Shown: in pieces, positions 1 to 64,000 of the stretch
How positions within the stretch are numbered: position 1 is the first letter of the stretch
Layout of the letters: each line of letters opens with the position of its first letter
Assembly (NCBI RefSeq): GCF_032884065.1
Contig: NC_088872.1
Coordinates: 33,824,917 to 33,888,916, forward strand
Source of the DNA: Artemia franciscana
Lineage: Eukaryota > Arthropoda > Branchiopoda > Anostraca > Artemiidae
Reading direction: 5' to 3'
Length of the DNA: 64,000 bases
Notes under the pieces: generated by a model
The model's database searches: none
What the model was told of the DNA's origin: nothing
Seen by the model: only the letters and a program-made list of their open reading frames with translations
Position numbers and translations under genes: made by a program

Positions 1-2719
1 GCTTCTGAAGTCTGACACAAACGAAGCTCTTCATTGTGAATAACGGGTGTTTTTCTTGTCACTACTTATGTGCATTCTCTGGGTTCTAATCTACTCCTGA
101 CGTGTGTGCAACAGTTTGTCTTGTTATTCAACCGTAATGAAGTTATGATGTCTTTGAACCTCCACGGTGTTTTCGTACTTCAAAATGTCTCTCGGCTGAA
201 GTCTAATTAATACTTCTGCGCCAATAAAAAAAAAATACTTCTGCCCAATAAATCTGGTACAAACGGCCAAAGACTGTTGATTTTGGGGACTCCGTGTATC
301 CCAATTTAATTGAGGAGAACTAAGGAAAAAATGTGACATATGGAGTATTGCAACTAGGATACACAGAAATTTAACGAGATTTTATTGTTAACAAGAGAAA
401 AAAAGTGTGTTGTCATTTTTCAGTGCTTCCACTCTGGGGTAAAATTTATGTATTGTAATATAACGCCTTTTGTGGTTACCGCAGCTTATGTACTCTTTAA
501 GATGTGAAGTTTATATTTTAACATGTTATTACTCTTAGCTATTTTATTTATAAACATATCACATATTTTGGAAGATATTTTCTTAGAACGTTTATCAAAT
601 GTCTGTTTGAGTGCCATTTCGTTTGCAGTTGTTCTTAGTGAAAGATTTCATAGATAAAGTGATTAAATCTCATGTTTTACGGAAGTTTCTTTGTTTTCTT
701 TTTTTCTGTTAGGTATCCACATATTTAGGAACCACTGACATGGCGACATTCCCCCTAGAATTGAATAAGTACATTTTGAGGTTAATTGTTTGATGTAATT
801 TGTTATGAAGCCAAGTGATAACCGCCAGGCAAGAAACTGTTGCGTCTTGCGGGTTGAATCGTGTTTCATCTTTTTACCAATTTTGCTCGACTACTGAATT
901 TTATTATCATTGATTTGTATTATTCCAGGCTGGACTAATTCTGACTGGACATCCTTTCGTCATTTGAAATTGTAGGTTCATAGAAACCATAGCCCTAACA
1001 TCGAAAATTTTTCAAATCAGGGCCACTACAACAGGGTTTCTATACGAAACTTCAATAAAACAAAATCCTCTGCTCCAGAAACGTTCCCTAAATTGGCATA
1101 TAGATTCAAAAAATACGTATGCTGTTCAAAACGAGTCACCAAGCAGAAGTGATGCCAAATAAACAAAAAAAAATTAAGCGACAATTTAAAAATGCGTTAT
1201 TTTTATACTGCTAAAAGGTTCCTCAAATGATTTACTTTTACCCTGCCAAAACTCCTATATTGTTTTATGTCTACGGTAAAGCACTTAGTTTTCTGCAATC
1301 CTACAAACGTCGGAAAATATCACCAATCGATTTATTTGCACTAGTTTTATTGATACATGTTAGATAGGGCGTGAAGTTACTTCCCTCGGAAAAACTTTTG
1401 TTTTTTAAGTTAATCTTTGTTCGTTTTTTATTACAATCTAATGTAGAAACAACGCTGCTATGATCTTTTTTATTTATGCAGAATAATTCTGTTGTTTTAA
1501 GTTTTATTGTTGCTCCTTAGTTTTGGTTGAAAATTAATTTTGTCATATAATTTCTAAATCATCTCCAACCTTAGATAAGAGACATCAATCCTTATTAAGG
1601 AGCTGAACGAAGAAATGGTACAAGAATTTTAGGAAAAAATTGGTTTAGAATAGAAAAAAGAATTAAACAGTGTCGTTTCTTTTCGTATTTTTTTTTAGAG
1701 AAGAAATAGATTGTTAATTCTTTGTTTAAAAAAAAAAAAATATAGTAGCACTTAAAAAATTAGCTGCAGCCGAGTAGCTTTGACATAAAAGGTTAACTAA
1801 ACAGACAGGTTTACATATAGACATGCTTGTTGAAAATTTTGCTAGCTCAACAGAAATGTCCCTTTAGGCTTAGGGAGTTTTTTGGCCTGTCCATAAATAG
1901 AAGTCACTCATTACTTAGAAATGAATTTAAATTTCCAAAAAAGATCATTTCTTGTGTAGGTACCATAAAAGGTATTACAAACTATGAGTTTGTTTTCATT
2001 TCAAAAATTTGGGAAGAATTACCTGAATTCTCCTACAGAACTGTTTTCATTTGTCTTTCTTCCTCTTTGGATGCACAATCTTACGTATGGAGAGAATATT
2101 ACAGAGGAATTGTCAAATAAAAAATCTTAATAAGCAAGTTTAACAATATCCTTCTTTTAATATACAACTTTGAGTGGTTCCAGAACCACATGCCTACGCT
2201 TCTCCAGCCACTAAGTGGCAAGGGGTTGGGGTCAGGGGAGTAACTTGCTATGGGGCAGAGGGGACAACTGCCCATACCGGATCTCAGTTTTCCTCAATAC
2301 CCTAGTTTGCCTTCTCCCCCCCCCCCAGCTGAAATTTAGTTTCCCCAAAATGTTGTCGAAACTAAGATAAGCCTGCATAATTCAAGCATCCACTGCAACA
2401 GGTCAGTTTTCTTAAGTAAATCTTTAATATTTTTTATTGTTATAGGGCTCGTTTTTCAGTTTTCTATGTCATTTTCACTTGATTTGGGAAAGTTGGCTCC
2501 AACTTTGACAAAATTTGGTTCCAACACTGGAAATTACGCCATTCCTTGGGGTACGGATTTAGTGATCTACTAAGAATGCTGTTGCAAAACATGAGTTGGA
2601 TAACCTCTATTCCCTCTTGAATCAAAATACTTGACAAGATAACCTCCCGGGACACGCTTTTAAAAATCACTTTTACAAAAACAGTGAAATTAACTGAAAA
2701 ATGATCTTAATTCCAATAC
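1..2719. other. No recognisable gene
   Basis: AT-rich sequence with short open frames only (for example a 97-codon frame at 1827-2120 on the plus strand). None shows a known motif or a convincing splice pattern. A C-run at 2320-2327 and A/T runs are the only simple-sequence features. I read this as intergenic or intronic DNA. Confidence 0.5.
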
Positions 2720-3760
2720 CTTAATTGCGTAGCTTATTAAGAAGGCTTGGAGTAGGAACATACGAGAGGTGTTCTTGCTAACCTCTAGTTAAGAGTTCGG
2801 ACCATAATCATTACAATGATGATATCGTTTTATACACTTCAAATCTTTTCTACTTAAGAAGTGACACCAGAAGTATTTTAGTGGTATATCACACTTAAGA
2901 ATGGTAGAATAGTTAAAAGTAAGGTAGATATGATCAATAGCTTTCAAATGAGCCATCAAACGTCACTCTAAAACGTTCTAATAGCCCACTAGCCCAAAAT
3001 TTTCCACGTCTCGTTTTAGTGGCATTTGGAACTTGCTGATGGTGGAATTTATAGGAAAGACGTAGATATGGGTAATATCATTTATATAAGCTATTAAATA
3101 TCTGTCTAAGATGCCTGCGATAACAATACGTCCGATACCGGCATAGCGTACAACCCTTTCCCTAGGGATATGGAGTATCAAATCATCACCAAAACCATAG
3201 ATATCGGACTTTTGAACATCTTGAACAAAATGGCTATCTCCAAATTTTAATTGGATGACTTTCGGGGGGGGGGGGATAGCTGCCTTCAAATATTTTTGGT
3301 TCCTTAAAAAGGGCACTAGCAAATTCAATTGCCGTTCGAATGAGCCATTAAATGGAAAAAAAGGAGAGACATCAGTGCTACCCATGCCAAAAGTCATTTT
3401 CCTTGGTGTTCAAGGTGGAGAATTGTAATTGTCCTATCAAAGATTTTCAACCATGTTGATTCCAATGGGGCACTTATTATTTTGATCTGACCCCATTTTC
3501 AAGAGGTTTCAGGCTCTTTTTCGACATCACAATAAATTTGTTTTCGCAATAAACTTACTTTAAGATTAACCGAAACAATAATTATCATTTCTGATTCAGT
3601 GTCAGATGGCAATTGTTTTCTCACCAGGCAGTTTTTTTCAAAACGCGTTTTTCATCTTTGGGTTATTACGGGCTATGGTTCGCTCTTCACTTGGTTGCAG
3701 CTACTGCTACAACCATAATACTGCATAGGTAAATGGAGCGAACCGCTCATCAATCTTCTA
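2720..3760. repeat. Dispersed degenerate repeat (family shared with 19.8-20.3, 43-44.4, 58.2-58.4 and 59.6-59.8 kb)
   Basis: Phrases here recur elsewhere in the window in diverged form. Examples are 'aaaaagggcactag' with 'cgaatgagcc' (compare 58350-58395), and 'tatggttcgctctt' followed by a polymorphic 'gcagctactgctacaacc' tract (compare 20103-20150, 44325-44365, 59695-59745). The 139-codon minus-strand frame at 2978-3397 lies wholly inside this repeat and overlaps its G-run at 3265-3275. It shows no domain I recognise and is probably a chance frame in repeat DNA. The repeat class (LINE tail, MITE or satellite) is not evident. Confidence 0.55.
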
Positions 3761-3889
3761 TGCCTAACATACCCTCTTCATCCTTGTCTATTGCTAATTT
3801 AAGCTACTTACTCTTCTAGTTCTCTAGCCTACTCCGACACCCTGGGCTCTCAAAGCCACAAGAAACTCATTTCTTTCGTTAATAAACTT

Positions 3890-4400
3890 GCCTAGGATAC
3901 ACAAATCACCGTATAACTTAGTTCAAGGAAGTGGTTCTTCAACAAACCCCAATTAATATCTTGTTCTCCCGCACTCCTATGTTTCTTAGAGCGAAATCCA
4001 TCAAAATGATGCATATCAGCGAGGATAAAACGCGTCTTACCACATTGCTTTCAGTCTGAACCTCAGCCACATTGCTTTCGTATATAGTATTAACCACTTT
4101 AACATACTTACTTGGTATACCATGCAAGCATAATACCTTCACTAAACCTTTTCTACCTGTTGAATCCTATGCCCCTGCATTACACTCTAAAATTTACTAC
4201 TAGTATGGCTCACAACTCTACAAAACCAAGCCACCTGAGGCGAACACAGCTGCGCACGCTGTTCCTCCATCCCCATCTATTCAAAGCTTCACTCTTTATA
4301 CCCCCTCCCAAAATAGTTCCAACTTTCTATAAACATATCTTACGATTTCTTCCTACCCCATTGGGGGACGATCTGCCGTTCATTTGGCCCTAGATGGATA
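3890..4400 (-). mobile_element. Degenerate non-LTR retrotransposon fragment (reverse transcriptase relic)
   Basis: The minus-strand frame at 3939-4142 reads IPSKYVKVVNTIYESN and later LICIILMDFALR. This is the reverse-transcriptase segment that normally precedes the catalytic YADD box in craniofacial-development-protein-2-like non-LTR elements. The stretch 4200-4400 matches, in diverged form, the 3' ends of the same family at 25240-25440 and 40395-40600 (shared 'ctcctccatcc..atctattcaaa' block on the plus strand). The catalytic core between the two pieces is missing, so this is an internally deleted, inactive copy. All the main copies of this family in the window lie on the minus strand. Confidence 0.6.
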
Positions 4401-5141
4401 TAGTCAGTTACAGCTAATTGAATTATCAGCTGAATTGTACTGCAGCTAGGTAAAAACCTTAGGGATGACTGAAAAACTAAATCAGCTATACACCAATAAA
4501 CAGGGCTAAAAGTGCTAAGTGCAGGACGATGCCCGAAAAGATGCTAGCTCTAGAATGCCCCATATGGAGAGCCTTTTTCTTAACAGAGTTAACAGTAGCT
4601 GAGAATACACTGAAGGGTGCACAGGGGATTTTACCAGACTTGGTTCACAAGTTTATATGGTCCTGCATATTCTTTTACGAAAAGATACTGGCAGTCACTA
4701 CAAATGTTTATCCTATGAACTTTTCTTAATCCAAATGTTCAAAAAGATTACTTATGCTCAGTGAACATAGTTCTTTCGCAACTGGACATCTTATGCTCAT
4801 GCGTTGAAAAATTGGAAGCAATTGTCAATTATTTCATGGTAAAAACAGGGTAATATATAATGAAAAATGCACAGCCATCAGAAAAACGTAACCTGTGTTG
4901 TACCTTTCAAATATAAATTCCTGTTTTAGACAAGGTCATCAGACTAACATGACCTACAATAGCTTCAAACAGATACTTTGCTCCAGATAAATATTAGCCT
5001 CCAGAGCAATGTAGGGTAGGACTTTTTTCTTTGGGAACACATGGAGGCAACTTGGAATACATGTTGTGGCTCAATTAACTTAGGGAATAGAACAGTTTAA
5101 GGATGCATAGCCATATCTACAATTATTTCCCATAGGCCTAC
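4401..5141. other. No recognisable gene
   Basis: A 66-codon plus-strand frame at 4529-4729 has no recognisable motif. Splice-like signals occur on the minus strand around 4900-5060, but no frame connects well to the candidate exons at 5142-5344. Confidence 0.4.
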
Positions 5142-5344
5142 CTTACATATGTCATTTTCCCAGTCTGTGGCACTAACTTTAGAAGGCAGATCATTTAGAG
5201 GAGGCAGTGCTGTTAGGAGTGGCAAAAACTCAGGGGTACCAATTCTAAAGAAGTCACAGCAGCAGTGTACATCATGCATCCCTAGGCACTGTCATCAGAC
5301 AAGGTACCTGAAGCTTTTTATTATTGGTAACAGCACAGCCTTCT
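5142..5344 (-). CDS. Candidate two-exon coding segment, unrecognised protein
   Basis: Two short minus-strand blocks have matching splice signals and phase. The upstream block, 5308-5344 (37 nt), follows a TTCTCATTTAG acceptor and ends CAG|GTACCT. The downstream block begins at 5244 after a pyrimidine-rich CTTCTTTAG acceptor and ends at a donor at 5147 (T|GTAAGG) or 5142 (AAG|GTAGGC). Joined, the split codon AG+A gives Arg and the reading is KAVLLPIIKSFRIGTPEFL, continuing LLTALPPLNDLPSKVSATDW, with no stop. If neither donor is used the frame runs to a stop at 5097, so this could also be a C-terminus. I recognise no family. Phase agreement is encouraging but could be chance in a short stretch. 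Confidence 0.35.
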
Positions 5345-7030
5345 CTAAATGAGAAGCCTTCTAAAGTTAGTACTATTGAATGCTATATATAAATAATTAG
5401 CTAAGAACACCAATACTTATTTAAAGGGTAAAGGTAGGTACAAAGCCCCAGTCAGTAGAACCAGTATATAAAGTAAAGAGCTATTTTCTTAAATCCTGCT
5501 TCTACTGAACAGTATCTGTGCAACTTTACAGCCCAATTGACAGAATGATATACACTAGAAAATCAGTTTTGTCTTATTAGGGGTAACTAATCTGCACCTT
5601 TACCTATTTATGCATTACTAATAAGTCAAATCTTAGTATTATCAAACAGGCCTACCCTAAGGATGGAACAAGGATGGGTTATAACTTCCCAGAGGGGCTC
5701 CAATCCTTAAGGTCACCATGAAAGGTTATTTTCGCAGTCCCTGTTTTGGTTAGGCAGTCTTAACATATCCACCCCGACACCAAGCACAAGGTGATGCGAG
5801 AGCAATTTCCTTCCTGGTATAGAAATTGGGCTTGTGGGAGACCGGATACCCGCTACACCGGCACATCCCATTAAGCGATGGGATTTTCTAAGGATTGCCG
5901 AGTTTCCCCATTTTTGTTTTATAATCCAAATCTGAAATTTGATTTTCAAAGAAATATTGTAATCAAATTGTTATTTGGAATCTAGAAGATCACCTTACTA
6001 GCGTGCAGAATGCAGACAAAATTTTGTCAGAATGCCGAAATAAACTTAAGAAAGCATGGACAGTTGCAAGATACAATAGAAATGGGAAAAAACGACTTTC
6101 GTGGTCTAAACAAGTAATTTGATATGACCAACACAAAGACCAATGGTATTCCATGGATCATTGGATTCAAAACAAATTGGTGTACGTCATGCAATTCAAA
6201 TCAAGAATCCTTCCTATGAATAGAAAAAAAATCAGTAAGCAGCCAATAGCCGTATGTCATTTTCTGATGATGTATGAACTGCTCAGTGGTCAATTTGAAC
6301 AAGTCTATAGAAAAAAAATTTAGAAAAATTCATTAATGGTTTTGATTTTGATGCACCTATCATCTAGAGGGAAAACGATATACATATTTCCTCATGCCTA
6401 CCTGCTTGATGAAGGAAAAATTTTGTAAGTGCAATTTGGAACGGGCTCAGTGAAGTTAGTTCTAAAAGAATATTAATGCTCAATATTTTTTTTATGGCTA
6501 CTTTTGAAGGAACAACCTTGTATTAGTAGTCTTTTAGTAGCTTCTGAAAAGCTTTCATATAAACAGAATATAAAGCCCAGGCTCTGTTTTGGCCAACTTT
6601 TAGCAACAAGAGTCTGTTGATGTCAACAAGCTATTCTTAGTGTAAAAAAGGCACTAACACATTAAAAAAGGGATATAAGCAATTCCAAGATCTGAAATAG
6701 GGAAATAAGAAACAAGAAAGTTCCAGGTCACAGCTACCTTCCTCGCTCCGCCTGTAGAAGCAAATGTTTATCCGATTCACCTTTTCCTGCATACCTATTC
6801 CTTTGATTTAAAGGGTAAAAAACGCTAAACCAATTAATAGTGTAATAAATAGAAATAAATAGTAAATAAAAGTTAAGTTAAAGATCAATCAGTTACTGAA
6901 TGTCACCAAAGCTAGTGAATTTAAGACTCGGTAGAATTGAAAAGCTAATGCTAATAAACACGACCCAGCAGTAACTCAAAACTGGGTTTAAGAGTGGAAT
7001 CTAAACGCCATTTTGACGAGAATTACTCGT
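5345..7030. other. Intergenic, with a short dispersed-repeat fragment
   Basis: The piece 5715-5850 contains 'cgcagtccctgttttggttaggca', which recurs diverged at 41690-41715 ('gcagtcccggttctggttaggca'). In both places the minus strand reads LPNQNRDC. This marks a dispersed repeat, not a gene. Nothing else is recognisable between the candidate exons and the 3' end of the ankyrin gene. Confidence 0.4.
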
Positions 7031-7034
7031 CTTT

Positions 7035-7040
7035 TTTATT
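7035..7040 (-). terminator. Likely poly(A) signal of the ankyrin/SOCS-box gene
   Basis: AATAAA on the minus strand, about 46 bp beyond the stop codon at 7086-7088. The position suits a cleavage and polyadenylation signal for the gene upstream. Confidence 0.5.
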
Positions 7041-7085
7041 ATCGCACTGACGATAGGTACTCAATAAACACGGGTTAAGCTATAA

Positions 7086-10000
7086 CTATGTTAAAGTCAA
7101 TACATCGTTAAATCGCAAGTAACTTTTAAGTAAGACGGGTATATCACAGGTTTCGATGGTCGAGTTGGCAGACTCTCCAAGATTCAAATGAAAAGACAGA
7201 CGACACAGGCTTAGGAGATCTGGAGGGGTCTTTACCACCCCCTTTAAATACTTAGCTTTTTTGCACTGCATTCTGTCAATAGCACCGTTAATAAAAAATG
7301 ACTGTGAATTTAGGTGTGGTCGCATCTCAGCTTCTACCATTAGTTTCAATAGCTTTAATGAGCAATCACGAAGAGCAAGAAAGACAGGCGTAGTACCAAG
7401 ATGATCACTTGTATGAATTTTACAGCCATGAAGGATGAGACTTGTTGCAGACTCCTCATCTCTTCCAAGACATGCTAGATGCAGAGGAGTTTGTCCCAAC
7501 TTTGTTGGGAGGTTGATATTGCTGTTGGAGTTTAAAATCACTTTTAAACTTTCATGCTTTAAGCGATGCTGGCTTATCAAGATCAAATGAAGTGGGGCAA
7601 GTTCTTCCGAATTTCTTGCATTTGGGTCAGCACCAAATTCTAGTAGTAGATGTATAATTCTTGGGTCCAACTTACTTTCGGTGGCATGATGGAGAGCTGA
7701 ATTACCATGGACATCTCTAAGGTCTTGCCTAGCACCACTTTCTAATAGACACTTAACGGTTTCGAAGGAACCAATGGAACAAGCATACATAAGGGGAGTT
7801 TTACCAAATGAATCCTCGCGGTCAACTTGACTTCCAGCTTCGAGCAGCATTCTAGCAATTACTGGAAAGAAAAGAAAACTAAATACATTTTCAATAGGGG
7901 ACGTGTACGAAAATGATTGTTTTTCTATTTCTAGTGTTATGTGTTAACGCTGTCCTACCCTTCCTTGCGGCGTTTACGGTCTATTTTCCAATCAATATCG
8001 GTAATGCACTGATATAACCGTCTTACTATTTACGACATAATCTACCCCCCCCCTCCTACCAACAAAAAAGAAGCTGATTTTACTTTTACTAAACATCTCA
8101 TGAGTAACGAATCCACAATCCCTTCATAGACCTTTTTTTATAACATTGTAATAAACACAAACAGGGGTGATTTAGTAAAGAGCGATGCATCCAATGCAAC
8201 TTCAACCCAGGGGCCATCATACAGAACATAACGTAGAGTTGGGTGGGGAAGGACTCATTTGATTGCAAAGTGTCTGTTCTAGTACCATTTTCAAAGCCCA
8301 AAACCGGTGAGAGGGCAACCAGATCTGAACTTGGTGCGTAAAAAAGCAAAACTCAAGCATACAGATTAAATCAGCGCAAAACAGCTAAATCCTTATTCAT
8401 TTGGTTGCAAAGTCTCTATTCTAGTACAATTTTCAAAGCCCAAAGCCGATCAGAGGGCAACCAGATCCGAACTTGGTGCGTAAAAATCCGAATCTTAAGC
8501 ATACAGACTAACTCAGTATAAAAGAGCTAAATCCTTATTCGATGTAAACATAAGTTAAATACTAACTCGATAAAAAATGATGTAAATACTTATTCGGTGC
8601 AAAAATGAGCCCAGTAAAAACTGCACTAAGTCCTCCTTCGGTTCTTACTTTTTCGTACCTTGTTTAAATTGAATATCCCTCGTATTAAATGAGTTCCAAA
8701 ATATACATGACTGGAGGCACAATTTTGTTCTATGTCCCATCCAACACCCCCACCCCTTCTCCATTTTTTGGCAAAAATAAGCATATTGCATCTCGTAGGA
8801 TTCAAGATCAGGCAAGGATTTTAAACATGTATTACGGGAGGTACAAAGTAGGGCTATGGCCCCACTTTTGAATTTCTAAGATTGGAGGCACAAAGTTGAC
8901 CCGTAGTCTCTATAACTCTACCAACGCAAGAAGGTGGGCCTTTTGTGCCATATTCTAGGAAAAATAACGCAGACATTTTTTTTCCAATGTTGTCGTTCTA
9001 GGCTGTAACAAGTGTAAAAGGTAATCAAATGTAACCAGTGCAAATGTAAACATTTCTGGCCTTATGGATAGGAAGTTACGAAAATAGGATAGAAGGCCCA
9101 CTTAAAGAAGTGGGCCACTTAAATTCAAAGTTTAACACTTTGAATTTTTATCAATTCGCAAATTATTCTTGAATCAGAATGGTTTTAGGGGGGAGGACAG
9201 AGAGGACACTTGGCTCGAGCGCAGAAATTTTAAGGGCGCAAAATTTCAGATTTGAAGGCAAATTTCGAATTTTTACTTAATACAGTTATTTCAAGATGGC
9301 AAAAATGTCGATGATATTAAAGCCAATTGACTCAAACTTGGTTAAAAAATACTGCAATGAGTCAGTCGTTACAAGAACTCCAACATAAGAAAAAAAAATA
9401 ATATTTCAACACAGACACATTTCCTTAAATAAACCTATAGATGCGTTAGAACTAATTGTGCAATACGGAAATGAAGGGGCATTCACAAAAGTAAGACTTG
9501 ATTATCAAATAGTTAGCGATTGCAGTGTTGGTGGCCAGTAATGAGTGGTTGTTATAGTAAACTGAAATTAACAGTAACGCCCCTCAGATCAACTATGGGC
9601 CAGGAGTGACTAAATGATTAAGCGTTACTGATTATTGAACGCGATTAAATAGAACAAATTAATTGGGACGAAATAATCAATAAATTTGCAGATGCTAAAG
9701 CAAGAAAAGTCAAACCTAAATAAATGGAACATTTTAACAGATAAAAATTTTATTAATAAATGAGAATTTTACTAAAATCAAGATTTTGCACCGGGCACAA
9801 GAAAGGCAAGAACCGCCACTACTTGCAACAGTGTGAGGGTCGCTGTTATGCCATCCACAATTTTTATTATAATCTCGTGCTCAAGCTCTTTCAGCCTTTT
9901 CTCAACCACATATAAGGACACGCAGTTTAGATGTTCAGGTGAAATGTTATCTCCGCTTTTACTAGTTCACTGTTGGAGTGCGTTTGGTTTCGGACGCCCA

Positions 10001-10357
10001 AAGCTACCTAGTTCCAGTTTGAAGGGGAAAAAATCGCGTTTGTTTCCTTTTTTCACATAAAATATGCACTTTATTTTCTTTGTGTAAACTTTTCTTTGTT
10101 TGTTATTATTTTAACTATTTAACATGTCATTGCAGAAAAACTTCATGTGCAGCTATTACTCACAATAGTGATTATCCACCATTTTATAGATTACTAGCTG
10201 TTGGGGTGGCGCTTCGCGCCACCCCAACACCTAGTTGGTGGGGGCGCTTCGCGCCCCCCCCCAAGCCCCCCCGCGCGCGTAAGTCGTTACGCGCCATATT
10301 AGTTACGCGCCATTGTAGTTGTGTCCCTATGTCCCACCTGTGAATATAGATAGATAG

Positions 10358-10434
<77 letters not shown>

Positions 10435-13400
10435 TTTAACTACGTAAAACTTGCGAATATACAACATTCTTTGCTGTCCCATTGTCTGTGTATATAAATA
10501 GATTGTCAGGTTTACCGACTCTTGAACATGCAACATATAATGGTCCATGGGAAAACAATCCGTATTCAGATCTATACCTCATGATTCTAATGATTGCCCT
10601 TGAGCTTTGTTGATGGTGATTGCTAATCGACCATTCCCTGAGTCGCCATCGTCATTTATATATCCCCCTGTGCACCCCGGCGTCCCCTTTGTAGTTATGT
10701 CCCTGTGTCCCGGTCGTCATTTATATTCCCTGTGTCCCGGTCGTCATTTGTGTCCCGGTGTTCCAGTCTGTGATTTCTCTTTGAGTGTCCCGGGCGTCAT
10801 TTATATTCCTTGTGTCCCGGTGTCCCGGTCGTCATTTATATCCCCCTGTGCCCCCCGGCGTCCCCATTGTAGTTGTGTCCCTGTGTCCCGGTCGTCATTT
10901 ATATTCCCTGTGTTCCGGTCGTCATTTGTATCCCGGTGTCCCGGTCTGTATATACATTCGTTTTTTAGTTTTGTTTTTCTCCTTTATTTTTTTCCTTTTT
11001 TCTTTTTTTTCTTTTTTAGTTTATTTAGATTTTTAGATTTTTTAGTTTTTTTATTAGTTTTTAGTTTTTTTGTAGTTTTTACCATTTTTTTAGTTTTTTT
11101 AGTTTTTTTTTTTTACTTATGTCCTGGTCGTCATTTATACTCCCTGTGTCCCGGTCGTCATTTGTGTCTCGGTGCTTTGTTGATTGCTAATTTATATTAT
11201 ATTTATATTTATATTTTTTATATTTATTAATATTTTTTTAGTTTTCTTTTTCTCTTATTTTTCAGTTTTTTCCTTTTTTTTAGTTTTTTCTTTTTTAGTT
11301 TTTAGTTTTTTTTTGTTTTTTACCTTTTTTTAGTTTTTTTAGTTTTTTAGTTTTTTTAGTTTTTTTAGTTTTTTTAGTTTTTTTAGTTTTTTTAGTTTTT
11401 TTATTAGTTTTTAGTTTTTTTTAGTTTTGCCTTTTTTTAGTTTTTTCAGTTTTTTTTAGTTTTTAGTTTTTTACCTTTTTTTAGTTTTTTTCAGTTTTTT
11501 AGCTTTTTTAGTTTTTTTTTCTTTTTAGTTTTTTTTGTAGTTTTTACCTTTTTTAGTTTTTTTTTCTTCTTTTGTATTAGTGTGAAATAATTCAGACGTC
11601 ATATGCGGACAAACACGACGTCACTCGACAGACAGACAGACAGACATAACCCACAAACAACTTATTTTTATATATATTTATTCATATTTTTTTAGTTTTC
11701 TTTTTCTCTTTTATTTTTCAGTTTTTTCCTTTTTTTTAGTTTTTTTTAGTTTTTTACCTTTTTAGTTTTTTTTTAGTTTTTTTAGTTTTTTAGCTTTTTT
11801 AGTTTTTTATTAGTTTTTATTTTTTTGTAGTTTTTGCCTTTTTTTATTTTTTCAGTTTTTTTTTAGTTATTAGATTTTTACCTTTTTTTAGTTTTTTTTT
11901 AGTTTTTTAGCTTTTTTAGTTTTTTTTTCTTTTTAGTTTTTTTGTAGTTTTTACCTTTTTTAGTTTTTTTCTTCTTTTGTATTAGTGTGAAATAATTCAG
12001 ACGTCATATGCGGACAAACATGACGTCACCTGATCCACAGATCCACAGATCCACAGACAACTTATTCTTATATATATAGATTTAGAAAAATGACGTAACA
12101 ATAAAAACTGATGAATAACAATCCATCGATTAACTCAAACAATAATCATAGAAAATAACAAAATATAACTGGTTTTGATCCATCACTGGTTTTAAAAATT
12201 TAACAGGTATGGAAAGTGTGATTTAGTACATTTTATATATAGCATTTTTCGTATTGGCATTAGAGTATAGAATAATTTTCGTGTTCAGTTAGAAATTCAT
12301 GTTACGAGTTTTTGATGTTAATCCTTACTTGTTAGAGAATTTCCTAACAAAGGTATAAAATTAAGTTTCAATAAAATAAATTGACCCTAAAGTATCACAG
12401 AACTTAAAAAGTGAAATGAATATATTTGACTTCTGAAGGGCTGCCATGGAATTATTAACAGACGGATTTTTTGTATATGCATATAAACAGTAAGAGGAAG
12501 CAGCATTAACATATTATACTTTTTTATGACTACCAGCTCACTATAAGAAAAGGCCTTACCGTGACTGCCGCGTTGGGCAGCTAAATGTAGCGCAGTCTGT
12601 GACTGCGTATTAATTGCATTAGGATGTGCCCTGAACTTTATCAAAAGCTGAACTACATCTGTATATCCATTTGCAGCTGCTAAGTGCAGTGGCGTAAAGC
12701 CGTTTCCATCCGATTGGTTTACAGAACAACCCCAAGAAAGAAGCAGCTTGGCTAAAAGATAACAATGGCAACATTAAAATAATCGATCATGCTATTCTAT
12801 GAGAGGATAATTAAAGAAAGTGCCCTTTTGGATTTGAGAAATCATCTCTTTGAGCCTGTATTAGCCTATTGTCAGTAATTACTAGCAACAGATTGTTTGG
12901 AAGAAAAAAACATATTCACTATGTACAGCTCACACCCGAGGTATTTTATTGAGAAGTTTATTTACTTTTATTTCATTAACATCATATTATCTCCAACATT
13001 ACATAACTGATGCACCGTACGTGAGATGTCTTTTTGGAGTGGATATAGTCGGTTCACAGGAATATATTTCAAGGTGAGAGAGATAATTGCTAATGTTTAA
13101 AAACAGCTGAAAACGACCAAGAAATCAGAAATTTCCAAGTAAACAGGCTAATTAAAACAGGTAGATGGACATGACTTTTTGGGGCGAGGGAACATAACTT
13201 ATAGATCAATTATGGGAAAATATGGGATATTATCAAGATTCCGAAAGAGACAATGCCCTAGAGCCCTCTTGCCTACTTACGTGCCTGAATCAATGCAGTT
13301 TGACTTATCATTATTTTGATTTAATAGAAAAAATGGATTTCGATTTTATTACTCCCCCCCCCTTCACCCAAGAATATTCTTGGCTCTTATCCAAGAACAA

Positions 13401-15133
13401 CACAATATAAACAAAAAAAATAACAATTAGAGATGAGCATATCCTACGCACAATATAAAAAAGATAGGAACAACAGGTGCGAAGTTAGTCATCTTGGCAT
13501 GTGTACTTGAATTCATTAAATACTCTTAGTAAAGGATGTAACTCTTGCGAAATCCTTCGAGAAAGAGATGTGGCTTATTCCAATAAAACGTAAAAGAACA
13601 ACTTCCTACCTCGTTACTTAAATACAACAAGGAAAAGACAGACGACAACTGTTTCCTCTTTAAATTAATTTTTATTTCGAAATAACTTGGCTCACTATTA
13701 AATGACTTTTTTTTGGCCAACTGTAATAATAATGTAGGTGGTATAAGGCTGAACAGATTGAATATCAGCACACAAGTTTTCAAAGTATCCCTGATTATGC
13801 TAAGGTGATTACCTGATTATCTGTGTGTAGTCAATAAAACTGCACGAAAATTCCAATTTACTGTAGAAGGCTTTTTTTTATTACCAGAAATAAATAGGAT
13901 GCTATCACTTAAAAATAATAATGGGGGTTTTTCGTTCCTTCACCCTTTCTTCTTTAATCGGAAAATCTAAAAAATGGATGTCCATATGAACAGTTTAGAG
14001 GCCGATTTGACTAAATCTATAAAATGAGCAGAGGAGAAAAATCCAAAAAGGAAATCTTTGCCGGTTTAACTTTGAATGCACTCTGGTAAAAAGATATCCA
14101 GAATTTCCACTTCTTTTCATAATTATTTTCAATGGAGACATTTCACAAAAAAAAAATCAACAAAAATAGCATGAAGTCCAGTAACCTGGTATTGTACTGC
14201 CATTCCAAAAAACTCACATCCGTTTACATCAGTACATTTGGGTTTCCTTTTAAAGATAGATTTAATGCCCAACGGTAGAGTAGCTTTTTTGTGAGTTTTT
14301 GGCAGTTTATGGCTATAAATGTTAGGATTTACCTTGTGTTTTGACCCTTAAACTAAAAACAAGTAGCATACCGGGTAAACCTGGTAAGACTGGATCAGCC
14401 TGGACTTGATCAGGAAGGATCAATATTGTGTCTTTACCCTTAAACAAAAAATAAGATAGCACAACTGGTAAACCTAGTCAGACTGGATAGATTCGGACCT
14501 GGTCAGCAAGGATCGATCTTGTGTTTGAGCCTTAAACTAAAAAAAAGGCAACAGACCTTGTAGACCTGGATGGATCAATAAGGATCGACCTTGCTCTTTG
14601 ACGATCAAACTAATAAAAAGGTAGCAGACCTGGTAAGACTCGCTTTTGAAAGGCTCATATATGGGATTAATTAATTTTGCACATTTACGCCTTCACTAAG
14701 GCGAAAACTTACCAGAAAATCTCAAGTTATACAAACTAGCTTAACCATTTACTATTCATAATGAGTTTTTTATATTGTTCTTGAAATTGCTGGCGTTCCA
14801 AACAAAAAATTATTACTAAAAAAACAATGGATAGTAGGAAAATTTGGAAATCATGTTGGGAATTCACCACAAAAAGATTATACTGTATGTGAAAACTGCC
14901 TACCGATTTTGCACACAAATGATAAAAATGACTCACCAAGAGCTATACTCCCACGTTCAGCACAGATACAAATGGCCGGTCGTCGCTGCCTCCCCACATG
15001 AAAACGTATATCACAATCAATTCCAGACTCAAGAAGTTTTCCAGCATCTTCAACATTTTCATTCTGAATTGCAACATAAAACTGTGCATTCAAATTCCAC
15101 CACATTACACCCATCTCTGAATAAACGTTTAAT
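7086..15133 (-). CDS. Ankyrin-repeat and SOCS-box (ASB-like) protein, three exons seen
   Basis: Exons are 15133-14937, 12751-12560 and 7861-7086, all with clean GT..AG borders (donors G|GTGAGT and G|GTAAGG). Both introns are phase 1 and the joins make sensible ankyrin sequence (SIALAKLLLSWG, GSHVIARMLLEAG). From the ATG at 15114 the product is 381 residues. About nine ankyrin repeats span residues 6-310, with typical TPLHLA and LLLEFGADPNA cores. A C-terminal SOCS box lies at about 336-377 (LLSLCRLSFHLNLG, IPVLLKSYL). ASB proteins recruit substrates to Cullin-5/Elongin B-C ubiquitin ligases: the repeats bind the target and the SOCS box binds Elongin C. The usual LPLP Cullin-5 motif is weak here (only CDIP). 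No in-frame stop separates the acceptor at 15133 from the ATG, so further 5' exons are possible. I cannot assign which ASB subfamily this is. The substrate is unknown. Confidence 0.88.
8263..8545. repeat. Two-copy tandem repeat, ~142-bp period, in ASB intron
   Basis: 'ttgcaaag' starts copies at 8263 and 8405. Both run through 'ttttcaaagccca', 'gagggcaaccagatc' and 'gaacttggtgcgtaaaaa' with scattered substitutions. It lies in the intron between the second and last ASB exons. Confidence 0.75.
8689..9000. repeat. Short diverged motif repeated in intron
   Basis: 'ggaggcacaa' occurs near 8713 and 8883, with a variant 'ggaggtacaa' at 8837, each followed by related sequence. This looks like a decayed tandem repeat. 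The 60-codon frame here carries no domain. Confidence 0.3.
9095..9147. other. Two adjacent perfect hairpins
   Basis: 9095-9116 pairs GGCCCACTT with AAGTGGGCC around a 4-nt loop. 9121-9147 pairs AAATTCAAAGT with ACTTTGAATTT around a 5-nt loop. They are four bases apart in an ASB intron. Function is unknown, and they may be the remnant of a small inverted-repeat element. Confidence 0.6.
10362..10432. repeat. (TA)n microsatellite within Helitron
   Basis: About 70 bp of uninterrupted TA between the helicase remnant and the 3' region of the Helitron. The same position is a TA run in the copy at 39103-39220, so the microsatellite belongs to the element. Confidence 0.95.
10650..10960. repeat. Helitron-borne minisatellite ('tgtcccggtcgtcattt' units)
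   Basis: Repeats of 'tgtcccggtcgtcatttatattccc' and 'tgtcccggtcgtcatttgtgtcccggtg' alternate with 'ccagtctgtgatttctctttgagtgtccc'. The reverse-complement units (gaccgggacac) fill 35930-38720. Open frames over this stretch are compositional artefacts of the repeat. Confidence 0.85.
10960..11975. repeat. T-rich low-complexity tract ('ttttttagttttt')
   Basis: Long runs of 'tttttagtttttttagttt' interrupted once at 11580-11690 by a Helitron 5'-end-like block. The same tract in reverse orientation (aaaaactaaaaag) occurs with the Helitron copies at 36128-36256, 37551-37690 and 38730-38840. Confidence 0.9.
12090..12559. other. ASB intron remainder
   Basis: AT-rich intronic sequence between the Helitron and the second ASB exon. 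No feature is recognised. Confidence 0.5.
12752..14330. other. ASB intron between first and second seen exons
   Basis: Intronic by the splice model. Short frames (for example 13526-13783 minus) carry no motif. C-run at 13351-13360. Confidence 0.55.
14333..14645. repeat. Tandem repeat, ~75-93 bp period, about 3.5 copies
   Basis: 'ttgtgttttgacccttaaacta' at 14334 recurs diverged near 14425, 14518 and 14592. Each copy is followed by 'ggtaaacctggtaagactgg'-like and 'caggaaggatc'-like blocks. It sits in the ASB intron. Confidence 0.75.
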
Positions 15134-16400
15134 CTAGAAAAGAAAAAGATATTGGCAAAGGAGAAAAATTCGTTCCCGTGACACTTCTCTGGGAATCAAT
15201 AGAACTCAGTTTCTACGGCTAAGGGCTTTCTTGCGATCTTTCCTAGACTTAGTAATTGGCGTCGCAGCAAAATATGTGCAGAAAAAGAAAAAAATGTAAT
15301 TAAATTCAACATGCATAACGCTTCCACACACAATTTGGAAGACTACCTGAACATGAAAATCGTAACAGGCTAGACACCGAATTCTGGTAACGGCTACGGT
15401 GTGGACCAGATTAAAATCGAAAATACTCATTGAGTTGCTCCGTCCCTACATAACAGGCTAGAAAAGTTTCCAAAAAAATATACAAAAAACTTAATTGTGG
15501 TAGTAACAACTTATAGCATGCCCAGCTGCACTGAAAATCAACTTTGACCCGTCCAAACTTGATTACACCCCCGGCGTTAAGACATATCGCCAACGTAGCC
15601 AAATACAATAAATATTCTAGAACAATTTTATTTTAAAAACTGACCAGTAAGCAAATTATGGAATCGCACACGAAAGGAGTGTCAAGGAATTTTGTTCGAC
15701 GGGGAGGCGGTTGGGGATACAAAAGAACATAAAAATACGTTGAAAATTTATTTATATGCATTGTCGCTACATTTTTACGAATCGGACAAAATTTCGAGGG
15801 GGGCTAAAACACGGTATCTCCCCCTGTATAGGACTTTGTCCTATACAGGACAATGTTTGATGCAGCATGGATGCAGCGTAATAATACGAAACAGGATGTC
15901 ATCACTGTATAGTGTTGTTTTACGTGCTGATCAGAAGAGACAAATTGCAGTTAAATTTGTAGCTGCTAAGCCTTCAATTGATCAGTATGTTTAACGACTA
16001 TGTTACAAGGGAAAAAAAAAACAGAAATTTGCTTTTCGTCAGAATTACCAGGAAAGGGGAAGGAATGTTTGCGAAAATGCCAGGATAGTCCTGAAAGGGC
16101 TTTAATTACTTCTAGCCAGATGAACTTCATTTGAAAGGAAAATCATTCCCTGTAAGGTGTGCAGCCATAATATATACATATCATGTATATTATCTGTTAC
16201 GAGACATATTATGTCTTATGAGAGTGACCAACTAGCCACTGCTACGATTCCGTAACGGAAATTCCTTAGAATGAACACCACTTCGAAATTCCTTTTTAGA
16301 GGGGAAAAGTCCAACCCTCTGTCATGCTCCAACTCTTACTCCGAATTTAGGTATCAATGAAATAATATTGAGGAACTGGACGCTTGGACTTTAAAATCAT
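15134..16400. other. Upstream of ASB exons; no gene recognised
   Basis: A 5' untranslated exon or promoter of the ASB gene may lie here, but I cannot place it. A 100-codon plus-strand frame at 15692-15994 shows no domain, and most short frames are uninformative. A perfect short hairpin is listed separately. Confidence 0.4.
15823..15849. other. Perfect 12-bp hairpin
   Basis: CCTGTATAGGAC, loop TTT, GTCCTATACAGG. It is isolated and its function is unknown. Confidence 0.6.
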
Positions 16401-17450
16401 TTTTAGAAAGTAATCTAACGTAACCTTAAACCTCTCCCCACCCCCCTCACCCCTAATGCACAAATATGTAGTCCAAATTATATAAGTCCAATGCATTCTG
16501 TCATTTGTCTTTGTGGCTATGAAACCGGTTATCTTATATCTTTCATGGACATCCACTATGTGGCTAATATGGGGGTAAAGTGCATTTGTAATGCAAATGA
16601 ATGCAATATTTAGATTCAAGATGCAATTCTGGCTACATATTTGCATATTAGGGGGAGGGGGCATATACTCTTTAAATATATAGGTTCTAAGAAATTCATG
16701 AGTTTCTTAGAAAAACTGCAAAAACAAGGTAAGAAGTGAAGATAGAGGGTTCACACCCCAGCAAAATGTGTTAACTATTATTATTCTGCATATTTTAAGT
16801 AAGGATTGTTTTCTTAACATATTTCCTTATGTCCAGTTGGGCTTATAATACTGATTGGCTAATTCATATGCATTGTCAAATTATCCATCTGGTAGTATCC
16901 CGTCTCATACTTACCAGAATTTTATTTTGGATGAATTCAAAATTGGATCATATTGGAAGCAAACAAGATAATATGATTAATAGAAACATTATAAGCACCA
17001 TAAAGTAAAACTTTATATACACAGTATATAGCTTCTAAATTTTCGTTGTTTTAGTTTATATATATTCTAAGGGATGTATATGGGATAATGTAAGATCATA
17101 AAAAAATTATAATGGTAATATTTTATGATTTTCCAGTACTTATCCATTATTCAGAAAACACCAAGAATTTGGACCTGCAATATCAGACAAAAATCGGTTT
17201 ATTGCTGTCTGTACTCGGAAAGAATTAGCTTCGGCTCAGTTGGAAACTACAATGTAGCTATTTTTTTTATTAAATATCTAGTTGGTATTTTGATTTGGTT
17301 ACATTTTGCATGCACGCCCGGTACAATTACCGCCCCACCTAATGTGCTAATAGACAGCGAAACTTATATATCCTATATATCTCAAGCGTCTCAGTTGTTT
17401 CAACCCGTGTACCTGCAAATTGAATCAACCTGGGTGTTTTCTGAATAATG
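16400..17450. repeat. Dispersed repeat related, partly inverted, to 22.6-25.1 kb
   Basis: 'tccaatgcattctgtcatttgtctttgtggctatgaaacc' (16488-16527) recurs as its reverse complement, diverged, at 23970-24030. 'caatatcagacaaaaatcggtttattgctgtct' (17180-17212) parallels 22680-22720. The 107-codon frame at 17125-17448 is thus repeat-derived. C-runs and tracts about 'aatgtgcaaatat' are shared by several copies. Confidence 0.5.
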
Positions 17451-19839
17451 AACAAGTACCGATTTTCTATCAGAAGAGCTGTAACTCTATACGGTTACCG
17501 GCTCCAGTCCCCATGCCCTTCCAAAACAGAAATATTTTCTCAGGCGTTACTATAGCTAATAAGAATTATTAGCTATAGCTAGAAACTCGCAAGAAATTCT
17601 ATAAAATTAATATATTGACTACGTTACCAGTTGAACGTTCTGAATATACTCCAAATCAAGAAGCCTAGCTCACATTCAAGTCTAATGGTCGATTATATTG
17701 TAACGTCAGACGTATACTAATGCATAACACCATTTTCCGGTCCAAGAATAGTAAAAAAAAAAAATAAAATTGGATGTCAAACTGGCCGTTCAACCTTTTA
17801 TTGATTCTTCAAATAAAGGAACTCATCTCAAGTGATTCTGCGGTTCGTAGGTACGCAACTTCCTGTATAACCGCAAAAAGATGACGTAATTTTTTTTATT
17901 GCTGCTAGTGTTCATTCTTTTTTTAACTAAGAGACATGCTGAAAATACGAATTATAAAGCCGCTTCTTCAAATGAGCTTCTATCTATGTAACAATGTTCA
18001 CAACGCATAGTTTTAAGCGGAGGATTCGGCTATTGCCAACCTTGTAGGTAATACACACAGGACCAGTGTTGCCAACGCTTCGGAAGAGAAAGTACCGCAA
18101 AACGCTCTAAAATTGTACCACTGATCAAAAAATTGTACCATATCCATTTTTTTTTTGTGTTGTGCTACGGGCAAGACAAAAATATTTTTTTTTTCGCTTC
18201 GCACAACACGTGGACGGTCGGAAAATTACATTATAATAATGAGGACAAAGTATCAGATATCTTCTTTCAAAGATATTTGGGAGACCTCCTTCTCCCTGCA
18301 GAGACCATTTTGGTGTCACTCCTCCAAATATCTGCTCACCTATATATAAAAACTACAATTCCCTCCGCTCGCTGCGTCCTGATGCCCAGTCAAATCTTAT
18401 TGTATCACATTCTGTAAAATGTACCTGGAAATTTGTGATTGTACCAGAATGTTCTTTTTGGGATGAAATGTACCAAAACATCCTCAGCCAAAAATGAAGA
18501 AAAAAAAATTCATACTACGCAATTTTATCGAAGAGTTGAAAAATACAGATATAAGGGTATGGAAGAGAACATCCGCTTATCACATGTTCACACCGAGCAA
18601 TCTAAGGAGAACAGAAGGGATTCCCCGAATTGAAAGAATAAACGTAAAGAACCCATTTGTTTAGGTACAATTGTCACTAAGAATTACAACTAATGAATAT
18701 AAACCCCTAATTAAATTGGGTCCTTAAATAATCAGGGGTAGCTGGGGCTAGTCGTCTCCACAAAAAGCCTTATATCCACTTTTGATTTTTTTTTTTTTGA
18801 ATGGTCACTGGGTCCAAAAGTGTGGCTCATGGGGGGAGGGGCGTATTCTATGCAGCCAAAGAGCTGTATTTTGAAAACTGTCCATTTAAAGATTGTGTTC
18901 GTTATAGATACATTTTGGTAAAAAATGGGGAAACCGTTCATTGTATCTTGTTGAAGTCAAGACCATGCAAGGGCTGCCAAAAGGTATGATAGGAGGGCCC
19001 TAAGTGAGACAATCTCCTCCTCCAGCCCCGTCCGAGAAATTCAAAATTTTAATTCTTCAACAAACTTCAATTTTGAACGTGTCTCTCTTGCACATTAACA
19101 AAAGTGCAAAAACCCTGTTCAAAATGCAAATAAGTTCATAATGCAAAGACTCAATATTTGTCTTTGGAATTACCTAAGTGGAGCCCTTGCTCCCTCCAGC
19201 CTTACCCAACTTTACTAAAAATACACATCATGTACCAACTTCAACTTCTCATTCATAGATTATTTAGAAATGGGCGTCAAGGATTATGTATTAAACCATT
19301 AAAAATTACTAAGATCATAGCATAACTGTCACAATTCACAGCCCAAGTAGGCTGTGCATTCCAGAAATGGTATTTGATTTCTACTAGAGCAAATAGTTGA
19401 ATATTTCAAAGCTCGCTGATTACAAATCTAAGGCTAATATGCAATATATAGACGGTCAAACACGGTAATAACATCGAATAAAAACACGACGAAATCGAAA
19501 CACGGTAAGTAGACATTTTGCAAATGATCGATATGTTAAACCATTACGACAATAGCCAAATATAAAGATTTTTTATCTGTATTATTGAAAGGCCTACACT
19601 GGGACCCTAGGAGTTTTGAGAGGAAAACGAGCAGAAAGTAAATAAAGACACGAAAAGGCAGACAACGCCATCTTGCCATGACGCGATATTTTTTACTACT
19701 TGAAAAAGGCACTACGCATGGTGATTTCCTTTCCGGTTAGCCCTCTCCCAACATTCTACAGCTACTGGTTCGACACGATTACCCCTTAGATACGATACAA
19801 ATTAGTGCTTATCAAGTATAAAAGTGATTTGCCTTGTTT
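17451..19839. other. No recognisable gene; one palindrome
   Basis: Near 17552-17580 an AT-rich palindrome (CTATAGCTAATAA..TTATTAGCTATAG) stands out. Short frames around 18125-18420 overlap in both strands and have no motif. T-runs at 18148-18156 and 18188-18199 are simple sequence. Confidence 0.4.
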
Positions 19840-20340
19840 TTCAAGTGGTGGAGGGGGTGTACTTCACCTCTTTAAGGTTTTTGACCAGGTGATTCTATTG
19901 GTGCACTTTCATCTTGATGCAACGCCATTTCGGAGGTGTTTCAAGCTGTTTTGATATTCCCATAAATTTGTTTCTATAAGCTTTTACTATTAATATTAAT
20001 CAAAATAATAATTATCACTCCTCAATCAGCTTCAAAAGCTGAATTTTTCTCACTATACAGTTGCTTTTCGAAACGGGTTTAAAATTTTGGCTACTATTGT
20101 CCATGGTTCGCTCTTTACTACGTCTGATCTATCGCTGCAACCCTGATTCTAGAAAGTTTGTTTCCAATATTACATATTGTTATTCAGTTGAATCCATATA
20201 ATAGTTACTGTTTCCGAATTAGCGTCCTTTGGGATGTTGGTTCTTTAGACAGTTTCTTTGAAAACGTGTAGTGCAAATTTCGGCTGGTATGAGTCGTGAT
20301 TCACTTAATACCACATAGCTGCTGCTGCAACCATGAGGGA
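19840..20340. repeat. Dispersed repeat (same family as 2.7-3.8 kb)
   Basis: 'ccatggttcgctctttacta' with 'gctgcaacc' at 20100-20145, and a second weaker copy at 20280-20330, match 3675-3715 and 59695-59745. 'tttttgatattcccataaatttgtttct' matches 44165-44190. Confidence 0.5.
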
Positions 20341-21006
20341 AGGACTGGCAATCTCTTTCCAATGGTTTTAGACAATGGTGATTTCAACAGTGTAGCGGTG
20401 TATTTCCTAAAATTCTTCCTTCTGGAAATAGTGTTATTTCTGATGCCATATGACACTTCCCTCTGGTGGTGTCAAGACAAATTTATAATTAGCGTGTAAA
20501 AATGACAAGCTTAAACCACCCTTTTACGACCATCTGGTAACCTGCTAGCACCGGCGAAAAAAAGAGAACTACTACTGATGCGAAAAAGCAATTTCCCGTG
20601 CTTTTCAGCATTGGGGGGGGGGGATATAAACCTAAAAAAGAGCCTTCCATTTTTTTAGTTTTGAATGAATTTAATATTTCTCTGTTAGATGTGAAGTAGT
20701 TATTATTTTTGAATCAGGATTTATTGAGAAATGTTTCTCACTAGGTGACTTCATATGTCGTTTCATTTTTCTAAATAAGTACCTGAGTGGAAATCCTGGG
20801 TATATTGTTTAGTTTATAAACATTCTCCCTGTTGCGAAGAGACTTTGGACGCGATCAGCGGCAAAAGCGACTTAGTTTGGATCAAACGTCTCATTTCGTC
20901 ATCATCATTACCGTTTGCAAATATTATAAATAAAACTTTGCGAATTGTGGCAAATAAAGTGTACTTGCCGAAACAGCAAAAACGGCAAATTACGCGAAAA
21001 ATATTA
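20341..21006. other. No recognisable gene
   Basis: Only short frames and a G-run near 20612. It ends at the MITE target duplication. Confidence 0.4.
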
Positions 21007-21014
21007 TAAAACAA

Positions 21015-21328
21015 GGTAAATGTTTAGTTTCGTTCCATGTGCTCTAAACTGAAAACTATGCTGCTTCGCTTCGTAGCATAGTTTCCAGTTTAGAGCACTT
21101 ACAAATGCTAATTCTAGAAGCGCATCCATTTCGGGTCGATCCTCCTCCTCCATGGGGCAAACTAAAAATGCGTAAAGTGGGCTTGCTTTTGTTGGAGGGG
21201 GTTTTAGAAAGCTAAGAAATGGATGCGCTTCTCTAATAATGACAAAGAAACAATATGCAATCATCAGAATTTTGCTATATGCAGTAATACGCACTTTAGA
21301 GCACTTGAAACGAAACTAAACATTTACC
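21015..21328. mobile_element. Nested foldback MITE with 8-bp target-site duplication
   Basis: Terminal inverted repeats of 34 bp (GGTAAATGTTTAGTTTCG... at 21015-21048 and its complement at 21295-21328) differ at two positions. They are flanked by the identical 8-mer TAAAACAA at 21007-21014 and 21329-21336. Inside is a second hairpin (about 21040-21100, GTGCTCTAAACTG...TAGCATAGTTTCCAGTTTAGAGCAC). A third inverted pair is AGAAGCGCATCCATTTC at about 21116 and GAAATGGATGCGCTTCT at about 21217. An 8-bp duplication suggests mobilisation by a hAT- or P-like transposase; which one is inference. The 96-codon frame across it is not a gene. Confidence 0.82.
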
Positions 21329-21600
21329 TAAAACAAGACTCGACTTAGTTTTTTTTTTTGGGGGGGGGGGGGGTAACGGGTCATAGTTTGCGCAGCACTT
21401 CTTCGGAGAAGTTTCGAGCAACTATCTCAAAGACAACAACGCCACTTTTCATCCGCCACATAAAAACTTATTAGGTTTTCAACAGTTGTGGTTACAAACA
21501 AAAATCGTTGATTCACCTCAACGATTTAACATGGGAAGACAGGCTTAAAAACTACCAGTACTACTTCGAGTGTAACATTTGACAACTTCGTTATTTAAAA

Positions 21601-22150
21601 CAAGAGCTAAGAGCTCATACGGCACTTGTGACGAGGCGAGAAGAGCTAAGAGCCAAGAGATCATATGGTATGAGCTCTAACAAAATTCTATGAATCAATA
21701 GATTGATTTAAAAAGGAAAATAAGAGGCTTAATGCCGGACAGGATTTAAAATAAGAGCTCTGAGTCACGATATCCTTCTAAATATCAAATTTCATTGAGA
21801 TCCGATAACCTGTTCGTAAGTTAAAAATACCTCATTTTTTCCGAATTAACCCCTCCCCCAACTACCCCAAAGAGAGCGGATCCGTTCCGTTTATGTCAAT
21901 CATGTATCTAGGACTCGTGATTATTTTTCCCACCAAGTTTCATCCCGATCCCTCCACTCTAAGTGTTTATCAAGTTTTAGGTTTCCCCCTCCCAACTCCC
22001 CCCCCAATGTCACCAGATCCGGTCAGAATTTAAAATAAGAGCTTTGAGACACGATATCTTTATAAATATCAAATTTTATTGAGATCCGATCACCTGTTCG
22101 TAAGTTAAAAATACTTCAATTTTTCTATTTTTTCCGAATTAACCGTGTAT
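21601..22150 (+). repeat. Dispersed ~290-bp repeat family, with head segment
   Basis: It starts 'acaagagctaagagctcat' and runs through 'gacgaggcgagaagagctaag', 'gaggcttaatgccgg' and 'cgatatccttctaaatatcaaatttcattgagatccgat'. It then holds nearly two body units containing 'tcatcccgatccctccactctaagtg'. The same order occurs at 48783-49133 and 53085-54220, and inverted at 28260-30615. Confidence 0.85.
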
Positions 22151-25100
22151 TATGTATAGTGTATCTGTAGTCAAAACATGTTAACTACAATTGTTCTACT
22201 TATTACGAAGTAAGAATTGTTGTTTTAATAACTTTTCTATAACAAAAAATAAGAGGAAAATGTCATCTTTAAGGATCCATAAAGGCTTAAAATTGATTTT
22301 CCGAGTAAAAAAGATTATTATATTCAGAAAGAACAGGGGAAAGAAAAGACATGGAGTAGTATGTTCACCAAATTCCTAGCTCAGTACCGGAAATACATTC
22401 AAATTACTCACAATTAGATCTAATTAGACTGTCAAAGAACTTAAGGCCAATAGGAAATCAATTATTATTCAAATGATTTACGAATGCAGATAACGATGAA
22501 AGTAAATATGAAAATGTGATTAATATGAACATGTTGAATATTATAATGCAAGAATTTCATTGTTTGCGTTGACTGTTTTCATCCTAAGGTTATTTATGAG
22601 ACCACCAGGAGGGGGTGCATTTGCAAGTGAAATAATGGTACTTTTCAGTTATTCATGACACATCGAGGATTTTGGATCCGTAAGATCAGACAAAACCGGT
22701 TCATAGCTGTCTTAATTCGGAGACAATTAGCTTAGGCTCAGGGGAAAAACTACGTTGTTGGTATATTTTAATAAAATAGGTACAAATCTAGTTAATTGAC
22801 TTCTTGCTATCTCAGTGGCTAACCACTAGTTTAACCTTTTTATAGCCTATATATTGGCCACATTTCATAGCCTAATTGAACAAAAGTGACCTATGCGTAA
22901 ATCCAATCACAATAGGCTAGTAGTCTATACTTTTGGCAAAGTAGGCCTAGTTGAGCTTTATATCCTAAAACAAAATGTTGGGGTTCCCATACAGTTCAAC
23001 TCAAAACTCAAACAACTACTCACATTTCGTAAAATATTCCATTACCTGTTAAAACTCACCAGCACCGCCTTTCATCAACTAAATAAAATTTGTGTCAAAT
23101 TGTAATCTGTAAAAAGTAAACGTTGTAGCCACGCTATTTTGACCTTGATTTAGTTAAACGACAAAAATACAAGTTCAAGGGGATTGAACTAGCAGCACAC
23201 GTGATGTATTTACAAAGAAGAATACGAGTTAATACTAACTCAACAAACTTAGCCAGGTTTTATTCTTTAAAATTTTTGGCTGCTAAACCGGTAAAACAAG
23301 ACAACTTTATCTATAGACATCTTTAGCGAATACAGGCTAATTCCTTGAGAGCTACTTATGCTACAAATAATATCCATTGACAAATAGAAATTGGGGCTGA
23401 CTTCTGATTAATTAATTTGGGTTAGTAAGTCTCCGCTTGGTACATACTCTATTGAATAAAAGCGGTTAAAAATGTTCGTTTAGCTATAGAAAACAAATTT
23501 TTCTCAAAGAACTAAGGAGTAAAGTTGAAAATTACAACGAACAAAATTATTACTTCACAGATTCCGTAAGATATATTTACAAAAGTACTTCAAATAAACT
23601 AACTCGTAGTACTTACAAAGATCGGTAGATTTTTAAAACAACTGATTTTATGAAAACTAACGCCAAAAAGGATGTCCTCTTAGATCAGGAAATTATATGA
23701 GCAACCAGCAAAAAATAAATGACTGCTCAGTTATCAGTAAAGCGCTAGTTTTTACACTTCTACAGATACTGGAAAATATCACGAATCAGTTTATGTGAGC
23801 TAGTTCTGTAGATGCATCTCGCGTAATCCGCGAACCAGGAATTTGTGTTCGTTTTAAATTTCAACAACTTCGCTTTTTACTTCCGTAAAGCCACATTCAC
23901 AATGAAATTTTACGCTTATGCATTATACCAATCACAGTCGAAAAGTTTGCTGAATGTAAGATACCAGAAAACTGGTTTCACAGCCACAAAGACAAATGAC
24001 GGGTGACAGAATGCATTGGACTTGCATAATTTGGGCTATATAATAGCCCATATTGGCTATAATTTGGCTATTATATTGGGCTACAATTGGGTAAAATAGA
24101 AGGAGGGTTAAGGTTAGCTTACTTTACCCCCACCTAGTGTGCAAATACATAGCCCAAATAATGTAAGGTTAGGTTACTTTACCCCCCCCCCCACTGATGT
24201 GCAAATATATTAACTAATTATAATATAAACTAAAATATTACATTTTCATCGTGTTTAAGTATATTTCATTATGAATAACCTAATTTCATTTCCTAAATGT
24301 GCTTGGTATAATAAATTAGTACCGATTTTACTTTTACTAAGATTTAGCTAGCCCTTGTTTGGGCTAATCTGAATTTTTTACAGGATTTTCTGATTGGTTG
24401 ATGCCAATCAGAAAGTCACGTGAGATTCTGAAGTAAACTTTGTTTTTTAAATTGCTTTTTGCTTGGTGTTTATTTATTTATTTTCTTTAATACACGCAAT
24501 AAAATTCACAAAATAATCTTTGTTTAGTTTAGGTGATGAAACTAAATAATGTGATGAAATATGATTTTTGTGTCAAAATAGGACATTAAATACAGTATAG
24601 GTTTTACTTCCTACCTTACTTGAACTTTCCCACAAGGTATGTGCAACTTTATCACATAACTAAACAGCCCGAGTGATATGTCGTCACCAGTATCTTTGAG
24701 AACTTTGCACTTTAGAAAAAAAACTAAATATTTTCATGAAAATGAAAGTACATAAATGACATTTTTTTTATGTGTCATCTAGTATATGACATATAACAAA
24801 ATTAATTATATATATGGCTATATATTTGAAAATTGGGGTGGGGGTAGGGTAAAGTACAGAGGGCCTGCATGCCTAGTGTGTTAGGTACAATTGTTCTGCA
24901 TATTATGTATTAAGAATTGTTTTCTAACTTCACACTGTCCAATACTTTACACCCTCCTTATTGTGCACATATATAGCAAAAATTAAATATTTTTCATCCA
25001 TTCTGTCACTTCTCTTTGGCTTGTCCCGCTGAAAGATACTAACAAAAAAAAACTGATTCTGGAATGCGTTAATGAATGAACAACTAGAGCAGTAGGGCGT

Positions 25101-25240
25101 AGATCATACAAGTACCTTACGAACTATTTCGATGGAAATTGTCCCAAGGAACACGGCAGAGATTATTGGTGAACATGGTATCAAATGGGAAAGTAAAACT
25201 TTCATCAGATAATAGAGAAAATTTTAGTGTCTTACTACTA
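22151..25240. other. AT-rich region with diverged repeat fragments, no gene recognised
   Basis: Fragments at 22600-22760, 23970-24240 and 24830-25020 resemble 16.4-17.4 kb (motifs 'gtgcaaatat', 'ttactttaccccc', 'gacagaatgcattgga'). The remainder is short frames without motifs. Confidence 0.4.
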
Positions 25241-25540
25241 CTACTACTAACAACACCGCAGCACCAAGCCCCCTGAGGCCAGCACAGCTACGCACGCTCC
25301 TCCTCCATCCCAATCTATTCAAATCTTTCCTTTTTACATCCTCCCAGGAATTTCCCATAAATCTTTCTTTGTGACATCCTTCAACCCCAACCGCGGATTA
25401 GCCCTAACCCTAGACGGTTGGCCGAAAAGGACAATCTCCGGCAATCTGTCTTCCTTCATTTGCCGAGCGTGCCCTATTAATCTCAACCTTTCTCTCATTA
25501 TAGCCCTAGAAAACGGAATGGTACTTCTCTATTGTATAAA
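25241..25540 (-). mobile_element. 3' end of non-LTR retrotransposon relic
   Basis: The plus strand begins 'ctactactactactaacaacaccgcagcaccaagcc', and the minus strand is the C-terminal tail of the family also seen at 4200-4400 and 40395-40690. The CTA/TAG triplet run is probably the 3' tail of the element. Confidence 0.55.
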
Positions 25541-25844
25541 ACACACTCGAGAAGTGAAGTTTGGTGACAATAAATATGATGAAAATAGAATACTTATTAG
25601 CAAAATTGTGAAGGTCATTTCTGAATTATTAAATTTAGAGCTTCGGCGTCGGCTGACCGCCTCAAAGACAAAGAAAATGTCATTATTAACGCGATTCTTG
25701 ACCTTGTACATTTTAGTTAATTACTAACGCGATTCTTGAGGACACACCGGTTAGTTTGCTTTGACTGGTGATGGAATATAGTGTCTCACCACGGATGCTC
25801 AAATTAATGTGAAGAGTGCGTGTTTTCTATGCAACAGAAAAACT

Positions 25845-26180
25845 GTGGGAAAATTGGAAGAATTGGTCAAATAGTGGAAATAGATGAATCCATGTTTACA
25901 AAAAGGAAAAATAATACAGGAAGAATCTTACCGCAACGGTGAGTGCTTGGTGGAGTATGCTGGGAAACCGGTGAAAGATTTTTAGTGGAGGTCCCCGACC
26001 GAGGAGTAGAAACTTTACTCCAACAAATTAAGCTTCACATAGATCTAGGATGAAAAATCGTTTCAGATTGATGGAAGGGCTACAACACAACTGAGCTGGA
26101 ACAAGCAGGTTTCACTCATTTGAAAGTGAACCACAAAAATAATTTTGTCGACCCAGAAACCGGCGCCTCTACCCAAAAGT
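25845..26180 (+). pseudogene. Merlin-type (ISXO2-like DDE) transposase relic
   Basis: One plus-strand frame reads GRIGQIVEIDESMFTKRK, then VLGGVCWETGERFLVEVPDR, then KGYNTTELEQAGFTHLKVNH and NNFVDPETGASTQK. These are the hallmarks of ISXO2-like DDE transposases of the Merlin superfamily: the VEIDES catalytic-Asp segment, the GG..TG..F.V.VPDR strand and the VNH..NFVDP.TGA.TQ segment. The frame is broken by at least four stop codons (for example TGA where family members usually have Trp). It is therefore inactive. The N-terminal zinc-binding part and terminal inverted repeats were not found. It sits between LINE fragments of opposite orientation. Confidence 0.75.
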
Positions 26181-26299
26181 AGAGATCCCGCCATCCATTA
26201 TGTAATCATTTTCATACTAAGTAGAGTGCATGTGGCGGGCGGCAGTAAAGGCAGAAGGCTGAATTCATTTTAAAGCGATTCTAGAGAACTTAGCATTAA

Positions 26300-26870
26300 C
26301 TAAAATTCACTTCTCGAGCGTGTTTTATGGAATAGACAAGTACCAACAGAACCAAAATTTTCGTACAGCCTACTGTTTGAAATACGGCCAGTCAGCCGGG
26401 CACCCAGAAAAATCTGTAGGCAATGCCTCTGGAAAACATCTAACAATTCTTCATCCGCCTTTCGGAGCACCCATGCTTCAGAACCACATTTGACAACTGT
26501 CATCACTGTAGCTTCCAATATTCTAATCTTTTGTTTGCAGATTTATCTATTTTTAACATCTTCACTGCTCCCACCGTCTTTAGTAATAGTACTACCAAGG
26601 TAAGTGAAGCTGTCCACCTGATCAATCTTTTCGTCATCCAGGGGCGCTTCTCCATCTTCACTCATTCCTATCCTTTGCGACAGAGTCTTCTTAACATGAA
26701 GTTTCAAACCTATTCTAGCACCCTGGACTCGTAAAACCTCTAAAAGTTCATTCATTTTGATCACACTTTCATCTAGTATGCTTAATCTAATCATCATAAT
26801 CTAATTCCAGGAAAGTTTTTTCCAACCCATTTGATTCCGTGTTCTCCCATTGCCTTTCCTGTGCTCCTTA
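26300..26870 (-). mobile_element. Non-LTR retrotransposon relic (reverse transcriptase palm/thumb)
   Basis: The minus strand reads RLSILDESVIKMNELLEVLR, VQGARIGLKLHVKKT and KIDQVDSFTYLGSTITKDGG (26543-26797). After a frame break it continues MEATVMTVVKCGSEAWVLRK and LLDVFQRHCLQIFLG (26300-26518). This is the segment after the catalytic YADD box of a craniofacial-development-protein-2-like LINE. Around 26790-26815 the YADD box itself reads LDYDD followed by a stop. The copy is fragmented by frameshifts and is inactive. Confidence 0.75.
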
Positions 26871-26879
26871 CAAAAAAAA

Positions 26880-27440
26880 CATAGTAAAATGAATGAATAT
26901 TTAAAAGTTTTACCAGTTCAGGTCGGACAAATGGGCTTGAAAAGTAATATTAGAAAGACAATTACCCAGACTAGTAATAAATGAGATTGAAGAGATGATG
27001 ATAAGCGACAAGAAAATCGATCAAGCGGATAGCTTCAAGTACCCTGGTAGCATTATTATTAAAGATGATGGACCCCAAGATGAAGGGTATTTTTTGAAGT
27101 TAAAAAAATTGGAAGGATAGGAAAAAAGTTTTCGAACTGAGATTATAATATTGGAAAGCACGGTGCTGAGAATGGTCAATCATGGCTCCAAATTGTGGCC
27201 ACTAAAAGGCTGAGGAAGATGTGCCAGATGTTTTCCACAGGAATTGTCTAAGTATATTTTTAGGTACTCGTTTGACTGTACGTATATCGAACAATGAGCT
27301 TTAACAAGAATAAGGTTGTATTCCATTTTATAGGGTTAAAATGAAAGAAAGTTTAGGATAGTAGACCACATTTTATGCATTACGGCTGATTCATGGCCAA
27401 AAAGGTCATTCCGAATGGGCTGAGAAAAGTTCATAAAAAA
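26880..27440 (+). mobile_element. Second LINE relic of the same family, opposite orientation
   Basis: The plus strand carries ISDKKIDQADSFKYPGSIII (about 27000-27060), then a diverged STVLRMVNHGSKLW segment (about 27155-27205). These correspond to KIDQVDSFTYLGS and the ATVMTVV..GSEAW segment of the minus-strand copy next door. Many stops are present. The two copies face each other head to head at about 26875. Confidence 0.6.
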
Positions 27441-28019
27441 GGGATCGATAGGTAATTGGATCCTCATATGGAGGGGTTAAAGAGTGAGTTTTTGAGTTTA
27501 TTGTTGTAGACGATAAACTGTGATGAATCCAGGCGGTTAAGTTCTGTAATGAGTTGTCAGCAGTAGTTTCATTTTTTTTCTGTTAGCTATCAGTTATGTA
27601 AAGAGTAGACCAAATTTAATTCTTATAAGTGACTCTCTGTTAGTATTGCTCAGGTCTCCCTGGAACCATTTTAACAGTGCCAATGGCCAAAGAAAAAGAA
27701 GTTTTAACTTTTTTTTTTCATTATTTTTCACAATTTTTTAAACCGTCACCGTGAGAACTTTCAAACTTTTTCTCGTGGGAAAGAAAGAGGTTGAGGTAGG
27801 AACTTAAATTTCTTCCCTGGAGCTACTTTGACCGCTGGACTCCCTACCAATAGTCAGATTTACCCAGGATAAATAGAACAATCAGGTTAAATAGAGCTTA
27901 GTGTCATTCAATCCATAGACAATTGAAGTAAAAAAAAGGCGCTTATAAAATGGCAAAATAAGTAAAGAGAGCTTTTATTATAGTTGAACTATACAGTATA
28001 ATATTATTATTATAAAGTC
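27441..28019. other. No recognisable feature
   Basis: Short frames only. A T-run at 27709-27718. Confidence 0.4.
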
Positions 28020-30480
28020 ACTTCAAACACAAGAAACTGGTTTATTAGCCGGACACATGTGCTGTGACACAAATTCTTGGGCAAAAACCATCACCTTATT
28101 TTTCAAATACCATAAATGCCAGTATTTCAAAGATATTATGGGACTTGGTATTAACCAAGTGACATATAGCAATCGCCAATTGTGTCGGTCTGTCTGTCTG
28201 TCTGTCGGTCCCGGTTTTGCTACTTTAGGAACTTCCAGGTAAGCTAGGACGATGAAATTTGGCAAGCGTATCAGGGACCGGACCAGATTAAATTAGAAAT
28301 AGTCGTTTTCCCGATTTGACTATCTGGGGGGGGGAGTAGGGGGCCGGTTAATTCGGAAAAAATAGAAAAAAATGAAGTATTTTTAACTTATGAGCGGGTG
28401 ATTGGATCTTAATGAAATTTGATGTTTGGAATGATATTGTGTCTCAGAGCTCTTATTTTAAATCCCGACCGGATCTGATGAGATTGGGGGGAGTTGGAGG
28501 GGGGTGAAACCTAAAATCTTGGAAAACACTTAGAGTGGAGGGATCGGGATGAAACTTGATGGGAAAAATAAGCGCAAGTCCCAGATACATAATTGACATA
28601 ATCGGAACTGATTCGCTCTCTTTGGGGTAGTTGGGGGGGGGAGTAGTTCTTAAAAATTAGAAAAAATGAGGTATTTTCAACTTACGAACGGGTGATCGGA
28701 TCTCAATGAAATTTGATGTTTAGAAGGATATCGTGTCTTAGAACTCTTATTTTAAATCCCGACCGGATCTGGTGACGGGGGCGGGGAGTTGGGAGGGGGA
28801 AACCTAAAACTTGGAAAACACTTAGAGTGGAGGGATCGGGATGAAACATGGTGGGAAAAATAAACACAAGTCCTAGATAGATGATTGACATAAAAGGAAC
28901 GGATCCACTCTCTTTGGGGTAGGTGGGGGGGGGGGTATTTCTGAAAAATTAAAAAAAATGAGGTATTTTTAACTTACGAACGGGTGATCGGATCTCAATG
29001 AAATTTGATATTTAGAAGGATATCGTGGCTCAGAGCTCTTATTTTAAACCCGACCGGATCTGGTGACATTGGGGGGGGGGAGTTGGGAGGGGGAAACCTA
29101 AAACTTGGAAAATACTTAGAGTGGAGGGATCGGGATGAAACTTGGTGGAAAAAAACACGAGTCCTAGATACATGATTGACATAACCAGAACGGATCCGCT
29201 CTCTTTGGGGTATTTGGGGGGGGGTTAATTCTGAAAAATTAGAAAGGTATTTTTAACTTACGAACGGGTGATTGGATCTCCATGAAATTTGATATTTAGA
29301 AGGATATCGTGTCTCAAAGCCCTTATTTTAAATCCTGACCGGATCTGGTGACATTGGGGGAAGTTTGGGGTGGGGAAACCTAGAATGATGGAAAACGCTT
29401 AGATTGGAGGGATTGGGATGAAACTTGGTTGGAAAAATAAGCAGAAGTCTTGCATACGTGATTTACATAATTGGAATGGATCCGCTCAATTGGGGGGGGA
29501 ATTCTAAAAAATAAAAAAAATGACGTATTTTAACTTACGAAGGAGTGATCGGATCTTCATGACACTTCATCTTTAGAAGGACCTCGTAACTCAGATATCT
29601 TATTTTAAATCTCAACCGGATCAAGCGTAATTGGGGGGGGGGGCAGTTGGGGGGACGGGAAATCTTAGAAAATACTTAAAGCGGTGAGATCAGAATGAAA
29701 CTGGATGGGAAGAATAGAAACCTGTCTAAGATACGTGACTGACATAACTGGACCGGATCTGCTTTCTTTGGTGGAATTGGGGGGGGGGGTAATTTTGAAA
29801 ATTGAGGTATTTGTAACTTACGAAAGGGTGACCAGATCTTAATGAAATTTGATATTTAGAAGGATCTTGTGCTTTAAAGTTGTAATTTCAAATTCCGACC
29901 AGATCCTGTGACATACGGGGGAGTTGGAGGGGGAAACCGGAATTCTTGGAAAACATGAAAATTGGGGTATTTTTATCTTACGAATAGATGATCGGATCGT
30001 CATGAAATTTGATTTTTAGAAGGAATTCATGTCTCAGAGCTCTTATTTCAAATCCCGACCAGATCTTTTGACATTGGGGAGAGTTGGAGGGGGAAATCTT
30101 GGAAAAACACTTGGAGTGGAGGAATCGGGATGAAGCTTGGTGGATAGAATAAACAAATGTCCTTGATACGTGATTGACAGAATCGTACTGGATTCACTCT
30201 CTTTGGGGGAGTTGGGGGGGGAGGGGTTCAGTGATTTGGCGAGTTCGGTGCTTCTGGACGTGCTAGGGCGATGAAAATTGGTAGGCGTTTCAGGGAGCTG
30301 CACAATTTGACTTGATTAAGTCGTTTTCCCAGATTCGACCATCTGGGGGGCAAAAGGGAGAGGAATAATTGGAAAAAATTAAGCATTTATAACTTACGAG
30401 TGGGTGATCGGATCTTAATGATATTTGATATTTAGAAGGACTTTGTGACTCAGAGCTCTTATTTTAAATCTTGACCGGCA
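28020..30480 (-). repeat. Long array of ~280-300-bp diverged repeat units
   Basis: Units marked by 'ggtgattggatctcaatgaaatttgatatttagaagga' start near 28395, 28690, 28985, 29265, 29540, 29825, 29980 and 30400. Each is followed by 'gtgactcagagctcttattttaaat', a G-rich run and 'ggagtggagggatcgggatgaaacttggtggg'. The first part (28170-28270) holds a (GTCT)n tract and 'gctaggacgatgaaatttgg'. The array is the inverse of the family at 21601-22150 and 53085-54220. Proline- and serine-rich frames here are repeat artefacts. Confidence 0.85.
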
Positions 30481-30615
30481 TTAAGCCTCTTATTTTCCTT
30501 TTTAAATCAATTTATTGATTCATAGAATTTTGTTAGAGCTCATACCATATGATCTCTTGGCTCTTAGCTCTTCTCGCTTCGTCACAAGTGCCATATGAGC
30601 TCTTAGCTCTTGTTT
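30480..30615 (-). repeat. Head segment of the ~290-bp repeat family
   Basis: Reverse complement of the 'acaagagctaagagctcatatggcacttgtgacgaggcg' head seen at 21601, 48783 and 53085. It closes the array and overlaps the end of the methyltransferase pseudogene frame. Confidence 0.8.
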
Positions 30616-31308
30616 TTCAACTGATTCACAAGTCTTCCAGCCATTTTCATCCGTTCGCTCTCTCAGATAAGAACTACTATGGTTATTTGACACCACCTGA
30701 ACGATCGAATAAGTTACGACCACTCCCTTGCACGCATGTTGTATGATGTTGTCTACAAACACTGATTCAAATTTTAATGGGTCATTTTCATCAACCTCTA
30801 CACTCATCACCCAGTCAAACTTACGTTTCAAGTCCCGGGGTAAAGCAAGGACAATATGTTTAATGAAGCCTGAAGTCATCTTTTCAATGTTTAAAGCCCC
30901 ATCTTAACCTTCGTAATGTGATACAATGTGAGGTGTATAAAATCAGATGAGGTACTTTGCTGAAAAATACTTTTCGTCTTTATCTTTATATTTGCTTTGA
31001 AAAATTGCTTCTTTCTTTCGTAAAAAATATCGCCCATAGCTTCCTTCACCAGCACCTAGGTCTAAAACCGAACCGTTGTTGATAATATTTTCGGGCCCTT
31101 GTGTAAATTTCAGGCTTCAAACAAGATTATATCCACCTAAAATGTTCTCTTCCTCGAAGGATTCGCGAATATTATCAACACCTTTCTTTTCAGGAAATTC
31201 AGCATTGTTTTTTCTTCCATAGCTATTTGTATCCCAATTGACATCACCAGAAACAATTAGATTGTTATTAGTTTCACTTCTTAAGGCGTAGACTATTCTT
31301 CTAAACAT
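30520..31308 (-). pseudogene. SAM-dependent methyltransferase-like pseudogene ending in a repeat
   Basis: A single minus-strand frame from 31308 reads MFRRIVYALRSETNNNLIVS, then NGSVLDLGAGEGSYGRYF, which is motif I of class I SAM-dependent methyltransferases. After a gap comes KRKFDWVMSVEV, then FESVFVDNIIQHACKGVVV. This order matches small methyltransferase-like proteins I know from arthropods and nematodes. The frame holds three stops (two TGA and one TAA, between about 30900 and 31130), so it is broken unless the gaps are introns. No clean splice sites were seen. The last ~30 codons (ELRAHMALVTKREELRAKRS onward) come from the head of the ~290-bp repeat, so the original C-terminus is lost. 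The exact family is uncertain. Confidence 0.65.
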
Positions 31309-31602
31309 CTTCCGTGAATTTGGATATTGAGAGCATTTGCTTCTCTGATCGTGCTGTTTGTACTATAGCTTAGCTAAATTTTGAAACATTATTTAAAGTT
31401 TATGAACCTTTATACTGATTCGAAATTTTAATTTTTTTTATTAGACACGTATTTTAAGTTATGTTTTGTTAGTCCAAGGTATATAAACATGGTCCCTACT
31501 CTCACTTTTACGCTTATCTTATCAGTCTTCAGAGGGTAGTTCCTTTACTTATTGAGACTCAGTTCCTTTCATGGCTGGAGGCGGATAAGACAGCAGGAGT
31601 AG

Positions 31603-31881
31603 ACCCCCAGGTCGAACAATCTAGAACCAAAGTCCATTGATGGTAGGGGTACGACCACAGGACACTCGCTTTATTTTAATGGGGATGGCGAAGCATTCTC
31701 CGTTGCCTACCGCAATTCCGTAAGCCCAGAGGACTCAGCACCAATAATTGTGAGGGTGCAGCATTGTTCCATGGGAGGGTTTTGTGGTATCCTTGCGCGC
31801 CACCGCCGCAAAGGCTTCAGTGCGGTGCCGAAATTTTATAGCAAGGAATTATTTTCTGAGATTGCTGAGAGGCAAAAATAA
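31603..31881 (+). CDS. ATG-less open frame, possible exon or coding relic
   Basis: A 92-codon frame runs from just after an in-frame TAG (31600-31602) to a TAA at 31879-31881. It includes GHSLYFNGDGEAFSVAYRNS and VRVQHCSMGGFCGILARHRR. Base composition is markedly richer in G+C than the flanks. There is no ATG near the start and only a weak acceptor (..GGAGTAG|ACC), so if real it is a last exon or a decayed fragment. I recognise no family, and a structured RNA or old transposon piece cannot be excluded. Confidence 0.25.
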   Translation, partial: TPRSNNLEPKSIDGRGTTTGHSLYFNGDGEAFSVAYRNSVSPEDSAPIIVRVQHCSMGGFCGILARHRRKGFSAVPKFYSKELFSEIAERQK

Positions 31882-34410
31882 GGCAAAACTTGCTATTCAG
31901 TAGCACATTGAATACATAATTTTGGATTTCCCTCAATTTTTTTTAAATTTACTTATCTGCAGTGGAATTTAAATTATCTTTCAACTGTTTCTGTCTTCTT
32001 CACTACACTGTAATAATCTGTAATTAGAATGATTTTTGACTAGCCCTGATATTCCTCGAATACCTTTTTTTTATAAATGTTCCTTCTTTTGGTTCCACCA
32101 ATATTTATAAAATTTTCGCCAAACTTCTAAGATCAGTAGCATTCAACCTGCTGGACATCGGCTAATAGGCTAACTGGCTAAGACGCGTTTTATTTGAAAA
32201 CTTTTATTTCATTACTCCTAAGTGAGAGGATTCAATCGTGAAGCAATGAGAAACAGAAGTCACAGTAGCGCAGAGAGTGAATTGTTGGGAAGTATCAACC
32301 TCCTTATTATGTAGATAAATTACTGACTACTTAAGTTCTAATGTTGTTCTATACTTTTAAACATTTCTTTTTATATTTGATTTCGATTCATTTTCACTAT
32401 CATATTCAGGCGCGAATCTCCGGCATTTTTATTGGGGCGGTAAGAGGAATCCATATTCCAATAGTCAAGTGGTATGGGATATATATATTTTTTTCTCCAA
32501 GTTATCGGGGACAACTGACCCCCCCCCACCCAATGACGCCCCTGATCATATTCATTTTAATTGACCCTTAGCTTTTCCGCCGAAGCTCAACTTATCCATT
32601 TACAATGTCCTCTTGATATTTTTTAAAATGGGGCCTTAAATGCCAAAATCATCATTTCCGGTCCGGTCTGCAACCTCACTGTCCTATCGTCATCTGACCA
32701 AGTAGCCTCATTTTCTTTGACATATGATGAATCCTGAGGGAAATTAGAGTTGCTGCTCTTGAGAAAACACAAAAGCCACATTCACACAACTGGTTGGGGT
32801 AGCTGATCCACTGACAGCACCTGAGGTTACAGCCTTCTTTTCAGTCTCAGGTTGTTAAGTTTATTTTTTTAGAGGAAACTTCACTGGAAAAATATTATTC
32901 ATCTCGAGTCCCCAGTACCATGTAGTGTCGGAGCCCCCTGGGCCAGGGCAAAAGTAGTAACTAATTAAAAAACAACAGATTTACATAAAAGCCATCTAAT
33001 GGTACAATGTAAACATAATCGTTTACTTCACTATAAAAATACTTTACAATAATTAGGGAGGATTCCATTTTACAGCCTGATCACATGCATGGTCCAAATA
33101 TATTCCTCAGCTAAAAGAGATACTTGAAGATAAATCGTTTCTCCGTATTGATAGGAAGAACCGCTCACTAGAATTTGGCCCTAAAATCTACGCCTTTCTA
33201 AAAACTACACAAACAACCTCTCTATTTTGTGTGGACTGTGTAATTTAATGTTTAGAGGCAAATTTGGCACCGTGTTGCAATTTGACCTCTGAAACTAGGA
33301 TGATATTCGTTTAGCTTTTCAAAAATCATAAGTAAATAAGCTAGCTCCCAATTTTCAGTCAAAGTCTGGTCAAAATTGTTGCGTATCTGTTAGGAATTAC
33401 CGTAACTAGGAGATTCTTTTGATATGATTATTGTCGCCACAATTTCATTCTTTAGAGTTTCAATTACTATTAGACAAGTCATATGTATGTAGTTTTCTTT
33501 TTGTTACCAGCATTTCTAAATGTTGAATGTGTTAAATTTATTTAAATTTGTTAAGACAAACATTTCTATTTTGGGAGAGGGAATTTAAACTCATTGGAAT
33601 CATGCTTTAAAAAACCCCCCAAAAAAACAGTTAACTCACTTACGCTCTGGTCACTTGCCCCTTGTCTTAGTACTTACCGTTTTGTTATTGTCGGAGTAGT
33701 AATGATACCGAAAACAAATGTGTGGTATTATAATAGCAGCGTTACAGCATTAACTAGCAGAAGCTCTTGACAGTTTCAGAAAAATACAAGTTACTCTACT
33801 AATTGTAGAAAAAACTTTGAAAAATGAAAGTCAGCTTGACTGAGTTAATTCCGACAAAATCTTCGGTTGATAGGCTAATCGGAGCTATTAGGTCATGGAC
33901 GTAGGTTAGAAATTATATTCAGCTGAAAGTATTATGCTTGGAATCTCGTGGCGGTTTTTGCTTGATTGTTATGTTTTTTTTTTCTTATTTTCACAGCTGT
34001 AGTTTTTTATTACCTCTACTGTGGGTATAATACTCGTGTTAACTGCAAAGTTTGAAGGTCTGAATACAGACTTCATATATTTTCTTGGTTTTCTGTAGAG
34101 CACACACTTCATTGTAAGACAGCAAAAAAATTTTACGGATTACATCCTGCTATTTACCTTAGGTAATTTCTCTGCGTTTTAATTTTGAATTTCTGTATTT
34201 GCTTCATTAAAAAAATATATTTTTTTTCATTAAATTTTTAACTTTTATAAGGTCTGATTATAAAATGGGACAGCTACTTTTCGTTGCTGGAAGAATTATA
34301 AATTGTACTTGTCTTTGACAATTTTCAGAGAGATCTGAAAACGAGATAATGATAATTCTTACTTCTTTTAACTGGAGCTCTGAAATACAAAAAGATGGCT
34401 TAATATAACT
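31882..34410. other. No recognisable gene
   Basis: AT-rich DNA with only short frames. A C-run at 32520-32528 is simple sequence. I see no domain, tRNA or clear repeat copy. Confidence 0.45.
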
Positions 34411-34740
34411 TTGAGCTATCTTAAACAAGTGGTGAGCACGCTAGACTTGAGATCTTTTGTCCCCGAGGACAGGCGTTCGAATCCTGGTGTTGCTGGTTAT
34501 TTGGTTTGGAGTGGGGATCAGCAGCGTGATTCTGTATGCTTAGCCAGAGTCAACCTATTTCTAAATGGGTACCTGGAGAAATATGGGGAAGGTAAACACA
34601 AAGGGCGTGTGACAGCCAAGGAAGACTGGCCCCCAACCCCCCATTGTACTTCCTGACTGAAGGGTTGTGAGACGGAGATCAACACCACCAGTAGGAACTG
34701 TTAAGTCCAATGCCGTACTCTTTACCATTACCTTTATTTT
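34411..34740 (+). mobile_element. tRNA-Ser-derived SINE
   Basis: The head at 34423-34500 resembles tRNA-Ser(UGA): 'agtggtgagcacgctagacttgagatct' gives the A-box and anticodon arm, 'gtccccgaggac' a long variable arm, and 'gcgttcgaatcctgg' an intact B-box. The 5' acceptor side is eroded. An unrelated body of ~230 bp follows ('gagtcaacctatttctaaatgg' ... 'gtactctttaccattaccttta'). A tRNA-related head with internal Pol III boxes and a non-tRNA body is the SINE pattern. The 3' end is approximate and no target duplication was found. Confidence 0.7.
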
Positions 34741-35512
34741 TCGTCCTGATGCCACTGAAAGAAAAACAAAAGGCAAAGAGGACAAGAACATTGTTTTTTT
34801 CTGAGTATTGTAATGGAAAGAAGAGATATCAGGGAATTGAAAAATAGGCATAGTGTAGTCAAAGAAGTGGAATAAAGGTTGCAAAACAAGGAAATCCATA
34901 CATGGAGTAAAATATACATCAAGTTCCCTTTAGGTTTATTGGACCAGACATGGTGCAAGTTAATTAATTTTAATTTGAAGTTTAATTGAAATTAAATTTG
35001 AGATTCTCTATTTCGCTACATTAATTCAATTTTCAGGCAGTTCATCCGATTGACTCATAAGATAGATCTTAGACTTCTTGACCCACGGCCGACCAATCCG
35101 AAAACAAAAAAGAGTGAGACGGAAGGGAAAGGGGCGATCTTGACTAACAGGTTTACTTTACTAGGAACTCGTTAATGAGAGATATCGTCTTGCCGGGTCT
35201 TTTCTTTCTTTGTTTTAGATTAGGCTTCGTTTTGAAAAAACTCCCACTGAAACTGAAGTTCGGTCTGCTCGTTTCTCTTTTAATGACAGGTCATGCCTTC
35301 TGCCTTTTGCTTTGCCCGAGTCTCAAATTGATCTCTTTAAAATTATTTATTTAATGTTCAACTCTCGTATTCTCAGCATTCCACAATTACAATAATTTTG
35401 ATCACTGACTTAGATACTAACATTTTAAAAGGAAACCCAAGGTATGCCCAAGTCAAAAGTCAAGTTATGACACTAGAACTTAAAAAAAAACTCCAGGAAT
35501 AAACGCGAGCAT
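34741..35512. other. No recognisable feature
   Basis: Short frames without motifs, downstream of the TMEM199-like gene. Confidence 0.4.
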
Positions 35513-35518
35513 TTAATA
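35513..35518 (-). terminator. Possible poly(A) signal (ATTAAA) of the TMEM199-like gene
   Basis: ATTAAA on the minus strand about 40 bp beyond the stop at 35560, a common variant signal at a suitable distance. Confidence 0.35.
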
Positions 35519-35559
35519 AGACAAACTAGGAAAATAACAAAAAATGAACAATCCACACA

Positions 35560-40075
<4,516 letters not shown>

Positions 40076-40394
40076 CTGCAAGACAATTGAAACGGTATTC
40101 AAAACTGTTTTCAGGTCTGTAGCCCAGATAGTGGATTCTTATGCAAGATAAGTTCTTTTTGCAAATGAATTTCGGGAAAATCAGTAAATTCCAATGTAAA
40201 CTATGAAAAAAAAAATTTTTTGGATAAACTTAGTAACTAAACTATGAAAACAGCAATCCTAAAAAAAAATCCAATAATTCTATGGCAAAATTTAGGGATT
40301 TTCCCAGATTTTCCTTTAATATTGATGAGTAAACTTCAATTGATTTTGGTTATTTTACTAAATTTGTAGCATATGGGTTCTCGCTAAGATTTTA

Positions 40395-41195
40395 CTACTA
40401 CTACTAACAATTCACAGCAGCGCCAAATGGCCTGATGCCAAAACAGCTACACCAGCTCTTCCTCCATCCTAATCTTTTCAAAGCAAACCTCTTTACATCC
40501 GCCCAAAAAATTTCCATTTTACTTAAATCCTTCCTTAAGACCTCCTCCCACTGCATTCCGATGGGACCTACTTTATGTTTGGCCGAAAAGAACGATTTTT
40601 GACAATCCATGATTGTTCATCCAAAGAACGTGTCCTAGCCATCACAACCTTTTTGTCATTATAGCCCTAAAAAGCGGGATAGAACCACATTTCATGTAGC
40701 TTGCTGTTTGAAATACAATCAGTCAGACAGGTACCCAAAAGAATCCGTAGACAATTTTCCGGAAACATCTAGCAATACCTTGCTTGACCACTGTCATCAT
40801 TGTGCCTTTGAATATTCAAATCTTGGTTCGCAGACTTATTTTCCAATTCTTTCAAACTTTTTCCCCAAATGTGAAAAAAAAACAACCTGGGTATCGACTA
40901 TTCAACTTTTAACATCTTCACTGCATGCACCATCTTTACTACTAACAATAACGGGTAATTGAGGCTATCCACTTGATTGATCTTCTTGTTACCCAGCGTA
41001 ACCTCTTCAACATAACTTTTCTCCAGTCTTATGTATTTAGTCTTCATAATATCAAAGCCTATTCTTGCACCCTGGACTCTCAAAACCTCCAAAATATCAA
41101 TCCTTTTGCAAATATTTGCTACCAGGACCCTCAGATCCTCAGCATAATCCAGGTTTACAAGAGTTTTACTTTCATTCAAAGTTATAATTTTCATA
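40395..41195 (-). mobile_element. Non-LTR retrotransposon relic, RT to 3' end
   Basis: The minus strand reads NLDYAEDLRVLVANICKR, then EVLRVQGARIG and KKINQVDSLNY (40898-41194). Toward the 3' end it reads MQWEEVLRKDLSKMEIFWAD, then VKRFALKRLGWRKSWCSC (40404-40610). This is the same LINE family as at 3890, 25241 and 26300. The catalytic YADD box has become YAED and the frames are broken. The element ends near a 'ctactactaac' tract at about 40395. Confidence 0.75.
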
Positions 41196-42889
41196 TTATT
41201 TAAATCATTGAAATTTTTATGGCCTGAGGAAAAGCAAAGGGTTCCAAACCAGTGCAGGAAAGGGACTAATACACGTTCTCAAGTCAACACGAAGCGCTTA
41301 AGCCGGCTTAGAGCCAGACAGCAAGAAGTCCCTGGAACCTCCAGTAGTTTTGTGTAGCTGAGCCCATCTTTTCACATCTTTCTATGGTTTTCCTCACTTG
41401 GCTATACTCTTCTATTAATAAGAGTGGAAATGCCGCAAAGCTAATCTCAAGCCTATTACCTCCGACTCATTGTATATTTCTGGTTGCAAATATTGTACTA
41501 CTATATAGAGATAGCCCATAAAAGATAACTTAGCCAGGAAAAGGCTCTTCAGCCCACATAAATTCACCAAAAGAGACCAAATACAGAAGAATTATCCATT
41601 CATCGTAATCCACTGTAAATGCGGTTTCGTTTACCAGGCTATGATTTCCTCGACGGGCACTACTGCTCAAGGTCACCCTGCATTGTCGTTTGCAGTCCCG
41701 GTTCTGGTTAGGCAAACCCATCAAAAGCCCACCAATCTTTAGGCTCCGACATGACATTAGTTTTTTATAGTGACTTTTACTAAAAAACTACAATTTTTTT
41801 TACAGTGCCAGCTATCTTCCAGTAGAGCTGCTCGCCTTTTGTTTCTCCCGCTTGACTCGGGGTTTTTCCTAAAACTAATTTGTTTGCTTTTAATTTTTTT
41901 CTGATAAATAGTCTCTCCACTTTAAAATGAACTATCCTTTAAAGGGCCCTGCACAAAAGAGAGCCAAGCCAAGGAAAGGAGTTTCAAGTCTAAACACCTC
42001 CAAAATGAGGTGACTAAAATTGAGTTGCTAACTTATGGTAAAAATTTTTTGGCAAAGGAATTTTCAATGATACATTGTCAATGCTTTCAAGCCAACGCAT
42101 ACCTGTGATGACACAAACATTTCAATTTCTGATGCCTTATGCCATCATCAGATGGCATTGTTAGGAGAATTTTTACTACTAAGCATAAAGATTTAAGCAC
42201 TAGCTTTCCAATACGCTCTTTGAGAATTTTGTATGATATTTCAGTGTTCCACTAGCAATGAAGGAATAAAAATAATAGAAGGAAAGGAGCATCAGCATTT
42301 GAAGCTCTTTTTCATATTTCAAAAAAATTGTTTTCGAGATTAACTTTACTGTTAAAACGAAAATAAGTAAATAACAGATCACATTCTAAAATCAAATCTG
42401 AAAAGTCTTTTTTCATTGGGCAATTTTATTCAAGACGTGTTTTTTTAGTTTTTACTTACTAAGGGCGCCCGCAAAGGAATGGAAAAGAAAGAGGTTGGTA
42501 ATCCTCCAGCTAAGAGTATTCAATTATAGGTATTATAACGGTACCCTTTTTTGCTTCCTTTTATGCGTGCCTTAATTTATGGGGAAAAAATCCCGTGAGT
42601 GATATGTATGAGCATATCTGCAGAGCATACATACGTCATTTTTACCTCAGTAGTGGTTGTATCGTTTTTAGTGTCTATGATGCAGGCAAAATTACACAAG
42701 AAACATAACTAGTTATAAAATACCATGTCTTTTTGCAAAGGGCGTTTTTAGCAGTTTCATATTGCCTTGAGGACAAATGACCATGAGCTTGGTAATTAAT
42801 TCTATTTTCAAAATTATTCTTGTTAATTGCAAAAGTTTTTTTAAATACATAAATTTCCTTTAAAATGTTCTCTATTAAACAGCTCATTT
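41196..42889. other. No recognisable gene
   Basis: 41690-41760 shares a repeat fragment with 5715-5850. A missing middle exon of the TMEM199-like gene could lie between 40076 and 45253, but I could not identify it. Otherwise there are short frames only. Confidence 0.4.
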
Positions 42890-44400
42890 AAACAGCTCTC
42901 TACGATATTCCAGTGCCGTGCTAGCTGAGAAGAGAGAGAGAAAAAAAAAAGATGCCGTATACACACAATATCATAGTTCAAGCAAATTTTCTTGTTTTTC
43001 AAGCCATTAGATTTTACTCGTTATTCAAGCCAAGAGACGGTACGTTTTCTATGAGGGGGTTCGGACAAGGCGGTTCTAATAGTGTACTTCTCGTTTTGAT
43101 CTGACAATATTTTGTTTCCCACCTTTTATGCTTCCCAGGCTTTCAACTGGAGAAATGGGATCAAGGCCAGCTATTTTGGGTGCTATATGGCGCTTTACGA
43201 TGGTGTTATCCATATAAATTTACAAAAAGCACGTAGACATGATTAAGAGCTCTGAAATGCCCGTTAAAAATTTCTCTACGATGTTGCAGTAGCCTGCGAG
43301 TCCCACTATTTAGCCAGCGATTTATAATCGCACGCTTCAAAGCCCTTTAACTCCAGATAGGGTCAGAAGCTTTAAATGATCATTAGATATCTGTCTACGT
43401 TGTTATGATTTATAAAAAAACGCGGAATTCATTGGACCATTCAAACCTGCCTCGTTTTTGAGTTTTGGGAGGGGGAAGGGGTCAAGAGTCAAGACATTTG
43501 ATGTAGGGTTTCCATCTATGGAGATTCTATTGGTACCCAATTTATGCTTCCCAGCTTCTCCAGAAATGAGACGAAAATTGCCATTTTTGGTGCAACATAG
43601 CACTTTATGATTGCGTTTGAAAAGCAAATTTACAAGAATTCCGCAGATATAATTAAGGACTTTTAAAATGGCCTTTTAACATCTCTCTACGGTGTTGTAG
43701 TAGCCTGATAATTCTGCTATTCTCTGGAACGTTTACGAATCCTACTAAGAGGTTGGGAGGGGAGTATACAAGAGACGTTAGTAAATCGCCAGTTAAGAAT
43801 TGTGACCACGATAATTATAAAGATATCCTTTCTATGCTTCTCAGCCTTTTTACTCTTGAAATCACAATAAAAAAACCAGTTTCGGTGTCATATCGCACTC
43901 ACAATAAAGCATTATCAGGAAAGATTTATAAAAGCAAATATACAGGATTAAGAGCTGTTGACTGGCCGCTAAAATTTTTTAAACGATCTTGCAGTAACCT
44001 GCTTGCAACTTAATAGACTAACTAACTTACTAGAAACAAAGGAGACACGTCAATCTTACCCATGCACATAGAGGATTCTCCAGAAAGGATTTCGACCAGC
44101 ATGATTCCATGCTGCAATTTTCTCATCGATAAGTCGGCATGTTCGAGATGTCTCAAAGTTTTTTTTTTTTCAAATTCCCATAAATTCGTTTTCGCAAGAA
44201 AATTTCGCTATAAAGCTTAAACGAAATAATAGTTACCATTCCTGAACCAGATTAGAATGTCTATTTTTTCTCACAAGACAGTTTTTTTCAACGCTCATTT
44301 TTAAACTTTCAGTAACTATGGGTCGTGGTTCACTCTTTAAAATGCTGCAGCTATCGTTACAATAATAATTTGTTTTCTCACGTCTTAACATCGCCTGTTC
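42890..44400. repeat. Diverged tandem repeat, ~300-410 bp period, then the dispersed family of 2.7 kb
   Basis: 'ctctacgatgttgcagtagcctg'-like blocks occur near 42898, 43273, 43684 and 43982. Each is preceded by related 'ttgcgtttga..agcaaatttacaagaattc' sequence. At 44040-44380 it passes into 'ctttcagtaactatgggtcgtggttcactcttta', shared with 3.7, 20.1 and 59.7 kb. Frames in this block are not genes. Confidence 0.6.
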
Positions 44401-44439
44401 ACCCTCATTTATTCTTAACATTAACTTCTGAACATATTG

Positions 44440-44660
44440 TAGCAAAGTTAGCTGTTATGATTTTTATCTAGGAATCCCAAATCAACAGCATAATCTGAAC
44501 CTAGGGTAGTTTTACTTTTCCATTCTATCAAATATTGAATGGAAACGATACTTTTACGGTGTTCTTCACGACACAAACCATCAAAATAATGTATATCCGC
44601 TGCAAACAGGGATAGGATGAGCTACGAACTACAGTCCATAATACCAAAAATTAAAAACAT
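44440..44660 (-). mobile_element. Small LINE (reverse transcriptase) relic
   Basis: Around 44470-44525 the minus strand reads TTLGSDYAVDLG, which aligns with the (K)TLLDLDYADDLS catalytic segment of the LINE family seen elsewhere. Neighbouring codons (ADIHYFDGLC) fit the preceding segment. It is heavily decayed. Confidence 0.45.
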
Positions 44661-45253
44661 ACTTTAATAAAACTGGTTAGTGAGAAAAAATTGCCATTTG
44701 GCTGTGGCTCAGGAATGGTAACTACTATCTCGAGTAATATCAATTGTGAAATGTTATCTTGAAAACAAGTTTATGGGAACTTCCGAAAATAGCCCGAAAA
44801 TCTTAAAAAAAGACGTCTTATGGAAACAAAAGTACACTGGAGGAATCACCGTGGTCAAAACCCCTATAAAGGATACTTAGAGTTCCCTGACTAGACAAAC
44901 AAGAAAAATCCCTTTTTGCATGGGTAGCACAGCACTGATGTGTTCTCTTTTTTTTCTCTTCATCACTCCTAGCAGAGCCCTAAAGCATCATAGAGAACTT
45001 GAATTATGAAAGAAAATTGCTATATGCACGTGCTTTTTAGGCAACAAAACAAAATGCTTAGAAAATAATTAAATTCTTGACAAAAAAAAACCTCATCTTC
45101 ATATGCCAATGATATAATACACGTATGTTTTGGCAAGAGATGATATAACACATATATACTTAAGAAAATTACTTTTCTGGGTTATGACATAGTATTTGTG
45201 GGATTCCGCTGCCCGACTCTCTTTGATTTGTTCTTTATATTCAATATATTTAC

Positions 45254-45370
45254 CTTATCTTTTCTAGTTTTTCCAAGCTTATCTGGAACTAATGCATCGG
45301 ATTTTATATGAAGATCAAAAATGAATGAATTAACCGAAATAACAAGACCATAATCATCATCAATCATCAT
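45254..45370 (-). CDS. Candidate first exon, possibly of the TMEM199-like gene
   Basis: From ATG at 45370 the minus strand reads MMIDDDYGLVISVNSFIFDL, then HIKSDALVPDKLGKTRKDK, ending at a good donor (AAG|GTAAAT) in phase 0. The acceptor of the exon at 40075 is also phase 0. The LVPDKL segment loosely resembles the LEPERLPRKL region of human TMEM199. Family alignment suggests about 30 residues would still be missing between them, so a middle exon would be needed. It may also be unrelated, because the split is inferred from position and weak similarity. Confidence 0.3.
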
Positions 45371-45539
45371 CAACAATAAGAACAGCAACGCAAAGAAACA
45401 AAATTACCATGATAATCAAGTTTAGTAGAAAGACTTAATGAAGAAGACTGAATGTGTAATATACAATGATATTAATTCCCGCAAGCATAATAAATTTACA
45501 ATTTACTAATGATGTAAGATATAAGAGAAAGCGTCTAAA

Positions 45540-46002
45540 ATATGTTTTGTTTTGACTAAAGATCACACAATATTTTATTCCAACGCTACAGTGTTACCGA
45601 TAGTAAAGAGCGACAAGGCTTCAATATTTTATGATTTTTTCCCCAGAGGAACTTCATATGAAAGGTGTTGCAGTACAAACTTCGGAAGGAACTCATTAGA
45701 ATGGAAATCGGCAGTTCTAGTGCCCTTTTTAGAGTCAAAAGTGATCAAAGGGCAACTATACCCCCCTCTTTTTACCAAATGCACCTGATCAAACTTTTGA
45801 GATAGCCATTTCGTTCAAAATAGTCAATGGGCAGTATAGCTAAGCCTCCAGGGTCAAACACCACAGCATATCGGGGTATAAGGTTTTATGGAAGGGATGG
45901 TGGTATAAACTTTGGAGGGGGCTCATTCGATTGGAAATCGAAAGTTCTTGCGCTCTTTTTAAGAGTCAAAAGTGATCGAAGGGCGATCCTTTTTCCTTTG
46001 AG
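45540..46002 (+). repeat. Units of the dispersed repeat that makes up the duplicated block
   Basis: 'gatcaaaatttttgagatagccat', 'caaaatagtc' and 'gcctccagggtcaaacacc' recur every ~300 bp from here through 47.2 kb. Each unit carries 'gaaaggttgttgtacaaactttggagggggctcattcgattggaaat'-like sequence. This part lies just outside the duplicated block. Confidence 0.6.
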
Positions 46003-49000
46003 CTCCCCTACCCACGTCCTTTCTCTCCCCAAATGCATTCGATCAAAATTTTTAGATAGTCATTTGTTCAATATAGCTCAGAGGTCAAAATACTTTGCCT
46101 TCAAGGTTGTCAACCCCCCCCCCACAGCTTCTGGGGCAAGGGCTGTAAGATATGAAAGTTGATTATTGTTAAAATGTAAAAATTTTATGAAAGAGGTGGT
46201 CGTACAAACTTGGAGAGGGCTCATTTGATTGGATGAAGAAATTTCTTCCGCTCTTTTTAAGAGTCAAAAGTGATCGAAGGGCAACTACCTCCCCTAAACC
46301 ACGCCATTTTCCCCCCAAATGCAACCGATCAAAATTTTTAAGAGAGCTATTTTGTTCAAAATAGTCCACAGACCGAAATAATAAGCCTCCAAGGTTGACA
46401 AAACTTCCACAGCCCCTGAGGCAAGGGCTATGAGTTATGCAAGTTGATCATTGTTAAGATGCAAAGTTTTTACGGAAGGGGTGGTCGCATAAAACCTGGA
46501 GGAGGGTTATTCGATTGGAAATCAGAAGTTCGAGTTCCGTTTCTGAGAATTGAAAATAATCGGAGAGCAACTATCCCCCCACACCCTTTTTCTCATGAAT
46601 GCATACGATCAAATTTTTGAGATAGCCATTTTGTGCAAAATAGTCAAAAGGTCGCATAACTACGCCTCCGGGATTGACACCCCCACAGCCCTGATGCAGG
46701 GGGTTTAAGTTGTGAAAGTTGCCCATTATTAAAATATAAGGTCTTTTATCGAGAAAAGCCCCGGGCAAGGATATGGAGCCCCAGGGCAAGAATAGTAAAT
46801 TACGCAATTTTTTAAAGTGTTTACATGCAGGGGAAGTTTCGTTTCTGGTGCATCCGTTTATGAAAAGTTTTGCAGTTTATAAGGTGTGCTAAAAGTGTTT
46901 GGAGGGCTGTCAGCGCCCTTTTATGCCCTCTTTAGCTGCCCTCTCATAATCATGCCTCTGGGAATGACAAGACCCTCCACAGCTTTCGAGAAGGATGCCG
47001 AATACAATCAAAGCTGGTTGTCAATAAGGAGTATCAGCAATATCTAAGGAACGGCCCCCTCCCCTCGACACTGATCAATTTTTTTAAAGTGATTTTGTTC
47101 GAAATAGGCAGAAGATCTAGTAACTATGCCTCCGGGGATGCAATGCCCCCAAAGCCTCATTGGCAAGGATTGTAAATTATAAATTTACCTTTATTTAATT
47201 GCTGGATTTGTCGTTCGAAAAAGGGGGAATGTTTGATTCTGATGATGTTCGTAAAGGTTATGTGCGAAATTCCGAGGAATACTGAGGGGCATGTTTAACT
47301 AAATAAAAAGATGCTTCAGTTTTTAGTTTTTAATATTTGCAATATCTCGATAACGGTTGAAGGTAATTAGTTTAAAATGTCAGGGCATGTTGGGGAGGAA
47401 GGATATTGAAAAATAATGGGAGGGCAGCCAGCCCCCCTGCCTAGCTCTTTTTAGCTGCAAAGGCTCCAAAGACATTTGACCGAAATTTCGGAATTGCTTT
47501 TGTTCATATATAAGGGGACAATTTTATCCTGAGTCTCCAAAAAGGCTAAGGGTATTATGGGAAAACCTCTTAAAATAGTGAGGGGGATGTCTCACAGAAT
47601 CAAAACCCACTATAGGCAAGAGGGCTGTCAAAAATTTACAATGAATGTCAAAATCATGTTGAGAGGGAAGTTGAAAAAGGAATGGAGAGCAACTAGCCCC
47701 CTCTTTTTTTCCTTTTAGATGCTCCCCTTTACAAAGATAGAAATATTAAGAAAACATTTTATTCAAAATAGTCACAAGGTTTAATAGCTTTGCCACCCCG
47801 AGATGCCATGCTCCCACAGGCCCGGGGGCAAGAATTGTAGATTATCCAATTTGTATGTTTTTAGCATATAGGAGGAGGGGGAGTCATTGGGATGGGGGGA
47901 ATATTTGATCCTGGGTGCGTCCAAAAAGACTAAGGGTATTGAGGTGAAATTTTGGGAGATTTTGAGGAGTATTTTGAGAAATCAAAAGACATTATCTACA
48001 ACCAAGTTATCAAAAAGTCATATCTACAATTTTTTAGGAAAGGGTAGGGGCAATATCTTAGGAACTTGAAATTATGAAGGTCACAACTAATACTACTGCA
48101 GCTGCAAATGGGACTGGTTCCAAATGCAAGAGTGGCTACTTCTGATTGCGACAACCTACGACTGTGATTAAGGCTGCTTGCAACTGGTACTACATTTACT
48201 TGTGACTACTTTCAGACAAGGTCTGGGAAAATTGAACAAAATCAAAACACACTATGTCCATGCTGATTGTCAAAAGGGCGCATCAGCAATATCTCAGTTA
48301 CGACTGAGGACATTAAGTTGAAACTTTTAAGTCATGTTGAATAGTGCTTGAGCCTTAAGGGAATGAATAGAAGGATTTTAAACTAAATCAAATGATACTA
48401 TGTGCATCCATGTTAAAAATAGAGTGTATCTGCAAAATCCTAAGAGCGGCTAAGGGTCAGAATATTCAATCAAAAGCTACTACGTACATCTCGTACTAGG
48501 TTTTCAGAAGGGCATATCTGAAATATCCAAGGGACAGCTAATAACATTTAGTTGAAAATTTTACAGAATGTTGAGGTGTTCTTGAAATAAATCAAATGCT
48601 ATGAATTAAAACTGTTAAATTAGACTTAAATATTTTAACTCTTAAGCCATAGACATGAAAAACTGGGCAAATATTCATTATATTCACCAAAACTGGCAAT
48701 AAAAAACGAACAGAAATTAATTTAAAATACTTACCGTAAAAAGAAGTTTTTCAAAAGAAAAGTTAAGAGCCATATTAAACTTAACAAGAGCTAAGAGCTC
48801 ATATGACACTTGTGACGAGGCAAGAAGAGCTAAGAGCCATAAACTCATATGGTATGAACACTAACAAAATTCTAAGAACCAATAGATTGATTTAAAAGGA
48901 AAATCAGAGGCTTAATACCGGTCAGGATTTAAAATAAGAACTCTGAGTCACGATGTCCTTCTAAATATCAAAATTCATTAAGATCCGATCACCCACTCGT

Positions 49001-49134
49001 AAGTTATAAATACCTCCTTTTTTCTAATTTTTCCTCTCCCTTTAGCCCCCCAGATGGTCGAATCTAGGAAAACGACTTTATCAAGTCAATTTGCGCAGCT
49101 CCCTGACACGCCTACCAATTTTCATCGTCCTAGC
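46003..49134 (+). repeat. Segmental duplication, copy A (3.13 kb)
   Basis: Nearly base-for-base identical to 50306-53436 (offset 4303, falling to 4302 after a C-run that is one base shorter in copy B). The only other difference I noticed is 'ttccaaatgc' at 48110 against 'ttcaaattgc' in copy B. The content is dispersed-repeat DNA (units with 'gatagccattttgt' and 'cccccacagcccc') ending with the head of the ~290-bp repeat family (48783-49133). No gene was found inside. The 60-78-codon frames occur in both copies and have no motif. Confidence 0.92.
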
Positions 49135-50309
49135 CACTTCAAAACGTCCTCTTAGCTTAGGTAAATGCTCGTCCAATAAGATGGAGGATTTTGTTATATA
49201 GTAAAGGTTCGTGTCAACGACTATACCAAGGGATTTTAGTAGATTCTGCGTGTTTTTATCACTGTGGACGACCTTTAAATAAAGAAAAGAGCATGATACA
49301 AACTATACAGCCTAGAAGGCAAATAAATTTTTATCAACAAAGAAAATCTTCCATGCAATTCCGGAAATCTGTTCCTAATGGGACGAAAAAAGTTGGTTGG
49401 TGTACTTAAAGAGGAACAAAATAAAGAGGAAAATGTTTAGTAAAAAATGCTAAAACTGGAAAATGGCTGATAACAATCTTTTTTTTTCTGATTCCAATAC
49501 CGATTTTACTCTCCCAGCAATTACAATTAGGCTACAACAACAATACAACTCCCTGTATCACAGTCTTTGTTTCAGTTTGTCATCATGAATTAATTGATTA
49601 AAAAGAACCATTGGTTCTTTCCATGACGTTATGAATGATAACGAGTCCTTTACAGATCTAGTCGTTGATTCATTTTAGTAACTTCTTGTCATTCTAATAA
49701 TACTGGTTGCACTACACTAAGATGATTTTTTTTTTTTTTTTTTTATGATTAAAATGACCACCATGAAACCTTTTTCTAAATGGAATCAACAGGCCAAATC
49801 GAATGACGCAAAGGATATAGCTGCCCTCTTATCATTTTTGGTTCGGAGGTTCAACACCATAAATCGCATTTTGCGCGTCTCAGTGTCACCTGACAGTCTC
49901 AAAGACAAAGGGTCCATTAGGAAATTTTTCCCAGCACCATATTTTCGAACAATAAGGAGAGGCTAGTGTAAAACAAAAAAACGTATAATCTCTCACTAAT
50001 TGTTAAACAAAACGTTGTCAAATCAATGTACACACAGAATAATTAGAGTGCATCCCAGATAGATAGATAGACATCTACTTTATTTCGTGATTAAACCAAA
50101 AACAGGTATTTCACAGAAAAAACGCAAACATTACATAAAAAGTGGAAAAGAATACACACTATCGAAAACAAAACATAAGCACTAAATAAAAGACAAGTCT
50201 CTTCGTGCGGGATAAAAATCTGTTTACAATAGTCCGGACTCTATTATTTCTAATTAACAGTGATAGAGGAATTGGCCCATTTATTTCATACTCACTTAAT
50301 TTGAACTCC
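49132..50309 (+). repeat. Inserted segment, copy of 61792-62967
   Basis: Nearly identical to 61792-62967; the differences seen are two T-run lengths and one T/G substitution (a T at about 49589, a G at about 62247). It carries, in antisense, the first 141 nt of the exon at 61732-61932, intron sequence, a poly-T tract (49725-49744), a GATA run and the 3' end of the LINE found at 62712-64000. It lies exactly between duplication copies A and B. The junctions share 'agc' (49132-49134) and 'ctcc' (50306-50309) with both partners. Confidence 0.9.
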
Positions 50310-53300
50310 CCTACCCACGTCCTTTCTCTCCCCAAATGCATTCGATCAAAATTTTTAGATAGTCATTTGTTCAATATAGCTCAGAGGTCAAAATACTTTG
50401 CCTTCAAGGTTGTCAACCCCCCCCCACAGCTTCTGGGGCAAGGGCTGTAAGATATGAAAGTTGATTATTGTTAAAATGTAAAAATTTTATGAAAGAGGTG
50501 GTCGTACAAACTTGGAGAGGGCTCATTTGATTGGATGAAGAAATTTCTTCCGCTCTTTTTAAGAGTCAAAAGTGATCGAAGGGCAACTACCTCCCCTAAA
50601 CCACGCCATTTTCCCCCCAAATGCAACCGATCAAAATTTTTAAGAGAGCTATTTTGTTCAAAATAGTCCACAGACCGAAATAATAAGCCTCCAAGGTTGA
50701 CAAAACTTCCACAGCCCCTGAGGCAAGGGCTATGAGTTATGCAAGTTGATCATTGTTAAGATGCAAAGTTTTTACGGAAGGGGTGGTCGCATAAAACCTG
50801 GAGGAGGGTTATTCGATTGGAAATCAGAAGTTCGAGTTCCGTTTCTGAGAATTGAAAATAATCGGAGAGCAACTATCCCCCCACACCCTTTTTCTCATGA
50901 ATGCATACGATCAAATTTTTGAGATAGCCATTTTGTGCAAAATAGTCAAAAGGTCGCATAACTACGCCTCCGGGATTGACACCCCCACAGCCCTGATGCA
51001 GGGGGTTTAAGTTGTGAAAGTTGCCCATTATTAAAATATAAGGTCTTTTATCGAGAAAAGCCCCGGGCAAGGATATGGAGCCCCAGGGCAAGAATAGTAA
51101 ATTACGCAATTTTTTAAAGTGTTTACATGCAGGGGAAGTTTCGTTTCTGGTGCATCCGTTTATGAAAAGTTTTGCAGTTTATAAGGTGTGCTAAAAGTGT
51201 TTGGAGGGCTGTCAGCGCCCTTTTATGCCCTCTTTAGCTGCCCTCTCATAATCATGCCTCTGGGAATGACAAGACCCTCCACAGCTTTCGAGAAGGATGC
51301 CGAATACAATCAAAGCTGGTTGTCAATAAGGAGTATCAGCAATATCTAAGGAACGGCCCCCTCCCCTCGACACTGATCAATTTTTTTAAAGTGATTTTGT
51401 TCGAAATAGGCAGAAGATCTAGTAACTATGCCTCCGGGGATGCAATGCCCCCAAAGCCTCATTGGCAAGGATTGTAAATTATAAATTTACCTTTATTTAA
51501 TTGCTGGATTTGTCGTTCGAAAAAGGGGGAATGTTTGATTCTGATGATGTTCGTAAAGGTTATGTGCGAAATTCCGAGGAATACTGAGGGGCATGTTTAA
51601 CTAAATAAAAAGATGCTTCAGTTTTTAGTTTTTAATATTTGCAATATCTCGATAACGGTTGAAGGTAATTAGTTTAAAATGTCAGGGCATGTTGGGGAGG
51701 AAGGATATTGAAAAATAATGGGAGGGCAGCCAGCCCCCCTGCCTAGCTCTTTTTAGCTGCAAAGGCTCCAAAGACATTTGACCGAAATTTCGGAATTGCT
51801 TTTGTTCATATATAAGGGGACAATTTTATCCTGAGTCTCCAAAAAGGCTAAGGGTATTATGGGAAAACCTCTTAAAATAGTGAGGGGGATGTCTCACAGA
51901 ATCAAAACCCACTATAGGCAAGAGGGCTGTCAAAAATTTACAATGAATGTCAAAATCATGTTGAGAGGGAAGTTGAAAAAGGAATGGAGAGCAACTAGCC
52001 CCCTCTTTTTTTCCTTTTAGATGCTCCCCTTTACAAAGATAGAAATATTAAGAAAACATTTTATTCAAAATAGTCACAAGGTTTAATAGCTTTGCCACCC
52101 CGAGATGCCATGCTCCCACAGGCCCGGGGGCAAGAATTGTAGATTATCCAATTTGTATGTTTTTAGCATATAGGAGGAGGGGGAGTCATTGGGATGGGGG
52201 GAATATTTGATCCTGGGTGCGTCCAAAAAGACTAAGGGTATTGAGGTGAAATTTTGGGAGATTTTGAGGAGTATTTTGAGAAATCAAAAGACATTATCTA
52301 CAACCAAGTTATCAAAAAGTCATATCTACAATTTTTTAGGAAAGGGTAGGGGCAATATCTTAGGAACTTGAAATTATGAAGGTCACAACTAATACTACTG
52401 CAGCTGCAAATGGGACTGGTTCAAATTGCAAGAGTGGCTACTTCTGATTGCGACAACCTACGACTGTGATTAAGGCTGCTTGCAACTGGTACTACATTTA
52501 CTTGTGACTACTTTCAGACAAGGTCTGGGAAAATTGAACAAAATCAAAACACACTATGTCCATGCTGATTGTCAAAAGGGCGCATCAGCAATATCTCAGT
52601 TACGACTGAGGACATTAAGTTGAAACTTTTAAGTCATGTTGAATAGTGCTTGAGCCTTAAGGGAATGAATAGAAGGATTTTAAACTAAATCAAATGATAC
52701 TATGTGCATCCATGTTAAAAATAGAGTGTATCTGCAAAATCCTAAGAGCGGCTAAGGGTCAGAATATTCAATCAAAAGCTACTACGTACATCTCGTACTA
52801 GGTTTTCAGAAGGGCATATCTGAAATATCCAAGGGACAGCTAATAACATTTAGTTGAAAATTTTACAGAATGTTGAGGTGTTCTTGAAATAAATCAAATG
52901 CTATGAATTAAAACTGTTAAATTAGACTTAAATATTTTAACTCTTAAGCCATAGACATGAAAAACTGGGCAAATATTCATTATATTCACCAAAACTGGCA
53001 ATAAAAAACGAACAGAAATTAATTTAAAATACTTACCGTAAAAAGAAGTTTTTCAAAAGAAAAGTTAAGAGCCATATTAAACTTAACAAGAGCTAAGAGC
53101 TCATATGACACTTGTGACGAGGCAAGAAGAGCTAAGAGCCATAAACTCATATGGTATGAACACTAACAAAATTCTAAGAACCAATAGATTGATTTAAAAG
53201 GAAAATCAGAGGCTTAATACCGGTCAGGATTTAAAATAAGAACTCTGAGTCACGATGTCCTTCTAAATATCAAAATTCATTAAGATCCGATCACCCACTC

Positions 53301-53436
53301 GTAAGTTATAAATACCTCCTTTTTTCTAATTTTTCCTCTCCCTTTAGCCCCCCAGATGGTCGAATCTAGGAAAACGACTTTATCAAGTCAATTTGCGCAG
53401 CTCCCTGACACGCCTACCAATTTTCATCGTCCTAGC
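50306..53436 (+). repeat. Segmental duplication, copy B (3.13 kb)
   Basis: Second copy of 46003-49134. Unlike copy A it continues without a break into further units of the ~290-bp repeat family at 53437. Copy B therefore has the natural right flank and copy A the natural left flank. Confidence 0.92.
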
Positions 53437-54220
53437 ACGTCCAGAAGCACCAAATTCGCCAAATCACTGAGCCCCTCCCCCCAACTCCCCGAAAGAGAGC
53501 GAATCCAGTACGGTTACGTCAATCACGCATCAAGGACATTTGCTTATTCTAAACACCAAGCTTCATCCCGATTCCTCCACTCCAAGTGTTTTCCAAGATT
53601 TCCCCCTCCAACTCCCCCCAATGTCAAAAGATCTGGTCGGAATTTGAAATAACCTCTGAGACACGAATTCCTTCTAAATATCAAATTTCATTAAGATCTG
53701 ATCACCTATTCGTACGATAAAAATACCCCAATTTTCACGTTTTCCAAGAATTCCGATTTCCCCCTCCAACTCCCCCAATGTCTTTACACGTTCAGAAGCA
53801 CCAAACTCGCCAAAGCACTGAACCCCTCCCCCCAACTCCCTCAAAGAGAGCGAGTACAGTACGGTTACGGCAATCACACATCTACCACATCTGCTTATTC
53901 TATCCACCAAGCTTCATCCCGATTCCTCCTATCTAAGCGTTTTCCAAGATTTCCGATTTCCCCCTCCAACTCCCCCCAATGTCAACAGATCTGGTCGGGA
54001 TTTGAAATAAGAGCTCTGAGACATGAATTCCTTCTAAATATCAAATTTCATTAAGATCTGGTCACCCGTTCGTAAGCTAAAAATACCTCATTTTTCCGAA
54101 TTACCCCCACCCCAACTCCACCAAAGAGAGCGGATCCCGTCCAGTTACGTCAGTCACGTATCTTAGACCTGTTTTTATTCTTCCCATTCAGTTTCGACGA
54201 TTTTCAGAAATAGCCCAAAT
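53085..54220 (+). repeat. ~290-bp repeat family, head plus about three body units
   Basis: Head 'acaagagctaagagctcat' at 53092, then body units with 'cagaagcaccaaattcgccaaa', 'agcttcatcccgattcctcc' and 'aattccttctaaatatcaaatttcattaagatct'. In order it is the inverse of about 29680-30615. Confidence 0.85.
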
Positions 54221-54446
54221 AACCTAACCCAAACTCACCATTGGGAGGACCGCATAGGTTTTTTCAAGGGACAAGGAAGAAAGGGAGGAAATAAGCTCAA
54301 CAAAAGAGCATAACACGCAAATTGAATTACATTATATACAAGAAGGTCATGGAAAATGCAAAACCAAGAAAAGTAGTAAGATGGAAGGATGGCTAGGACA
54401 CGTCCATCTTATACATTCGAAAAGTTTAGCCTTTAAAAAATGATAC

Positions 54447-54790
54447 CTGTGTTATTTTCTGTTTTATCCATTCAATGTCGTTTCTTTTCAAGTTTCCATT
54501 CTCTCCTCTCTTAACACTGAGAACTCTTTCTGGAAAATCGGCAGAGTCATCTAGATTTCGAATATACTCAATGAGCATCGCACCGGGCTTGATTTCAATG
54601 TGATTCATTGGAATGACGATGACTGTTGCTCTCTATGAAGTGACCTCTCTAAATTTTCGTAATATTCCCTTAATCGAACTTCTTCTTCTTTGAATTTGTT
54701 ATCGATTGCAACGGAAAGGTCAGAGATATCTGCGAAAACTTGATTCAAATGCTTTTTCCGCTCAAGACGACATTTTTCTATCTTCTCACA
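54447..54790 (-). pseudogene. Coiled-coil-like exon with a frame break, unrecognised gene
   Basis: After a TTTTTTTAG acceptor at 54790 the minus strand reads CEKIEKCRLERKKHLNQVFA, then KFKEEEVRLREYYENLERSL, ending at a stop at 54605. This is a charged, heptad-like helix, reminiscent of the coiled coil after a B-box or RING domain. The next frame starts at 54608 with MNHIEIKPGAMLIEYIRNLD, continues LKRNDIEWIKQKITQ and ends at a good donor (CAG|GTATCA, exon edge 54447). Both parts look coding but lie in different frames that overlap by a few bases. Either there is a frameshift (pseudogene or sequencing error) or there are two separate exons. No family is assigned. Confidence 0.4.
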
Positions 54791-54892
54791 CTAAAAAAAC
54801 GAAAAAGAAAAAGGCTTGTTTTATGCGGCCAAGAAATTTTCAAAAGAAACATTTGAAATTCCATTTCAAAAGAAGCAATTATAAACAAATGT

Positions 54893-55050
54893 CCTGTAAT
54901 CGCGCAGTGGATTTAACCTTAGCTTGGTCTTGGTAATACGGGACCCAAAGATCGAATCACGCTGCAGGAATGCACTGCAGGGCCGACGCAGGGACCATAG
55001 TAGTCAAGAAGCGTCGTTAATTCTTAAATAAAAAATAATAATAATAAACA
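54893..55050 (+). mobile_element. tRNA-derived SINE with (AAT)n tail
   Basis: 'gtaatcgcgcagtggatttaacc' resembles a Pol III A-box and 'caaagatcgaatcacg' a B-box. A short body follows ('gccgacgcagggacc'), and the 3' end is 'aaataaaaaataataataataaa'. The parent tRNA is not clear. Boundaries are approximate. Confidence 0.6.
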
Positions 55051-55178
55051 TCAGGATACATCCTCGAGTAGCTTGTCTTGGTCTAACAAGTCCAGGATAA
55101 ATACGTAATAAGTCCCCCTCATATGCGTTATAAATTTTCTCTTCGTCTTAAATTTGTGTCCGGTTTTTTTTATTTAAT

Positions 55179-55389
55179 CAAGGAGGCACACTCGTGCCTC
55201 TATAAAGAGGCGAACCACGACAATGTGGTTCCAGTGGTCGCAGAGGGATGGGGAGGGATGCATTTCGTAGCCCAGGCTCCAACTAAGAAACCTGCCAAAT
55301 TTCATCCCCCTCCGACTTTTCCTTCATGGGGAAAATCTGGCCGAAAGTTTCGACCCACCAACCCTAGCCCCCCTTTAACGTTGTCCGAT
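55179..55389 (+). repeat. Dispersed repeat, first copy
   Basis: It begins 'aaggaggcacactcgtgcctc' (with a small hairpin GAGGCAC..GTGCCTC) and runs to 'cgttgtccgat'. It is nearly identical to 55762-55984. A frame with HFVAQAPTKKPAKFHPPP spans both copies and is repeat-derived. Confidence 0.85.
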
Positions 55390-55761
55390 CGGGCCACCAT
55401 GCTATGGTATCAAAGCGACAGAAACTTTCTTGCTTCAAAACGAAATAAAATATTACACGCCTTTCTCAATTTAAAACAAAGTAAATATTCAAGAAGGTTC
55501 AAAAACTGCTCTTGACGATCATAACAATTGACCACCAGTGTAGACGCTACTTCTACATAGAATACAATTAGTTTTGTCTGTCAGCGGCAATAGTTATTTC
55601 ATCTTTGCATCTTAATGAAAAAAAAAATTCTGTAAATATATCATGCTAAAACTGACAGTCCAGCACCTGAATGTGTATTCTTTTAAAGAATCTCTCTGTC
55701 ATATGTCCCCAATTATCATATATAAACAACTCAAGTTGAGTTTTTTAATGTATGTCACTTT

Positions 55762-56339
55762 CAAGGAGGCACACTCGTGCCTCTATAAAGAGGCGAACCA
55801 CGACAATGTTAAGCGATCTTCGGTTCCAGTGGTCGCAGAGGGATGGGGAGGGATGCATTTCGTAGCCCGAGCTCCAACTAAGAAACCTGCCAAGTTTCAT
55901 CCCCCTCCGACTTTTCCTTCATGGGGAAAATCTGGCCGAAAGTTTCGACCCACCAACCCTAGCCCCCCTTTAACGTTGTCCGATGAATTCCTTTAACGTT
56001 GAAAGTTAAGGTCCCCTAGGGCCCAGGAGCTTATCCGCGAAATTTCAGCTCGATCCGATAACTCCTTCCCTGTTTTCCAGAAACCACGCATAGCCACTTA
56101 ATCTTCATATTATTTTTTTTTCTGCCACGCCTACAGGTCACAGCCGACATCGGATCTGGGTGTACGAAGACTCATTCGACGCGGAATTCTCCGAGTAAGT
56201 GCCCTTGAAAGTTTCGTAGGAAAATCTTAACCCCCCGATTTTCTAGCTTAGAAAAACCCATTTCCCCATAAGAGCCCATGTTAATTTTTGAAATTCTTAA
56301 AAGTTATTTTTAACTGTTAGCTCAAGTTAACTGTTAGCT
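55762..56339 (+). repeat. Dispersed repeat, second and longer copy
   Basis: Same start as 55179 with a 12-14-bp insertion after 'gacaatgt', then the shared part to 55984. It continues ~350 bp ('ggagcttatccgcgaaatttcagctcgatccgata') up to the tRNA-like sequence. The tRNA may be part of this composite unit. Confidence 0.7.
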
Positions 56340-56412
56340 ACCCGGTTAGCTCAGTCGGTAGAGCGTGGGACTTTTAATCCTAAGGTCAAGGGTTGAAGTC
56401 CCTTATCGGGCG
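56340..56412 (+). tRNA. tRNA-Lys(UUU)-like gene or pseudogene
   Basis: 73 nt fold as a tRNA. The D-arm is GCTC/GAGC, the anticodon stem TGGGA/TCCTA around CTTTTAA (anticodon UUU), and the T-stem AAGGG/CCCTT. The acceptor ACCCGGT/ATCGGGC is fully paired except for an A1-C72 mismatch. The T-loop reads TTGAAGT, so the near-invariant C56 is G. This weakens the B-box and the C56-G19 tertiary pair. Eight Ts follow one base after the 3' end, as for Pol III termination. No CCA is encoded. The defects and the repeat context favour a pseudogene or SINE head, but it is close to intact. Confidence 0.6.
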
Positions 56413-56424
56413 GTTTTTTTTCAC

Positions 56425-56587
56425 AAAATATGAAAAAAACTTCGTTTTCTTAAAGAGTTAAAGAGGCTGCGTCCCAAAGTCGAACCTTAAACCGTACAGG
56501 AATTAGGAGAGGCAGTCCTAATTCCTGTACGAGGAGTACAGGAATTATTAAATTACGTCCACCATGGATTGTAGAAAAACGTACAGA
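56425..56587. mobile_element. Truncated foldback copy with internal hairpin
   Basis: It shares 'aacttcgttttcttaaagagttaaagaggctgcgt' through 'gtacaggaattaggagaggcag' with the left arm of the next element. A perfect 15-bp hairpin follows (GTACAGGAATTAGGA at 56494-56508, complement at 56516-56530). The 63-codon minus frame over it is not a gene. Confidence 0.7.
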
Positions 56588-56960
56588 AATAATATGAAAA
56601 ATACTTCGTTTTCTTAAAGAGTTAAAGAGGCTGCGTTCCAAAGTCGAACCTTAAAACGTACAGGATTTAGGAGAGGCAGTTGGGGGGCTGCCGCCCCCCA
56701 AACCCCCCGCTTTTAAAGACTCTTTTGTACAGGTTTTTTGTTTTGTTAATTAAAAGAGGGCCTTTCCGAAGCCAAGAGCGGGGGGTTAGGGGGGCAGCAG
56801 CCCCCCACAACAAAAAACCTGTACAAAAGAGTCTTTAAAAGCGGGGGGTTTGGGGGCGGCAGCCCCCAACTGCCTCTCCTAATTCCTGTACGTTTTAAGG
56901 TTCGACTTTGGGACGCAGCCTCTTTAATCTTTAAGAAAACGAAGTTTTTTTCATATTATT
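56588..56960. mobile_element. Foldback element with ~155-bp inverted arms
   Basis: The left arm 56588-56742 and right arm 56809-56960 are near-perfect inverted repeats (AATAATATGAAAA...CAGGTTTTTTGTT). The 66-bp spacer itself carries G/C hairpin sequence ('ggggggcagcagcccccc'). No coding capacity, so it is a MITE/foldback type. Confidence 0.85.
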
Positions 56961-57085
56961 ACCTTCAAAGGACGGACGTAAAACTAATCTACATAAAAAT
57001 ATAAAGTTTAAAAAATCATCAAAGAAAAGATATAAGAAAATCCAGAGATGTGGATATTCAATGAAAGATGTGGCTCTAAACTGAT

Positions 57086-57382
57086 ATTAAATAAAAAAAA
57101 CTAGTTTTTTTAACTGAAAGTAAGGAGCGACATTAAAACTTAAAACGAACAGAAATTACTCCGTATATGAAATGGGTTGTCCCTCCGCAGTCCCTCGCTC
57201 TTTACGCTAAAGTTTGACTCTTTGCCACAATTCTACTTTTTAAAACAACTAAAAACTTTAGCGTAAAGAGCGTGGGACTGGGGAGGGGACAACCCATTTC
57301 ATATACGGAGTAATTTCTGTTCGTTTTAAGTTTTAATGTCGCTCCTTACTTTCAGTTAAAAAAACTAGTTTTTTTATTTAAT
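57086..57382. mobile_element. Foldback element with ~130-bp inverted arms
   Basis: Arms 57086-57215 and 57253-57382 (ATTAAATAAAAAAACTAG... to ...TTTACGCTAAAGTTT) are almost perfect inverted repeats around a 37-bp spacer. The arm tips next to the spacer carry 'GCTCTTTACGCTAAAGT', shared with the hairpin at 57802. Confidence 0.88.
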
Positions 57383-57469
57383 TTCTGAACGTTTTTGAAT
57401 TAATGCATGTTTGATTTTGGCTCTCCGCACATAAATTATTGAAATGAAATTAGTAAATTAATTTTTTTT

Positions 57470-57801
57470 TTGGCTAAATGGCTTTCTCTTAGTTTTGATC
57501 AGACGATTTTGAGAAATAAGGGGTGGGGAAGGAGGCCTAGCTGCCCTCCAATTTTTCGGTTACTTAAAAAGGCTACTAGAACTTTTAATATTCAACGAAC
57601 GTTTTTATTAGTAAAAAATATACGTAACTTAAGAATTAATTTACGTAACAAACTTTTATATTCTTATATTTTTATTATGTGTACGAGGGGGTTTGTACCC
57701 TCGTTAATACCTCGCTCTTTACACTAAATCGTAAGTTTTGTTCCAATTCTTTAAGAATGACCCCTGAATCAAATAGACCGTAGAATAAATAGTTGAAATC
57801 A
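57470..57801. repeat. Dispersed repeat with foldback-type motif
   Basis: 'gctgccctccaatttttcggttacttaaaaaggctactagaacttt' (57540-57580) is the family seen at 58330-58375 and 3290-3320. 'taatacctcgctctttacactaaa' at 57703-57726 carries the motif of the neighbouring foldbacks. The 85-codon frame is repeat-derived. Confidence 0.5.
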
Positions 57802-57879
57802 CTAAAAATATTTTAGCATAAAGAGCGAGGTATTTATCTCCTCCTAAATACCTCGCTCTTTATGCTAAAGTATTTTTAG
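57802..57879. mobile_element. Short hairpin, 35-bp arms, 8-nt loop
   Basis: CTAAAAATATTTTAGCATAA... (57802-57836) pairs with 57845-57879 with one mismatch. It contains 'ACCTCGCTCTTTATGCTAAAG' in its right arm, the motif of the foldback at 57086. It could be the collapsed core of a foldback element. Confidence 0.75.
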
Positions 57880-58189
57880 AACCCTTCATATGCGTAATAA
57901 TCTCTGTTTGTTTTAAATTTCAATGCTATTCCTTACTTTCATTTGAAAAAACGTTTTCATGTTTATTTTTTCATTGTTTTTTTTTTATAGTAATGCTAGA
58001 AAATCCTGCGCCCTTTTCATTGAATTTTTTCCCCCATGGCATATTTCTCCAAGGAAAGATCCTCCCACATAGCCCCCTCCCTCAACCCTACCCCCAAAAC
58101 CAAAAAAATCCCCCTGAAAACGTCTGTACACTTCCCAAATAACCATTATTATATGTAAACACTGGTTGAAGTTTGTAACTTGCAACCCC

Positions 58190-58470
58190 TCCCCCAGGGA
58201 CTGTGGGGGAGTAAGTCATCCCCAAAAACATAGTTATTAAGATTTTCGACTATGCCAAACAAAATGGCTATCTCAAAATTTTGATCCGTTGACTTTGGGA
58301 AAAAAATGAGCGTGGGAGGGGGCCTAGATACCCTCCAATTTTTTTGGTCACTTAAAAAGGGCACTAGAACTTTTCATTTCCGTTAGAATGAGCCCTCTTG
58401 CGACATTCTAGGACCACTTGGTCGATACGATGACCCCTGGGAAAAAAAAACAAACAAACAAAAAAACAAA
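58190..58470. repeat. Dispersed repeat (family of 2.7-3.8 kb)
   Basis: 'aaacaaaatggctatctcaaaattttgatc', 'tttggtcacttaaaaagggcactagaactttt' and 'gcgacattctaggaccacttggtcgatacgatgacccctgg' are dispersed-repeat blocks. An A-rich tract (58441-58480) follows. Confidence 0.6.
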
Positions 58471-61400
58471 CAAATAAACACGCACCCGTGATTTGTCTTC
58501 TGGCAAAAAATGCAAAATTCCACATTTTTGTAGATAGGAGCTTGAAACTTCTACAGTAGGGTTCTCTGATACGCTGAATCTGATTGTGTCATTTTCGTTA
58601 AGATCCTACGACTTTTAGGGGGTGTTTCTCCTATTTTCCTAAATAAGGCAAATTTTCTCAGGCTCGTAACTTTTGATGGCTAAGACTAAACTTGATGGAA
58701 CTTATATATTTAAAATCAGCATTAAAATGCGATTCTTTTGATGTAGCTCTTTATATCAAAATTCAATTTTTTAGAGTTTTGGTTACTATTGAGCCGGATC
58801 GCTCCTTACTACAGTTCGTTACCACGAACTGTTTGATACCTCTTCGAAATATATGAGTTTAATTTCAAATTTATTTTTACAAAAAGTTGTTCTAGGATCC
58901 ATTTTGAGTAAGGTGCTTCAAATTAGTTTCCTCAGTATTTATGGTGTCTAGCTAATCCAACAAAAGCTTTATTGATATTGCGGCAGCAACAGGAAGATGA
59001 TAGCATTGTAAGTAATACGCAGATCCAAGCTTAAAATTAATCTCAAAACGGAATTAATTATAAAAAGTATAACAAAAATAAATCTTAAAGTTAATGGAAA
59101 TAAAAAGTGAAGTTGAAACTCAAAACAAAACTCATTATTATGCCTTCGAAGCCTTCTGAACATACATCAATTAAACTAGAACAAATAAAACTACCAGTGG
59201 TATTCCCATATGCTTGGAGGATACTGAGAGACTAGCGCTTTACTGAAGACTCAAAACTCCCGCATAACAAATAAGAATGTTTCACCTTTAGGTCTACTGT
59301 GAAATTTCCTTAAAATGCTTTATATTTCCGCTAGAAGCAAAATCCCTATTTAGTTTTGCAAAATTTAGTTTCAAGTTTCCAGTTTTTGCAAACATTACAT
59401 AACACCTTAGGTGCTACATAGGTGCTACATGCTACGTTTTGTATTCATGTTAAATATAAATAAATCTAATCCAAATATTTTTACTAGTATAGGTAACGGT
59501 TCAATTAGCAGCAGAGACTTTACTAAGTCTCTGCTGCTAATGTAATCATGATAAAAAAGATCCGTTCAAGATGGGGAGGGGGATAATTCCCTAGTTAAGG
59601 GTTTTCAACGATGATGATTTCAAAATAATAATTTTTTGATTAGATCTAACATTGCGTTCGAAGGGTTTCAGGGTCTCAAACTTTCAGTTACTATGAGCCG
59701 TGGTTCACTCTTTACTAGGTTGCATTTACGGCTTCAACCATGATATTTATGTAATTTTAAGAAGACTCAAGCTTGGAACGTATCGACAAGACGCAACGAC
59801 GATTTATGACGGCAATATTTAGTGAGACTACGGGCGTTCCATGGGATAATGCCGGATGCACACTGCCGTAAGTAGCCTAAGTTAAGTAGCACAAGTTACG
59901 AGCTTTTACTTGGGTTTCTTCACATTGAACTTTTCCCATTCATATTGAAACATTATTATTAAAAAAAATAATGTTTAGGATTAGGCAAAGATTTTCAACT
60001 TTTATTTGAGAAAATCAATGAAAAAAAATGTCACTCCAAGATTTTGAAAAATACACTTTGTCTACCCCCCCCCCACATTTTTACCAATTGATGCCCCTGT
60101 TTACAACAATAGTCTGTAATATTGCCTGATATGACACACCTTTCACCTTCAACAATTCGAAAAAACCAAACTACAAGTTAATGTTACAATTTGACAATGT
60201 ACAGATCACTAGCACCTATAAATACATTTTTGCCATTAAATAAAGGTAGGCTAGTTTCGCCTAAAGTCCATTAAAATTCAAGGAGACATTAAAGGTCAAT
60301 TTCTTCTTAGTTTTGCTACTTATTCTATCCTGAAACTTGACAACACCTTACCATAAATTGTTACAAAATGTTGCATTTACTGTTTTTATACAGCCTCTAC
60401 TAGCAGCCGATAATAACTTTTAGTATCTTACTTTTAGCACATACTTTGGACTTGCTAAAGAAAATTTTGAAATTTAACTATTCTATAGACCTATTCCTAA
60501 AATAGTATCCACTAAACTACAAAAATTGACACATTAAAAGGCGACAATCCTAGAATTACTTAGTAGCCACGGAAAATTCCAGATGAACTACCTATCTTGG
60601 AATGTGTCCTTGCACTATTTGTTCTTCGGGTTGAACACATATGACCTATTCCAATAAAATAAATGATCATATTTTCAACTTATGCCATTTTTCAAGTACA
60701 GTTTATAATAAAATTCTCAAGTAATTATTACTAGGTTGATAAATATTCAACTTCTTAAGTAGCCTAAGTTACGTGAACTAAATGAAAGCACAATTTGTGT
60801 ACAGTAAATTAAGTCTGTCTTCCATTGAAATTTGAACGAAACGAAAAACCTATGTGCATTCTGCGTAAGACCTTGGGGCTCCAGAGGCAAGTCTCGCTCT
60901 TCATACTAAGACCTTAATCGAAATAATTTCAAAATCTCATATCCTTATCCCCACTTTCCAGAATTCTCCAGCTTTGAATCTCTAATGACAGACACAAGCT
61001 TTATCCCAACATGAAGAGATCAACGAGCAAAAAACATGCTTATTAATACATGTCAAATCTTACATAAATGAACCTTTTTGGTCTTAAATGATCATGCTCT
61101 GAGATTTAAACCCCATAACCATTCTCAAGCACCAGAATGATCCTGACATCATGACTGCCTAAAAATGGGACCTGTAAGTACAATATCTTTACTTTTTAGG
61201 CCATAAAGGATTCAACAAAATAGTTTAAAAAACATTTGTAGCTGTTAACGCAATAATACAGGTGATCAGACGAAAAAGAAAATACATATACTCCTCAGCA
61301 TAGAGTAATCAAGGCTTAGAGCTAAAACCAGTTTTAGATCATCTATCAGTTGGGTTCTAAGTTGGGCGAAAGATGACGAAACACAGCTGCATATAAAGCC

Positions 61401-61731
61401 AAACCCCCGAAGGTCGATCCGACTGAGCTCCCCCCAAAAAGCTTTCAAAAATTCAGTTTCACAAACACATTTTAGGCATCAAATTCTACTACCCCAAAAT
61501 ACATTCCTAACATCAAAGATCCCCCTAAACATCCCCAGATTACCTTCCTAAACATCAAAGAACTGTAAAACAATTATTTCATATATTGAGCTTTCACACA
61601 TGTGGATAAGGAACAGAAAATCGGTTCTCTCCGACCAAACAGACGGCTCTTTAACTCTGGTACGTCCTAATCCAAACCAAGAATTTTTTTTTACATAAGA
61701 TACTTCGATTTTGATATGCAAATCTACTTAC
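58471..61731. other. No recognisable gene; repeat fragments and one hairpin
   Basis: 59560-59760 is another copy of the 'gagccgtggttcactctttacta' repeat. On the minus strand 61320-61420 has an open stretch (SSFAQLRTQLIDDLKLVLALSLDYSMLRS), after a TTTATATGCAG acceptor, that looks helical. Its phase does not join the exon at 61732-61932, so I do not call it. Confidence 0.4.
59504..59541. other. Perfect 17-bp hairpin
   Basis: ATTAGCAGCAGAGACTT, loop TACT, then the exact complement. Arms are short for a microRNA precursor. Function is unknown. Confidence 0.7.
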
Positions 61732-61932
61732 GTTTCTCTGGGACAAAGAGGAAAATGGACAAAAATCAACAAAGTCTTCAGCAATTTCACAAGCCACTTC
61801 AAAACGTCCTCTTAGCTTAGGTAAATGCTCGTCCAATAAGATGGAGGATTTTGTTATATAGTAAAGGTTCGTGTCAACGACTATACCAAGGGATTTTAGT
61901 AGATTCTGCGTGTTTTTATCACTGTGGACGAC
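61732..61932 (-). CDS. Single clean exon of an unrecognised gene
   Basis: 201 nt, phase 0 at both ends, between a TTTATTTAAAG acceptor (61934-61933) and a strong donor AAC|GTAAGT. It encodes 67 residues including NTQNLLKSLGIVVDTNLYYI and LPKLRGRFEVACEIAEDFVD, ending PFSSLSQRN. It is probably alpha-helical with no motif I recognise. The flanking exons were not found: a helical stretch at 61320-61420 is out of phase, and upstream is LINE sequence. The first 141 nt of this exon are also present in the inserted copy at 49132-49272, without the donor side. That copy is therefore a broken exon fragment. Confidence 0.55.
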
Positions 61933-62967
61933 CTTTAAATAAAGAAAAGAGCATGATACAAACTATACAGCCTAGAAGGCAAATAAATTTTTATCAACAA
62001 AGAAAATCTTCCATGCAATTCCGGAAATCTGTTCCTAATGGGACGAAAAAAGTTGGTTGGTGTACTTAAAGAGGAACAAAATAAAGAGGAAAATGTTTAG
62101 TAAAAAATGCTAAAACTGGAAAATGGCTGATAACAATCTTTTTTTTCTGATTCCAATACCGATTTTACTCTCCCAGCAATTACAATTAGGCTACAACAAC
62201 AATACAACTCCCTGTATCACAGTCTTTGTTTCAGTTTGTCATCATGAAGTAATTGATTAAAAAGAACCATTGGTTCTTTCCATGACGTTATGAATGATAA
62301 CGAGTCCTTTACAGATCTAGTCGTTGATTCATTTTAGTAACTTCTTGTCATTCTAATAATACTGGTTGCACTACACTAAGATGATTTTTTTTTTTTTTTT
62401 TTATGATTAAAATGACCACCATGAAACCTTTTTCTAAATGGAATCAACAGGCCAAATCGAATGACGCAAAGGATATAGCTGCCCTCTTATCATTTTTGGT
62501 TCGGAGGTTCAACACCATAAATCGCATTTTGCGCGTCTCAGTGTCACCTGACAGTCTCAAAGACAAAGGGTCCATTAGGAAATTTTTCCCAGCACCATAT
62601 TTTCGAACAATAAGGAGAGGCTAGTGTAAAACAAAAAAACGTATAATCTCTCACTAATTGTTAAACAAAACGTTGTCAAATCAATGTACACACAGAATAA
62701 TTAGAGTGCATCCCAGATAGATAGATAGACATCTACTTTATTTCGTGATTAAACCAAAAACAGGTATTTCACAGAAAAAACGCAAACATTACATAAAAAG
62801 TGGAAAAGAATACACACTATCGAAAACAAAACATAAGCACTAAATAAAAGACAAGTCTCTTCGTGCGGGATAAAAATCTGTTTACAATAGTCCGGACTCT
62901 ATTATTTCTAATTAACAGTGATAGAGGAATTGGCCCATTTATTTCATACTCACTTAATTTGAACTCC
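61792..62967 (+). repeat. Source copy of the segment inserted at 49132-50309
   Basis: Here the segment is continuous with its natural context: the exon donor on the left and the LINE 3' region on the right. This marks it as the likely source. It includes a poly-T tract (62385-62402) and a 73-codon plus-strand frame (62403-62624) without a motif. Confidence 0.9.
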
Positions 62968-64000
62968 ATTACTATACGTGCTCTACAATAAACAGGGCAA
63001 TCAAATAAAAGATAATAACATGTTTCCATTAGACCGCAAAATCACACTGGAGAGTCAGCTTTCCCAACCCTATTTAAAAAATGAAGTAATCTGCTATGCC
63101 CTACAATAAGCTGTGTTAATCTGCTATTTGGGTGGATTTTAGATGCAGAGATAAGGTCATCTTTATTTTTAAAAAAGCTAGCCGGCCATGTGCTAACAGA
63201 ATTTTTAAACTCATCGAAACATTTTGCATACAAAAACTCATTTAAAGATTTACGGTCTATACATAAGGGCTGAGATGCACTAAAAAGGAAGGACCCAAAA
63301 AATTTTCAATAATTTGGTCGATATAATGGCTATGATGTCCCCGAACAGCTAATTCCATTCAAGGTAGGAGTCAAAACCCTCGGCCAATCTTGAGGTCGAT
63401 CATTTTTCCGTATCTTAACATACTTAATTCCAATGCTCTGAAATCCATTGGAAGCACTCCTGCGAGAGCGATTACCACATGCATTTGAGCTGTGTTAAAA
63501 GATTTAGAGATTATGATCATAGAAGATCTTTGCGCCGACCGTAACATTCATGTCATGGTCAGTCCATAATAATTTTCTATCAAAATAACACCCAAATATT
63601 TAACGTTATTTTTAACAGGTATCTTAATTTCATCATACATTAGCTATACAGTCGGAAACTGATGCTTCCTTGAGAATAAAATTGTTTCTGTCTTGGATTT
63701 GTCAAGCATAAGCTAATTATCTACTGACCAAATTTGGAAATGCAAAAATTCCCTTGATGACAAGGATTCTAAAGTTGCTATTTTACTTGATGTGATAATC
63801 GTACAAACATCATCAGCGTATGCCTCAATCTTTACATTAGGAATACTTAGTACTATAAGATCATTTATATTAATCGACCATAACAAGGAGGATAATATTC
63901 CACCTTGAGGACATGATCGCTCTACAATGAACGAATATTCACCCTTACGCGTAACAACTGTATTTGAAAAGTAACTATAAATTAAATTTAAAAGCCCATC
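62712..64000 (-). mobile_element. Jockey/R1-like LINE, 3' part, running off the window
   Basis: The minus strand from the window edge reads FIVERSCPQGGILSSLLWSI, then VKIEAYADDVCTII, the RT motifs with the YADD catalytic box, then LDKSKTETILFSRK and NNVKYLGV. Further on come RLTQLIVGHSRLLHFLNRVG and YYLLFDCPVYCRARIVMEF, the C-terminal region of Jockey/R1-clade elements. The 3' end is marked by a short (TCTA)n tract at about 62716-62730. Stops occur (for example in SVDN*LMLDKSK and after FPTV), so this copy is inactive. The endonuclease part would lie beyond 64000. Confidence 0.8.

Follow-up and report, generated by a model that had tools for sequence, protein, structure and literature searches.

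How did a 3.13-kb segment of the brine shrimp (Artemia franciscana) genome come to lie twice in direct orientation, with a 1.18-kb copy of a neighbouring sequence exactly between the two copies? The window analysed here, meaning the whole stretch of 64 000 nucleotides (C10:33824917-33888916), has a GC content of 36.8% and contains no N, the base counts adding up to 64000. It was compared with itself by BLAST and with the animal's own assembly (1,270,528,402 bases in 6468 contigs). These own-genome searches score the best 40 candidates, so that all counts given below for short multi-copy parts are lower bounds.

Layout of the rearrangement

Self-comparison of the window aligned 45997-49134 with 50300-53436 (99.87% over 3138 columns, plus/plus) and 49132-50309 with 61792-62967 (99.75% over 1178 columns, plus/plus). 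The first pair contains the duplicated segment, as copy A (46003-49134, plus strand) and copy B (50306-53436, plus strand), which are near-identical direct copies with 2 substitutions in 3125 aligned bases. The second pair consists of the insert, D' (49132-50309, plus strand), and its donor in the old place, D (61792-62967, plus strand), which has the same orientation and from which D' differs by 1 substitution in 1176. The insert lies exactly between A and B, as a first-pass annotation made from the letters alone had described, and the coordinates and orientations given there proved correct to the base. The final order is L-A-D'-B-R...D (L and R being the outer flanks), with A-D'-B in gapless sequence, and this rearranged form was seen once in the assembly. 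The spacer of 8,355 bp from B to D (53437-61791) is copy-normal and was left unduplicated by this event. Inside the copies, A and B differ in a C-run that is one C shorter in B and in a CCAAAT that reads CAAATT in B, while the one substitution between D' and D (T at 49590, G at 62249) is accompanied by one additional T in each of two T-runs of D'. The last 352 bp of A (48783-49134) are part of a multi-copy repeat. Up to about 62716 (about 0.9 kb) D is represented among the genome matches listed only by itself, D' and D2 (its counterpart in a second copy of the region, see below), and from about 62717 onward it is part of a multi-copy element.

The natural left flank had been assigned to A and the natural right flank to B, and both assignments hold. 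On the left, a single 97.6% alignment between the window and the second copy of the region (39440-49129) passes through 46003 without loss of collinearity. On the right, the repeat in which A ends was followed in four of its copies, taken from the 49 listed genome matches to A, and all four align unbroken across 53436 (90.8-94.1%); an inverted copy at 29910-30614 also runs unbroken across this position (90.8%). Because both outer flanks are continuous in other copies, L|A and B|R are the old joins, kept by A on the left and by B on the right, and A|D' and D'|B are the new ones (J1 and J2 respectively).

A second copy of the region in the ancestral order

Full-length A and full-length D were each found three times among the best 40 candidates of the own-genome search, as A, B and A2 and as D, D' and D2. 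A2 (C10:34171301-34174438) and D2 (about 34183293-34184461) lie in one contig (C10:34147546-34197252, 49.7 kb), which has a 100-N gap on each side and is situated about 300 kb from the window. Here L leads into a single A, D' is absent and the flanks of D are the same as in the window, which is the ancestral order predicted for the locus. Collinearity with the window extends from 34135 to about 10.2-10.4 kb beyond the window end, about 38 kb in all, at about 96-99% identity in long alignments, the exceptions being tandem arrays around 36-39 kb and a final kilobase that matches less well. On its left side, 10.3 kb of the contig shows no collinearity with the window (matches of at least 92% over at least 200 bases), part of it having many near-identical copies elsewhere, and the last 1.3 kb or so is likewise not collinear. 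No long second copy of window positions 12000-20000 was present among the matches listed. A Vma12-family gene has four matches in the assembly, two per copy, in these two places only.

The simplest reading of this contig, and the likely one on its sequence features, is an unpurged second haplotype. The female A. franciscana assembly described in PMC11492255, which is taken as the closest to this one, was made with long-read DNA from a pool of 14 females and is reported there to retain some duplication (5.9% duplicated BUSCOs). Less simply, the contig may be a true segmental duplication; against this stand its extent of 49.7 kb between two gaps, the length of the collinearity and the presence of the Vma12-family gene in just two places. 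Either way, the second copy serves as an outgroup.

Relative to the window the second copy carries an additional 968 bp at 54195 and lacks 164 bp at 56500. It also lacks a 351-bp tandem unit that lies next to B in the window (53429-53779), so that A's right edge can be followed in it no further than the start of this unit. The breakpoint of the missing unit (C10:34174421-34174440) is within about 5 bases of J1, which may be a coincidence or may mark a weak spot.

Divergence between the copies

The first-pass annotation had named a mis-assembled haplotype as the main alternative to a true duplication. A and B differ by 2 substitutions in 3125 bases (0.06%), as against 48 in 3123 (1.54%) between A and A2 and 50 in 3122 (1.60%) between B and A2. 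Similarly, D' and D differ by 1 in 1176, as against 13 in 1168 for D and D2 and 14 in 1168 for D' and D2. In the surrounding sequence, window and second copy are separated by 25 substitutions in 1972 bases to the left of A/B, 12 in 2203 to the right, 36 in 4696 in the interval from R to D and 22 in 1032 to the right of D. If A and B were alleles of the kind that A and A2 represent, 48 differences would be expected and two or fewer would occur with a Poisson probability of about 2e-18; for D' and D as alleles, one difference or none against 13 expected has P = 3e-5. The mixed-haplotype alternative fails because A and B are so close to each other while each stands about 1.6% from the second copy, taken as the yardstick for alleles at this locus, and it was rejected: the divergence between the copies is not at allele level. 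Near-identical haplotypes could occur among 14 pooled females, yet they would not place D' between the copies. Judged by these substitution counts, the A/B and D/D' pairs arose well after the two versions of the region had separated. The locus also illustrates how a leftover haplotig helps to distinguish a true recent duplication from a fault of assembly.

Junctions and polarity of changes

Short stretches of common sequence are present at both new joins. At J1, where the end of A passes into D', there is a 3-bp microhomology, AGC (49132-49134, plus strand), common to 53434-53436 (A's natural continuation) and 61792-61794 (the edge of D). At J2, where the end of D' passes into B, there is a 4-bp microhomology, CTCC (50306-50309, plus strand), within an imperfect 10-bp match (TTTGA[A/G]CTCC, 9 of 10 positions). 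At 10 bp and 90% this match falls within the range of microhomeology given in PMC6902434 (7-14 bp, 70-90%). With breakpoint pairs placed at random in both zones, at least 3 bp of microhomology would occur at J1 with a probability of 0.066 and at least 4 bp at J2 with a probability of 0.023. A local-similarity score, compared with 200,000 random pairs, gave P = 0.078 for J1, P = 0.0013 for J2 and P = 0.0007 for the sum of both; J1 taken alone is not significant by either measure. Each join carries microhomology or microhomeology, as expected of FoSTeS/MMBIR events.

With the second copy as outgroup, three changes could be polarized, and all three are derived in D' or B, with none in A or D. Two of them are in D', where 49590 has changed from G to T and the T-run near 49479 has lengthened; the third, in B, turned CCAAAT into CAAATT (52422-52427). 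Two further run-length differences were left unassigned. The polarity, resting on three changes of which one bears on direction, agrees with D' and B as the new copies and with rightward synthesis; three changes prove little, and the run-length differences could be explained by consensus errors. FoSTeS/MMBIR is also marked by additional point mutations in newly synthesized DNA, but three changes are too few to speak for or against this feature here.

A probable single copying event and its alternatives

Template switching in a single recent event on one chromosome, in which D was copied (1.18 kb) and A re-copied (3.13 kb), would account for the layout, for the ancestral order of the second copy, for microhomology at each new join and for the recent origin of the copies. 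We put the probability of a single copying event at roughly 0.78. A growing DNA end would have copied A as far as 49131-49134 and switched from there to AGC at 61792, which in the original order lay about 8.4 kb further downstream. It would then have copied 1.18 kb of D, returned at CTCC to where A begins and copied A for a second time, after which synthesis would have continued into the normal right flank. The route may have been FoSTeS/MMBIR or the restart of a broken fork, perhaps closed by polymerase-theta joining. The template-jump layout proposed in the first-pass annotation (out to D, back, and A recopied) is supported by the flanks and by the ancestral order; that there was one event, that it proceeded by template switching in replication or repair synthesis and that it ran rightward is what we infer from them. 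Sequence alone cannot separate FoSTeS, MMBIR and theta-type repair from one another, and a Drosophila breakpoint study (PMC4056370) describes FoSTeS, MMBIR and serial slippage as essentially indistinguishable by their breakpoints. Under template switching the proximity of the missing 351-bp unit to J1 is left as a coincidence.

The same product could be made without a fork, by abortive strand-annealing synthesis at a two-ended break: one end would copy A (from the sister) and then the nearby D, and polymerase theta would join the ends. We tentatively allot this route a minority share of the probability given above. The 1.18-kb insert is long for a patch made by polymerase theta, which counts against the fork-free route, and the sequence does not separate it from the fork-based one. 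In its favour, PMC8654963 describes tandem duplications of the C. elegans germline, arising in helq-1 mutants, that have microhomology and occasional templated insertions and are POLQ-1-dependent.

An artefact of assembly or library, with a chimeric molecule or a wrong join yielding A-D'-B, is in our estimation unlikely. The pooled females and residual duplication of PMC11492255 and the likely unpurged haplotig nearby speak for it, but A and B are unlike the alleles seen at this locus, and the window has none of the 100-N scaffold gaps that bound the second copy. The long-read methods as given in PMC11492255 include no amplification step. Moreover, 3-4 bp of common sequence would seem too little to confuse an overlap assembler, and two joins at microhomology of this length with D intact elsewhere look unlike a repeat-induced join. 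On present evidence the rearrangement appears to be real, and it is young and well resolved.

A small circle in which A and D had been linked through both microhomologies, and which re-entered by crossover within A, would give the same final order but would require an extra intermediate and a second step, which nothing in the sequence demands, and we consider it very improbable. Insertion of D' as a mobile element with a 3.13-kb target duplication, or its later insertion into an existing tandem pair, is scarcely credible, since although the insert is flanked by direct copies and D includes part of a multi-copy element, about 0.9 kb of D' occurs otherwise only at D and D2 among the matches listed, both ends of D' lack a poly(A) tail and coincide with the A/B borders, and the duplication is far longer than the usual target duplications of elements. 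The combination of defined ends, tail, short target duplication and independent copies that marks a transposon insertion was not found, and a transposon with a giant target duplication was rejected, there being no tail, no independent copy of D with the same ends and no full D beyond D2 and D' among the matches listed.

Gene context

The left edge of D cuts a probable exon (61735-61932, minus strand), in which an acceptor-like TTTATTTAAAG and a donor-like GTAAGT enclose an open frame, the splice sites having been judged by eye. It sits in the open frame 61651-61962 (minus strand), with 192 bases identical in the second copy; this frame had no Pfam match and no PDB match up to E = 1, and 61735-61932 is probably an exon of an unnamed gene. 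The original at D is intact. The minus strand of D' carries a truncated copy, which keeps the acceptor and most of the frame, has lost the donor and ends at J1. Among frames of at least 70 aa over 46003-53436, Pfam gave no match at E <= 0.1 (best 0.2, DUF5536), this result covering 7 of the 14 frames as scanned and 5 more with the same translation, with 49721-49966 and 50190-50450 (both plus strand) left out. Likewise, no match at E <= 0.1 was obtained for three of the four frames of at least 60 aa over D (62385-62624, plus strand, left out).

The Vma12-family and ankyrin/SOCS matches of the window are split over separate minus-strand open frames, with the Vma12 exons at 35.6-40.1 kb. The open frame 54605-54790 (minus strand) shows resemblance to the C terminus of Muted-family proteins (23.0 bits, the curated cut-off being 26; E = 1e-4). 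Should this frame be the final exon of a gene, A-D'-B would be intergenic, with Vma12 on the other side. Other features of the window include a single tRNA match (56340-56412, plus strand, 62.1 bits) and an imperfect palindrome of about 300 bp (57086-57385, 89.8% self-complementary). Two stretches, 10192-12077 and 35889-39416, have in common a GGGACAC minisatellite and A-rich/T-rich tandem arrays with (AT)n, in direct and inverted orientation. The open frame 38805-39314 (minus strand) has no Pfam match; by eye, we take its initial stretch to resemble the end of Pif1/Helitron helicases.

Comparison with known systems

Four kinds of described rearrangement are comparable to A-D'-B, and the first three arrive at an identical final order. 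As in the DUP-NML-DUP alleles of PMC6902434, there are two direct duplications with a copy-normal interval between them and microhomology or microhomeology at the joins, A and D being doubled and 53437-61791 not; the alleles described there are human Xq22 disease alleles with intervals up to megabases, whereas the interval here is 8.4 kb. The two-junction cycle of templated insertions (PMC7025897, according to which most such cycles have two junctions) is similar in that the chain of copies rejoins the host chromosome, part of which is then replicated anew, as is found in the gapless A-D'-B, although those cycles come from cancers and typically join different chromosomes. The sample here, if the assembly is that of PMC11492255, is a pool of whole animals. 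In the cis reciprocal duplication 'ABEBC' of PMC10482687, for which microhomology-mediated break-induced replication is proposed, a short E lies between two copies of a longer B with minimal homology at the joins. Those rearrangements are somatic and enriched in BRCA1-deficient tumours, whereas ours is in an animal's assembly. In the size ranges given there, 3.13 kb fits the long segment (1-300 kb) and 1.18 kb is slightly above most E segments (50 bp-1 kb), but the partners are mostly interchromosomal or more than 10 Mb apart. A-D'-B appears by analogy to work like a cis ABEBC duplication and is not filed as a member, because its partners are about 8.4 kb apart. Finally, the helq-1 germline tandem duplications of PMC8654963, which range from about 100 bp up to 10 kb with a median of about 1 kb, share the kilobase size, the microhomology and the occasional templated insertion, but arise in a mutant background and are said there to be rare in wild type.

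What the present locus offers is a two-switch rearrangement resolved to the base, with its donor, both junctions and the probable unrearranged allele in one assembly. A literature search for Artemia and microhomology found no paper on such events by title, which is no proof of absence. The cases compared come from human disease, from tumours and from nematode mutants; if the event is real, the same kind of event occurs in a crustacean, and its pattern, A-D-A with D nearby, could be counted in long-read assemblies. It is conceivable, though we think it highly doubtful, that A-D-A scars are a standing type of germline mutation in brine shrimp, for example from the repair of breaks collected by dried cysts. 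Were that true, a signature of repair-deficient tumours would have a natural counterpart in a healthy animal, countable genome-wide. Set beside the systems above, A-D'-B is a clean new example of an already known kind of rearrangement.
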